From NCBI GenBank assembly GCA_921293015.1, contig OV121098.1, positions 14,297,016 to 14,361,015 of the forward strand: a DNA stretch of 64,000 nucleotides, written 5' to 3'. This document shows, one piece after another, positions 1 through 64,000 of the stretch. The DNA is from Phorcus lineatus (Eukaryota > Mollusca > Gastropoda > Trochida > Trochidae). The notes under the pieces are model-generated. The model had not been told where the DNA came from. It worked only from the letters and a program-made list of their open reading frames with translations, and searched no databases. The stretch's first letter is position 1. Each line of letters opens with the position of its first letter. The translations under genes and the position numbers were made by a program.

Positions 1-372
1 AACACTATATAACTCCGGTGCATTTCTACATCCAAGTTTTGTATTTTTTATGACAATCATGTTGATAAATTATTCTTTGTTGTGACATAGAAAACATACC
101 TTGAAAATCATGTGAATTAAGTGTTAACAGGGCTAAGCTAATATACAAATAGTGCTAACATGAATAGAGTGCTATAATTTAAATACATCAGTGTTGAATA
201 AGCTACAACATATTTGAGTTTCCAATTGAGATGTGAGTTGATTAGTGTGCAAAACATGATAACAGGTTAAATAATCATTGAAAATGGTTGTAAATTTCCA
301 AATAGAGTTGAGGGATCCTGGTCTTTGAAAGGTTTTAATAATCAAGTTTAGTTTATGTTTTTTAAAACTCAC
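1..372. other. Edge sequence, presumably gene 1 intron
   Basis: AT-rich with no splice-consistent exon that I can see. Open frames here are short and overlap the exon 11 antisense. Confidence 0.4.
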
Positions 373-665
373 GACATAGTTTAGCAACGTCTCTCCACCG
401 AATGGGAATTCCGATCTCGTCACATTCCGACGCAAGCGCCTCTAAACTTTTGCAAATGGCGCCCTGCATCTCGTTCGGTTCGTCTATATGCAGACATGCA
501 TCGAAGGAGCACGCCTCGTAGTATGCATCTACTTCCTGTCGAAGTGCGTCCAAACAGGAAGCGAAGGGTCCGCTCTTGTCCTTGATCATTCCGCATTTGT
601 CGGGTTTGTCCAGAACGTTTATATTCGTTCCGCTGCATTCGATGTCTGGCTCTATGACTTGGCAG
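373..665 (-). CDS. Gene 1 exon 11: C8 domain
   Basis: Phase 2 in (acceptor CCACAG), 1 out at a candidate donor GTGAGT. Contains CGMIKDKSGPFASC and later CSFDACLH and RWRDVAKLC, the typical C8 arrangement of GPF-x-x-C, C-x-x-D-x-C and a closing Trp-Arg...Cys. A TIL or further vWD repeat would normally follow and should lie left of the window. Confidence 0.85.
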
Positions 666-3600
666 CTGTGGGATAATGAATTACGAAGAATTCTTTTTAT
701 TTCATCTGGTATTTTATGCATCTGGAACTGGTGTATGCGTATTGCAAGGCGTTGATGGCCTCATCATCTCAAAGATGTTCTTAACGGAGGTCGCTATTAC
801 TAAAGTAACATCTCCCCGCTAAGGGAGGTGTAGTCATGAAATCCTACACTAACCTCTGTTCTAATTAGAGCTCTTGTCTCGTTAGAAAGGGAGGAGTCTT
901 GTTGCATGCAATCAATGTTAGTTGTACGATCATTCCTACAGCCTTTTTCAGACTGTACACTGCACTAAAAAAGTGTTCTTGATAAAAGAGTGTCATCTTG
1001 TATGGCGATAGAATATTGCCGATTTAGCAGGATGCGTTATATTTGATTCTGATATGGAAAATACTGTAGGCCTATTTTAACATAAATGGAGTGACAATCT
1101 TTAGTCTATGTGAAAAATATTTATTATCAAACGTTTCGTATGATCGTCAGATCGAAGGTTAACTTAACTTGACTTTGTCCTTGTAAACCGAATTTCAAAA
1201 CTTTTATAACAAATGCATTGATTGAGTATTATTTATGACTCATGACATGTAACAGACGCTGTTGCCAATCATAAAGAGATATCTCGGGAAATATGAAACA
1301 GGGGAACAATTTTGAAAGTCGTGGAGTAAGTTTACATATGTCATAACCTGTGTACATACTTATCTGAGTTGTCCGGTTTGTCAGAATTATCAAAGACCAC
1401 GAAGCTGGCGCCGATGCGAGAGAACTTGGTGTCGAGGCCGCTTACGTCAGTTCCGTTCTTCAACCGGAAGTCGTTTGGTTCCCCGTCACAGTCGCCGCAC
1501 AAACCAGTCATTCGTGATTGGAACCTCTTTGGGACCTTGACCTAGAGTAAAGTATTCATCAAAGGGGTAGGATCAATGAATATAGCTTTTTCACGAATGT
1601 TTTGTTAATGCACTTAAGTATTTAGAAAAGCTTGGCAATGCCATTATTTATCACTGGTTTATAGTCCTACGAAGCAAAGGATAACAACGAAGCTAGAGAT
1701 TTAATGAGATTTACAAGAATATAGATGCAAAATATAAAGCAGGATGGCAGATTATGATGATATGATGTTATGTAAGTTTCTCACCTTAATGAGATGGACG
1801 CCATCAAAGGCTACCTCGACCCCGCACAGAGTGGTGACTTGGACGAACTGTCCGTTTACGGTCACTGAAAGTTTCCCGCCAGCACCCACAAATGGAGGAT
1901 ACTTCCGGAAACCGTTTACCTGCAACACGCATGCGCCGGATAAACAGATTAGCACAGTCCTTACGTGCCGCGTAGTCGAGTAAATTAATCATTTTTGGAT
2001 AGTATATGAATATACATTTAAAAAACAAACATCTATTTGTTAACCTGTCTAGTCAATATCAAAGGATTTTATTTTCGCTTAGTCGTATGTTGCATATTCA
2101 AACTTGAAGTAAACTTCCTTGAATAAAGCAAATGACAAAATAGCCGAAAACTTAGGTTATTTCACGAAAGGTCATTCCCGTTATAAACAAACCCGTGGTA
2201 CATTCGACCTAGAGATATTATAATGTATTATGTCATCAAGTTGTTCTTGTACAATAATGGCGTGGTGTTAACGTTTTGTCGTTTTCAGATTATACCCTCA
2301 TGAGCGTTAATTTTAAGTGGTACATCACCGGAAGACATAAATAACAAGCTATGACAGTCGAAAGTTCTTTTACCGCTAAGAGCAGAAAAAACAGTAATTA
2401 GAGGACATTTAAAGCGTTTAAAAGAAGTGCGGCGGCAATCACATAGAACGAGCTAGCAGTTTGCTGGAGTTGCCTACCCCTAACAACAGACACTGAAGGC
2501 GTTTTGCTGGAGGCGTTGCTACCTGAGCTAACGACAGTACATGCGACTATCGAGGCTGTTATCAGGCCTTAGTGGCGAGGCGAAGTAGCGAAATAAATTA
2601 AATTAAATTTTGTTCTTTGGAACATGGTCGATTTGATTCGATATCTCATTTAATCACTCACATAAACCTTTCTCCTGAGCGAGATACGAATGGTGAGGCC
2701 GTAGATGCTAAAGTCCACGAGTCTCGCCCAGGAGACCATTGTCTTGCCGTCTCGGACTTCATTCTTGACTTCCACGTTAAATCTGCAGGGGTCCATCTCG
2801 TCAGTGGACTTGGACATGGTGTACATACATTCACCCATGAAGTTGATCATCTGACCGTCATAGGTCTTGAAGTGGGGATCGCCACTAGCCTTACAACGGC
2901 AGAAATCTGAGGGAAGAGAAAGAAATGCTGTACACATTCGGTGGAATGTGGTTGTTTATAAGGCAATGGTAAGATTTTATGGACACGTTTATTAGGATGT
3001 ATGGAAAGAGAACATAATTTTATAGGTCTTTAGAAATGACCGACATATATTAAAAGGGGAGATCCAATGGGTTTTCCATTCCTTGTCTATTCTAGAATTT
3101 TCATTAAAGGGGTGTCTTCGACCCACAGAACAGCCCTTCCAGATACTAGGTTGTATGCTACTACCTGTTATGATTGGCAGCTCTGAAACATCAGCTGGAG
3201 ACTGCTCTCCCCCTGCAGAGTAAGAAAAATAGGCAGAACGTGAAAGCACAATGGCGACATTTCTTTCGCTCATGTAAGAAATTTAAGGCCTAGTGGAACA
3301 TAGGCACTCCATTTAGCCTTCTGTTGATCCAAAATAACACTTATTATCCCTTACAATTAACATGCAATCAATAATGAAAAAGTTAACTTCACATGGGTGG
3401 GTCAAATTTCATAATTGTCGGCTGGAAGCAATTCGGAAACATTGATTGTTGAAGACGGTTGCACTGGGAAAAGCTCAGTAAACATCTCTTGACTGAGGAC
3501 AAAGGGTGAGCTAAGTTTCGTTATGAAAATATATCTGTATCTACCCGCTTCAACTACAAAGCCAGGCATCGCATATATGCAATTGAATCACCATTTGACA

Positions 3601-6600
3601 TACATGTGACTTTCTTGCAATTGTAATGATTCATAGGTATAAGATGTACAATTTTCGTTTGATGGAAATGGTATTGCACACAAACTCGTTTAGTATCATA
3701 TATAAAGAAATGCCTCACCCGTTGGCAGGAGGTTTCTGTTCGTCAAGGGCTTCTCAGGGCTGACATCCAGCAGACTTTTCACTTTATCCACGACGTCGCC
3801 AACACCTCCTACAGAAACTGAGGTCGCTTTGCTCTTCTTGGGACTTTTCTTGGGACTTTTCTTGCTTTTCTTGCTTTTATTGCTTTTTTTGCTCTTTCTC
3901 TTACTTTTCTTCGGACTTCTTTTCATGACGGGACTTAGAAGCTTAGATTTTATGTCTCCTCCCAGTGATCGGATATCGGCATTTTCCATCTTGACGGAAG
4001 TAGTTCCGATACCGGCCAGGGTCACAGCGGACTTGAGAGGGCCCTGAGTGGAACCTCCAATAGAGATTCCGGTCTCGGGTTTCGAATGTTTGTGGCTCTT
4101 ACTTCCCTTCTTGCTGTGCTTGTGGCTTTTACTTCCTTTCTTACTGTGCTTGTGGCTTTTACTTCCTTTCTTACTGTGCTTGTGGCTTTTACTTCCTTTA
4201 ATACTGTGCTTGTGGCTTTTACTTCCTTTCTTACTGTGCTTGTGGCTTAATTTACTTCCTTTCTTGCTGTGCTTGTGGCTTTTACTTCCTTTCTTACTGT
4301 GCTTGTGGCTTAATTTACTTCCTTTCTTGCTGTGCTTACGACTATGCTTGAAAAGACTTGCAACTTTGGACACTCCCTTTATACCAACAGAACCTGCATT
4401 CTTTAGAAGGCTATGTCCCTTTGATACGCCCTTATGAAGTATGGATATGGCGCCCTTTATCTCACCGACCTTGGTAGACACAACCTTTCCTGCTATTGAT
4501 CCTAACCCATGAATCGCCTTCTTCATTCCTGACCTCAGACTTCCGGCTTTGATGACATCGCGAGCTTTGGATTTGATTTTCTTCCCAACACTGTGGATCC
4601 CCTTTGCAGCACTTTTTACATTAGATTGCACCTGCGATACAAGGTAATATCCATTAATGATATTAATCCTATCATCTATCCTCAAAGGTTATTTTGGTGT
4701 AGCTTTCCATGAAACTTTAGTAAGGGTAGGCAATAATTCTCGTTTCAATTTCCTAAGATGTTAAAAAATTGCAATCTACTCCAAGAAATTATCTCCTACC
4801 ACGGTTTAGCGTCTAAACATGTGACTATATGGATAGTTGTCAGACCGTTTGGAAAGGAAATAAACGAGTTCAGCCCAGTAGTTAGATACACTATTTCATA
4901 TAGAGACTTCTCGAAACAAGATTGATTTCAATAAAAAAAAGACATTTTCAAATTACCTTTCTTCCAAGGGAAAGAACATTATGTCTCACGCTTCTTCCTT
5001 TTGACCCTGCCTTCCTGGCCAATGACTTTGCTCCACTGACAGCACTGTGAAATTTAGACTTAATCCTGTGACCTAACGTCCTTGACCTCCGGAAGTAACT
5101 CTTCACTCTCGAGTGTTTGCTCTTCACAAAGGAAGCAGCTTTCTTTGCTGCGTGTTTCATGCCATGACCAACCTTCTTAGCATGTTTCTTCATCTTGTTC
5201 CCAACCCTCTTTAGAAAACCCCCTAAAGAAAGGAAAGATATGAATTTATTGGCAATTATTTGACATCTGTTCGGCTATAAAGTTAGATCATCTTCCAAAT
5301 CTTATTGAAATCAACCAGAATCTTTTATTCGTTCCTGATCGAGAACTATTCTGTAGGGGTCGTGTCAAGTGACATTTGAACTGCAGCCAATCATCGACGA
5401 GGCTTGAAATCCATCGGTATGTTGGGATATTTCTAGTAGACCTCTGATGCCAGAAAATATTAAAGTTGAAAGGTCAAATGCAAGGATACCTGACACGACC
5501 CCTATCGAGCAGTAAGCAAGGTACGAGTGAACGATTTTACCTGATTTCAGATAGATTGACCCTCGCCTTAAATGCTCTATACTGTCTCAAATTCAGAAAA
5601 CAAACGATTCACTCAAACAACAAATTTTGTTACAATGCAGCACGGCTTAATTAGACAGTGATGAAGACTAGCGTGTGTTCTTCCTTGCAGGGGATGTTTA
5701 GAACAATTTTCACTCATTGACTTACAATTCATCACAATGGTTTTGGATATTACTTTTATATAACACTTCTTTTTGCAGACATATATAAAAAGCTTCCTAC
5801 TCACATCTTTTACGTCGGACCAGCGCTTCTTGTGAATTTATTTCTGGAAAAGCAAAAACAATAAGCAATATATTTCATTGGAATTCATACCACTGAAATG
5901 ATTTTGGATTAAGTCACCATGCGTTTTCTACTCCACAATATATCGCTTTGTTCAAAACTTTCTCAATTTTAAAGATATAAACTTCAATCTTATCTTCGAA
6001 GAAAGGTTGTAAGTAAAAGTTGAATTTAAGTTGAGTTGATTAGCTGGGAATATTGCTCTCTTTAGAGAATAAAGGATAAAAGTATTATTTCAGGACATAT
6101 TCACTTGCAAGAGCTTTGATATTTATGCATCCTGCTACATCAGCGTAATTGATTCCGCTGATCAAGCTCCTTCCATATACCCTGATATCATTTAGGCCAA
6201 AAGCCTCGTATCGTTAGCTATCTAACCAGCCAATGAGACGACTCGCATCCAGCAACAGCGGTACAACCCAGATGGAAAATTCCGTTAAAGAGTAGCTTCA
6301 AGCTCCCTGTATAACGACATTTCATTGGCTTAAACAATAACAGGTGAGCACAGCCACGAACATCAGCCATACGAGGGATTTGGCTCGAAAGAGATCAGGC
6401 TATGTGGAAGGTGAGGTGAGGTGAGTTGGTGTTCAACGCCGCTTTCAAGATTATTTCACTTATATCGCGGCTGGTATATGGAAGGATTCAATTACGCTGA
6501 TACAACAGGATGATATTTCTGTAAAATGCCATTTGGTAAATTTTGAGTGAATTCTAGCGACATCAGTGAAACATGAAGTGATAACTGACCGAATTATAAA

Positions 6601-9279
6601 TAACATTATTTCACAGAGTAGAGCTATCACAGAGACAGCCAGTTCTCCTGAATTCTACTATTCAAGAGGATGATTGTTTCCCGAAACTCAGATCCATCAA
6701 AAATACGTATACGTGTACATAAAAGTTGAAAAATGGCGTATAAATTGTGGAATGAATGTTAAGTATGTAAATTCAGTAAGTTTGATAACCAATAGAATAG
6801 GAGGCAGTTCAGTTATGATAAATGGAAAGAACAAATGTAAAATTGCTAGAAATGGTCGTAAGGTTTAAATCAGTTCGTTGAAGGAGCCTTGGTGTCGAAA
6901 TTCGTTTTCAAAGAAATGAATGCTTCGAAGTACGGCAAGGTATGGACGGCTGTCTATCGTTGGAGTCATTTAGCGTATCTTCCATGAACAAATGCCTTAC
7001 CTCGCTTTAGCCGATGGCCAGTGTCCAGAGGTTCATGACGAAGCGCCTCTATGATAAAAATAAACGACAAAGACAGTTTGAACGATGTTTTATATGACGT
7101 GTAAAATAACATTGCTTATTGGGTTTTTAATTCTGATTTGTTGGTTTCAAAATTTTCAATGGGCTTGATAAATACCAAAAAATTGTCAAGAGCAAAAGAA
7201 CGCTAAATGATATATCATTATTACTTTAATCACCCAAAAAAAAGAAGAATGTTTTCTATATCCCCTATTATTCGTGCGTTCTCAAAATTTACAGGTATCT
7301 TTGACGTTTTCCAAATGTCGCTTCCCCTAGATATCGCTAATCTTTCTCGATATCATTTAGTTTTATCCAATTATTTTATACTGGCTAATGTTTACCAATT
7401 TGCCACCGGTTTCTTTCGATTGCAATTCCGATGGCACGATCTCTCAAAACTAATGTCTTTATGTAACACTGATTACATGACTGGCTCAATAGTCTAGAAT
7501 ACGTCTAAGATTTGCTCTTGAGATATGAGTTTTATAAATATATATCATCTCAAAATAACATATTATTAATGTACGATTCCATCACTATGAGTGAATTTTC
7601 GGTACCGCGGGTGCGCTGGTTCTTAAGTATGATATGAGGAACTATAACATTACAAAATCACTCTTACTGCAAATCCCAATTGTATCACATTCTCATTTAC
7701 TCTTCACTCGGGGCGGGATAGCGCAGTGGTTAGCAGGAGCTCCGTGGTTCGAATCCCGCCAGGGGCTCGGCAACTTTTTCTGCAGTAGAGAACTGTTCTA
7801 CACGCAGTCAGGTTTGGGTGCAATGCTACACTGAAATTCAGCGCAGAACCACCCATGGTTCGCTTGGTTCTATATGACATATTGCATTAGATATGGTGTA
7901 ACCCATTAGCAAGTTTTACACCGTAATATTCCTTGATTCACACCTTCTGCGATAGTACAAATTATTGTACATTTTAGGTTGAGACCAAAAAGGACCCCCA
8001 GATGCAAGCAATACCGCCAGCACTGACGATACCATCTCGCCCACCACGATTTACCATTTGTTCACCATCATCGAGGACATGTATTATAGTTTTATAACGA
8101 TCGCATATTGCAAGATATCTCTACTAACGTTTGCTTACGGCTCTGGCAACTTCACCGCTTTCAGCATCATCCCTCTTCCGTCTCTGCACAGCTGTAAAAT
8201 AATAAATAATTATTTTAATTGAGAATGAGCGCAATTATTACATCTTTACAACGATAAAGATATAACTGTTGAACTTCTTACAAATTTTACAAACGCAAAA
8301 TGTTATTCATTAGAAGTTTAAGTGCGAACTCTAGCTGTTTTGGCCTACCAACCTTACAGTGGAAAGGATTTTATGACTGTTCTACTTTTGTAAGAGGTAT
8401 TAGAAGTTCAAAACATTATCAAAGACATACTAAAAATTTAGGCAATTTCAGATACGGAACACTCCTTGCAGTGTCACTCGTTGAAGCGCTGTCTGAACTT
8501 TTAAGTTACTTTAAGTTATTCGTAAGGACGATAATGATAGATAATGTTTTAACTTCTCGTTGACACGGATCAAATTATGCGTAACAACACAATGTTAGAT
8601 TGAATAGCTAATAATTGATTTGATTTCAATGAGATTGTAGCCATTGAGGCTGCAAATTTTGGTCATTGGAATAAATTCAAAATTTGAAAATTGCCGATAT
8701 CGTAGCCCATGGGGAATTAAAGGAACGTTGCCTGACACCAATGCGCAAACGGCAAATGTTAATTTTTCAATGCAAGAAACATTTTAACAATTGTAGTAAT
8801 TTTTTTTTACATATACCAGGTTATGTGTGTCTCTTTTATGTTCTCTTATGTTTGTGAATCGCGAGGCAGGTCTAAAGTCGTTTGGGACCAATTTCCTATT
8901 ATCTTGATCTCTATCTAGGCGGTATCTAGGCGGTATTTTAATCTATGTCAAGTGTGAAGTAATAGATATTTCAAGACCCCCAAAAACACAATGAACTAAA
9001 CATAGTAACGAATTTTCTTTAACCGATAAGAATTCGGACATACGTTGATAATGACTCACTTTCTCCATTAATTTTTCTATTACCTAAATGTAAATGTCAC
9101 AACGTTCGCCCAACAGGAACCAGATTTTGTTATCATAGAAAAGAATGAACGGGCGTCTTATAATTTAAAAAACATTACTGAACATATTTTGAAAGCTTGC
9201 GAAAAGTTCTAATGTACGTACCAGCACCGAAGGCGAGCCCTATACTCAGAGCTAAAGCTAGTAACACTTCGGTCCTCAT
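373..9279 (-). CDS. Gene 1: secreted polycationic preproprotein with furin sites, KHS repeats, vWD and C8 domains (11 exons, 3' end outside window)
   Basis: Eleven exons join in phase to give about 759 residues before the model leaves the window. Order: signal peptide (1-19); RRKR at 23-26, RLKR at 49-52, RRKR at 62-65; a very basic Lys/His/Ser/Ala region (66-458) with eight 10-11 residue repeats at about 249-338 and a Lys/Ser block at about 391-422; a short acidic linker (459-474); a vWD domain (from about 477, GDPHF at 483-487, GLCG at 614-617); and a C8 domain (from Cys686 to Cys759). Family knowledge: vWD-C8 modules assemble secreted, disulfide-linked polymers such as mucins and gel proteins. 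Inference: the signal peptide and furin sites imply secretion and trimming, releasing a strongly cationic chain that may be tethered to or stored with the vWD part. Possible roles are antimicrobial, adhesive, mineral-binding or mucus-associated; none is proven. I do not recognise an orthologue. The exons and domains are well supported, the function is not. Confidence 0.8.
1360..1541 (-). CDS. Gene 1 exon 10: end of vWD domain
   Basis: Phase 0 in, 2 out (acceptor CTCTAG, donor GTATGT). Contains MTGLCGDCDGEPNDF, equivalent to the conserved GLCGxxxGxxxxDF of vWD, with the CGxC cysteine pair, and an acidic C-terminal stretch. Confidence 0.88.
1785..1919 (-). CDS. Gene 1 exon 9: middle of vWD domain
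   Basis: A 45-codon exon, phase 0 in and out (acceptor TTGCAG, donor GTGAGA). Encodes VNGFRKYPPF and the following beta strands with a cysteine in VTTLCGVEV, as expected for the central part of vWD. Confidence 0.85.
2662..2906 (-). CDS. Gene 1 exon 8: start of vWD domain
   Basis: Phase 1 in, 0 out (donor GTGAGT). Begins DFCRCKASGDPHFKTYDG, which carries the vWD signature GDPHF-x-T-x-DG followed by the F-x-G-x-C-x-Y strand. The end (RKVY) joins to VNGF of the next exon, matching the usual vWD order. Confidence 0.88.
3165..3212 (-). CDS. Gene 1 exon 7: short acidic linker
   Basis: A 48-base symmetric exon, phase 1 in and out, encoding GGEQSPADVSELPIIT. Acceptor TACTCTGCAG, donor GTAGTA (weak). 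Since it is symmetric the frame also works without it, so it could be an alternative cassette. Confidence 0.6.
3719..4631 (-). CDS. Gene 1 exon 6: basic helix-like segments, KHSKKGSK repeats and Lys/Ser block
   Basis: A 913-base exon (acceptor TATCGCAG, donor GTGAGG, phase 0 in, 1 out). It encodes 304 residues: about 94 residues of Gly/Lys/Ile/Val-rich segments that look amphipathic, then eight repeats of KHSKKGSK plus SH or LSH, then a Gly/Ser/Thr linker, then a Lys/Ser-Pro block, and a short tail. The repeats use nearly the same codons, so they spread by recent unequal exchange. The Leu/Phe-rich frame on the opposite strand is a shadow of this repeat. Lys/Ser/His repeats occur in proteins that bind silica, phosphate, metals or polyanions; which applies here is unknown. 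Confidence 0.85.
4087..4350 (-). repeat. Coding tandem repeat, 30-33 bp unit, eight copies
   Basis: Within gene 1 exon 6. Units encode KHSKKGSKSH (30 bp) or KHSKKGSKLSH (33 bp); one unit has Ile for Lys. Length differences are whole codons, so the frame is kept. Confidence 0.9.
4957..5222 (-). CDS. Gene 1 exon 5: cationic helix-like region directly after the RRKR site
   Basis: Phase 1 in (acceptor CTTTAG), 0 out (donor GTAATT). The 89 residues start WGFLKRVGNKMKKHAKK and continue with Lys, Arg, His, Ser and Ala and almost no acidic residue. An aromatic start followed by periodic Lys and hydrophobic residues right after a processing site resembles linear amphipathic antimicrobial peptides, but this is only a resemblance. 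No cysteines, so it is not disulfide-stabilised. Confidence 0.8.
5805..5843 (-). CDS. Gene 1 exon 4: propeptide with third RRKR site
   Basis: A 39-base exon between a TTTTCCAG acceptor and a GTGAGT donor, phase 1 in and out. Encodes EINSQEALVRRKR, so a third furin-type site falls at the exon's end. The next codon, split by the intron, is Trp, which begins the basic region. Confidence 0.72.
6409..6489 (-). repeat. SINE 3' tail fragment, reversed
   Basis: Begins with GGTGAGGTGAGGTGAGTTGG and continues with the reverse complement of the tail seen in the full SINE at 11444-11756. Lies in gene 1 intron 3. Confidence 0.7.
7001..7046 (-). CDS. Gene 1 exon 3: propeptide with RLKR site
   Basis: Donor GTAAGG. 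The acceptor offers two AGs two bases apart; only the inner one (TCATAGAG) keeps the frame open. Phase 0 in, 1 out. Encodes ALRHEPLDTGHRLKR, ending in a second dibasic (RLKR) processing site. A 46-base exon of this kind is supported mainly by phase and by the recurring motif. Confidence 0.7.
7710..7872 (+). repeat. tRNA-derived SINE, truncated
   Basis: A-box TAGCGCAGTGG and B-box GGTTCGAATCC, but about 17 bases of the anticodon side are missing and the 3' tail is cut. Same family as 11444-11756; lies in gene 1 intron 2. Confidence 0.8.
8139..8191 (-). CDS. Gene 1 exon 2: propeptide with RRKR site
   Basis: Flanked by a pyrimidine-rich acceptor (ATTTTACAG) and donor GTAAGC. Phase 1 in, 0 out. 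Encodes AVQRRKRDDAESGEVARA, with a furin-type RRKR followed by an acidic stretch. Too short for ordinary ORF finding; supported by both splice sites and by phase continuity. Confidence 0.75.
9222..9279 (-). CDS. Gene 1 exon 1: signal peptide
   Basis: The exon starts at ATG (9279-9277) and encodes MRTEVLLALALSIGLAFGA, a typical secretory signal: short basic n-region, Leu/Ala hydrophobic core, small residues at the end. It ends in phase 1 at a strong donor (GTACGT read on the minus strand). The phase fits the next exon. Confidence 0.8.
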
Positions 9280-9313
9280 GGCGAAATTGTGTGAAACGTG
9301 GACCCCATTCCGA

Positions 9314-9321
9314 TATAAATA
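9314..9321 (-). promoter_or_regulatory. Candidate TATA box of gene 1
   Basis: On the minus strand TATTTATA lies 42 bases before the gene 1 ATG. About 30 bases downstream of it is an initiator-like TTTCACA, which would leave a 5' UTR of only about 12 bases. The spacing is classic, but AT-rich sequence makes chance matches common and an upstream non-coding exon is not excluded. Confidence 0.35.
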
Positions 9322-10883
9322 CCGAGAACCTTACTTAAGTAATATAGGTCTCTAACGAAATTATTTGATTTAAAACTCGGCGCGGAAATTAACTGTAGCA
9401 TCTGGCGTCCGATTTGAACCATTCTAACTGAAAAACGTGGTGCATTATTATAAACGGATAACGAATTTTGGCGATATTTGTTAATGTAGCATATTTTACA
9501 TCCACCAGTATGTATTTAATTGACTCGCACCAGAGGTAATAATTGGTATTTGCTGTATCTATTGACATAGGTGTGCAATCGCGTATTGATATTTTCTGCT
9601 TGATTCATAATCTCGTTGATTTTATTTAAACATATTTAATTCATTTCAGAATGGGATTCGGTACAATTAATCGACTACAATAACCTAAGTTAACCTCAAA
9701 CTAGGACCATAATTCAAACTTCTCATTGTGCCTTGAAATATTAAAAAAAAGAGCTAAAAAATGTTTTGAATGTCCTTAAATCATTGTGTTAAAGCAATAA
9801 CAGTGTTTTTTTCCAGATGCATCAGAACTTGTTTTATTTCTTTAAAGTTACTAAGATGAACCTTTATTTAAGTTTGAAAAGTTTCATTTCTAGGTGTATT
9901 TTTCCACCTGCCAGTCTCAACAGGTAGATATTGGTTGATAGTTCTAAATCTAAGAATAGGTAGATATATTGCTTTTGACATTAATAGGTATGAGTCAAAG
10001 GATAAATCTTGGTCATAATTTTGTTTTCCATTTTTATTTCCCAAATCTTGTTTATAATATTTGTAATAAAATCCCTTTAAAAAAAGTTTGAAAAGACATT
10101 CACAAAAGTATTTCACCATTTGAATGAGAGAGAGTTCTACGGATTTACAACTTCTTTATTGCAAGAGATGCGACGTTTCGGTGTAGACGCTATACCCGTT
10201 TTCAAGCAAAGTGTACATAATTTGCTTGTTGTATTTATACATGAATGGAGATAACGTTTATATAATTGAATGGGTATATTTTTAAATGATTTTGATTGTG
10301 AAACCAGTATAAGAGTTAGTTCATGCAATCCCAAAACCAAGATGGCGGACCGGAAGCTGGCAGAAACTTCTATTTAATGGTTTGACTTGCACTCAGTTGC
10401 AGCAATGAAAAGTGAAGTAGAACAAAAATTAATTCCTACAGCTAAAACATCATTATTCTTGATCTTCTTAATTTCAAATTTATCTATTTTTTAAGTACTT
10501 AGCCTTATTGAAATGTCAAGCCAAAAGCTACGAGACAATTACACACCGGGTGAAAGTACAGGTTAAATTTTAAAAGAAAAGCATAAACGAACTGTTAATT
10601 TGAGGACAAAGAATACAGTGTAGTTTTTATTTCCGGAGACGACTATTCGAGGAAATACGGTAACTTATATCTATTAGGAAAATTTGAAGAAGCAGAAGTT
10701 CCAAAACCGCTTCAGAGAGAGAATCAACTTGCTTAAAGTGCAACAAAACTTAAATGTGTAAAATTACCTATTTACGATTTTCTTGTTTCTTGTAGTAAAA
10801 TTCAACGTCAAATGAAAAAGTGAAATATCAATAGGTTATAATATATACAATATGTACGTCCTAATTTGACCAAATATCCCTTT
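9322..10883. other. Intergenic, no gene seen
   Basis: AT-rich. Only recognisable item is a fragment near 10143-10210 (ACTTCTTTATTGCAAGAGAT and following) that resembles the arm of the hairpin at 21910-22041. Confidence 0.5.
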
Positions 10884-11305
10884 AAAGAGCCACTCCATGA
10901 TTTTCATAACATATTATTTACCTTTGATACGAACCTAAATGTTATATGTGGTGATATAAAATCAGAAAATTTTAACTTTTCATGTCGAAAGACATATAAA
11001 TGACAAATACTGGTTTTACATGAAAATCTAAAAACAGCCCAGAGGTGTATATATCACGTCCAATATACATGGATACTAGTTATATAACCTAACAAACATA
11101 GCCAACCCCTAACTGCTCTCCTTGCTGTTTTAGATAAGTCTCCAAAATTACGTTTGACTATTTGACGCGCGCCACTGTCCGGTTTTCGATCATAATTGCG
11201 ACGTTCTATCTTCATATTGTCACTGTAAAAGAACAACAAGCTTTAAAATGTGTCTTTTTGTAACAGTCGATACATCGCGATCAAATGACAACATTGATTA
11301 TGTTT
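10884..11305 (+). mobile_element. Foldback MITE family M1, copy 1 (right part lost)
   Basis: Begins AAGAGCCACTCC, like the ends of the complete copy at 13663-15534, and shares the internal CACTGTCCGGTTTTCGATCA block. It lacks the closing end repeat, so it is truncated. Confidence 0.7.
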
Positions 11306-11443
11306 GGCAAACCTACGGTCGAGATGATTTGACTGTTTCAGAGAATATTCAAAATAGCTAGTAAAAGATTCAAACATGGCGTTGGCATATAAACGTACTT
11401 ACAGTAGCGTAACCTGTGTCACCTTGAGTTCAGCCTCTTTTGG

Positions 11444-11756
11444 GGGGCGAGATAGCGCAGTGGTTAGCGCGTTCGGCTTCGGATCATAAAGTCCGTGGTT
11501 CGAATCCCGCCAGGGGCTCGGCACTTTTGTCTGCAGTAGAGAACTGTTCTACACGCAGTAAGGTTTGGCTGCAATGCTACACTGAAATTCAGCGCAGTAC
11601 CACCCATGTTTCGCTAGTTCCAGCCGATGATCGTGTCACCGCAATGATTAGCCACAATGGTGTTGCGGGCTTTCTCCCTGCAATAATACTAGCAGCCGCA
11701 ATAGAAGTGAAATAATCTTGAAAGCGGCATTAAACACCAACTCATCTCACCTCACC
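11444..11756 (+). repeat. tRNA-derived SINE, full length
   Basis: tRNA-like head (GATAGCGCAGTGGTTAGCGC as A-box region, GGTTCGAATCC as B-box), body with TCTGCAGTAGAGAACTGTTC, and a tail AAGCGGCATTAAACACCAAC followed by CTCACCTCACC. No plausible tRNA end structure, so this is a SINE rather than a tRNA gene. Confidence 0.85.
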
Positions 11757-12564
11757 TTAGCTTTTCCACTGTTAGCTGTATCAGTTAAAGCAACAAAAAC
11801 ATTCCGTCTAAATAAGTCTTGCTGTATGAAGCAACTAACGTTTATTTCATCTTAAAAAGACCTTTAAACGTGAACATATTTTTGTTTGAAAAAGGGCATG
11901 TTGCCACCTCCTTGAAATGTTCTTTTGATTGTTTGCTGCCCGTGAAGTTCAAATAGTTGCTTTGTAACATGACATACACGAAGTCCGTGCATGACAAGCT
12001 GAAATGAACAGCGTCCGTGAAGCCATACGTATTGCCAACCTGGTTCCTTGGCCTCGTTCCGCTTGCGCTAAATCTTGTTGTACGTATTGCTTGATAGTGG
12101 TATACATAAAGAATGTCATCAAAGTGTCTCCTGTCTCAAATATATGAACAAGTTGATTTAAGTGACAAAATATTCGAGGCTTGCCAATTTGTACTTTACT
12201 CACCGAATGTTGATAATTTCACATCAGAAGTTTTTTTAACAAATATATAAGTATTTAAGTTATAAAGTTGATTCAAGAACACCGTAAGTATCTTATGCGA
12301 CGTTGTATAATATACTCTTAAAAAAAAGAAGGTGATATTTAAATGCAAATACCAATGCAGGTTGTATTATAATAAACAGTCATGAACACTTCACGTGCTT
12401 TGAGGGTATGTTCACGGATGAAGAACTTATCGCCCCAACAGAACTACTTAGCTGCACGTGCGACACGCAAAGCGCCAAACACGTGGGATGGGTTCATTAT
12501 CAAATTTGACACTTCAAGGAAGGGTTGATGAAAACTGCCACGTGCTGGTTGATCCTATCAATGT

Positions 12565-12780
12565 TTACTTTTCTATCGATTCCAATCTGATTAAAATCAG
12601 ATGAAGTATCGCGCGCTTAACCATTTGTCCATCATCAATATATGCGATACTAATATAGCTTGTTAAACTGAAACGAAATATAGCTTGCTCAACTAAAACG
12701 AAACGAAACGAAACGGAAATAAAACGAAACGAAATTAAACAAGCGGAATTCCATCTGATTTTAATCAGAATTGCTATCGG
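12565..12780. repeat. Palindrome-bounded AT-rich segment with (GAAAC)n
   Basis: ATCTGATTAAAATCAGAT near 12585 and ATCTGATTTTAATCAGA near 12752 bracket a GAAAC pentanucleotide run (about 12695-12735). Probably a small foldback element with a microsatellite inside. Confidence 0.45.
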
Positions 12781-13339
12781 TTCTTGCATAAGATTTTAAT
12801 TTTAGCGTATCTTTGCTTTAGTGTGTTACGTTTAATTTATTATGATACGTCTTCAACATGATGAACGTCTGCGTCAAGTATTGGTATATGTCAAATTTTC
12901 TTTCATATGTCATAATCTGTGATCAGCAGACCGTGGAACAAGTACCAACAAACATACAATGTTGATGATGACTATAAATTGGCTTTCAATATGCATATAT
13001 AGCGACCTGTTTCATCAGTTTTCGCCTTATTCGAAGCAAATTTTCCGACTGTAAAATGTTTTTGGAAATATGATGTGTGAACGTTTCAATAGCTCCCCAA
13101 ATTCCTGCACCATACAATAAAATCGGTGATATTTTTAAGTCAAAAACTGTACAGGCAAAATCAAAAGCACCTTCCTAATCAAAGCTTAAAGTGACAAAGA
13201 GTAGGTTTCAAGATATTTAATTTGAGGTAAGTAAGAGCCAAAATACCTTATGACATGAGTAAAGGTAAAATTGAATCCCTGAACTTGCATCGTTATCTCT
13301 AAAATGCCATAATTATTATATTTTCTTGTTTTCACTGAT

Positions 13340-13645
13340 CACCGGAAACGTCCCTTTAAATGGTAATTATTCGAAATTATGTGTCCAATTAACTTATATA
13401 TATGTAAGTTAAATGACCTACTAAACACTATCAATCAAGGTTTGTCTTTGTGTCTGCTGTAAATAAGTATCCGAAATTAGGTTTGAACCATTGACGCGCA
13501 ACTGTCCTGTAGATCACAAATCTTAACCTGTCTATTGTCACTATACCGAAGTGATAAGCATTAGGATACAGATTTTCTTAAACATCCACTACTTCTCGAT
13601 AAAATAACACCATTTATGAAGTATGACATAATTAACTCCAACAGC
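13340..13645 (-). repeat. Diverged M1-like fragment
   Basis: Contains AAATTAGGTTTGAACCATTG and a GACGCGCAACTGTCC block similar to the M1 internal block in reverse orientation, but well diverged. Confidence 0.4.
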
Positions 13646-14101
13646 ATACTCTGGACCCCTTTAAAGAGCCACTCCGTGATTTGTTTGCGTCATATATGTG
13701 AAACTTATCAATGGTGTCATTTGATCGTGAAGTATCAAAAGTATCGAAAAGACACATTTTAAAGCATATAGTCTTTTTACAGTAACAATATAAAGGTAAT
13801 TGTGATCGAAAACCGGACAGTGGCGCGCGTCAAATAGTCAAACGTAATTTTGGAAACTTATCTAAAACAGGCAGGAGGGCAGATAGGAGTTGATAGTGTT
13901 TGTATGGTTATATGACTAGTACCCATGTATACTGGACCTGATATCTACACCTATGTGCATTTATAAGGCTGTTTTAAGATTTTCTTTGAAAACCAGTATT
14001 TGTCATATATATATATATGTCTTTTGGACATGAAAAGGTCAGATGTTTTGATTTTATATCACCACATGCGACATTTAGGTTCGTATCAAAGATAAATAAT
14101 A

Positions 14102-15505
14102 AACTCTTCAAAAAAAGAAACTTGACATTCATGCGAAATTGATTTTTTCGAAACGGGTAAATTTTTTTCATGATACATACCTGTAATTTAAAGTAAGGCT
14201 TGCTCAAAAGTGTAAATTTACCAAAAACAATGGCCCCAAAAGTTTACGTTGTGTTCAGGGACGAAAACGAGCGATTCGTACAAATGCATTTTCTGCCAAA
14301 GCACGTGCAGCATGGGATCATGAAGGTTTACATGCAGACACGTCTGCTTTAGGGGAATAAAAAGCCATATCAGCCGCTGCTCATTCAGACTACACAACAT
14401 CGGTACAGCGACCTGAAGAATGCCAATACTGAACAGATCGCAACGCAACAACGCTATTGGCAGACTGCAAGCAGGAGCGACGCAGCGAGATGTTGCAACA
14501 CACTTCGGCGTGTCCAGACAGATCATATCTTCATTGTGGACCCGTTTCAACACCCGAAGCAGCGTTGATGATAGGCCAAGGTCAGGCAGACCAAGGGTGA
14601 CTACTCGGGGCCAAGATCGGTACATCCGACTGCTCCACCTTCGGGAACGAACTAGGACAGCAACGTCAACAACAACGCAGATACCAGGCCTGCGTCGAAT
14701 TTCCGACCAAAAGGTACTCAACAGGCTGAGAGAGGCTGGACTTTTTCCAGGACGACCGGTTCGACGTCCCGTTTTAACGCAACGTCATCTGGCGGAACGT
14801 CTCCAGTGGTGTCAACAGAGGATGAGATTGGCACGTGCAAGGTGGAGAACCGTTCTCTTCACTGATGAGTCCCGTTTTCTGCTTCGACGAAGTGATGGAC
14901 GAGCACGTGTATACCGACGTCGTGGAGAACGTTATGCTGCCAACTGTGTTCAGGAGGTTGTCCCATTTGGAGGTTGGAGTGTCATGGTGTGGGCCGGGAT
15001 TCGTCACGATGTCAGGACACCCCTTGTGCATGTTGTGGGTAACCTCACAGGAGTACGGTATAGGGACTTGATCCTATTGCCTTACGTTATTCCTCACGTC
15101 AACGTCCATGGTGGTCTCTTTCAGCAGGACAATGTTCGACCACATGTTGCACGTGTTTGTCAAGACCACCCCAAACACTTCCAGCACTTCTTGCAGCACT
15201 TCAACACGAAAGGCAGAACAATCCACAGGCTGTGATTGACAACTTGATTGCATCCATGGGTCGTCGGTGCCAAGCAATAATCAATGCCAATGGTGTCCTA
15301 CCCGATACGGACATTTGTGCACCCCTGTGATGTTGAAACACTTGTGCACCTGTGCATTTCAAGATCATGCTTATTCTGATTAAAACATTAACTGAACAGA
15401 GATCTTCAAACAGCGTTTTAGTTTTCATTTCAATGTTTAACTTGCATCTGTGGTCTTTATATTGAACTTTGAAAGTCAGTGTCAAGTTTCTTTTTTTGAA
15501 GAGTT
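14102..15505 (+). mobile_element. Tc1/mariner element, 1404 bp, TA-flanked
   Basis: Perfect 25-bp inverted ends (14102-14126 and 15481-15505) are flanked by TA on both sides (14100-14101 and 15506-15507), the Tc1/mariner hallmark. It contains one transposase remnant. Confidence 0.92.
14420..15339 (+). pseudogene. Tc1-like transposase, internally deleted and frameshifted
   Basis: The open part (14420-15235, 271 residues) begins with a paired helix-turn-helix DNA-binding region (RDVATHFGVSRQIISSLW) and a GRPR AT-hook-like motif. The catalytic core keeps the first Asp (FTDESRF) and second Asp (FQQDNVRPH). The third acidic residue and its PDLNPIE-type context are missing. A different frame (about 15217-15329) carries the family's C-terminal end (VIDNLIASMGRRCQ). 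A short deletion that also shifts the frame therefore removed the last catalytic residue. It cannot be an active enzyme. Confidence 0.88.
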
Positions 15506-15535
15506 TATGATATGAAAATCACGGAGTGGCTCTTA

Positions 15536-17454
15536 CAGATTTGTGTAGGAAGATGTATCGAAAGAGATAAACATGTTCAAATTAATTGAAAGTGTCTGGT
15601 ATACATGTATTTACATTCCAAATACATATAACCTCATGCTGTATAATATGTTGTTTTTATACTTATACTGGTCAGTGATAGCATCAGGGATACGGCTTCA
15701 TCTGACTGATGTAAACAAACCCGGACTCTATATGCGAATTACGCCGTTACTACTCAATTTCATATCCAATCGTTTCCTTATTCAATTACGCTTTCAATGC
15801 AAGCATGTACAACTAAATACAATTAGAAATCGCACATTAAACATAAAAAACAACACCCACCGAAGCTGGAGACTGCTCAATCCAAACTATTTTTAGATGT
15901 GTTTGTTTCCGCTGTCGACCGAGAATTCACGGATATTACCGATGTTCCTTCCGAAGTCTACCGATTTCCCTCAAAAGTGGGACGAAGTTGCTTCCGTTAG
16001 GGACTAGAAATCTCTGTTATTACCGTTTTTCACCGATGTTGACTTTCGCGATTAAGCTGATTCCCTACCATTATGGAAGCTTTTCCTTCTATTAGGCAGT
16101 TTTCCTTCAATTACTTAAGAGGGCCTGATGTTTACTTTAAATAATTTCGAAAAATGGAAAAGAGTGCCTTTTTAGCTTGTGCGGTAAGGGTCATGCATGC
16201 CATTGAACAGTTTAATCGACTAATAATTGAGCTAAGACTAAGAGTTGAACGACAAGTACAGCTACACAATCAATGTCCAAGTAAAGGTTACCAGTCGAGT
16301 TTTGAGTGGGTATGAATCGTAACACCGCTGCACGTGCAGTGCGTGATACCGAGCCGCGAGGCTGGTAACTGACTTACCATTCAATCATTAAAATCAATTT
16401 CTAATAGCGACAAAAACCAGATATTGAGCACATGTTAAAATAATAGAGGTACTTTTGTTGATTTTATTGGCGCAATATTAATGCCGCTTACAGATAAAGA
16501 AACGGTGCCTTAATGAGGTAGGTGACAGAAGCCTGAGCAAATCGTGCCGCACGTGCAGCATGCTAAAAAATATACATGCAAAATAACAGAACGTATTACC
16601 AGTATAATTATCACTATAGTAACCCAAAACTTTTCCGGGCATTCTTGGCGTGGATATATACACAGGGGTGTGTATCGCTTAGAAATAGCTTTAGAAATAC
16701 ATATATACCTACTATACTACTATACAAGGGTGTATAGGTATATATGTCTTTCAAAAGCTATTTCTAAGCGTTACACGCCGCTGTTGATATATATAGTCGA
16801 CTCGGTCTTCATGTTTTATTGTTTTTCAACTTTCATGATAAGAATTTTATTTATCTTATCATATTTTTTTTCCGCATCCTTGTAAATGCGCATTTCTGAA
16901 AAGTGTTTAAACTCTTCAAAAATAAAGATCATAGAGCAAGAAAAAGATACATTATAGAGCATTTATCATCCTATATAGTTTTAACAGATTTATCTAGACA
17001 AACTAAAGACAACTTATTGAAATCAACTCTTGAATGGATAACAACACCTTTGTCAAGCAGCAAATAAAAAGCCGATTTTAAAGTACTTTTTAGGTTAAAT
17101 ACTTTGGAAGAAAAATATTGCAAAACTTAATGCAGGTAACTTATTATTGAAACGCCGAAGTATTGGGACGAGACCCATTAATGGGTACAACTTCTACCAC
17201 TTATAGCTTTACAACCTAGCGACGCGAACTCGCTCAACAACAATAGTACTTCACCTGGACTATAAATTCATTACCGGTAGTGACGTCACAAGCGAGTTGT
17301 GTACCTTATCTAAGATAAGAGCGACCTCAAAACAGGAATTTGGATACTGTATTTGGAAGAAATGATGATTTTAGGACCGATTATCGGTTGATTGGTTTTG
17401 ATGAGGCGTGACTGTGACAGATATGTGGTTACGGTTGAGTGACGCCCAAGAATA
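15536..17454. other. Intergenic, upstream of gene 2
   Basis: No gene seen. Contains the hairpin at 16676-16770. No clear TATA box near the gene 2 ATG, so its promoter could lie anywhere here or upstream of a non-coding exon. Confidence 0.5.
16676..16770. repeat. Hairpin, 35-nt arms
   Basis: CGCTTAGAAATAGCTTT at 16676 pairs with AAAGCTATTTCTAAGCG ending at 16770; the arms also share the CATATATACCT/AGGTATATATG pair. Loop of about 25 bases. Few mismatches. Confidence 0.75.
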
Positions 17455-17509
17455 ATGATGGGGAGGGTGTTATTACCTGTCCTTGCGTCCTTGTTGATTG
17501 GATTTACAG
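17455..17509 (+). CDS. Gene 2 exon 1: signal peptide
   Basis: Two ATGs in tandem, then MMGRVLLPVLASLLIGFT, a clean secretory signal. Donor GTAAGA, phase 1 out, which fits exon 2. The second ATG has G at +4 and may be the one used. Upstream non-coding exons are possible. Confidence 0.75.
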
Positions 17510-20500
17510 GTAAGACGATCTTAGAAAGGTAGTCAATACTATATTAAAAGATCGTTCTTATTGTGGTCTATTGTGGTTTATTTGCTATGTGTTCACTATC
17601 AATGGTTCATATGTTTCAATTGTATGCACCTTTCTGTAGGTGCATTTTGACCTAGTCATAAGATCCTGATGACAGGTTGCGTTCAGGCGAATGTTCTTAT
17701 GTTCCTGGAATAATAAAGAAATCTGTAAAACATGTCTTCGATTATAAGTTGTTGTTCTGTACAGAATAGATCGGAATAATATAATATATCATACAATGAC
17801 ACTTTATTATAACAACTTAGTTATTATCAAATTTAGAATGAAAACATATTACTTTATCAGCAGTACAACAAGGCTAGAATTTGGAGTTTTTGAAAGCATC
17901 GCAGATTAGAAGGGCTTTTTCCTGCTTCAGTCACGAGAGCTTTCCATAACCTTACTCTGTTGGTTAATGTAACAGCCATAAATGATTGATTTGTGTATTT
18001 ACAATGTATAATAAACATGGCAGAAAATGTGACAAACAATAGCTCAACCCGTATGACTCACACATACTTTTTAGAAACCTGTTGATATCAGACATTAAGA
18101 CAAAAATAGTTTGGTAGTGTTAAATCGATCACATAACTACTGTACAATTGCATTAGAATTATGACTTCTACTAACATTTGTAAGGTCGTTAATTCAATTA
18201 ACATTAAAAACAAATAACTATCATAGTAAATTTTTGCATTTAAAAGGACAATCCTATCAGCGTAATTTTTATGGAAATGAAATAAGGGGACATTCTGGTT
18301 TATACATTTATATTATTGATACATTATTATTATATAACACTGTTGAAACTTGTTACTCAATTTGATGATTTTGATTTTACAACTTAATAAATAGAAGATA
18401 CTAAACGACCTCCCATTTAATACTCTTTTTTTTTAACGAGTTAATGAATAAGTATTAAACGAGCAAAAGTGAGTTTGATATCAAATCATTAATCATTGGG
18501 TACGGATTCAGAAATTGTAAGTGGGGGTGCAATTGTTACCATATTAATGATTTACTATAAAACCATTCATATTTTCAAATTATTTTTATTGACTTGAATC
18601 TATAATCGATTTTCAAAAGGGTCCGGTCCCCCTGAACCCCAACCAAAACCACCACCCCTCCCCCCCCCCCCTTGGATCCACCACTGACAGTCATCACCTG
18701 CACTTGTTGTCCAAACAACTTTTCCCACTCAGCTACTGGGACTTTGTCAATAAAATATGTCAAAAGGTTATTGTTAAGCTCTTTCTGTAAAGTAGATATG
18801 TAGAATAGCACAGGTTCCATGGTATATATATTTTGTTAACAAATATAATGTTTTGATTTGAAGAAAACTGTCTGAATTTGTGCAAATGCTCGAATTTTTC
18901 TGCAATTGGAACCCAAACCATAGACTGCTTCAAAGCATGAGCACTAACTGTCTTAACTGCTTATCAACCCAGCCGATAGTAGTAGATAAAATATCACATA
19001 CAAAGTATGGGTCAATATGTCTTTTACAAAACTGATGAATATTTGTTTAATGTCCTTTATTTTACCTATGCAATTATAAATTTTCACTTTTTTAATCATA
19101 CCAAAAACGTGTTGGCTGATATAATGTTCTCATTCTATTCTCGTCTGCATTACAGGTGTGGGGGCTACAGGATGTGGGGGGACCCCCATTCACCTTCAGG
19201 CACCTTCGGAGATTTTCCTCCCCCCCGACAGTATGCAGGGAGGGCAGTACAACAGGTATGGTTTCCACGCACCATTCCTCCGATCCTGTCGAGTTATATT
19301 GAGAATTCCACATCAGATATAAGTCCATTCTGCATTCCATTTTACCAAATTACATAAGAATTCTTCTACAACTATATGAACTGAAAAAGTAGCCTACAAA
19401 TGAAGGTGAGGTGATTTGGGGTTTAACACTGCTTTCAAGAGTGTTTGACTTATATCATGGCTGCTCCTATTATTGAATGATGTGAGCCCGATTATTTTTC
19501 TCCAAATTTTTAATTGAGTAACTTCAGTGGTAAATTCTGCTTAAAAGTCCTTTATTTGCAAACCACACTATTTCCTGCATTGGAAGCCTACTTTTGTGAT
19601 TTATTCTGCAACTGCAGAGTTGCAGAATACAGTGTCGAATGAGAGGAAGCACACTGCATACAAATGTTGCTGCCACTAGGGGCATCAAGTGAACCCTTTA
19701 GCTGCTGATGTATCATAATAATCAGACCGTTTAAAGGTTAAGTTTGAACTAGTTTTAGAGGTTAAAAGGAGAGTCATTTCAGGGAAATTTTCACGGAATC
19801 TTAGTTCCAGGGAACATTCTATGCTGTATTTATCTCAGTCAGGGGAGGGGTTATAGGAGTGTTTGAACCGTGTGTTTCAGACAAAAATTGTCAAAAAATC
19901 AAAATAATTGTCTTGAATACGGCAAAGATACTATTTTGCCTCTCTGTCCTGTAACATGTAGCCAGTAAAGTTTGACTGAGGAGCGAGATCGCGCAGTGGT
20001 TAGCGCGTTCTGCTTCAGATCAGAAGGTCCGTGGTTCGAATCCCGCCAGGGGCTCGGCAACTTTGTCTGCAGTAGAGAACTGTTCTACACGCAGTCAGGT
20101 TTGGATGCAATGCTACCCTGAATTTCAGTGCAGTAACACCCATTGTTTGTTAGTTCCAGCCGATGCTCGCAGGTTTCACCACAATGCATAGCCACAATGG
20201 TGCTTTCTCCCTCCAATAACACTAGCAGCTGCTATATAAGGGAAAGCGGCGTTAAACACCAACTCACCTCACCTCACTTGACTGAGAATTGAGATCATTC
20301 CCTAGCAACATCAGGGTATGCGTGAGCATATGTCTGTTACAAATGTCGGTTTATCTCTGGGCAAACAAGTTAGCAGGAAGTGGTCCCAGAACAAGGACAA
20401 ACATTGTTAATGGAAAAACCGTTGATGTGATGCTGATAAGATTTTGTTTTTCTGGTCCGGTTTCCTCAGATTTTCATAGAAATGTCACCTGAAATTTTCA

Positions 20501-23500
20501 ATGAAAATAATCAAGGAAAAAAATACAGCAAGGAGTGTTTGTATTTCGACATGGTTCTGTATATAAATGTTTTATACTGGACAAAATAGGTTTGATATGT
20601 TATGAGTTTTCCTATTCTACTATGATATGGTCATAAAGAGAAGATAAAAGAAGGTGTCATTATTCATATCTTTAAAATTTGTTAATTTTAGCTCATCAGG
20701 CCTATGAGCTTGATTATATTTGTCTCCTTCTCCAGGAGCAGAACCTCTAGAAGGCCTGAACCTCATAGCCAATGGGGATCGTAAATTGTAAATGTTGCAA
20801 CTGTGTGGTTCCTTATGAGGGCAAAACTAACCAAAAGTCAATGGGGATGATCAATTGTGAATTTGGTGACACTGTGGTCCATAATGAGGGCATGAGGGGA
20901 TGCACTCAAAGCAAATTTTCATCTTCTTTTACAGAAGTAGAAGCCCTAGAAGGGTGAAATCTTGTGCTCGGGTACCTTTGCAAATGAGGGTTCTTTAGGG
21001 CATTTTCTACTTTTTTCTAAAGTCGGTGAGGATCAATAACTGATAAGGATGGGTATTGGTCCTTATTTCCATATCGCAATATATTGGTACTTTTCATATT
21101 TTAGTTTTTCTATGTTCTTTTGACTGAGAACAGCAATTATAACAGTAATCAAAGCTCAAGTAGACGTCGTTTTGTAAAGAGAGGTAATTCAGCGACTGGT
21201 TTCGTACTTTTAACATATCCGTGCTTTTTCAACTTTGCAAGTTCATAATTTTTTTAAAACTTTCAGTAAAATCAAAGGGTGTTTTTGTTACATTTTTCTG
21301 CAATTTTACACGGAAAGTGTTCATTCTAAATCGGATATTTTAAGATGACTGTACCGGTTGGTATCGTGGTGTTTCTGTATTGCAATATACCAATAATAAA
21401 TATTAAAAGCTTGATGAGCTACAGAGCTAATGACTCTATTTTCTGCTTCTTCAGAATTACTGTACTCTTGAAGCTGAGATATTGTTTGGAGATATTTGGT
21501 AGCAATTTGGAGTAAAAGTTTGAACTGATATGGATATTTCCTAAACCATAAAGCTTAACTTATTAACGTCAGAAAATGCAAATAAGTGTCCATCTAATGA
21601 GATCCTCACAGCGAGAGCCGCATATGGGCGTCTGTTTATTAGCAGTTTCTCACAGCGAGAGATGCTTAAGTGCATTAATTAAAAGCACTTCTTATTCAGC
21701 AAGAGCTGCATATATGCGTCAGTCACATCGTATGACAATACACCCATACTTTGCAATCAGTTTATTATCAATCAATGGAGATTGGCCTCTCTTCAGTGAG
21801 TTGCATCTCAGTCTTCTTGACACGAATCAATTAAATAGAAATTTTTAAATTTTAATTGTATTAATTAAAAATATAACGCTTTTGGTTATTATGCACATTC
21901 CAGTTAGAACTAAGTACAAATATTTATGGATGACAACTTCTTTATTCTGAGGTTTGCGACTTTTCGATGTAGATTCTTGTATTCTTGATACATGTCGCAA
22001 ATATGAGAATAAAGTTGTCATCCATAAATATTTGTACTTAGTTGCTTCCAACTTCTAAAATGCCACTCAAAGAAGTAATTCCAGTTAGAAATTGAAATAA
22101 AGAGGGGCGGCCATTTGTCCCATCAGCATTAAGTTGGGCGTGGACATCGTCTTTCGACCGTCCTCATTAAATAACCCCAAAGATTTATTTGTTTAAGTGA
22201 GATGGGGTAGAAAGGCAAATCATTTGAGAACATGTCTGCATAAGTTTTATATCGATTGCGTGCGTACTTATTGTAGCATTCGGTCAAGAAAGCGGGTGGG
22301 GGCGAATGGAGTGTCTGGCCTTTCCATATACTATTAACAGAGGAACAATTCTATTCAGGGGGTGTTCTCAAAAACTTTTTTTAAAATTTAGATATTTTGT
22401 TTTAATGATCCGAGGGCCTGTGGTAAAGGGTGGGTCTATAACAGGATCAAGTTGAATTAAGTGTGTTGACTTACCCACAGGAAGTAGTCGTCATAGCTCA
22501 GAGTGTCTTCAGAACACATTCCATCTACAAGATACAAATATTTTTCAAACATTTTTAAATATGACTTTAGATGTCACCATCAAATAATGCATGTGGAGCA
22601 TGGTGGTGTAGTGGTCAGTGCGCTGGCCTCTCACGCAAACAGCCCGGGTTCGAATCCAGGTGGAGACACCAAAACTTTGTGACCTGGGCTTTGCACTGTG
22701 TTGTGTCCTTGGGCAAGGCACTTCATCCACATTGCACTCAGTCCACCCAGCTGTACAATTGGGTAACTGAATACGGGGTGACCTATATGGTTCGAGCGAA
22801 GCACTTAGTAGCAGCATCGTAAGTACAATTCCCTCAGGGTAATAAATGTTCAGCGCTTTGAGCATGTGCCTTGTATATGGAAAAAGCGGCATACAAATGT
22901 ACATTTATTATTATCATTATTATTATTATTTTTTGATAATCACGCATCAATTATGACAAATATTGTTTTTAAAAATATTGTGAAAAAAGTGTTTTGGACT
23001 AGTCGCAATGAAAATATAAGTCTGCCATTCAGCCGGGTTCGCCTGTCATTTCAAACTTGTGCATCCGGCATACGCCTTTTGTCAATAAAGTGATTTTCTG
23101 CTTTCGTCATTTACGGTGTAATAGACCGGATAGTGCACAGGGTTACCAATCACGCATAGCTGTTGTGTGTGGACATGAAATGTGTGTATTTATAAATAAA
23201 AATACATGTTAAATGAAATGAACGAATGAACATTACAAGATGCAATGTTTTTGTATGTGTTAGTTCTTGCTGAAGAGTAAACAATATATCAATTAGATAT
23301 AGTCGTAGAATGAAAAAGAATTTTTTAACATGAAGATTGGCACGAGCTTATAAGTTATATTGGTTTACTTATAGACATATGTGCATATGTTTTTTAAATT
23401 TGAGACGAACAAACAAAGCGCCAAAAGAAAAATCACAAGTACGGTTGCTGTCAATTATCCTTATTCAGCCCCTCCATTTCCCGTTTGATCTTCATGAAAC

Positions 23501-26500
23501 AGTAAAAAAGTCAAGAAACAAAGCTACCTGCCTCCCCGAAACCAGTCAGGGAAAATGAGCGAGCTTTCGAGTTAATTGGTATCGCTACAACAATCAGCTT
23601 CTGAGATGACAGGCCGAGGTGTTTAGCCGCGAAGAGTTTCCAGGTGTTATGAGTTGATTGGACCAACATACACTATTTTTCGCAAATAAATTTTGCTAAA
23701 ATTGATCGAATTATCATGAAATTCCCTTTCTATTATCAAGAAAAAATTCTTGCTTCATATGATAAGAACAATCTTGACAATGGGTCAATATTACTTTGTA
23801 TCAAAGTCACGTCACTTTTGACTTTCGCTGCGACAACTATAAGAAATAGATTTCCAAAAAAGTGTTGAGACTCAAAGATTATGAATGGGTTTTACGTTTT
23901 AAAATTTTCTCTGTAACAGGCAGACACAAACCAGAGCCCTTTGTTGTGATTTGATATATGATAAAATGTAACTAGACGCCAATAAGTCTGATTAAATCGA
24001 CCATGTTTCAAGGAATAAAATGTATTAAAGATTCACTCTGGTGGGATTCACCCTATGTATATAGAGAGCTTTCCTCTCCACAGATGTCTGAAAGCAGCCT
24101 CACTACTCGCACGTTCAGATGTAAACTAGCCAATGACAAAGACTCTGGAAAAAGCCTTTTGAATCAGTATCAAGGGCGAGTAACTCTCATGTATCATTTA
24201 TTAACTTTAATTCCTGATTGATTAGTCTGGTGATGATTGAGTTTTATCATCCAAAACTGTGTTCAACAGGAGATATTGCTTGTGGAAGATCAAGCGATAT
24301 CTCGTTTGATTGTAGATTTTAACAATGCCCTGTTACAGTCAAGTTCACGACATCGCAATTGTTTTACATCATCAAGTAATGACATCACAATGCTATGACG
24401 TCATAAACATGATGATGTCACAGTGCTATGACATCAGCGCAGTGAGAGTCTTAGAGTAGTGCAGTGTTCAAAATTATACATTTTTGACGGAATGGGAATG
24501 AAAAATGATTTTGGATGATAAATAGAATCTCACCCTCGTGTCTTCTGATATCAAATATATCAGCTCTCGTTGATAAAAGTAAAACTATTCTCAGCAAGCC
24601 TCGGATATTTGTAACTTTTATCAATTTGTGTTGATATATTTGTTATCAGGAGACACTTGGGTGAGATTCTCTATTTATCTGTGCTAAACTGGTGTCGCTT
24701 AATTTTGTCTGTATTGATTCAGGTTTTCTTCAGTCATTGATATTGTCAATAAGATTATTTTCATGAAAGATAACACCATATGTTCCAGCGACCTACACTG
24801 TGAATGGATCCTCGCATCAAGTGGACAGGGCTACCAACTTGAGTTTGAGACCTTTGACCTCCAGAGGTCACCATCATGCATAAATGACTTTCTGGCAATA
24901 TACACAGGAAGTGGAGAGAAGGAACAGTTGGTTGATCGCTGGTGCGGACAGGAACATCCAGAAATAATCGTTCTTTCCCAGGGGCGTATCGTCTTTAAGA
25001 GCGACGAGAATGGAGGCGGCACTGGCTTCAAGCTTAAAGTCAAATATATACGTGAGTTGACATTCAGGAGGTTTGCATAGTATTAAGAGGGTTCTCTCCC
25101 TTTGAGTGTGCAATAATAGAATAGAATAATAGAATAGAAACATTACCAATTTCAAGCATCAAATATGTCCGAGAGCTGACATGACAGTGATTTTTCATTC
25201 GTAAAGGATTCTAAATGATCTTCTATTTTATACAATTTATATTTAAAAAGTCAGTATTTTGGTAACAAATGACAAAGAGTCACTTTAATACCATATATCA
25301 TTTATGAGGTTAATAAAGAAATTAATTTAAAGGAAGGTAGTTCCACATTGTGTTTTTAACTTCCCAAAATTATTCAACCTTAAGAGTCATATATATTTGA
25401 ACACTGTAAATATTTTGATATCATATCTAGAGAAAAATATGGATCCATCACAAATTCTTTTTTCATGATATGCAACATTTCGACAATCAAACAAGGCAAC
25501 CCACCCCCAAAAATTTGGTCGGAAAACGAGCAGGGCTTTGAGTTAATTGGTTCATTACAGCGAACAACATCTGAGATGACAAGCTGAGACGAGCCTTGAA
25601 TAGTGTCCAGGTGTGAATGAGTTACACTTGCACAGGTTCTATTGTTATTATCAAGCAGAGCAACAACACTCTTTTCACAAGGGGCAGTATTTCTGCAGAC
25701 TTTGCAGGGCTAGTAAAAGTGATCTGAGAGCACTCGTTGGAAACTTGCCGCTCCAGCACTTGGTCAGTCTTCCGTAATAATGAGTTAACAACACTCATTT
25801 CACAAGCTGCAGTATTTCTGCAGACTTTGCAGAGCCAGTAAAAGATGATTTGAGTGATCTGTGAGCACTAGTTGGGAACTTACCGTTCAAGCACTTTGTC
25901 TGTCATCCGTAATGATGACCAATCTCATTGAAATCAGTCCGAAACTAATCGCTCGTACCTCGCTGCGTTTCTCGATCTGACCACGACTCCATAAAAGCCG
26001 TGTCAGACGGCCTTGACCGTGACCTTTCACTTCCAATTATTCTAACCAATCACGGGTCCGCGTACATGTCGGTTGTGTTTGATCAACAAAGATAGCGGAA
26101 AGTTGAAAATAAGGGACGCTCTGAAAAATGTTTTGCAAAAGTTTTGAAAAGATAGCATAAGAAATGAACATCATTGTTGTTGCAACTAAGATCTATCATT
26201 TTGAATTGTATGATCAGCTTTCTTACAGAAAACATAATTGTCACTTTTGAGATACACACCAGTGGCGGATCCAGGAATTTTGAGTGAAAGCGAAGGAGTG
26301 AGAGGGGGCACCCTTTGGGTCATCCATTTTACTGTCGATAATCCCCGGGGATAGAGGGTCAGGGGTCCGGTGAATCGTCAAGCATTGCACACTTCTGAGT
26401 TCTAAATATATAGCCGTATATCATTTATCAAATGCAAATGCAAATGTTTCTGTTTCTACAGTTGATTTATTTACCTGCCTTCATTCAGAAAAATACTTAA

Positions 26501-29500
26501 TTTGAAATTTAAAAATTGAAGCGAATTCCCCGAAACCCTTTGACAAAATGATTGTCGACCTAATTTTGATCAATAATTTGTCGTAGTTTTATTTGTTTTG
26601 GTAAATTTCTTCACTATAACTTTTAATTTTTTTAAAAACGTTTTTTCGAAAAGACGAAGAAAATGCCAAATCAAACGCAAATATTGTCACGATAATACAT
26701 CTTAATCACTATCTTCCTCGGGTCAGAGACATAGCTAAATTTCCGACCAAACATGAGCGTATTCATCATGATAGTCAACACACAGTCATTTTAAGTTCAT
26801 CCCAGCTCGGCTTTTCTCGGGTCCATTCAGGAAAAGCTCGAATCCCGAGATACAAAGGTTACATGTGATGTTTTGAATGTCAATTCAACAGTTGCCAAAG
26901 TCTTTCCAGCCTCGATTCTAATTGGGTGGCACAGTCTAGCGGTCAAGGCCGTCTGACGCGGCTCTTATGGAGCCGTGGTCAGATCAAGAAACGCAGCGAT
27001 GTACGAGCGATTAGTTTCGGGCTGGTTTCAATGAGATTGTAATGATGACACCTATTGGTGACATGTAATGATGACACGTTATGATGACATTTAATGATGA
27101 CACATAATGGTGACACGTAATGATGAGACGTAATGGTGACACGTAATGAGGATACGTAATGGTGACACGCAATGATGACACTTAATGGTGACACTTGTTG
27201 ATGACAAGTAATGGTGACATGTAATGATGACACTTGTTGATAACGCATAATGATGACACCTATTGATGACATGTAGTGACGACACGTAATGATGACACTT
27301 AGTGATGACATGTAATGATGACATTTAATGATGACACCTATTGATGACACGTAGTGATTACACGTAATGATGACATCGATGATACGTAGTGATTACATGT
27401 AATGATGACACGTAATGGCGACACGTGACAAGTTATGATGACACGTAATGATGACATTTAATGATGACACGTAATGGTGACACGTGACAAGTAATGATGA
27501 CACATAGTGATTACACGTAATGATGACACAAAGTGATGACACGTAATGGCGACACGTAATGGTGACATGCAATGGTGACACGCAATGGTGACACGTAATG
27601 ATGACACATAATGATGAAACTTAATGGTGACACATAATGATGACACGCAATGGTGACACGTACGGATGACACGTAATGGTGACACGCAATGGTGACACAT
27701 AATGATGACACATAATGATGACAAGTAATGATGTCACGTAATGATGACACGAGAACCAGTGTTGACATATTGCGTATCATGAATAAAGGAGTTGTTATCC
27801 CTATGTTCTCTCGATTCTTACTATTCAGAATCCCAAAAAAGCCTCTAAGAGAAACTAGTTTGATATTGCTATGTGAAACATACAACGCCGTGATCAACTT
27901 CTTAAAGGGGCGATTGCACATTTTGTTAAGAAATTGAAGTGATCTCTTGAAAATTAAAATGGATGTTTCCAATTGCAAGACAGTGTTTTTTAAACTAAAG
28001 AAGCAGTTTTAAAACGAACGTACCATGATCGGTTAAGAAATGCAAATCTGTATACCTACCTCATAAGATTAAAAGGTGTTCAAACAAAAATGGCTACCAT
28101 AGGTTTTTCTTGATAGTTGATTATTTCCTCTACCGATATGGAAGATAAGTTTGATTAATTAAATGTTTGCCCCTCTACAGATAATACATTTGGCAAAAAC
28201 AAATGTTAATCGGAAATAAATCTTTTATAGTAAAAAATCTTGCAAAAAACATGCTACTGCCATTTTTGAGAGAATTACTATCAGAATAGGAATTCCAAAT
28301 CAATCAGAACTTAGAACTGAAACCAAGCGAGGAACAAGTGTAATGATTGATCTGATTTCAATGAGATTGATTCTGTAAACGAATTTATCCATTGAACCAA
28401 ATTTTAAAATAATTTGTTGAAGTTTCTATTTTTTTTTTATAATTTGTTGAGTTGCTTTCATATTAAAAAAATTCAATGACTGTCATAACATCAATTGAAA
28501 TCATAATTTGAGACAGTTTCTCTGACAACCAAGCATTCCTTATTACAGGATACGGTGCATTTCGCAATGTTCATATCCCGATCAGCATCACAGAGAATCC
28601 AGTTTTGCTGTACGCGCCCTACTACGGGGAGACTGGGTCATATGGGTGAGTGGAAAATGGAGCCAGGGCCTAGAATTTTGAAGCTCTCTTAGCGCTAAGA
28701 TATTCATAAGCCAATGCATTGTATCTTGGTGCAAAGAGCTTTAAAATTCTTGGTCCAGGTTGCCTTTTGATGATAATAAATCCTCATGCATTTAGACTCT
28801 TACCTTAGCAGTGTGTGTTTTACAAAACAATAAAGATATTTACAGTCTGATTGAAATCGAACGTGTTCCGAGGAATAAAAGTTTTTAAATATTGACTAAA
28901 GCTGATTTCAAATGTTCTCTAAGAGGTGATTTCCTCTCCTCAACGGTCTGAAAGCACCCTCCATGCTCACACGTTCTTACACGCAGACATAACCTAGTCA
29001 TTAGCGGACTAATCACATCATCCCGTTTAAAAGAACGATAGCGGCAAAGGTTAACGAATGGTAAACAGGAGTTACTTGCCCCTAGATACAGATACCGAAA
29101 GCTTTTGCCGGTGTCATTGTGATTGGCTACTTGAGATTGCGTCAGAACGTGCAAGCAAGGAGGGTGCTTTCAGACCGTTGTGGAGAGGACAGGCCCCTGA
29201 TAGTGTACATTCGAATCCCTCCAGAGTTAATATTCAAAAACTTTTATTCCTCGGAACACAGTCAATTTTAATACAATTTTTGGTATTGTTACTAAGTCTA
29301 AGAGGACAAAAAGAGAAATTTGCTCTGAAATATGTTTAATTGGCAAAAGTGAAATGACCGGCAACACGATTGAAAAGTATGAAACCACAAGTATATTTGA
29401 GTATAGTTTATTATGTCACAGACAACAAAAGAAGAGAACTTGTGCTGAAATGATGTTTGTTTTGCATAAGCGATATGGTCATATGTGCACATATGAAATA

Positions 29501-32500
29501 TATGACACATAGTAGACGACATAGATACTATCGATGAATTGTTACACCACTATAATATTATAAATATTGAACAAACACTATCAAGCTGTGGTATTTCTGT
29601 GAACTTCGCAGAGCAAGTATAAAACGATGTGAATGGTCTTGTGGTATTGGTTCTAGCAGACCCAGGGTTTTAAAGTTACAAGAAAAAATTTTCATTTCTC
29701 CATTGGAAATTTTAGTCAAAATCCCTTAATTTGAATGATTCTTGAGTATATTGATGTTTTTTTCGGAAACAATTTTAAAAAAGAGTCTTGAATGATGTAG
29801 ACAAATAAGGATGTATACATTTTGCTCTCATAATCATTCTAAATGGCCAGTTAATTGGAATAAAAACTAGTTTATGATTAAACCACTATTAACCAGTTAC
29901 CAAGGATAGTCTGTTCACGAATGCCTCAGAACAGAAATGGGACAATGAGATACCCATCTCTCTCTTTCCCAGGAACAACCTGGACTTCGCCTGGAAGCTT
30001 TCGGCACTCCCAGACTCTCTCCTGCAGATAGAGTACCGACTGGAGTGCGAGGGAGCCCAGTCCTCTGTTCAGGCCATACAATGTGAGTGTCAGTCTCTTG
30101 ATTTAAAGAGCCACTCCGTGAGTTTTTGGAGTCATATATGCCAAACTTAATCAATGGTGTCATTTGATCGCGAGGTATCGATTGTTACCAAAAAGACACA
30201 TTCTAAAGCTGATTGGTCTTTTGCAGTGACAAAATGAAGGTCGAACGTCGCAACTGTGATCGAAAACCGGACATTGGCGCGCGTCAAATAGTCAAGCGTA
30301 ATTTTGGAGACTTATCTAAAACAGCCAGGAGGGCAGTTAGGAGTTGATAGAGTTTGTTAGGTTATATAACTACCGTAGTACCCATGATTTTCATGGAAAA
30401 CCAGTATTTGTCATTTATATGTCTTTAAACAGCCACTCCGTGTTTTTCATTTATTATATACATATTATTTACCATTGATATGAACCTAAGTGTCATATGT
30501 GGTGATATAAAATCAAAACATCTTAACTTTACATGTCCAAAAGACATTTATAACAGGAGGTACCTTACTGGGAGAAAATAAAAACTAGGAGAGATGTGGG
30601 TTTAATGGCCTAGAGTGTGGGGGTGCTCACAGGCTGCTGAATTAGTAATAAATATGCACTTGCAGCTACCGCTGCCCTAGTAACTACCGTTGCTAGGAAA
30701 CCATTGCCATGGCGCTACCGCTGCCAGGCACTGAAAGTAAAGGATAATATTGAGCCAGGGCAACTACCGTTGCCAAGCCAACTGTATGCTGTAAAGCAAA
30801 CCCTAGTCACCTGCTGTAAAGCAGAGTGGATATACCTGATCTTTGCTGTAAAGCACAAGACCCTAACAGTGAAAATTTAGACGTGCAGCCAAATATAACA
30901 GCAGCCCACGAGCACCCCGTTACCCTAGACGGTTTTATTCCAATGTGAAAACGAATACAGACTTACCAGGATTGGCGGCAGTGAAATGGACAGCTTAAGA
31001 GAGAAGAACTGAAACAAAATATATGTATCTGGAAGAGAAGAGGGTGGGAGGGTGGGTGAAAAGAGATGAAGGAAAGTATTTACTGCTAGAATGGCGGCGG
31101 GAAGAGGTGAAGTAATGATGACGTCACGTTATGACGTAATTTTATAACGGGGGCTTTAGCTTTGTTGCGTATGCGGAGATGGAAGCGGAAGTAAAATAAT
31201 ATACACAAGGAGTTGGTATCCCTGTCATAAAGGCATTTAGCTTTTAGAACTAAATGCTATTATAACAGGAGGTACCTTACTGGGAGAAAATAAAAACTAG
31301 GAGAGATGTGGGTTTAATGGCCTAGAGTGTGGGGGTGCTCACAGGCTGCTGAATTAGTAATAAATATGCACTTGCAGCTACCGCTGCCCTAGTAACTACC
31401 GTTGCTAGGAAACCATTGCCATGGCGCTACCGCTGCCAGGCACTGAAAGTAAAGGATAATATTGAGCCAGGGCAACTACCGTTGCCAAGCCAACTGTATG
31501 CTGTAAAGCAAACCCTAGTCACCTGCTGTAAAGCAGAGTGGATATACCTGATCTTTGCTGTAAAGCACAAGACCCTAACAGTGAAAATTTAGACGTGCAG
31601 CCAAATATAACAGCAGCCCACGAGCACCCCGCCATAAGCACTTAAGTGCTACCCCACACCCAGGCCATAAGCAAATTCTCACCAGCTTCACTTCCAGGAT
31701 TTAATCATAAAGCAAATAAAATGGGGGTAGTTACTATCCTGAGAGGGGGTCCACAATTTTCCTGATGTTATTTGCAAAGATGATCAAACCCCTTCTGGAT
31801 AGGTGCACGCCATCAAAGGCAAAGAGGTCCTTTTCTCTTGACCCAAAATGGGGATGACGGACCTGTACGCCTCCAACGCTTCTGACTAGATTACCAACCC
31901 TCCTATTCAGCTTTGCTCGGGCCCTCTCTATCTTCATGGGACATCTGGCCACATGCCAGTACAGGCGGGGGAGGATGTCCGACCAAACGATGATGGTCTT
32001 TGGGAGAAGGAGCCTGATTCGCAGTAGGGAGGTCTCAATCTCGTGGAAAAGCTCACAGGCGGTGACTTGACCGAGGTCGTTGGAGCCGAGATGGATGACT
32101 ATGGCTTTCGGCTCCTCAGTCATCCTGGCTACTTGGTTGTCTACCACCTGACGCAGCTCTTTCCACCTCATTCCTCCTCTCGCCAGCCAGAGGATGTTGT
32201 GTGTGTCCAGGGCGTGACCCCGCTCCCGGCTTGCCCTCGCAAAATAGCTGGACCCGATCAGCCATACTGAAAAACACAAGCACTCACAGGAGAGAATGGA
32301 TTTTGCAGGTGAGGACGACTATAAGTACAATACATGATAATGTGATGAAACTATACATGATAGTACCATAAAGTACATGACAATGCCATAGAAATTAGCG
32401 AATGAAAGTTGGGATGCGTATGTAGGATTTGTAACACTCAGATCCCCACCGACCAAAGTGTTGAATTAGATCTGAACTTACACCCTTACATGCTGCTGTA

Positions 32501-35500
32501 GTGGCTGCTCCAATCCGGAAAGAATGGGAAGTGTAGGCTGAAGTGTCAATCCCACTGAATGCCAGGGATTTCTTTAAGACTGCTTGAAACTGATACCTTG
32601 TTAGTGGAGATTGGTCAAAGTGAATGAAGGCGTCCGATGATCCTCTTGTGCGCTTGTGCATGTATGCTCTATATGCTGCTACCGGGCACAGACTGTTGGT
32701 AGGGGAGCTCGAGATGCTTATTGTTGTACCTCTTGCCATTCGATCTGACTTGGAATGACGGAGAGTAACTAACAGCTTCCCATCTTCTATGGTGATATCT
32801 TCAGCCTGACAGCCTGCGTGCTGCCCACCAGTTTTAACCAATTCACTTACCCGGAAAAATCCGAAAAAGGCTAGACAGTATACAGCTTTGAACAGATAAA
32901 CTTCATATGATGAAGAGCATACTGACCTTAGATTGGTGATGATTACCTGTAGCAGTTCCAGTGTTATTGGTTTGCGCAGGTCTCTCCTTTCGCTACTTTT
33001 ATACATACCTTGCAGCATTTTGGAAATGACAAAATGTCCTGTGTTATCTGTCATATTATGAAGTTTGTGCCATGTGGCAATACCCGTAATATGGGTCCTT
33101 ACTGTATTGGGGGAAAACCCTCTTACAGATAAACTAGCAATGAAGTTAACTAGATGATCTAATGGTACTGGCCATGATTCTGGAATCCCATGTGCTGTCC
33201 TGAATACCCTCAGAGCCTCGACCCCTGCTTGGTAAGTTGACCATGTGTTGTTTGCTAAGAACAGATGTAGCAATCGGCCAGCCTCCCTTGTCAGATGGTC
33301 CAAAGATTGACTGGAAGTGGGCATGGTTGCTTCTCTGCTGCTGGTGCTGCTGCCCGGAACCGCTGCCACTGAAATCTCGACAAAGCATCTGCGATTACAT
33401 TGTTTGTGGTACCTATGTATTTTGCTTTAAACCATATGTTATGAGCTAGACAGAGGAGGACTAACTGTCTCACTAGGGACATGATCCGGGGTACCTTACA
33501 TGTCTGTTTGTTGATGATAGCAACCACTGCTTGGTTGTCGCAAAAGAATAATACTTTCTTGTTAGCAAAGCAGTTACCCCACAATCGTACTGCCAGTACT
33601 ATTGGGAAAAGCTCCAAGAGTGTCATGTCCTTAGTCAAACCTTTCTTAACCCATGCTTCTGGCCAGAGCCCATTCACCCATCGTCCCTGGAAGTATGCCC
33701 CAAAGCCTGCTGTGCTGGCAGCGTCTGTAAAAAGCTGCAAGTATGGGCTGTCTAACCATAGTCTATCCTGGAACACAGATACACCATTGAAATTGTCGAG
33801 GAAAGTAAGCCATATTGACAAATCTTCCCTGAGCGACTGTGTGAGTCTTATGTGATGGGATTGATGTCTTACCTTGCTGTATGCGTCGATGAATCTCCGA
33901 CAAAAGGGTCTGCCCATGGGAATGGCTCTGCACATAAAGTTAAGCTTACCAACCAGTGATTGTAGCACCTTTTTAGTCACTTTTGCTTTATCTAATGCGA
34001 GCAGTGATTTGATGCACTGGGTGACCTCGTCAATCTTACTTGCTGGTATCCTGACCTGCATGTTCACTGTGTCGATCTCCAAGCCAAGGAATGTCAAGCA
34101 CGTTGCAGGGCCGACTGTTTTCTCGTTCGCAATGGGAACACCGAGGTCTGAAAAGGCAGTCAAGCATGTCGATAGATTGTGTTCGCATTCCCCTGACCCC
34201 TGTCGCCCTCCAGTGAGGAAGTCATCGAGGTAGTGCATCAGCTGTTTATTGGGTAACTGCCTCAGGACGTGCCACTGCAAAAAGGTACTAAATTTCTCAA
34301 ATACAGAACAAGATATGGAACAGCCAAATGGCAAACATTTGTCAAAGTAATACGCACCCTGGAAGTGAATACCAAGCAATTCGAAATCTCTTGGGTTTAC
34401 AGGCATGATCCTGAAAGCAGACTTGATGTCAAACTTGGCAAGCTCAGCATTTGGTCCAAGTTGTTGAATCATGTGTACTGCTTCATCGAAGCTGGCATAT
34501 GTGACTGAGCAGGCCTGTTGATCAATATGGTCATTAATTGACTTGCCTTGTGGATAAGAAAGATGGTGAATTAATCGAAAATTATCTGCGTGCTTACCTG
34601 TCAGAGCACCCTCAATTTTCCTGTTCTTAGGGACCAAACCAATTGGAGACACTTGAAAGTTGGGAAACGGGGGATGCAGAAATGGGCCTGCCATTCTTCC
34701 AAGCTTCAATTCGGAGAGCAACTTACTTTGTACAATACCTTGCATATTTGGATCCATTGCTGAGTGAAGGTTGCTGGACCATCTTGGTGAACGTTGCCCA
34801 CTAAATTCTAAGTCAAAACCAAACTGAAAACCATGCAGAAGCGAAATAGCATGTGTAATATTTACAGTCATGTAGGTATGGAGTAAGGGGGTTAGTCTAT
34901 CTAGCACCACTGGGGTTGGTGCCCTGGCGGACAGGGGTTTGGTGCTGGTTTGGGGTTGCATTCTTAGGGGGACGTTGTCCCCCCTTTGATCGAAAGCATG
35001 AATGGGCAGGGTGGGGCTGAGCACATTTAGAGCACTTATGCTGGAACTTACATTCAGTTCTTGTACACCGTGACCTGTTGAAATCCCAGCATGCGTTTTC
35101 CCGAGTGCCTCCCGAGTACTGAGATATCCCTCGTCCGTTCCTCTCCGCCTGGTGATACCGCAACGGCTGCGGGGTCATGAACTTCAGCCACAATTCGCCG
35201 TCGATCTTCGACCACGATCTTGAAGGATCTCTCGCCATGCGATGACGGAACTGCTCATCGTAGAGTGCCCAGCCATCTCCCCCAAACCTCGCCGCCGCGT
35301 TTCTAATTGATTCCACGTAGGCCAGCATACCCTGAATTGTAGACTGAGAGCCATGTTTTATAACATATGTACTCATGTAGATATGGAACGCAGACGTCCA
35401 AGCCCCAATGCCCAAGTGCTTACTTACTTTTGTTGACGGAGTAAACTTCACGTGACCGGAAGCATCCATTTCCATTGAGAATTGGGAGTCATTATTTGAA

Positions 35501-38500
35501 TGGACGTGAGGCAACAAAGTTGACAATTCGACAAACTCACCTTTCCAGATCTTATCACGTACCGATTGCTTGATGTGAGCGTTGATGGCCTCCGCATCGA
35601 AACTGAGGGAATCCCCGCCGCTGTGATTGGTCGCGCCGACTGTGACGTCACTATGGGGGAATACCTCGCCGGGGACACTGTCAAAAGGCATACTAAAAGA
35701 ATTGCATGGATCATTATTACAAATTGGATTACTCCTCACCTCGCCTGTTGATAGCGTGGGTGGTCCTTCCACCTGATCCTGGGAAATGGACTTGTTGAGG
35801 ATAGCGAGTATACACCCCAACTGTTGAGAAATGCCGTCCATGCTGCTTTCGCTCGGCCCTGCATCGGTCGCACTCTCATTCGCTCTCATAGATCCACCTG
35901 TAGCTATTTCCGAACTCAACGTACCATCAATCAAAGAATTACAATCAATGTGTACCTGTGCCGATGGGGTTCGAGATTTAGATTTACTTTTTGTCTTACC
36001 GGTTTTCTGAGTGTTGTTAGTCCCCGATCTAGGTTGTTTGCCTGCTCCCGGTACTAGTCGATGATTCAATACTGCTTTGCGCTTGGGTGGCATATTGAAT
36101 AAAAGATCTATTAATTTGAAAAGAGATGAAAAGAGATGAAGGAAAGTATTTACTGCTAGAATGGCGGCGGGAAGAGGTGAAGTAATGATGACGTCATGTT
36201 ATGACGTAATTTTATAACGGGGGCTTTAGCTTTGTTGCGTATGCGGAGATGGAAGCGGAAGTAAAATAATATACACAAGGAGTTGGTATCCCTGTCATAA
36301 AGGCATTTAGCTTTTAGAACTAAATGCTAATATATGACAAATACTGGTTTTCCATGAAAATCTAAAAACAGCCTTATAAATGCACATAGGTGTAGATATC
36401 ACGTCAAATATACATGGATACATGGAACCTAACAAAAATTGTGAACTCCTAACTGCCCTCCTGGCTGTTTTAGATTAGTCTTCAAAATTACGATTGACTA
36501 TTTGATACGTGCCACTGTCCGGTTTTCGATCATAATTGTGACGTTCTACCTTCATTTTGTCACTGTAAAAAAAACCAATAAGCTTTAAAATGTGTCTTTT
36601 TGGAAACAGTCGATACTTCGCAATCAAATTACACCATTGATTAAGTTTAAAAGCATATATGACTCCAACAAATCACAGAGTGGCTCTTTCAAGGGGACTT
36701 TTGGAGTCACTTATGTCAATGTTCATGAATGGTGTTATCTTATCTTTAAGTAGTGTTTTTTTCAGAAATCAGATCGTAATCTTTTATCAGTTCAGTAAAG
36801 TGACAACAATCTTGTAAAAGTTGTAATTTTTTATGGAAAACCAGACAGTGGCACAATGATCCAAACGTAATTTTGGATACTTATTTACAGCAGATTTACA
36901 TGCATTACTAGTGTCAAGTAGGTCATTTAAGTAATATTCGTGTTAATTTGACACAGAATTTGGACCTTTTAACGTTTTATGGGGCCGTTTTCTGAATCTC
37001 ATTGGAAAAAAATAGATCATCATTTTGGCATTTTAGAGATAAATATGCAAGTTTATTAGGTATTTTGGCCCTAACAGAAGCCAGATGAAAATAAAAAAAC
37101 AAAATGTCCGTCCCTTTTAGGGTGTCCTCCAAAGGCTATAAATCACCTGCTGTCCTGTAAGCTATTATTCTATATGACATGATAAAGGTGTTAAGCATTG
37201 TCATGGGGAGTATTACCTTTTTTCATAAATTCCTTTGATGAAATAATGTAAGATTGTTTAAATGTTGAATTAAATGATGAAAAGAGATTTTATGAATGCT
37301 TTATGCACAATAAAAACACATGGCATTTTTTAACCAACAAAACATCATTCCTTTCGTTTGATATTAAATGTATCCTTAATGACACTGCAAACATGTGTCA
37401 AACATTATGATAAGTGAAGTTAAACCATGGAAATGGAATTTTAGCATAAGGATTAAAATCTTGATTATAAAAAATAACTTTGGAGAAAAAAACACGAAAC
37501 TGAAATCTTAAACAATTTTACGAGCATTTTTGACTAGAGTAATATCACAATGCATACCACTATCACAATAAAAACTTTTTATCTGTAATATGTGACGGAA
37601 CATTTGCAATCACCTGCAGTCAAGGTATTTAACAAAGCAACAAGTTAGGCTGTGGTCAGACCATTTTGAGAGGAATCTCCTCAATGGTACAAGTTAGAAT
37701 CCCGGTAGTAAATATTCTATAATGTTTATTCCTAGAAACATGGGCCTTTTTTTATCAGACTTGGGTTCTGCATAAAAATCCTATATTTTCACTTCAAGAC
37801 AGGTTTTGATTATGTTTTGACAAAAAACTGTACAGAAACCATTAAAATCATATGACCAAGCTAGCAACCCTGTAGTAAGCTACCTTCCCTGACGGTTACT
37901 ACGACGCCAGGGGTAGACAACTCTAATCTTTGAAATTCTCTTCCTCAGACAATGAAAACTTCACCACGCCTATCTCGACTGACCTCCTCCGACACAGTTG
38001 TGGTCATCCCTTCTACGATGTGGTGGTCAGCAATAAGACCCATGTCCTCGTCAAAGTGACCACAACATCACAAGCCAACAGTAGGAGCTTCAGGCTGGCT
38101 GTTTCAGCTGTCCCCAGTTGTAAGTACAAGATGATTGCTTATTGATGGATCCAGGAATTGTGAAAGGAGGGTTCGCCTAGTGAAAGGGTGCATTATTTTT
38201 TTAATTAACAAACATTTGTACATACAAATTTATATATTATTTTATTTCTGATAGTATAGTTTGATCATTACTTTCTCCAGATGATTAACTGTCAAAGTTT
38301 TTAATAATATTTGAATCAAATTTGCTCTGTGCCTTAGCAGCATGGCCTGTGAGAGGAACATGAGAATGATAGATGCTACTTTGTGTTTTTTCTCTGCAGA
38401 TACATCAACATGTAATGGATCAGGGGAGATACACAACATCAGCCTCTCTCAGTACCCTGTGTACCTTGTGGTACCAATCTGGGAGTATCTACAATACAAA

Positions 38501-41500
38501 GTCAGGTGCGGTATTTGATACCAACTTGGAGGGTTCAGGAAGGGAGGTTGTGAGAGTGCCTAATAGTTCCCATCTGGGAATATCTACACATTCCAGTAAG
38601 GTATTCGATACCAACAGGTTCGGTGCGGGAATCGGTTTGGGAGAGGAACGTTATGGTACTTAATAGTACCCATCTGGGAATATCTACACATTCCAGTAAG
38701 ATATTCAATACCAACAGGTTGGGTGCGGGAATCGGTTTGGGAGAGGAACGTTATGGTACCTAATAGTACCCATCTGGGAATACACATTCTGGTAAGGTAT
38801 TCAATATCAACAGGTTGGGTTCAGGAAGGTGATTGGGACAGAAACCTTATAGTACCTTATAGTACCTATCTAGGAATATCTACACATTCTGGTAAGGTAT
38901 TCAATACCAACAGGTTGGGCCCAGGAAGGGAGGTTGTGAGAGAAACCTTATAGTACCTTATAGTACCCATTTGGGAATATCTACAATACTTATTCTGGTA
39001 AGGTATTCAATACCAACAGGTTGGGCCCAGGAAGGGAGGTTGTGAGAGAAACCTTATAGTACCTTATAGTACCCATTTGGGAATATCTACACATTCTGGT
39101 AAGGTATTCAATACCAACAGGTAGGGTTCAGGAAGGGAGGCTGTGAGAGAAACCTTATAGTACCTTATAGTACCCATTTGGGAATATCTACAATACTTAT
39201 TCCGGTAAGGTATTCAATACCAACAGGTTGGGTTCAGGAAGGTTTTTTTGGGGGGGGGGGGGGAGGGGTTTGGGGTAGGAAATAAAGAAGGGATTGAGGA
39301 GGGTGAGGGATTCTGAGATGAAAATTTAATGTTGAAAGAAAATGAGTTTGTGCTTTTGGCTCCATGAATATCAGGGAAATGCAGGAGCTACTCTGATACA
39401 AATACGCTGATGTAGCAGGATGGTTTGAGTCCTGTATATCCATTGTGTACCGTTACATCCTTGTGCTATCATAGAACAATATGGACTCACAAGACATAAT
39501 GTGATACATTCTCAGATGTTTTCTATATAGTCTAGTCAAGGGATTATCCGATTGAATGTGATTGATGTTATTAGGTTTAACCCTAAGAGTTCTAGTTTTG
39601 CTCTGACAAGAGATGATGACACACCAAACTGAATGAAGAAAAAAGCCTCTGATAAATTAAGATTTTGAATCTCGAAAGTCAATTTCTAAAAACTTTTATT
39701 GCTCAGAACCATATTTTAATGAGATTGATAACACACATTGCTATGTCATACAACTATAGAAGACAAAGGATAGATTTCTTTGTCATTTTACTAAATAACT
39801 TGAAAATATTGATAAGCAGGTTTATAGACGAATAAAAAATTAATTTAGAATGCAACTACAGATATCTGCATCATTATGATACAATCAGAACTTTTAGCCA
39901 GCATTTTTGTAATTAAAGGTTAAAGGTAGAATATATACTCTCTCGGTTTATGAAATAGGATTTCCTGGTAAGAGTTAGTAAATTTTTATTTTGTGTTTTT
40001 TTTGCAAAACACAAAACAGTGACATTGAACACATTGAACTTCAAAACCCATCTGAGGGTTTGGGGGGGGCAGTGTTTGGCTTCGACTCAGGAGGCCCATG
40101 GTTCGAATCCCGCCAGGGGCTCGGCAACTTTGTCTGCAGTAGAGAACTGTTTTACACGCAGTCCGGTTTGGGTGCAATGCTAGGTACACTGAAATTCAGC
40201 GCAGCACCGGTTCGCTAGTTCCAGCCGATGCTCGCAGGTTTCACCGCAATGCATAGCCACAATAGTGTTGCGGGCTTTCTCCCTGCAATAATACTATAAG
40301 TGAAATAATCTTGAAAGCGGTGTTCAACACCAAATCACCTCTCCTCACCTGAGGGTTTATTAAATCCTATTTTGATTGAGGTTTGTAAATGAATGTCTTT
40401 GAATTCCAAAAATCTCACAAACAAGTATCACATTTCAAAATTATATGTTATCATTGTACTTGGAAAGCTTTTAACAAAGTTGGGTAACTTAATTATACCC
40501 ATGACTTTCTTCTAAATAGATATGTTTAATAAATTATCAATTGAAGTCTCCATATGCTAATGTTTTGGTTGCAGTCCACTGGCCAAGTGTAAGTGGCATG
40601 TTACTACCGATCTGACTGGCTATCAGGTTACCATGGAGATGCTGCTTGACGCCAAAGTCAGTAATTGTGATGACAAGTCTCTGGACATTTATGATGGTCA
40701 GTCAAATAAATCTTTAGATAATTACATACCAGTATACATGGTGCAATATAATTATTGCAATGTTTTTAAAGGGGCTGATAGAGATGGTTTATTTGTTTAT
40801 GGTTTCTTAGCTCGTAAATATATTTGCTTCTGGTCTCTTCGGGATGAAAGGTTTTAAAGAACATATAAGCATGAAAAGTTGGAAATGTAGTCGAATAAAT
40901 ATATTCTAGGTTACTCAAATCATTTTCCCCACATAACCTCTGTTACATTTGGACTGTTTCTTGTGTCAACAATTGAAAAGCTCTGGAATGATACAAAATG
41001 AATTCCTTTCGGGGTAATAAAGTATTATTATTATTATCATTTTTATTATTATTATCATTATTATCTATTGTACTCTTGCAGGATCTGTAGCCTCCTCCAA
41101 GCGTGTGTTGTCTGAGTGTGGGGGGTTCGAGAGCGTGTCACGTGTGTCCAGTCCGGAGATATTGATTAATGCGAGCGTTAGGATGCAACACAGCTACTCT
41201 GCCGGACAGACCAAACTCTTCATCATGAAGCTCTATGCTCAGCAAACCTGTAAGTTTTTCTTCTGCGTTCTTTTATTATCTGATCTTGCTATGACTAATT
41301 ATAACCTTCAGGAACTCCTTTCACAAAGCGACCTTTACTAAGGTTAACCTTAACTCCCATTCTTTAGCATTTCACTAAGGTTACCTTAGTGACTTACGAT
41401 CACCTTTGGGCTTTGTGAAAGGAGACCCAGGTTCTTAATCCACCATACTAGTCCGGTCAAATTAGGGTTCAACCCACAACAAATTGCAACAGAAATAATT

Positions 41501-44500
41501 TTAACTATTTTGTGTACTCCAAACCCCCCTAAATAACATATAAAAAGTTTAGGATGATATATGTCGTGGAACATTGTGAAAAAAAAAGATGAAATTTATG
41601 AACCCATATGCTGTTTTAAGGCAAATTTAAAAAAATATTTTTTTTCATAAATGCTTTAAAAAGAGTTATTTATATATCAAAAGAAAGACAAAATCCTTGG
41701 CTTTTCACAAATGTAATTGTTTCTTAATTTACAGATTTCTTTTACTGTATTATTGCATTTTTGTTAAAAAAATCATGTTTTTAAAAAAAAAATGGAAAAA
41801 TTAAGAAACGTGTATTTTGCTTAAATGAAAAATGGGTTCACAGTCAACGTTAATTAATCAAAATCAAAATTAAATGGAAGATATTCATTTTCAAATGGAA
41901 AAGCAATTGGAGTTGTCACATTACACCATTTAAGAATAATTAATTGTGATAAGTTGTGTGTCAAGTACTGTCACGGCAGCCATCTACTATGGAGATAGGT
42001 AAATAGAGGTCTTGGACATGCCAGAATTTTCAACAAAATCATCCACTTCCATTATGAATTGGTGAGTACTGATAAAAAAGCACTTTGGACGGATTTAACT
42101 CTTTCCATGGAATGGGAATAATAGCAACTGTGACACCAGCAACCAGATATATTCGCCCTATTTCAAGACGAGACATCACACCTGAAGCTTTGACAAACTT
42201 GAGGTTCTAAAGACCACCACTCTCATCACCTGCAAACCTCAAGTATGAACAGTTACAGAATTTCAGACAACACAGAGTCAATTTATTTTCTTTGGAAATC
42301 TGTTTGGCTTTTAAAACCATCTCGACCTGGCTGGTCAGGTGTAATGCAAGTATTATTCCTACCAATGATTGATTTGAATCCAAGTGACTCAACATGTATC
42401 TATTCTACCCTGACATTTGTGACTGAACAGTCAAGACGATATGGGAAAATTCCTATCCTTACTTTTGATCAGCCACTTGGGTGGAAAGCAATGATGATTG
42501 TCAACAAATAACCATCTACTAGCAACTTGCACAGCATCATTGTTCGTTTCGATGGGCTGCGTACTGAAATGAGTTTCCTGGGATGTATAGGTCATCTAAT
42601 GGAAGGATCCAGTCTTAGACATGACCTTCTTGAAGTTGTATATGCAGAGAAGGCGGTTGAACTCATTCTGACAGGCAAAGTGATTGCAAGATCAACAAGA
42701 GCTCATTTGCTTGTCGATGCAAGTCTTAATTCACTCCTACTAGCCAAAGCTTATAACATCCCAGTAAATTGTGAGTCTACAGAACAGTCAGACTCTGATT
42801 CAACTCTTGAAGAGAAACCCCTTGCACAGACAGAAAATACAGACCTCCATACTATCAGTGTCCTTTTTGATGAACTATTATCAGATTCGACAACTCAAGA
42901 AGAACTGAATTCATCAGTAGCATTACAGAATGTGAGAAATAGCCTGGATCAGTTGAAGATTCCAATGGAAAAGTCAAGAACAGCAAAATTGGAATTGGGC
43001 TGGACTTTCAACTGACCTTGTTATAGAACAAGTCCTAATGAGAAGCATGAAGACAGTTGGTGGACTCACAAGGGGAACTGGAATTGACGAGACCCAGCAT
43101 CTTGTGTGGTTGTTGTCTATGCCTGCCTGAGCTGAAGTCAGCAGTGCTATGCAAGAAATGTCAAATGTGGAAACAAGGAGCAGCGAGCAACACATTGATC
43201 TCACAAAGGCAAGGGTTGAAAGAGATTCTAAAGATGAGAGAAAGATTATTAAATGTCTAATCGACAGAGATCCCTTTTGGATGACTCATCTTTCAGGAAC
43301 ATTGCAAATGGACTGATAGCTCATTTTTCTGTGAATGCTGATGATGCGGAAACATTGGATGGAAGATATTGAATGGCATGACAGGAACTGATGTTTCTGA
43401 CTACTTTTTCAAGAAATCAAAACAAGCAGTTACCATGAATTGTAAAGGCTTTTGACTGTTGCATAGGACACTCCTGAAAAGTTTCATTTGAGAGGAACTG
43501 GAGGCATTGCTTCAGCAACAGTCAAGTTCGACAGAAACAGATGTCAGCAGGAAATTAAAAAAAGAGCCGAAGTTTTGGAACATCAAGAGGTCAAAGAACA
43601 CTCTTGGCAAAGATACATGCCAGGATATATTGTTTCTTCATGCAGTGGCAAGCTGTGACACAAGCTCAAGACTGCATGGTATTGGAAAGGCTGTGCCTCT
43701 CAAGAAGTACAAGACCAACCCTAACTTCAGAGCAAGTGCGAGAACTTTTCATCAGGCTGCTACAGACGTATCCAAGGTACAAATTGTTGCAGCTGGAGAA
43801 AAGGCATTTCTTTGTCTTTATAATGCTGAGAGCGTAGACGATCTCAAGATAGTACGATACAGGCAGTTCATGGAAAAGGTTGTGTCTAGCATTAGACATG
43901 TGCATCCCCAAAGTCTACCACCAACATCAGCCGCAGCAAGACAGCATAGTTTGCGAGTGTCTTTGCAAGCTCAACAATGAAAAGGAATTGAAGGGATGAA
44001 TCCAGAAGACTCGGGTTGGAAAGTTTTTAATTCTCAATTGATTCCTAAGCTAACAGACCTTCCACCTACGCCGAAAGATCTTCTACAAGTCATTTCCTGC
44101 AACTGTAAAACTGCAATGTGCAGCTCTATGAGGTGTTCATGTAAACGCCATGATCTCAAGTGTTCATCTATTTGCGGGAACTGTTGCGGTGTCTCATGTA
44201 TGAACTGCACAGCGGAAATCGAAGAATAAATCAGTGTATACTTTAAGTGGTTTTCCTAACAATCAAACTCTGATGTTTTTTATAACACTGGTTATCCACT
44301 AAATCCGAGTATGATAATTGTGTTTGAAACGACTATCTACTTCCCAGGAGGTTCATTGACTTTTTGCCAAAATGACTCTGGGTTTTGACTTTGCCATTTT
44401 TTTCTCTGCAGGTAATTTCTTCAACTCTAAAGGTTTTACAAACTTTCATATAAACATTTTAGTTATTAAAAATAGCTCTTTGAATGCTGCATGCAAATGA

Positions 44501-47500
44501 ATTCCATTTGTTATGTGGGTAATATATAAAGCTTAGCGCTAAGCTTGCCTTTAAACATACAATTGGTATGTTTTAATTCTTCCCCACCTGGAGTCCCCTT
44601 ATTCAATAAAATAAGTTGTACATGTTGTAAAGGACTGCATATGATAAAAATTACTCACTTTGAAAGATAATTTTCTTTGATGCCATTCATTTAGGTTGTC
44701 TTTTTCATCGGCTTCCAAAGGTTTTTACTCGCTTGAGTGAAAATGTTAACTCGGTGGAGTAAACTACTTCTTTATGATTATATCATTCATCAGATAATAT
44801 TTTGCATTGTATTTCTGTCATGTACATAAAGATGTCGTAATAAGCTTTCATTTAAGTGGTCACACAACCTGATATGAAAGAAAGTAAAATTTCGATATAT
44901 TTAAATTTTTTTCAAAAAATACTTTATTCCCATATAACTTTGACCAAAAATTTCAGAATATTCCCCTACTCTCATACTCCTAAACTTTTTATATGTTATA
45001 AAGGACTACTTAATTTGTCAAAAAACATCAGAATCATTTCTGTTGCAATTTGTGATGGGTTGGACTGTTTTTCACCCTAATTTGACCGGACTATACCTGT
45101 TACTAGTGGTGTACTGATTCATCAGAATTATTATTAATAATAATAATAATAATAATAATAGTATTAATACTTTATTGCCTGATAAAGGAATTCTTATTAC
45201 AAACAGTGACGCAACATATAACAGTTAAGACATATAAACAAGGCATAGACATATAAACAAACAAACCTTATAAATACTAAATACAGATTCAATACAGATT
45301 GTTTGTAAGTTGCTGGAGGCATAATAATCTATATAATATTAATTTTGTTTCGAAAAAAAACTTTACAAGTCGACAATTTCAAAAAATTCTGTTTTAGATA
45401 CTACATTGGTATGACAAACAGAAAGTATATAAGATTTCTGATATTCTATCTGCAATTTCACAAACACTCTGATTTTATTAATTCCCTTCATGTTATGTTT
45501 ATGATTGCTTCCTAGCTAAGAAAAAAGACATTCCTTTCCTATGTCCTATCTCTTATGCCGTAGAGAATCGGAAATAGGTATTGTATCAATTTTTCATATC
45601 GCAAAGATAATCGTCTCGCAGATTCCTTGGCAGTATTTCCATGTTATAACTTCTTTCCAAATAAACCTAGAATCGGGATTTATTGTCTCACCACTACTAG
45701 GCCATGATACATAGAGAATCTCACCCAAGTATGTCTTCTGATATCAAATATATCAACACGAGTTGAAAAAAGTTACAAATATCCGTGGTTTGCCGAGCTT
45801 TGTGATGTCATTACTTGATGATGTAAAACAATTGTGATGTCATGAACTTGACTGTAATAGGGCATTATTCAAAATCTACCGTCTAAACGATATCTCCCAT
45901 ATCTCCTATGGAACACAGTTTTGGATGATACAATGTGCTATCTGCATCCTGTTCTTTCCCCTGCTCATGACATTAGGAAACAAGTGTTCCTATGTTACAA
46001 ATTTACGTCCCTTGTTTGTTTCGAGGGTACGATAGCATAGTGGTTAATGTGTTCAGCTTCTGATCAAGAGGTCTGAGGTTTGAACCCAACCAGGGACTCA
46101 GCAGCTTTATCTGCAGCAGAGAGTTTTCTCTCTCTCTTCATAGGTGCAATGCTACACTGAATTTCAGTGATGACGATGATGATGATACTTTTTTCATCTT
46201 GTGATGATGATGATGACGATGATGATGATACTTTTTTCATCTTGTGATGATGATGATGATGATGGTGATGATGATACTTTTTTCATCTATATGATGATGA
46301 TGATTATAATGATGATGATAATAATAAAGAAAACAAGAACACTTTATTTATACACTAATATATAAATGGCAGATGAAAACAGTATCTGTATTTATCTATG
46401 TTCTTGCTTATCTAAACTGCCAGATATCTTTCGGTGAATGATTATTTGATTAACTACAGGTGAAGGAGGAATGAGAACCCTGGTAGCAGCGCAGGTCAAG
46501 TCGTACGCAGTCTTCGATCACACGCAGTGAGGTTTTTTTTATTTCTTGTCATTTTTCAACATCTAACAATCTAAAAAGATTCAAATTCATGTCTACAAAA
46601 TGATATGAACCATTGCAGACTATTACAAGAGTGACAGCGTTCCAAGGAATACAATTTTTAAAAAATTTGCTACAGCCTGTTTCCAACTTACTTCATCAGT
46701 GGCTTTCCTGTCCACAATGGTCTGAAAGCACCCTCGTAGCTCACACATTCTAACGTAATCTCAACTAGCCAATCACAATGACTCCAGCAAAAGTCTTCAG
46801 TTTGATTTGATTGGTCGGCTAATGACTAGGTTTTGTCTGCGCTAAACTGGTGTCAGCATGTGCGTGCAAAGAGGCTGCTTTCAGACCGTTGTGGAGAAGA
46901 AAGCCCCTGATAGAATAGGTTTGAATCCCGCTAGTCTTCATTCAAAAACTTTTATCCTACCTCATGTAAGAATGCCGATCTCTGATTGGTCCACGTGACC
47001 CTAAACAAATATCCATATACACCTTCACCGAGGGATGATAAATCCCTTATACCATGTTACATGAGTAAAGCATGCTTCCACGTCAATCAATCAAAGTCAT
47101 GTGCTCAGGTCATTTCTGTTTGTCTTTGTAATAATACATTAAGACATTCAGTAAGATAAATTTGTTATAATATTCCGTCAAGGGTGACATTGGGATATAT
47201 TATTCCCTTGAAAGGTTTTATGCAACTTGCGTTCCGCTCGTTTCATAAAAACTTTCGCGGGAATGATATAACCCTATGTCACCTTTGACGGAATGTTATT
47301 ACTTGTATTATTCCTTGGAACATGGTCGATTTTAATCAGACTGTAACAAGAGGAAGTGTATGAAATATGACCCTAGCCTGTGATCCAGAGATTTCTTTAC
47401 AAATCACTCTGTTAATCATAGGTTTTTAATTTATTTCAAATTTATTATGTTCAAGGTTGTTCATGTTTACAATAACTGAAATATTGTTGAAAACATGTTG

Positions 47501-50500
47501 AATTCCATATTTCTCACTCATCTATGTTTCTATAGTTATATATATATGATTAAAGAATTTGATCAACAACAAAGAATTTGATCAACAACAAAATATTTCT
47601 GCCCACAAGTATCATTTGTTTATTTGTTTTGGATATTGAAATGAGAGTTTTGAATTTGAACTTTCCTACAGAACCCCTCGCTGCACTTGGCAAATAAAGA
47701 TGCCGTTGAATTCGGGACTGAAGACCATCACGGTTGGAGTGATCAAGCCCACCGAGACAGGAAGTCAGATTTCATCCATGTCCTGTAGTGCAGACCCCTG
47801 GTATCTCAATGTGTATACAGGTGAGAATATTGTGCTTAGCCGAGCACTCTGTTATGAATCGGGTATTTTCGTCACTGGCTAATATAAACCCAGTCTGATT
47901 AAAATCACGTGTTCAGGCGAATAAAAGATTCAAAATATTGACTCAACCCAGATTCGAACTCTATCTGTCTAGGCTATCCTCTCCACAATGGTCTGACCGC
48001 AGCCTACTGTAGCGCACTTTCTTACATAAACTCAGCTAACCAATCACAATGCATGCGGCAAAAGCATTCGGTATCAGTAGCAAGGGGCAAGTAACTCCCA
48101 TTTACCATTCTTTAACCTCGATCGCCGCTATACTTATTTTAAACGTGATGATGTGATTGGTTCGCTAATTACTATGTTTCGTCTGTGCTAAACTGGTGTC
48201 AGCACATGCGAGCAGTGAGGCTGCCTGAGGACCGTTGTGGAGAGGAAGATAGAGTCTGTTCGAATCCCGCTAGGGTCATTTTAAAAAAACTTTTATTATT
48301 GGGAACACGGTCGATTTTAAGCAGACTGATTCTGATTCTTGCTGCCAACCAGTCATAATTTCTTTTTTGGTAGCAACGCCCGCTTTGGCAAAAAGTTGCA
48401 ATTCTCACATGATTTCACATAGGATCTGCGTTACAGCAGTCCTGGCAACAAGCACAGAAAAGTATTGGAAATGCGGCAAGGGCTATCTTAGCAAGTCTGG
48501 GGCGGACCTGTTTTCACCTGCAACTTGTTTTCAGTGATTATGTTTGTCCACTTACAGGTAGCCAGATGGTCACCTCAGACAGAGTTAGCCCTCTGTGTCC
48601 AGACAACACGACACAGGACTACAGAGCTTACACACAGGAGTTGTATCTTCCTGCCGATTCTACTCCCATGCGCTCCCCGTCCATCCTGCCAATCTACTAC
48701 TATACAACTAAAGGTAGAAAAGATCAGTTTATTACCCATAAGGTTAATCATAAGTGGTGATATATTTTCAATATGAGCACATGTGCACATATCACTCTTG
48801 CCTAGCGACGATTCTTTCAGCACGAGTTTCCGTATTTTGTTGTCTGTGACATCATAAAACTATTATTTTTGACGTCACTGTAGCCAAAGGAAGCAGGCAG
48901 TATTCTGAATATTTCCATAAATTTTAAATGGAATAGAATCGGTAATAAAGAAATATTGACCTCGGAAATGTGTCATATTACTTTATATGAAAATTTTAAT
49001 ATAACCCTTGCTCTTGCCTGGAAAATACTTAAAATTCTAACTTATTCTTACATTTTTGTAGAAGTCATATGACCTTGACCCTTCTTATGGAATGATCTCT
49101 ATTTAGAATTCAAAACCTAAATACCAAAGATAATAAGGATTGGTATCGGTCCCCATTTCCATATTGCAATATATTGAAAAGCGTACTGCAATATGTATTG
49201 CAATATATTGGTTCTTTTCATATTTTAGTTTTCCCATGTTCTTTTGACTAAATAACAACAATAAGAACAGTAATCAATGCTCAACTGGACGTCCTTTTGT
49301 AAAGAGTATTATTAAGCGACTGCTTTCATACTTTAAACATGGCTTTGCTATTTTCGTTTTGCAAGTTCACACTTTCAGTTAAATCATGGCGTGTTTTCGT
49401 TACGTTTTTCTCCAATTTTAAACAGAAATTATTATTTCTAAAAGCCTGATATATTGGATATTTTCAGAAGACTTTACTGTATGTTTCATGGTGTTTCTGT
49501 ATTGTAATATACCTATATACCAATAAAACCGCGCACCCTTAGAAGATATCACTAATGTGTGATAGAGATGATACTGAAAAACCGCCGATTCTTGATGTTT
49601 TTATTAAAGACGTAAATGATATACTATGAAATGATTGAAAGCAAGTTTGCAACATGTTTTTTTAATTAATCAGAAGCACTGAAGTAAATATTTTGTCTAG
49701 GAAAATTTCATGCATATTCTATAAATATTTTGTCTAGGAAAATTTCATGCATATTCCATAAATATTTTGTCTAGGAAAATTTCATGCATATTCTATAAAT
49801 ATTTTGTCTAGGAAAATTTCATGCATATTCTATAAATATTTTGTCTAGGAAAATTTCATGCATATTCTATGAAGGGATAATTATAAAATCAACAGATCCA
49901 TTAATCAATTAAAAAAAGTAATTGAAAAAACTGATTAGAAAAAAAAGACTTTTTTTTATTTTAGAAGAATTTCGGCCTTTCATTAATTTTTTTTGCACCC
50001 AATGTTTTTTACAGGTATCTGTGATCGGCTCAGCGTCATTCACCTGAACGCCACAACAGAGGTCCACTCTCTTTTCTCGCCCAACAACCCCTACAGCTAC
50101 TGGCCGTAAGTGGAATTCACTCAGTCCCTTACATGTGAAACTTTACATTCTTTTATTAATTTGTTCAATATAGTGACATTTATTTACTTTTATTACTTTT
50201 TATGAAATGTTGGACATTGTGCAGCGACTGCAGGCAAATTGGTTAAAAATTAATAGTTGGAACTATTCTTTAACAGAGAAAGAAAGAAGAGTTTGTTTTT
50301 TATCATTATTCCAGCAATTAGTGAGATATTGATTGCGCAATTTGACTTGTAGCGATTAACAGATCGGTTGCTCCTATGGAGACACATTTACTCTTAAACT
50401 ATTACGGTTACTTTTAGCAAGTCAGGTTATCCAGAATCACATTAATTCAGACTAGAGGGAGAAGAAATCAGACGGGCTGCGGGGGTATGTGAGCCATGCT

Positions 50501-53500
50501 CACTTTTTTCTTGTTTCTCAAATGCAATGCTTTTGTTGGTTTTACAGTCAATAAATTATATATGGCAAGAAAAGGAGTTGATTAATTTGGATAGGAAAAC
50601 TCATAGATGGAACAAATGTCATATCTAGGTAGAGAGAACTCTTTGAATATTTTAATCTCAGAATTTAATCAGACTGCTCAAATAAGATAGTTTTTTGCAT
50701 ACACTGACACCAATTCTCTACAACCTGTGTAAGACTTGTATCACATCAGTATTGATGAAACTATACACTCAGGGTTTCAGAAATCGGTCTATATGTCGGA
50801 CATGTCCAATTGGGAATCCAGTCTGACCAAAAGGATCGGCACACTTTTGGAAATCTAACTAGTAGATCATGCTTTAATTATTATTTCTTTATCATGATTA
50901 TTTTATGAGAAACAATTGTATGTATATATATCTTGTTGTCATTTATATAATATATGTTATTTATGTCATAATCATAATAAAGCAATATCAAAGTTCACTT
51001 CCGATCGACTTAAAAAAGAAATGTCCGACTGGCAAAATTTTGAATCTGCAACCCTGTATACACTTTTATTTCTTGACAACAAAATATTCAAGATAGCAAT
51101 CATTCCAAAGCTATGATTTTATTTGACTCCCATCATAACTTTGTTGCATTGGCACTCAAATGACATGTGAATATGTAACTTTGCGAAACGTTGTCAGACC
51201 ATATGTGCTCTGAAGAACCACTAAACAAGTTTGTATCCCAATAGAGGTAAAGTCTTCAAACTTTTATTCCATGTACAGGAATAACTTTCATGAGACTAAA
51301 CACATTTAATTTGAAAAAAAGTGAAAAATGGAAACTTTTTTTCCTCTCACAGAGAAGAGCACTGCCGCTGGTTAATAAGCACAACTAGCGAGGAGTACAG
51401 AGTCGCGTTTCGTGTGCTCACGTTCTTGTCTGACAGTCCGAGCTCTAGTAATACCCTCCACTCCACGGACAAAGCTCACATTGCCTTCTACGAAGGTGAG
51501 TCACTTTCTGTACTTTGCCGCGCTCCCTTGAAACAATTAACATTGATAGACACTTTTTACAGTCTGTCAGATATACTGACAGAATATTATAGAGTGTAAC
51601 CCAAAGATTATTTGGAAGAAGAGACGGAAAAAGTGTTAAGCAGTCTTACGATGACCCTGACTCTCTCAGGATTCTTAACAATCATTGCCAATTATCAAAA
51701 ATCATTACCAATTATCAACAATCCTCAACAATTATCAACAATCCTTACCAATTATCAACAATCATTACCAATTATCAACAGTCATTACCAATTATCAACA
51801 ATCATTAACAATTGTCAACAGTCATTATCAATTATTCACAATCATTAACAATTGTCAACAGTCATCAATTATCAACAATCATTACCAATTATCAACAATC
51901 ATTACCAATCATTGACAGTCCTCAACAATTATCGACAATCCTCAACAATTACCGACAATCTTCAACAATTAACAACAATTATTACCAATTATCAACAATC
52001 ATTACCAATTGTTAACAATTATCAACAATCATTTACAATTATTCACAATCCTCAACAATATTCAACAACCATTACCAATTATCAACAATCATTACCAATT
52101 ATCGACAATCCTCAACAATTACCAACAATAATTAACAATTATTCACAATCATTAACAATTATTTAACAATTATAAACAATTATCAACAATCATTTACAGT
52201 TATTATCAATTAATAACAATCATTAACAATGTTTAAACCTTGTATTTCTTAAGACCAACTAAATGATCTAGAAATAATAAATATTTCGTTATTATACAAG
52301 GGGCAGGTACAATGTTTTCTGTTTAATGAAAGTTGTAGTATAGATATGCTTATTTATTGATACATGATGATACTCAAGGTACAGGTAAACCGTTTTTATA
52401 AAAATTGAAATAATATTGATGCTCATTTATTGAACGACATGATATTCCAGGTTCCTCATCATCTTCTTCACGTCTACTCCTTCGGTCACCAGGCCGAGGG
52501 ACTGACTGGATCGTATCGAGGAAGACCAGCCTCTTCATCGAGTTCAAATCCTTTCAGGAGGGGGGGACGTTCGAGATCCTCTTCAAGGCCGCCCGCAATG
52601 GTGAGTAAAATAGGAAGAGTTGGAGGACGACTATATGTTGATAGGGAGGCCTTTGGACAAGAAGAGGGTTGAATGAATTCTCTTACAATATGTAAAACTG
52701 TCAACTCCCCCCGCAAAGCATAAGTTGTGCCATACTCGAACACTGGGTAATTCAAGTCTTGCTGTCACTTGTCATAATCAAGGGTCCAGGTCCACAATCC
52801 TTCAAATCCAAGTTGGTGTTGGCGACCTTCGTTGATATCTTTCTGATTGGACAGTCAAGTCAGAATGCAGTACGCTGTAAAGCTTGCACAGACAAGGTTG
52901 AAGATAATGAGTACATTTCCAATTTCAGATTCCTCCTGCAACAAAGAACTGGAGGCCACCGGTTCCTCCCAAAGTCTCTCCTCTCCTGGTTTCCCTGTCC
53001 AGACTGACCGGTCAGTTCAGTTCATTTCATCCATTGTCATCCAATTCATGTCTTACTTGTCTTTACTTTGTGAGGGCGGATTGAATTTTAAGTGGTTAAA
53101 AAATGCCAGGGTGCCCATATCTGAAAAGATTACGGTCACACTGTAGTTTAAAACTTTGTTTCGCTTCTGGCGCTCCATTCTAAAACTTTTTGACTCAAAA
53201 ACTTTAATAAAAAAACAGCAAGTTATCTGGACTTTGTTTCTATGCAGAGAATGACTTTTGAAAACAATACGATTTGAATACTTGATGTTTGGTATGAAAT
53301 ACAGGTTCTCCGAATGCTGGTGGTTGTTGTCGTCTCCGAAGAAGGATCAAGTCGTGTTTGTCGAGGTGCTCGAGACAGGCTTCAATCTGGTTCTTTTGTA
53401 CCGGACATGTGACAACGAATATGTGGAGGCTTACGATGGTATGCCTTATATTTAAATAACTCTCTAGATACACTTGTCACAAAGAGTCAAGAGCTCTGGA

Positions 53501-55200
53501 ATCGGCAAATCAAAGTCATGAAAGGGGGGAAGGGAGGGGTTGCTATTGAAAGTTATAACATTCCATCAAGGGTGACATAGGGATATATCATTCCCGCGAA
53601 AGGTTTTATGCAATGAGCGGAACCTTTCGCGGGTATAATATATCCCCATGTCACCCTTGACGGAATGTTATAACAAATTTATCTAACCAAATGTGCATAG
53701 TATTATTAAATAGACAAACAGAAATGAACAACACCCATGGCCTGATCATGTGACTGATTGATTGACATGGAAGCACGCTTTACTCATGTAGCGGGGTATA
53801 AGGGATGTAACGGTGTATATGGATATTTCTTTAGGGTCACGTGGACCAATCAGAGATTGGCATTCTTACATGAGGTAGGATAATATCAGACGTCATGTTG
53901 ATAAAATTTCCTTTTCTACCATAGGTAAAGACTCCAGTGAGGGTAAGATTATTCGGTGGTGTGGGACCGAAACGCCAAAGTTTGTGAGCAGCGGTCGGTA
54001 CCTCTTCCTACAGTACAAGACTGGGAGCTTCAACACCAGCAGAGGGTTTCTTCTGTCATACGTCACTCGCAACAGTAAGGCATTTCTTACTATTTATTGA
54101 CACTTATCTCTTTGAGCTCTCACCTTGACAGATGAGTGCACTTTGTTATGTCAAAGTTATTCAAGTATCTGAGGCTACTTGGTCTTACGTCATGGATGAT
54201 CATATGGCATGGCGACTACAGATTCTGAAAATGTCCACATTTTCTCATTCTGAACCAACTTTGCTTATTCTCTCTCCACAGCGGTTTTCTTGAATGGCTA
54301 TAGCCCAGAAGCTGAAGTTATGTCTTTGCTTTGATTCATGTAACTGCATTTTGAATCCAAGGAACGTTCAGTGTTCAAAGATGTACGCTTTTTTTTTAAA
54401 CATAGTTAAGAATGACAAGCCTTGGATATTTTTAACTTTTATCAACTGGTGTTTATGTCTTTGATATTGGAAGGATGAGATTCTTTTTCAGGAAGGGATC
54501 CTCCTTGGGGTACTACTGCATAAAAATCTGTATTTCTTGCTATATGACAGGTTGTGACTATTTTTTTAATAAAAAATATACAAAAAACCACTCAAAACGT
54601 GTTTTTGTACATTTCACCACCCTAACAGGGCCACCTACCCTGGCGATAACCGTTCCGCCAGGGTCGGTAACTCTATTAGCAAACCACTTATCAATCTGTC
54701 ATTGAAGAGGAAGGAGGTGTGTCTTCGGTATTCAAAGTTGCTAAGTTTCTAAAGAAAAAAAGACAATGGAAAAAGAGTCAAATGTATGGTAACCTTTATT
54801 ACTAAATGTAGTTTAGAATAGGTTCGCATTATCGCATTCCATCGCGTTGTGACTTAGGCTTTTCCCAACCATTTCGAGCCACGTGCTTCGTCTTTGCGCG
54901 GGAAAAGAGACAAACATGGCGGATTCTCGAAGATTGTTTTTCCCGACTAGGTGGAAAATAGATATCTTTCGTTTGGAATCAGTCGTTGTTTTGCACTTGA
55001 TGTTATTATTATTATTATTAATAAGCATCTTTTACGTCGATGGCGATTGTTTTCACCTGGTTTTTTAACTTGATGAAAACTTCCGTTGATCGATGGGCAA
55101 GCCATGGTTTTTACATGCTCTTTTTGTTTCAGGCTGTGAGTGTAGTGCTTGCTTTTGTATGCTTCTCACTATTATCTCGCGGCCGTTATGTTCTCTATAG

Positions 55201-55265
<65 letters not shown>

Positions 55266-58200
55266 CTTAGATTACACTTGCACTTCCCCTTCCCCTTTTA
55301 GTTCTTTCAACTGTTTCTTTTATGTTTGGCTTACAGTCATTCAAGAAATGCGTTGATTGCGGGGCTAATATCCCCCAGGCTGATGGCCATGAGGCTTGTT
55401 TGCCTTGTCTGGTGACGAGAGGTCACGCGGACAGCTGTTCCCTCTGCAACGGCTTCTGTGCCAAGACGAAGAAGAAGAGGCAGGCAGATACCATCTTCTA
55501 TAAGGGGATGCTGGAGGCGGGGCAGGAGCTGAGAGGACTGACCCCCCTGTCGAAAAAAGGTGGTAAGGGTAAAGGCAAGAAGACAGTACGTTCCCCCCCG
55601 ATCCCATCTGAAGAAAGCTCAGATTCGGAGGTGGTGGGGGCGGATGTCTGCCACTAGGGCCCTCCCAATTGCACCATCACTAGACGCAATTAATTCACTA
55701 ATTGAGGGGCAAATGAAGGGCCTAATGGGGGAACTTATGTCCGAGCTCCGTAAGGAGTTTAGGTCGGAGGTTCCCCCGGCGGGTTCGGATGCCCGGCCGA
55801 CCGGTTCCCTCGGGGCCGTCGTCGGTTCAGGTTCCAGAGCTAACCCGGGCAGGGGCCCGGGTGATGCACTGATGATACCGGAGCAGCGGCCCAGCACTAG
55901 CCGGGTTCCTAGCTGCACTGTGACACGGGACCCCCCGAATGACCTCGGTACCGCCGAGGGGTCGGGGGGAACCGGTAACCCCAAGAGCCGAGACCTGGGC
56001 GCTTCGGCGTCGGGGTCCGCGTCTGGACTCAGGCCTCGGGCTCCTTCTTTGGAACAGCAGGAAGAGGCAGGGTCGCGGTTCCGTATTCCCTTTCTTCCTT
56101 CATCTACTGTTTCGGGGGGTCCTTCAGATACCTTGTCCGTTCAGGACACTGAGGGTACTGAGGATTCCTCGGAGGAGGAGATGGAGGTCGATGGGGGTGC
56201 GGAGCGTGACCCGGCTGACCTTCCCATTTCTGTAGCCTTGAGGGGGGTGCGCGATAAGTTCGCGGCCGCCTTCCCTCAGGTGGTTGTTCCCGAGAAGGAG
56301 TCAGATGCTGCTGAGTTCCGGCTTCCCGGCGGGGCCTTCGCAAAACGCAAGGCACCGCAGACGCTGCTCCGCATTCTCGAAAGCTTGAGGGCTGATGCGA
56401 TCACGCCTCTCCTGTCGGGTACCCGCACGAGATTCGATCTTCCCGAACTCAACAGGAGGTACCCTATAGGGGAGGTGGGGTTGTTTGATGTCCCTCAGGT
56501 CGACGACGATGTGTTGACATCAGTCAACCCGGACGCCATTGGGCTTCCGGGCCGGCAGGTGCCCCTCTTCAAGCACCAGGATCAGATGCTCAAGCGCACG
56601 TTCCGCTCCTTTGAGGAGATGTTTCGGAATGCGGCTCAGGATCGCGGTGCATTCAGCCTACCTGGCCTCCATGCTGTCTGAAGGGTCGGAGCAGTCCAAA
56701 AAGGCACAGTCCGAAACGGTACTGCTCCAAAGGCAATTGACTGAGGTCTCTAGTTACCTGTGATGGCCGCAGTGATGGGGCTGCGGAGGCTCTGGCTGAG
56801 CTGTTCTTCGCTCCCACAGCCGACTCAGAATGCACTGCTTGCCCTCCCCTTCGAACTGGGTCAAACCCTGTTCCTGGGATCGGCGACAGTGATCAAGGAC
56901 TTTGCGGAACGGCTGGATAGGGCCAAAGCCGCCCAAGGCGGCTCTGGTTCTGCCGGGAAGCGTAAGTCCCCCCTGGAAGGCCTCCCGCAGGGACCGCCGC
57001 CTAAAGTCGGAACTTGGTGGACATCTTCGCTCCAACCAGGCTCTGGCAGGGGAGGTCAGCCAGGGAAGAGAGGCAAGAGCAGAAGGGGCATGCAGGCTAA
57101 GGGCCAGCAGCCTTTTCGGGGGAGAGGGGGCTCCAACCAGGGCTCCTAATCCCTCCTCTGCTCGAACCGGAGAGCTGTCAGGGGGCCGGAGTGCCGCCGG
57201 TTGCAGGGATCCGTTGCCTCTGTCCAGAGTTACCAGTAGGGGGCAGACTCTCCCACTTCCTGTCAGACTGGGAGAGAGTCACGTCAAATCCCTGGGCCCT
57301 GTCCACACTCAGGGACGGACATTTGCCTCTTTGGAAGCATGGGCCACCTTCGTTTACCGGAGTGAGGCGCACCCCGGTGTCATCCTCCCCGGAGAAGGCG
57401 GAAATCCTCAGGGCCGAAGTCGCAGCTCTGCTCGACAAGGCGGCCATAGAGGTGGTCCCGAGGGGCCAGGAAGAGACCAGGTATTACTCGACTTACTTCC
57501 TGGTCACCAAGAAGGACGGAGGGTTCCGACCAATCTTGAATCTCAAGTACTTGAACAAGATGATGGAGGTTCCATCGTTCAAGATGGAGACTCTGAGGTC
57601 GGTGATAGCATTGGTAGAGTCGGGAGATTGGCTGTCGTCAATCGACCTCAAGGATGCGTACCTCCATGTCCCAATGCACCCCCAGTTCAAGCAATACCTA
57701 AGGTTTGCCTTCGACGAGGTGTGTTACCAGTTTCGTGTGCTCCCCTTCGGCATCTCAACGGCGCCAAGGGTGTTCACCAAACTGATGCTGATTCCTGCGC
57801 AGGTAGCCAGGTCCAAGGGCAGGTGCTGTCACCCGTACCTGGACGATTGGTTGGTCAGGGCCCTGTCGCGAGTGGGGAATCAGGAGGCCACCCAGGAGAT
57901 TTTGGACATTCTGCTCAGGCTGGGTTGGATTATAAACATGAAGAAATCAGGCCTCACCCCCACCCAGGACTTAGTGTTCTTGGGGGCTCGGTTCGACACG
58001 GCGAGGGGGCTAGTTTCACTGGCCCCCGACCGAGTAACCGAAGTGATTCAGACCACGCAGCAGTTCTTGCTGTCACCTGCACACTCCGCGAGGACATGGC
58101 TCCGGTTGCTGGGGAATATGGCCGCGACGGTGGACGTGGTCTGGAGAGCTCGGTTGAGGATGAGACCAGTCCAACAAGCTTTAGCAGGACTGTGGTATCA

Positions 58201-61200
58201 TGCCGAGAGCCTGGAGGAATCAGTAGCCATACCGGAGTGGCTTTCCACTCATCTGGAATGGTGGCTGAAGGAGGACAACCTCACAAGGGGTCTACCTTTG
58301 GTGACTCCGGTGCCCGAGGTAACGGTTCAGATGGACGCTTCCCTCTCAGGTTGGGGGGAGTCCTGAGGGACCACTCAGCTTCTGGCCTGTGGTCTCCGGA
58401 CGAGTCCAAGGAGCACATCAATGTGCTGGAACTGAGGGCGGTGAGGAACGTTTTCGAACACTTCCTCCACTTGGTAAGGGGTCAAGTAGTGCGTCTGGAA
58501 ATGGACAATCAGACAGCTATAACTTACATCGCAAAGCAGGGGGGAACGGTGTCTCCAGCTCTCCTCCAGGAGGCGTGGCAGTTCCTTCTCTGGTGCGACC
58601 GGTTCAACATTCGGGTGATACCGGTGTACCTCCCGGGAGTGGACAACGTCCGAGCCGACGCCTTGTCCTGGCGCATTCTTGCACCACACGAATGGATGCT
58701 CCACCGGGAGATAATCGGGCTTATCTCCCAGTTGTACGGGTCGTTCCAGGTGGATCTGTTTGCGTCCGGAGTGACCAATCAGACACCGGTGTTCTTCTCC
58801 AGGATACCAGACCCAAACGCTCTGGCATCAGACGCCTTCGCGATAGACTGGACCGGCAGGGTGCTATGGGCGTTTCCGCCAATGCCCCTGATTCCCAGGG
58901 TTCTGTCGCAGGTAGGCAAGCAGCCTCCACAGCTGTTGGTCCTCATGACACCGCTGTGGACGGCCAAGAGTTGGTTTCCGTCAGTACTCGGATATCTGGT
59001 ACAGCTTCCTGTACTGTTACCATGTCTGCCAGATCTACTGACGCAGGAAGGGGCACCGCACCCGAATCCAAGGATTCAGTGGGTGGCCTGGCCTCTGTCC
59101 GGAATCCAGGAGAGCGGTCGGTATTCCTGCATGAGTTGCAGACACAATACTGGCTTCGAGGAGGGATTCAACGAACATTCAGTATGAAGATAGATGGGCC
59201 TGTTATGCGCGCTGGTGTGGCAGTCGAGGGATTCTCGATCCCTTTTCTGCGGGCCTAGTGCCGGTATTGGAGTTCCTATAGTCCCGACTGGATGATGGCT
59301 TAGCGGCCTCTACAGTCAGGGGGTACTCTACCGCTATTTCAGCATTCCATGTACCAGTGGATGGCACCCTCTTGGGTAGTCATCCTATGGTCCAGCGCTT
59401 CTTAGCAGGTGTGGACAGGATTAGACCGCCTATTCGGCGGGTCAGTCCTACCTGGGAGTTGGCACATGTACTGGACTGGCTGTCAGGGCCTTCGTTCAGG
59501 GACCCTAGTGCCATTTCCTTGCAGTTATTGACGTGGAAGACGGCCTTTTTAGTGGCGGTCACGTCGGGCAGGCGGGTAGGAGATATCCACGCGATGTCTT
59601 CGGATCCCGAGCTGACTGTCTTTCACAGAGACCGAGTCAGCATTAGGCTGCCAGACTCGTACCGTCCAAAGGTTGATCATGCCTTCCATGTATCTGCCCC
59701 GATAGAGCTGCCAGCAATGATGCAACCAGCGGCTTCAGGGGTGAGGTGGGCGCAACCCCACATCTTAGATGTGCGTCGCACCCTCAAACTTTACATCAAA
59801 AGAACTAAAGAAATCCGTAAGGATAAGCAGTTGTTTTGCTGCTACGGCGGGAATAAGTCCGGCCTACCAGCCTCAAAGCAGACCATCTCAAGATGGATAG
59901 TATCGGCTATTTATCTGGGGTACGTCCATAAGGGACCCGGAGGGTTTGAAGGCCCATTCGGTTAGGGCGGTGGCAACCTCTAAGGCTTATGCAGCGGCTC
60001 TGCCCATTGAAGAGATCTGCTCCGCCGCTATTTGGAGCCGGCCTAGCACGTTCATCAGACATTACCAGTTAGACAAGCACTCAAGTGAGCGTGCTCGGTT
60101 TGGCAAGTCTGTTCTTTCCAGTGGGCAGAGTCGTGCACCCTCTAGCTGATTGGGCTTTCGGGTTATGGTTTTTACGGTAGTTGTTGTACTAATGTACTAA
60201 CTTCTAACAACAAGTGCACCTTATGGGCCCTGGCGGCAGACACCCGGGGGGTGTTGTCTTCAGGGGTAATTGGTCAGTTAAAAGAAGTCCCCTAGTTCCT
60301 TCTTTCAAAAAAGAGGAGGGTGGGAGCGTTTTGGGCTAAATGTCATAAGCAGGCTTGTTTGGCCAGTATGAGTAGGTCCCAGGGTCAGTGCCTGGAAGCA
60401 GTCCCTACGGCAGAAAGACTCATGAGATCTGGTGAGTGTAATTTACACTTTTTCCCTCTTGTTAAGGGTTACTTAAAGCTGCAGACAGAAAGCCACTGCC
60501 AGGGAATTTGTCTCTGGGAGTCTCTTTTATGAAGTAGTACCCCAAGGAGGATCCCTTCCTGAAAAAGAATCAAACAAACCTGCAGAGGTTTCTGATTCTT
60601 TGAAGGGGATCCTCCTTGGGGTACAGCCACCCACCTCCCCTTATTCTGTCTGGCTATGCTAGATTGATAAGTGGCGGAACGGTTATCGCCAGGGTAGGGG
60701 GCCCTGTTAGGGTGGTGAAATGTACAAAAACACGTTTTGAGTGGTTTTTTGTATATTTTTTATTAAAAAAATAGTCACAACCTGTCATATAGCAAAAAAT
60801 ACAGATTTTATGCAGTAGTACCCCAAGGAGGATCCCCTTCAAAGAATCAGAAACCTCTGCAGGTTTGTTCGAATTTCTATTTCATCTATAATTTGAAGCT
60901 GATCTATTTTACAGTGACCATCACGAAATGTGGCTCATCCCTCAAGGCTATGAACTCTCCAGCCTACCTCTCCTCGCCCAACTGGCCGCAGAACTACAAG
61001 CAGTGAGTTCACCAGACTGTGTCCTTGTTCCTTTGCGGTCCCTTCTGTATTCATCATTCCCTGAATCAAACTTTATAAAGGCAGTTATATTATGGAGTAG
61101 TAGTGGTTGTTTCTGACAATAAACAGTTTCAAATTGTGATCTATGATGGAAAGCTGGACAATGACACTTGCCAATGATTTCGTGTAATTTGGGAAACTAA

Positions 61201-63282
61201 TCTACAGTAGACAAAAAGACAAATATGGGATGGCATTGTTTATTATGTCATTTAACTGATATTCATTCACTGAAATTCATCACATAAAATTTCATCATTT
61301 TAGATTAGAAAATATCATTTTAGAGATGAAAATCACATTAAGAACTATTTCAACAGGACGGAGGATATATGGTATTTTGGCTCTTATTTGTGGTTTACAT
61401 ATGTTCCCAAGTGAGGGAAATGGATTGGTAAACAAACATAGGCTTTATTACAACCGCTTCAGAATACAACAGTAGAAAAATATAAGATACCCGCGGCATT
61501 AAAACAATGGCGAACAATGGGACCGACGATGTGCTTTATTTGACGATACAACCATGCGCGAGGTTAATGACGTCATTTCAAGTAACGTTACAAATGACGT
61601 CATATTGGCCAAGTCCATTGCTCAAACTTGACTCGGCGTCTGTCGATTCGAAACCAAAAGGAGAGGTGTGGGTTTACAGAGAAAGGAAATCACGGATTAG
61701 AGACGTAATGTATGCCCTGGGGACATTTTCAAATTCATATTGATTGTTCAATAAATTTGATTCTATTTATATTGAAGCGCCCACCCCTATACATGATAAT
61801 GGACTCATATGAATATGTTCTACGGCGGGAGTCATCATTGTTTTCAAAATGTTTCTGTTAAAAATACCATAATTTTTCAACTTTTTTTATATATAAAGCA
61901 AGTAATTGTTAAGGGTATCTCATATAAGAAATAGAAAACTGGTTGTTGTGCATCTATCGTTGAATAAAACATAGCAGGGAGCATAAAACACTCATCTGCG
62001 CCCTTCGTGTTTTATGCTCCCTGCTATGTTTTATTCAACGATAGATGCACACCAACTCGTCTTCTATTTCTTAAATATGCCATGATGAATATACAGTAGG
62101 AAAATATATACATATAATTACAAAATGATGTTGTTACACGTTTTTCGGCGATTCTGATTGGACGAGAGCTCTCAAAAACATGCAACCATTTCTCGATGAA
62201 TGCAGAAAAATTTGCTGTTATACCTCGTGCATTCACACTTTATGACGTCACAATCTGACAGAATAAATTGACGCGACGGCTAGTCCGGTTATGACAACAT
62301 CGCGTTACTTTGGGGTTTTTTTGGCAAAATAAGAAATGAACGCATGTCATTATCTTCCTAACTGAATGGATAACCAGATAATACTTTCCTTCCCCAGAAG
62401 AAACAATTACCTTCACCAAAAACTCTTGATTTTAATAACTACGATTCCTGAAGTTGGATAGCTCGAATCGTTTTCACAAACGGTAGCTATTTTGCATGTC
62501 ACATGATATGTTAATGACGGTTATTTAAAAAATGCGGACTGGAGTAAAGACGAACTTTGATTGCATGCGCATCAATGCTGATAAAAACGAAATTAAATCA
62601 TATTCCGTTTTATTATATGAAATTCGCAATTTTAATTCCACCACGTAATGTTGTGTGTAACACGCTGCAAAATAACGTAATGTTCACGACAATTATTCAA
62701 GTTTAGTTGAAATTATTTAGAAAATCTGTGGAATTAGAGTTTATTTTGTAATTATAAGGATTGTTTTACATTTTTTGTGCCTCTATCGATGTATAACAGC
62801 AACAAATTTTGTAAAACAATCCTTAAATAAGTAAGAATCTGAAACCTTGATCTTCAGGTTAGTTTGAGTATTATTACTATGTCAAAATGCTTCTATACAA
62901 TCTGACATAAACTGGAAAAACAAAACAATTACCAATTAAAAAGCATGAATATGCCATTTAAATACTTATCAAAAAAAATCTGCAAAATATAATCTTATTT
63001 AAGCCACATAAAAAATTTAAGATTTTTTGACATTTTAGAGCAATTATGAAAGAATTGGTTCCTAAAAGTTGTAATCACTTGACGGTTGATTGTTACTGCT
63101 TTTAACTGATATGTTCACGATGTTGAGCTCAATAAACGTGTCTGTCTGTCTGTCTGTCTGCAGCAACAGTGACTGTGAGTGGGTGTTGACTGCCGAGTCC
63201 GACGACAACACCGTGAAGGTCGAGGTCATTGACTCCCATCTCGAGTATGACTGCTCCTTCGATAATGTCTCCATCTATGACG
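17455..63282 (+). CDS. Gene 2: secreted multi-CUB protein, at least seven CUB domains (20 exons, continues past the window)
   Basis: Twenty exons join in phase to about 840 residues: signal peptide (1-18), then CUB1 (19-139), CUB2 (140-265), CUB3 (266-397), CUB4 (398-521), CUB5 (522-649), CUB6 (650-771) and the first two thirds of CUB7. CUB domains are about 110-residue beta-sandwich modules that bind proteins or glycans, often with calcium, in secreted or membrane receptors (cubilin-type arrays, DMBT1-type proteins, developmental proteases). Only CUB domains are visible here, so the class is unresolved. CUB2-CUB6 use a three-exon cassette with phases 1-2, 2-1, 1-1; CUB7 follows it as far as visible; CUB1 has lost the second internal intron. 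CUB1, 3, 4 and 6 have all four cysteines; CUB2 and CUB5 lack different pairs. Large introns hold most of the mobile DNA in the window. Confidence 0.85.
17510..19155. other. Gene 2 intron 1
   Basis: No exon seen. A poly-C/pyrimidine run at about 18651-18673 adjoins TTGGATCCACCACTGACAG, a motif seen inverted near 26264. Confidence 0.5.
19156..19255 (+). CDS. Gene 2 exon 2: start of CUB1
   Basis: Acceptor CATTACAG, donor GTATGG, phase 1 in and 2 out. Encodes CGGTPIHLQAPSEIFLPPD and ends at GGQYN, the usual CUB opening (CGG...P-x-Y..N). Confidence 0.8.
19404..19475 (-). repeat. SINE 3' tail fragment, reversed
   Basis: AAGGTGAGGTGATTTGGGGTTTAACACTGC resembles the inverse of the SINE tail, shown here only in part: GGTGAGGTGATTTGGGGTTT. 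Confidence 0.6.
19979..20277 (+). repeat. tRNA-derived SINE, full length
   Basis: A-box CGCGCAGTGGTTAGCGCG, B-box GGTTCGAATCC, TCTGCAGTAGAGAACTGTTC body and AAGCGGCGTTAAACACCAAC tail ending in CTCACCTCACCTCAC. Confidence 0.85.
21040..21410 (+). repeat. Dispersed repeat, copy of 49130-49540
   Basis: Same order of shared blocks as at 49130-49540. Lies in gene 2 intron 2. Confidence 0.65.
21910..22041. repeat. Hairpin with arms of about 50 bp
   Basis: CTAAGTACAAATATTTATGG at 21910 is inverted at the right end (22022-22041). The inner arms include TTTGCGAC and GTCGCAAA. Loop of about 33 bases. Related to a fragment near 10143. Confidence 0.85.
22592..22931 (+). repeat. Second tRNA-derived SINE family with (ATT)n tail
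   Basis: GTGGTGTAGTGGTCAGTGCG as A-box region, GGTTCGAATCC as B-box, then CCTTGGGCAAGGCACTTCAT body and a tail with AGCGCTTTGAG, GCGGCATACAAATGTA and ATTATT repeats. Its tail differs from the first SINE family and looks LINE-derived. Confidence 0.8.
23990..24235. repeat. Foldback family F1, partial copy
   Basis: TTAAATCGACCATGTTTCAA at left and CTCTCCACAGATGTCTGAAA inside match F1; the right half is missing. Confidence 0.5.
24240..24690 (+). repeat. Dispersed repeat with inner inverted segments
   Basis: Contains TCTGATATCAAATATATCA and GATATATTTGTTATCAGGAG as inverted blocks and CATCATCAAGTAATGACATC. Inverted copy at 45700-45945. Confidence 0.6.
24789..25051 (+). CDS. Gene 2 exon 3: rest of CUB1
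   Basis: Opens at SDLHCEW and runs to GTGFKLKVKYI, with CINDFLAIYTG, RWCG and FKSDENGGGTGF: a complete CUB core with Cys2, 3 and 4. The acceptor (GTTCCAG) was chosen because it is the one that keeps phase with exon 2; a stronger-looking AG at 24732-24733 would give a stop. The intron that splits the second half of the other CUBs is absent here. Confidence 0.82.
25640..25919 (+). repeat. Tandem duplication, unit about 135-150 bp
   Basis: GCAGTATTTCTGCAGACTTT recurs at about 25685 and 25810, with TCCGTAATAATGA/TCCGTAATGATGA closing each copy. Confidence 0.75.
25910..25919 (+). repeat. 10-bp target-site duplication (left)
   Basis: TAATGATGAC, repeated exactly at 27040-27049 on the far side of the element 25920-27039. 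Confidence 0.85.
25920..27039. mobile_element. Non-autonomous Mutator-like element with 99-bp inverted ends
   Basis: Inverted ends 25920-26018 and 26941-27039 begin CAATCTCATTGAAA and agree at about nine positions in ten. A perfect 10-bp duplication TAATGATGAC flanks it. Long inverted ends with a 9-11 bp duplication are the Mutator (MULE) pattern. No transposase frame inside. TTTCAATGAGATTG also occurs at about 8620 and 28353, suggesting other copies or solo ends. Confidence 0.78.
27040..27760 (+). repeat. Minisatellite, unit about 13 bp (TAATGATGACACG type)
   Basis: About 55 imperfect units, starting exactly at the right target-site duplication of the element 25920-27039. Variants swap GATGA with GGTGA and ACG with ATG, AAG or ACT. 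The His/Ser-rich frames on the minus strand here are repeat products. Confidence 0.92.
28549..28645 (+). CDS. Gene 2 exon 4: start of CUB2
   Basis: Acceptor TATTACAG, donor GTGAGT, phase 1 in, 2 out. Encodes ITENPVLLYAPYYGETGSY, the CUB opening strand and P-Y-Y-G turn, but without the first cysteine. Confidence 0.78.
28843..29271. mobile_element. Foldback family F1 copy
   Basis: Starts CAGTCTGATTGAAATCGAAC, ends GAACACAGTCAATTTTAA; inner CTCAACGGTCTGAAAGCACC is inverted as GGTGCTTTCAGACCGTTG. About 430 bp. Confidence 0.7.
29973..30082 (+). CDS. Gene 2 exon 5: middle of CUB2
   Basis: Acceptor CTTTCCCAG, donor GTGAGT, phase 2 in, 1 out. Encodes NNLDFAWKLSALPDSLLQIE; the C-x-W motif has Phe in place of Cys2 (DFAW), matching the loss of Cys1 in exon 4. 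Cys3 (LECEG) is kept. Confidence 0.78.
30105..30425. mobile_element. Foldback MITE family M1, copy 3a (partial)
   Basis: Starts AAAGAGCCACTCCGTGAGTT, 22 bases after the donor of gene 2 exon 5, in the same orientation as copy 2, and runs to ACCAGTATTTGTCATTTAT where copy 3b begins. Confidence 0.65.
30551..30919 (-). repeat. Ngaro split direct repeat, outer copy
   Basis: Starts TAACAGGAGGTACCTTACTG. Contains CTACCGCTGCC/CTACCGTTGC repeats and three TGCTGTAAAGCA-like blocks. Identical to 31263-31631 as far as I can see. Confidence 0.93.
31058..31259 (-). repeat. Ngaro split direct repeat, inner copy of the second pair
   Basis: GAAAAGAGATGAAGGAAAGT to TAAATGCTA; pairs with 36128-36329 with a single difference seen. 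Confidence 0.92.
31263..31631 (-). repeat. Ngaro split direct repeat, inner copy of the first pair
   Basis: Pairs with 30551-30919. Confidence 0.93.
31734..32279 (-). CDS. Ngaro SGNH/GDSL hydrolase-like protein
   Basis: 181 residues. SGNH blocks visible: WLIGSSYFAR (block I, Ser), HLGSNDLG (block III, G-x-N-D), and FDGVHLSRRG (block V, D-x-x-H). These give the expected Ser, Asn and Asp-His residues. Some Ngaro elements are known to carry such a hydrolase as an extra frame; its role in the element is unknown. It lies downstream of the recombinase with a gap of about 115 bases. Confidence 0.82.
   Translation of the reverse strand: MCFSVWLIGSSYFARASRERGHALDTHNILWLARGGMRWKELRQVVDNQVARMTEEPKAIVIHLGSNDLGQVTACELFHEIETSLLRIRLLLPKTIIVWSDILPRLYWHVARCPMKIERARAKLNRRVGNLVRSVGGVQVRHPHFGSREKDLFAFDGVHLSRRGLIIFANNIRKIVDPLSG
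32395..33369 (-). CDS. Ngaro tyrosine recombinase
   Basis: 324 residues. N-terminal core-binding part (WSTYQAGVEALRVFRTAHG) and catalytic part with Arg (FFGFFRVSEL), Lys (LRHSKSDR), H-x-x-R (SHSFRIGAATT) and Tyr after HFGRWGSECYKSY. It would join the element's cDNA to the genome without a DDE integrase. Overlaps the RT frame by 79 bases, so expression may need reinitiation or frameshifting. Confidence 0.88.
   Translation of the reverse strand: MAAVPGSSTSSREATMPTSSQSLDHLTREAGRLLHLFLANNTWSTYQAGVEALRVFRTAHGIPESWPVPLDHLVNFIASLSVRGFSPNTVRTHITGIATWHKLHNMTDNTGHFVISKMLQGMYKSSERRDLRKPITLELLQVIITNLRSVCSSSYEVYLFKAVYCLAFFGFFRVSELVKTGGQHAGCQAEDITIEDGKLLVTLRHSKSDRMARGTTISISSSPTNSLCPVAAYRAYMHKRTRGSSDAFIHFDQSPLTRYQFQAVLKKSLAFSGIDTSAYTSHSFRIGAATTAACKGVSSDLIQHFGRWGSECYKSYIRIPTFIR
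33291..35024 (-). CDS. Ngaro reverse transcriptase-RNase H
   Basis: 577 residues. RT motifs: SPIGLVPKNR, FDIKSAFRIMPV, LPFGCSISCSVFEKF and the active site HYLDDFLTGG, then thumb. RNase H follows: LFTDAASTAGFGA, LLELFPIVLAV, FFCDNQAVVAI and NNVIADALSRF, with the acidic residues in place. Open throughout. Overlaps gag by 128 bases in another frame. Confidence 0.9.
   Translation of the reverse strand: MLSPTLPIHAFDQRGDNVPLRMQPQTSTKPLSARAPTPVVLDRLTPLLHTYMTVNITHAISLLHGFQFGFDLEFSGQRSPRWSSNLHSAMDPNMQGIVQSKLLSELKLGRMAGPFLHPPFPNFQVSPIGLVPKNRKIEGALTGKHADNFRLIHHLSYPQGKSINDHIDQQACSVTYASFDEAVHMIQQLGPNAELAKFDIKSAFRIMPVNPRDFELLGIHFQGAYYFDKCLPFGCSISCSVFEKFSTFLQWHVLRQLPNKQLMHYLDDFLTGGRQGSGECEHNLSTCLTAFSDLGVPIANEKTVGPATCLTFLGLEIDTVNMQVRIPASKIDEVTQCIKSLLALDKAKVTKKVLQSLVGKLNFMCRAIPMGRPFCRRFIDAYSKVRHQSHHIRLTQSLREDLSIWLTFLDNFNGVSVFQDRLWLDSPYLQLFTDAASTAGFGAYFQGRWVNGLWPEAWVKKGLTKDMTLLELFPIVLAVRLWGNCFANKKVLFFCDNQAVVAIINKQTCKVPRIMSLVRQLVLLCLAHNIWFKAKYIGTTNNVIADALSRFQWQRFRAAAPAAEKQPCPLPVNLWTI
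34897..36093 (-). CDS. Ngaro gag-like protein
   Basis: 398 residues. Basic N-terminus (MPPKRKAVLNHRLVPG), a middle domain with WKGEFVELSTLLP and a C-terminal Cys/His cluster (CWDFNRSRCTRTECKFQHKC and CSKCAQPHPAHSC) resembling CCCH zinc-binding regions of Ngaro gag proteins. First gene after the outer repeat. Confidence 0.83.
   Translation of the reverse strand: MPPKRKAVLNHRLVPGAGKQPRSGTNNTQKTGKTKSKSKSRTPSAQVHIDCNSLIDGTLSSEIATGGSMRANESATDAGPSESSMDGISQQLGCILAILNKSISQDQVEGPPTLSTGEVRSNPICNNDPCNSFSMPFDSVPGEVFPHSDVTVGATNHSGGDSLSFDAEAINAHIKQSVRDKIWKGEFVELSTLLPHVHSNNDSQFSMEMDASGHVKFTPSTKVSKHLGIGAWTSAFHIYMSTYVIKHGSQSTIQGMLAYVESIRNAAARFGGDGWALYDEQFRHRMARDPSRSWSKIDGELWLKFMTPQPLRYHQAERNGRGISQYSGGTRENACWDFNRSRCTRTECKFQHKCSKCAQPHPAHSCFRSKGGQRPPKNATPNQHQTPVRQGTNPSGAR
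36128..36329 (-). repeat. Ngaro split direct repeat, outer copy of the second pair
   Basis: Pairs with 31058-31259 and lies upstream of the gag gene on the minus strand, so it likely holds the element's promoter. Confidence 0.9.
36690..36920. repeat. Diverged M1-like fragment
   Basis: GGACTTTTGGAGTCACTTAT and AAACCAGACAGTGGCACAAT recall M1 sequences, directly after copy 3b. Confidence 0.5.
36921..37948. other. Gene 2 intron 5, no gene seen
   Basis: AT-rich, with a short F1-like fragment near 37640-37730 (GGTCAGACCATTTTGAGAGG). Confidence 0.5.
37949..38119 (+). CDS. Gene 2 exon 6: end of CUB2
   Basis: Acceptor CTTCCTCAG, donor GTAAGT, phase 1 in and out. Encodes LLRHSCGHPF (Cys4), strands VLVKVTTT and the closing RSFRLAVSAV. 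It follows an intron of 7.9 kb that holds the Ngaro element. Confidence 0.78.
38400..38505 (+). CDS. Gene 2 exon 7: start of CUB3
   Basis: Acceptor TTCTCTGCAG, phase 1 in. Encodes TCNGSGEIHNISLSQYPVYL. The 3' end is less certain: the donor used here (CAG|GTGCGG) keeps phase 2 with exon 8, but it lies inside the first unit of a minisatellite whose other units carry GTAAGG donors. Confidence 0.62.
38472..39242 (+). repeat. Minisatellite, unit about 95-106 bp, eight copies, starting inside exon 7
   Basis: Units open with GTACCCATCTGGGAATATCT and carry GGTAAGGTATTCAATACCAA. The first unit includes the last coding bases of gene 2 exon 7 and its donor. Two subtypes differ in their second half (GGGAGAGGAACG versus GTGAGAGAAACC). 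A poly-T/G run follows at about 39243-39265. Confidence 0.88.
39266..40060. other. Gene 2 intron 7, no gene seen
   Basis: AT-rich sequence between the minisatellite and the SINE; no coding signal. Confidence 0.5.
40061..40350 (+). repeat. tRNA-derived SINE, damaged head
   Basis: B-box GGTTCGAATCC, body TCTGCAGTAGAGAACTGTT and the AACACCAAATCACC tail are intact, but the A-box half is eroded. Confidence 0.8.
40575..40696 (+). CDS. Gene 2 exon 8: middle of CUB3
   Basis: Acceptor GGTTGCAG, donor GTCAGT, phase 2 in, 1 out. Encodes AKCKWHVTTDLTGYQVTMEM and NCDDKSLDIYDG, with Cys2 and Cys3 and the IYDG turn. Confidence 0.85.
41082..41249 (+). CDS. Gene 2 exon 9: end of CUB3
   Basis: Acceptor CTCTTGCAG after an ATT-rich tract, donor GTAAGT, phase 1 in and out. 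Encodes RVLSECGGFE (Cys4) and the closing strand TKLFIMKLYAQQ. Confidence 0.82.
41309..41436. repeat. Small foldback element
   Basis: CTCCTTTCACAAAG near the left end and CTTTGTGAAAGGAG near the right end form inverted ends, with an ACTAAGGTTA inverted motif inside. It sits just before the larger element at 41449. Confidence 0.6.
41449..45093 (+). mobile_element. 3.6 kb terminal-inverted-repeat element carrying a Cys-rich predicted-protein gene
   Basis: The left end TAGTCCGGTCAAATTAGGGT (41449-41468) is exactly inverted at 45074-45093. Similarity continues imperfectly for roughly 100 bases (CAAATTGCAACAGAAAT, AACATATAAAAAGTTTAGGA in both). The element is flanked by TAC on both sides (41446-41448, 45094-45096), a candidate 3-bp target duplication. 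Between the ends lie broken frames of one gene, all on the plus strand. I could not assign it to a named DNA transposon superfamily. Confidence 0.72.
42245..44229 (+). pseudogene. Broken gene of a multicopy GCDT-like/CXC predicted-protein family, possible transposase
   Basis: Collinear fragments in shifting frames: 42245-42511 (VLFLPMIDLNPSDSTCIYST; TFDQPLGWKA), 42527-43015 (FDGLRTEMSFLGCIGHLM; AHLLVDASLNSLLL), 43507-43980 (ILFLHAVASCDTSSRLHGIG) and 43996-44229 (PEDSGWKVFN, LIPKLTDLPPTPKDLL, then CNCKTAMCSSMRCSCK and CGNCCGVSCMNC). The end is a CXC-like cysteine cluster. From memory this order occurs in many invertebrate predicted proteins of unknown function. No introns are visible, and several frameshifts and stops break it. 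Placement between inverted repeats suggests it is the element's own transposase; that is inference. Confidence 0.7.
45121..45165. repeat. (AAT)n microsatellite
   Basis: Run of AAT units just after the TIR element, ending at GTATTAATAC. Confidence 0.8.
45700..45945 (-). repeat. Dispersed repeat, inverted relative to 24240-24690
   Basis: Shares TCTTCTGATATCAAATATAT, the CATCACTTG/TGATGATGTAA block and GTTTTGGATGATA with 24240-24690 in opposite orientation. Confidence 0.65.
46023..46166 (+). repeat. Diverged tRNA-derived SINE head
   Basis: GATAGCATAGTGGTTAATGT and a degraded B-box GGTTTGAACCC, with TCTGCAGCAGAGA body. Followed by a GATGAT-type repeat at 46167-46325. Confidence 0.6.
46167..46325 (+). 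repeat. (GATGAT)n microsatellite with interspersed TACTTTTTTCATC
   Basis: Three blocks of GATGAT units separated by ATACTTTTTTCATCT, a compound microsatellite of about 42-bp period. Confidence 0.85.
46460..46526 (+). CDS. Gene 2 exon 10: start of CUB4
   Basis: Acceptor AACTACAG, donor GTGAGG, phase 1 in, 2 out. Encodes CEGGMRTLVAAQVKSYAVFD. Short, but the phase and the CxGG opening fit the cassette between exons 9 and 11 exactly. Confidence 0.72.
46634..47345. mobile_element. Foldback family F1 copy, interrupted by family F2
   Basis: TTCCAAGGAATACAA at left and TTCCTTGGAACATGGTCGAT at right, with CACAATGGTCTGAAAGCACC and CAGACCGTTGTGGAG inside as in other F1 copies. The F2 repeat (about 46962-47312) splits it near the right end. 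Confidence 0.6.
46962..47312 (+). repeat. Family F2 repeat with foldback core
   Basis: CTCATGTAAGAATGCCGATC at left; a palindromic core at 47164-47301 (ATTCCGTCAAGGGTGACA pairing with its inverse near 47285). Inverted copy at 53545-53881. Confidence 0.7.
47672..47820 (+). CDS. Gene 2 exon 11: middle of CUB4
   Basis: Acceptor CTTTCCTACAG, donor GTGAGA, phase 2 in, 1 out. Encodes PRCTWQIKMPLNSG (Cys2, C-x-W), SCSADPWYLNVYTG (Cys3 and the terminal turn). Confidence 0.85.
47891..48328. mobile_element. Foldback family F1 copy
   Basis: Starts CAGTCTGATTAAAATCACGT and ends with the inverse (GATTTTAAGCAGACTG). Inner CAATGGTCTGACC and GACCGTTGTGGAGAGG are also inverted. About 440 bp, non-coding. Confidence 0.7.
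48558..48713 (+). CDS. Gene 2 exon 12: end of CUB4
   Basis: Acceptor CACTTACAG, donor GTAGAA, phase 1 in and out. Encodes RVSPLCPDNTTQDYRAYTQE (Cys4) and the closing strand SILPIYYYTTK. Confidence 0.78.
49130..49540 (+). repeat. Dispersed repeat, second copy at 21040-21410
   Basis: Shares CATATTTTAGTTTT, ATGTTCTTTTGACT, GTAATCAA and CTTTTGTAAAGAG with 21040-21410 in the same orientation. Non-coding. Confidence 0.65.
49687..49871 (+). repeat. 37-bp tandem repeat, five copies
   Basis: Unit AAATATTTTGTCTAGGAAAA plus TTTCATGCATATTCTAT, almost identical in all copies (one CC variant). No spacers, so not a CRISPR array. Confidence 0.92.
50015..50105 (+). CDS. Gene 2 exon 13: start of CUB5
   Basis: Acceptor TTTTTTACAG, donor GTAAGT, phase 1 in, 2 out. 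Encodes CDRLSVIHLNATTEVHSLFS then PNNPYSYW, the CUB opening with Cys1. Confidence 0.82.
51353..51495 (+). CDS. Gene 2 exon 14: middle of CUB5
   Basis: Acceptor CTCTCACAG, donor GTGAGT, phase 2 in, 1 out. Encodes EEHCRWLISTTSEEYRVAFR (Cys2) and KAHIAFYEG. No cysteine where Cys3 is expected (SSSNTLHSTD). Confidence 0.84.
51670..52235 (+). repeat. Tandem repeat of about 18-20 bp (CAATTATCAACAATCATTAC type)
   Basis: About 30 imperfect units in gene 2 intron 14. The open frames with Gln/Ser/Leu repeats in this stretch are products of the repeat and not genes. Confidence 0.9.
52451..52600 (+). CDS. Gene 2 exon 15: end of CUB5
   Basis: Acceptor ATATTCCAG, donor GTGAGT, phase 1 in and out. Encodes RKTSLFIEFKSFQEGGTFEI and LFKAARN, the closing strands. 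No cysteine, so Cys4 is missing along with Cys3 in exon 14. Confidence 0.8.
52929..53010 (+). CDS. Gene 2 exon 16: start of CUB6
   Basis: Acceptor AATTTCAG, donor GTCAGT, phase 1 in, 2 out. Encodes CNKELEATGSSQSLSSPGFP, a textbook CUB opening. Confidence 0.82.
53305..53438 (+). CDS. Gene 2 exon 17: middle of CUB6
   Basis: Acceptor AATACAG, donor GTATGC, phase 2 in, 1 out. Encodes SECWWLLSSPKKDQVVFVEV (Cys2, C-x-W) and TCDNEYVEAYDG (Cys3). Confidence 0.86.
53545..53881 (-). repeat. Family F2 repeat, inverted copy
   Basis: Inverted relative to 46962-47312. Palindromic core at 53552-53674 (GTTATAACATTCC... with its inverse), and GGTCACGTGGACCAATCAG near the right end. Confidence 0.72.
53925..54074 (+). 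CDS. Gene 2 exon 18: end of CUB6
   Basis: Acceptor CTACCATAG, donor GTAAGG, phase 1 in and out. Encodes KIIRWCGTETP (Cys4), RYLFLQYKTGS and SRGFLLSYVT, a complete CUB ending. Confidence 0.88.
54479..54701 (+). repeat. DIRS left inverted terminal repeat
   Basis: Opens GATTCTTTTTCAGGAAGGGA and contains CCTCCTTGGGGTAC. Compared with the right end it has about 20 extra bases near 54660. Confidence 0.85.
55201..55262 (+). repeat. (TA)n microsatellite
   Basis: About 30 TA units within the leader of the DIRS element. Confidence 0.95.
55322..56681 (+). pseudogene. DIRS gag-like protein, frameshifted
   Basis: The first frame (55322-55657, 111 residues) has a Cys/His cluster (CVDCG..., HEACLPC, CSLCNGFC) typical of DIRS gag N-termini and ends at a stop. 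A second, overlapping frame (55560-56681, 373 residues) continues with DAINSLIEGQMKGLMGELMS and Pro/Gly/Ser-rich sequence and ends with a C-terminal domain. Together they look like one gag split by a frameshift around 55600-55660. Confidence 0.72.
56760..57149 (+). CDS. DIRS element, short frame between gag and RT
   Basis: 129 residues with a Gly/Arg/Ser-rich tail (RGGQPGKRGKSRRG). GC-rich like the rest of the element. It may be the 3' part of gag in another frame; I cannot decide. Confidence 0.4.
   Translation: MMAAVMGLRRLWLSCSSLPQPTQNALLALPFELGQTLFLGSATVIKDFAERLDRAKAAQGGSGSAGKRKSPLEGLPQGPPPKVGTWWTSSLQPGSGRGGQPGKRGKSRRGMQAKGQQPFRGRGGSNQGS
57191..58366 (+). CDS. DIRS reverse transcriptase (open part)
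   Basis: 391 residues with RT motifs in order: FLVTKKDGGFRPILNL, SIDLKDAYLHVPM, VLPFGISTAPRVFTK, and YLDDWLV as the YxDD active site. It runs into the RNase H start (VQMDASLSGWG) and stops there; the RNase H continues in another frame after a G run near 58350, consistent with a one-base change. In this stretch the frame at 56902-58350 is a shadow. Confidence 0.87.
   Translation: MPPVAGIRCLCPELPVGGRLSHFLSDWERVTSNPWALSTLRDGHLPLWKHGPPSFTGVRRTPVSSSPEKAEILRAEVAALLDKAAIEVVPRGQEETRYYSTYFLVTKKDGGFRPILNLKYLNKMMEVPSFKMETLRSVIALVESGDWLSSIDLKDAYLHVPMHPQFKQYLRFAFDEVCYQFRVLPFGISTAPRVFTKLMLIPAQVARSKGRCCHPYLDDWLVRALSRVGNQEATQEILDILLRLGWIINMKKSGLTPTQDLVFLGARFDTARGLVSLAPDRVTEVIQTTQQFLLSPAHSARTWLRLLGNMAATVDVVWRARLRMRPVQQALAGLWYHAESLEESVAIPEWLSTHLEWWLKEDNLTRGLPLVTPVPEVTVQMDASLSGWGES
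58350..59187 (+). pseudogene. DIRS RNase H and methyltransferase-like region
   Basis: In the frame ending at 59187: HINVLELRAVRNVFEHF, EMDNQTAITYI and GVDNVRADALSWRI (RNase H; the usual DALSR is DALSW), then VDLFASGVTNQTPVF and AFPPMPLIPRVLSQ, the DIRS C-terminal region often described as a Dam-like methyltransferase. It is separated from the RT by a frameshift. Confidence 0.75.
59285..60149 (+). pseudogene. DIRS tyrosine recombinase, frameshifted
   Basis: The main frame (59357-59965) carries the first catalytic Arg (TSGRRVGDIHAM). After a frameshift near 59940 the second frame (59946-60149) carries H-x-x-R (AHSVRAVATS) and the catalytic Tyr (TFIRHYQ). Upstream residues in the first frame (ASTVRGYSTAISAFH) extend the core-binding part to about 59285. 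All four catalytic residues exist but in two frames. Confidence 0.8.
60540..60625 (+). repeat. DIRS internal complementary region
   Basis: CCCCAAGGAGGATCCCTTCC followed by the reverse complement of the other end (GGGGATCCTCCTTGGGG). Reads as both element ends fused, the template for DIRS circle junctions. Confidence 0.8.
60664..60869 (-). repeat. DIRS right inverted terminal repeat
   Basis: Inverse of 54479-54701 through CCCCAAGGAGGATCC. Beyond that, its outermost part (CAGAAACCTCTGCAGG) is matched only in the internal complementary region. Confidence 0.82.
60915..61002 (+). CDS. Gene 2 exon 19: start of CUB7
   Basis: Acceptor TATTTTACAG, donor GTGAGT, phase 1 in, 2 out. Encodes CGSSLKAMNSPAYLSSPNWP then QNYK, a canonical CUB opening. 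It follows directly after the DIRS element (46 bases). Confidence 0.87.
61003..63163. other. Gene 2 intron 19, no gene seen
   Basis: AT-rich. Holds the perfect hairpin at 61948-62050 and a short (TCTG)n run at 63141-63160 just before the exon 20 acceptor. Confidence 0.6.
61948..62050. repeat. Perfect hairpin, 44-bp arms, 15-nt loop
   Basis: Arm GTGCATCTATCGTTGAATAA onward (61948-61991) is exactly inverted at 62007-62050. About 20 further outer bases pair with a few mismatches. Non-coding. Confidence 0.95.
63164..63282 (+). CDS. Gene 2 exon 20: middle of CUB7
   Basis: Acceptor TCTGCAG, donor GTGAGT, phase 2 in, 1 out. Encodes NSDCEWVLTAESDDNTVKVE and DCSFDNVSIYDG, with Cys2 and Cys3. The closing exon of CUB7 should lie to the right of the window. 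Confidence 0.88.
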
Positions 63283-64000
63283 GTGAGTATTTGCTGAGAT
63301 TAGGTAACCATGGTGAGCAATCTCATTTAAATCACAACCAACTTTATAACCTGCAATGTCGTTGATATGAGAACTGCTAATTGACATGTGACCTTTCAGT
63401 TGAGCCAATCAGCGATGTATGTAAACCAATGAAATGATTCGGAATAGCTGCACTACTGGCCATTTGACATAAAAATACTCGCTTCGAGCTGTTTGCTGCA
63501 TAATGATATTTCATTGGCTGCAAAAAGTTCATCCTTTACATAGTCATAAAGAACCAGCTGTCACTTGCAAATTTGCCTCACTGGACTTGATAGATATCAG
63601 GTTATTGAACATGCTCTTCAAGGTTTCAATTTAAACTCTTACACAATATATTGACGACAAATAAGCTTCTAGTCAAGATAGGATATGTAGAATCCCCAAC
63701 AATGATTCAATTGAAACTATTTCACATGTATTGTATGACTGCCATTTTGCAAAAATCATATGGCGACAACTGTCAAAGTGGCTTTCAAAAAATATTGAAG
63801 GAAAATTGATTTAAATGAAGAAAATATAAATTTTGGTTTTAAAGGTGTAAATAACAATCCTTTGCATTTTATCATTCTTATAAGAAAACAACGGCTTGAC
63901 AGTTGCAATACAAAATAGTAAAACCTAATTTTATTCCTTTGCAGCAGATAAGATATTATCAAACCACAAAATTTATTGCATGTTCAAATTGCAACTATTC
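63283..64000. other. Gene 2 intron, window edge
   Basis: No exon with consistent phase is visible before the end. Confidence 0.5.

What the first reader, a model, noticed from the sequence alone, without database searches (positions are those of the whole stretch)
373..9279. Secreted polycationic preproprotein joined to a vWD-C8 module
A single phase-consistent 11-exon gene links a signal peptide, three furin-type sites, about 390 very basic residues and a polymer-forming vWD-C8 module. I know no family with this order. A protease could free the cationic part from a gel-forming part, which would make this a mucus-bound antimicrobial, adhesive or mineral-binding system.
Basis: partly seen in the sequence, partly recalled or inferred. 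Interest (0 to 1): 0.78.

Follow-up and report, generated by a model that had tools for sequence, protein, structure and literature searches.

The report
Snail mucin-like protein with cationic front
A sea-snail-like mollusc appears to carry a gene for a large secreted, mucin-related protein whose front end is a very long positively charged block; the gene looks real and runs on beyond the window, and it may help make mucus or glue, but nothing here shows that the charged part is cut free as an antimicrobial.

Summary
The 11-exon model holds up on sequence. All exons are on the minus strand, the 10 introns are GT/AG and phases fit; 759 codons are open. Signal peptide (by eye), three R-X-K-R sites, a 409-residue block of net charge +97, and VWD and C8 domains are confirmed.

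Two corrections. (1) Position 373 is a splice donor, not the gene end. Outside the window follow TIL, EGF, an acidic Pro/Glu/Thr exon (net -84) and a second VWD. A probable second gene nearby has the same plan: signal peptide, charged exon, three VWD-C8-TIL units. (2) All three furin-type sites lie before the cationic block, none between it and VWD, so furin would not free it. The VWD carries GDPH, an autocleavage motif in human FCGBP whose pieces stay disulfide-joined.

The first 185 residues of the block are strongly amphipathic at 100 degrees (0 of 1000 shuffles reach it), and no second copy was found in the genome. The host is a mollusc, probably a vetigastropod. Best reading: an FCGBP/zonadhesin-like mucus or adhesive matrix protein with a tethered polycation. 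A new variant of a known kind; expression and function untested.

The parts
9222..9279 (-). Exon 1: ATG and signal peptide (MRTEVLLALALSIGLAFGA)
   Evidence: signal peptide by eye and by the hydrophobicity scan; TATTTATA about 40 bases upstream of the ATG (sequence printed; promoter reading is inference)
8139..8191 (-). Exon 2: propeptide; first furin-type site RRKR at 8172-8183
   Evidence: site at residue 23
7001..7046 (-). Exon 3: propeptide; furin-type site RLKR at 7002-7013
   Evidence: site at residue 49
5805..5843 (-). Exon 4: propeptide; furin-type site RRKR at 5806-5817, directly before the cationic block
   Evidence: site at residue 62
4957..5222 (-). Exon 5: first part of the cationic amphipathic block (WGFLKRVGNKMKKHAKKVGHGMKHAAKKAASFVK...)
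   Evidence: 28 K/R and 0 D/E in 89 residues, z 4.4 over shuffles; single long helix predicted without alignment, pLDDT 85 in the best of five models
3719..4631 (-). Exon 6: second part of the amphipathic block (4631-4344), Lys/His/Ser decapeptide repeat (4343-4080), Ser/Lys-rich tail
   Evidence: (period 30, 8.1 copies, 4090-4337)
3165..3212 (-). Exon 7: short linker GEQSPADVSELPIIT, phase 1-1
2662..2906 (-). Exon 8: N-terminal part of VWD; GDPH motif at 2872-2883, Cys four residues before it
   Evidence: Pfam VWD 2.7e-12
1785..1919 (-). Exon 9: middle of VWD
   Evidence: no Pfam hit alone; aligns with other VWDs of the locus
1360..1541 (-). Exon 10: C-terminal part of VWD (TGLCGDCDG)
   Evidence: Pfam VWD 3.3e-5
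373..665 (-). Exon 11: C8 domain; ends in a splice donor, gene continues beyond window base 1 (TIL exon at genome C41:14296166-14295967, starting 850 bases before window base 1)
   Evidence: Pfam C8 2.1e-12; donor GTGAGTTT; continuation

Best explanation
This is the 5' part of a gene for a large secreted extracellular protein of the FCGBP/zonadhesin/mucin D-assembly class, in a gastropod mollusc.

Shown by sequence: signal peptide; short propeptide with three furin-type sites; a 409-residue polycation of net +97, whose first 185 residues are an amphipathic helix pattern and whose middle is an 8-fold Lys/His/Ser decapeptide repeat; then a D assembly VWD-C8-TIL-EGF; then a polyanionic Pro/Glu/Thr region (net -84); then a second VWD.

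Inferred: in the secretory pathway furin-type proteases remove the small propeptide, exposing Trp-Gly at the new N-terminus of the polycation, which stays joined to the D assembly. If the GDPH bond autocleaves, the polycation stays on by a disulfide. The cationic block pairs with polyanions (its own acidic region, mucin glycans, mineral or microbial surfaces) while the D assembly gives disulfide-stabilised folding and association. The product would be a cohesive or surface-binding component of mucus, glue or another extracellular matrix.
For: Gene model phase-consistent over 11 exons. VWD and C8, TIL and EGF_3 in the next exons, second VWD 3.2e-26. Closest solved chain is FCGBP, whole-chain E 8.7e-159 over 6 stretches, ahead of Mucin-5AC, 5B, 2 and VWF. 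Acidic region 24 K/R against 108 D/E. Amphipathicity over the first 185 residues: mean moment 0.432 against 0.236 shuffled, z 6.5, 0 of 1000, best angle 100; the best model of each of 2 single-sequence predictions is one long helix. Probable tandem paralogue (signal-peptide exon, 793-codon charged exon with 2 R-X-[KR]-R sites, three VWD-C8-TIL units) repeats the plan, so basic and vWD exons plausibly belong together. Precedent: vWFD proteins in limpet pedal mucus, one with a polycationic tail and expression in pedal-sole glands (PMC7333891).
Against: No transcript or protein evidence was available. Tissue and function are unknown. No orthologue could be sought (no eukaryote collection), so conservation is untested. 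The 3' end is unresolved: no C8 was seen after the second VWD in a by-eye look at frames of 30 codons or more with 2 or more Cys, the acceptor of the acidic exon is weak (-2.6), and the split between this gene and the next rests on one signal-peptide exon. The cationic block has no match in Pfam above cut-off and none in PDB at E up to 10. Helix predictions without an alignment are weak evidence; the other four models of each were less confident (64-77 and 67-77). A second possible start, an ATG with a hydrophobic stretch at 7112 running into exon 3 in frame, was seen.
Confidence: 0.6

Rival explanations
1. Gel-tethered antimicrobial precursor: the amphipathic cationic helix (and perhaps pieces of it) kills microbes in mucus; the furin site before Trp-Gly creates its active N-terminus and the D assembly anchors it in the gel, or later proteolysis at dibasic sites releases it.
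For: R-R-K-R directly before WGFLKRVGNKMKKHAKK; 48 K/R and 2 D/E in 185 residues with helical amphipathicity z 6.5; 26 dibasic pairs inside the block; a sub-threshold Pfam echo of CAP18 LPS-binding domain (E 0.87, not significant).
Against: No R-X-[KR]-R site after the block; at 409 residues it is far longer than ordinary AMPs (general knowledge); no match to a solved structure at E up to 10; long single helices and the K/H/S repeat fit a structural polycation as well.
Confidence: 0.2
2. Two genes or alternative ends: exons 1-6 (or 1-7) form a small secreted cationic protein and the VWD-C8 exons belong mainly to another transcript.
For: The exon 6 frame runs only 8 codons (GEAFLYI and a stop, listed) past its donor; an AATAAA lies at 2993 between exons 7 and 8; an ATG with a hydrophobic stretch lies at 3260, before exon 8.
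Against: Exons 6, 7 and 8 have canonical sites and matching phase 1; the ATG at 3260 has no donor scoring above 2 in its frame; the neighbour gene joins a charged exon straight to a VWD exon in phase 1; such poly(A)-signal words are common here (7 A[AT]TAAA in 3.7 kb).
Confidence: 0.12
3. Biomineral or chitin-scaffold matrix protein: the polycation binds acidic matrix polymers, carbonate or silica, and the D assembly cross-links it (shell, operculum, radula).
For: Mollusc host; CBM_14 chitin-binding exons on the same strand about 70 kb away, though probably another gene.
Against: Acidic rather than basic proteins are the usual carbonate binders (general knowledge); the listings of two shell- and mucus-related searches showed no such protein (listings only, weak).
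Confidence: 0.08

Closest known systems
FCGBP (IgGFc-binding protein; D assemblies VWD-C8-TIL-E with GDPH)
   Same: VWD-C8-TIL-EGF order, GDPH motif with Cys four residues before it, best PDB match
   Different: FCGBP has 13 D assemblies (PMC10880436) and, from memory, no polycationic N-terminal block; this gene has one full D assembly found so far plus a lone VWD, and charged blocks
Limpet pedal-mucus vWFD proteins, especially P-vulgata_4 (PMC7333891)
   Same: Gastropod vWFD protein of pedal mucus, with BLAST relatives zonadhesin/IgGFc-binding protein, joined to a polycationic stretch
   Different: P-vulgata_4 is 830 aa with a short Arg-rich repeat at its C-terminus and only vWFD listed; here about 409 residues of Lys/His/Ser-rich cation lie before the VWD. 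The two sequences were not compared
Gel-forming mucins and von Willebrand factor
   Same: D assemblies and a Pro/Thr-rich stretch between VWD modules
   Different: Not the D1-D2-D'D3 start (recalled); the CGLC motif (recalled) is not met, this VWD reads TGLCGDC; the linker is acidic Pro/Glu/Thr
Furin-processed cationic AMP precursors (recalled class)
   Same: Signal peptide, short propiece, multibasic site, amphipathic cationic helix
   Different: No C-terminal end to the peptide; it continues into a D assembly

Membership tests
D-assembly proteins of the FCGBP/zonadhesin type | VWD followed by C8 | tested here: met
D-assembly proteins of the FCGBP/zonadhesin type | C8 followed by TIL and an EGF/E-like module | tested here: met
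   TIL 7.3e-8, EGF_3 1.2e-8 in the next two exons outside the window
D-assembly proteins of the FCGBP/zonadhesin type | tandem repeats of complete D assemblies | tested here: inconclusive
   one complete D assembly and one VWD without a detected C8; the neighbouring probable gene has three VWD-C8-TIL units, with EGF_3 in two (the query stopped before the third)
D-assembly proteins of the FCGBP/zonadhesin type | GDPH with upstream Cys for disulfide retention | tested here: met
   CKASGDPH in VWD1, CQAKGDPH in VWD2; cleavage itself not tested
Gel-forming mucins/VWF | CGLC (CXXC) disulfide-exchange motif of the N-terminal D assemblies (recalled) | tested here: not met
   D1 reads MTGLCGDCDG
Gel-forming mucins/VWF | C-terminal cystine-knot domain | not tested
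   3' end of the gene not resolved
Cationic AMP precursor | signal peptide and processing site directly before an amphipathic cationic helix | tested here: met
   signal peptide by eye and hydrophobicity only
Cationic AMP precursor | defined C-terminal release of the peptide | tested here: not met
   no R-X-[KR]-R after residue 65 in 759 aa, nor in the longer model; dibasic and other protease sites not excluded
Cationic AMP precursor | antimicrobial activity | not testable with these tools
   needs an assay
Gastropod pedal adhesive protein | expression in foot glands and presence in mucus | not testable with these tools
   no transcript or proteome data held

The most novel reading that the evidence does not exclude
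A single-chain block polyampholyte: a +97 polycationic helix, a disulfide-rich D assembly, then a -84 polyanionic linker and a second VWD in one polypeptide. It could self-coacervate in the acidic granule (29 histidines add charge there) and set on release, with the cationic block held only by a reducible, GDPH-latched disulfide. It would be a one-gene counterpart of the separate polybasic and polyacidic proteins of known underwater glues (recalled), with tandem genes that vary the charged block on a shared D-assembly frame.
Probability: 0.25. Interest if true: 0.7.

Novelty: new variant of a known kind. Interest (0 to 1): 0.45.

Why it matters
D-assembly proteins recur in animal mucus and temporary adhesives, but what gives each its surface chemistry is poorly understood. 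A locus where strongly charged blocks of opposite sign are fitted onto the same D-assembly frame would offer a testable genetic design for charge-driven cohesion or a gel-tethered cationic defence, and a sequence template for wet adhesives. It also shows that a window-bounded reading missed most of the gene.

Tried and rejected
Furin release of the polycation from the vWD part: rejected as stated, no R-X-[KR]-R between them. Paralogues of the basic block: none found; a query of its first 193 residues returned only itself (E 3.1e-53 and 1.3e-46) and two hits at E 5.3 and 5.7 (the tool scores only its best candidates, so this is not proof). Solved relatives of the basic block: 0 hits at E up to 10 for 193 aa and for 37 aa. 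Pfam on the basic block: only sub-threshold hits, best ApoLp-III, E 0.017, 15.7 bits against a cut-off of 36.3. Helical 11-residue apolipoprotein-like periodicity (98 degrees): not favoured, best angle 100-101 over the block, though one 44-residue piece peaks at 99 and one at 104. The decapeptide repeat is also periodic at 100 degrees (z 6.2, best angle 105), which its 10-residue unit explains without a helix. Other vWD/C8 places of the genome read for charged blocks: 3 stretches of 10 kb (C25, C19, C9), minus-strand frames of 80 codons or more only; cysteine-rich modules and no long basic exon by eye. A C8 after the second VWD: none seen by eye. Literature: nine answered searches, seen as listings and abstract starts, plus PMC7333891 (section 17 part 1 and passages) and PMC10880436 (passages); no listing showed this domain order, which is not proof that it is unpublished. 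Synonymous bias in the decapeptide copies (29 synonymous against 7 non-synonymous pairwise codon differences in the 7-residue core, 8 copies) is supportive but rests on few events. The joined model had a stop at one exon junction; the chain was rerun with junction checks (1591 aa, no stop). In the second gene's chain the part below about 14253000 is unreliable (implausible frames) and is not used.
Full report
OBSERVATION. The window is C41:14297016-14361015 of a 958 Mb, 74-contig genome. The product starts with a signal peptide (by eye and hydrophobicity), followed by R-X-K-R sites at residues 23, 49 and 62. Then come 409 residues with 93 Lys, 17 Arg, 29 His, 7 Asp and 6 Glu, and then VWD and C8, found by Pfam at 2.7e-12 and 2.1e-12. 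Exon 6 holds a 30-base, 8.1-copy tandem repeat at 4090-4337 coding a Lys/His/Ser decapeptide.

WHAT THE WINDOW EDGE HID. Base 373 is followed by the donor GTGAGT. Neighbouring sequence shows that the frame goes on: a TIL exon (14296166-14295967), an EGF exon (14295829-14295643), a large acidic Pro/Glu/Thr exon, and a second VWD (14293582-14293338 and 14292778-14292459). Pfam: TIL 7.3e-8, EGF_3 1.2e-8, VWD 3.2e-26. The acidic stretch has 24 K/R and 108 D/E. The chain with junction checks is 1591 aa without a stop. The exon chain is my own simple scoring of splice sites and codon use, not a trained gene finder. Its weak points are the acceptor of the acidic exon (score -2.6) and the unresolved 3' end.

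A SECOND, SIMILAR GENE. About 4 kb further, a candidate first exon coding MESMWIVVLLATLPLAG ends in a strong donor (14288104-14288056). It is followed in phase by a 2.4-kb highly charged exon (about 147 K/R and 118 D/E, two R-X-[KR]-R sites) and three VWD-C8-TIL units, with EGF_3 in two (the query stopped before the third). The first gene's D assembly is 30.5-36.1% identical to these three. So the plan 'signal peptide, charged block, D assembly' is seen twice side by side. This supports that the basic exons and the VWD exons of the first gene belong together. A single larger gene is not excluded: a chain through both could be built.

THE CATIONIC BLOCK. Its first 185 residues have 48 K/R and 2 D/E. 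Their mean hydrophobic moment at 100 degrees is 0.432 against 0.236 (sd 0.030) in shuffles, and 0 of 1000 shuffles reach it; the best angle is 100. Of six frames of each exon piece only the coding frame is open and amphipathic. No second copy was found in the genome (first 193 residues) and there is no match above cut-off in Pfam or at E up to 10 in PDB. The tail after the repeat is not amphipathic beyond chance (139 of 1000 shuffles reach it).

PROCESSING. All three furin-type sites precede the block; none follows it in the 759 residues or in the longer model, so furin would leave the polycation joined to the D assembly. The block has 26 dibasic pairs, so other cleavage is not excluded. VWD1 has GDPH with Cys four residues before it. 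In human FCGBP such bonds autocleave and the pieces stay joined by disulfide (PMC10880436, passages). Whether this happens here is inference.

ONE TRANSCRIPT OR TWO. Against a single gene: the exon 6 frame meets a stop shortly after its donor, an AATAAA lies at 2993, and an ATG with a hydrophobic stretch lies at 3260, without a donor above score 2 in its frame. Another ATG with a hydrophobic stretch at 7112 runs into exon 3 in frame and could be an alternative start. I keep one gene as more likely because sites and phases fit and the neighbour has the same join.

HOST. Sixteen hemocyanin beta-sandwich matches in two clusters of eight on one contig mark a mollusc. A whole functional unit matches 3j32 best. 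A 100-residue stretch of it scores best per unit with KLH1 (150.6 bits), then 3j32 (143.7), 8trz (124.1) and 6r83 (108.1). KLH being keyhole limpet and 3j32 abalone (recalled), a vetigastropod-like gastropod is likely. A ferritin comparison gave no sharper placement.

MEANING. A D assembly closest to FCGBP (8.7e-159 over the chain) and the opposite charges of two blocks (+97 and -84) fit a mucus or adhesive matrix protein with a tethered polycation. Limpet pedal mucus holds vWFD proteins, one (P-vulgata_4) with a short polycationic repeat at its C-terminus and expression in pedal-sole glands (PMC7333891, section 17 part 1 and passages). An antimicrobial role is possible (about 0.2) but nothing shows release or activity. 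I rate this a new variant of a known kind.

Noticed in passing
outside the window, C41:14288104-14253601 (minus): Probable tandem paralogue: signal-peptide exon, 793-codon charged exon with two multibasic sites, three VWD-C8-TIL units.
   Followed up: partly
outside the window, C41:14225507-14228174 (minus): Two CBM_14 chitin-binding exons (E 4.4e-5 and 5.3e-5), one in frame with a long Thr-rich stretch; whether they belong to the neighbouring gene is open.
   Followed up: partly
window 7112-7001 (-): ATG followed by a hydrophobic stretch that reads into exon 3 in frame and ends at its donor: a possible alternative first exon.
   Followed up: no
window 24718-25077 (+): CUB domain exon (9.9e-15); several further plus-strand frames look CUB-like by eye (40561, 47640, 51315, 63090) but gave no CUB hit.
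   Followed up: partly
window 32398-36198 (-): DIRS-like retroelement by content (name recalled): reverse transcriptase (7.9e-13) and tyrosine recombinase (2e-8) frames.
   Followed up: partly
window 55271-60146 (+): Second element that looks DIRS-like by eye (long frames with RT- and recombinase-like sequence); not scanned.
   Followed up: no
window 14417-15327 (+): Tc1/mariner-type transposase frame (HTH_Tnp_Tc3_2 5.7e-8 on 14417-15232), seemingly continued in another frame.
   Followed up: partly
window 7710-7770 and 6410-6480: Short-repeat-like sequences by eye: a tRNA-like box B stretch (GGTTCGAATCCCGCC) and a repeat with GTGAGTTGGTGTTCAACGCCGC, the latter of a kind recalled from molluscs.
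   Followed up: no
genome C12:7646582-7661095 and C12:16557773-16572398: Two hemocyanin gene clusters with eight functional-unit matches each, about 9 Mb apart.
   Followed up: partly
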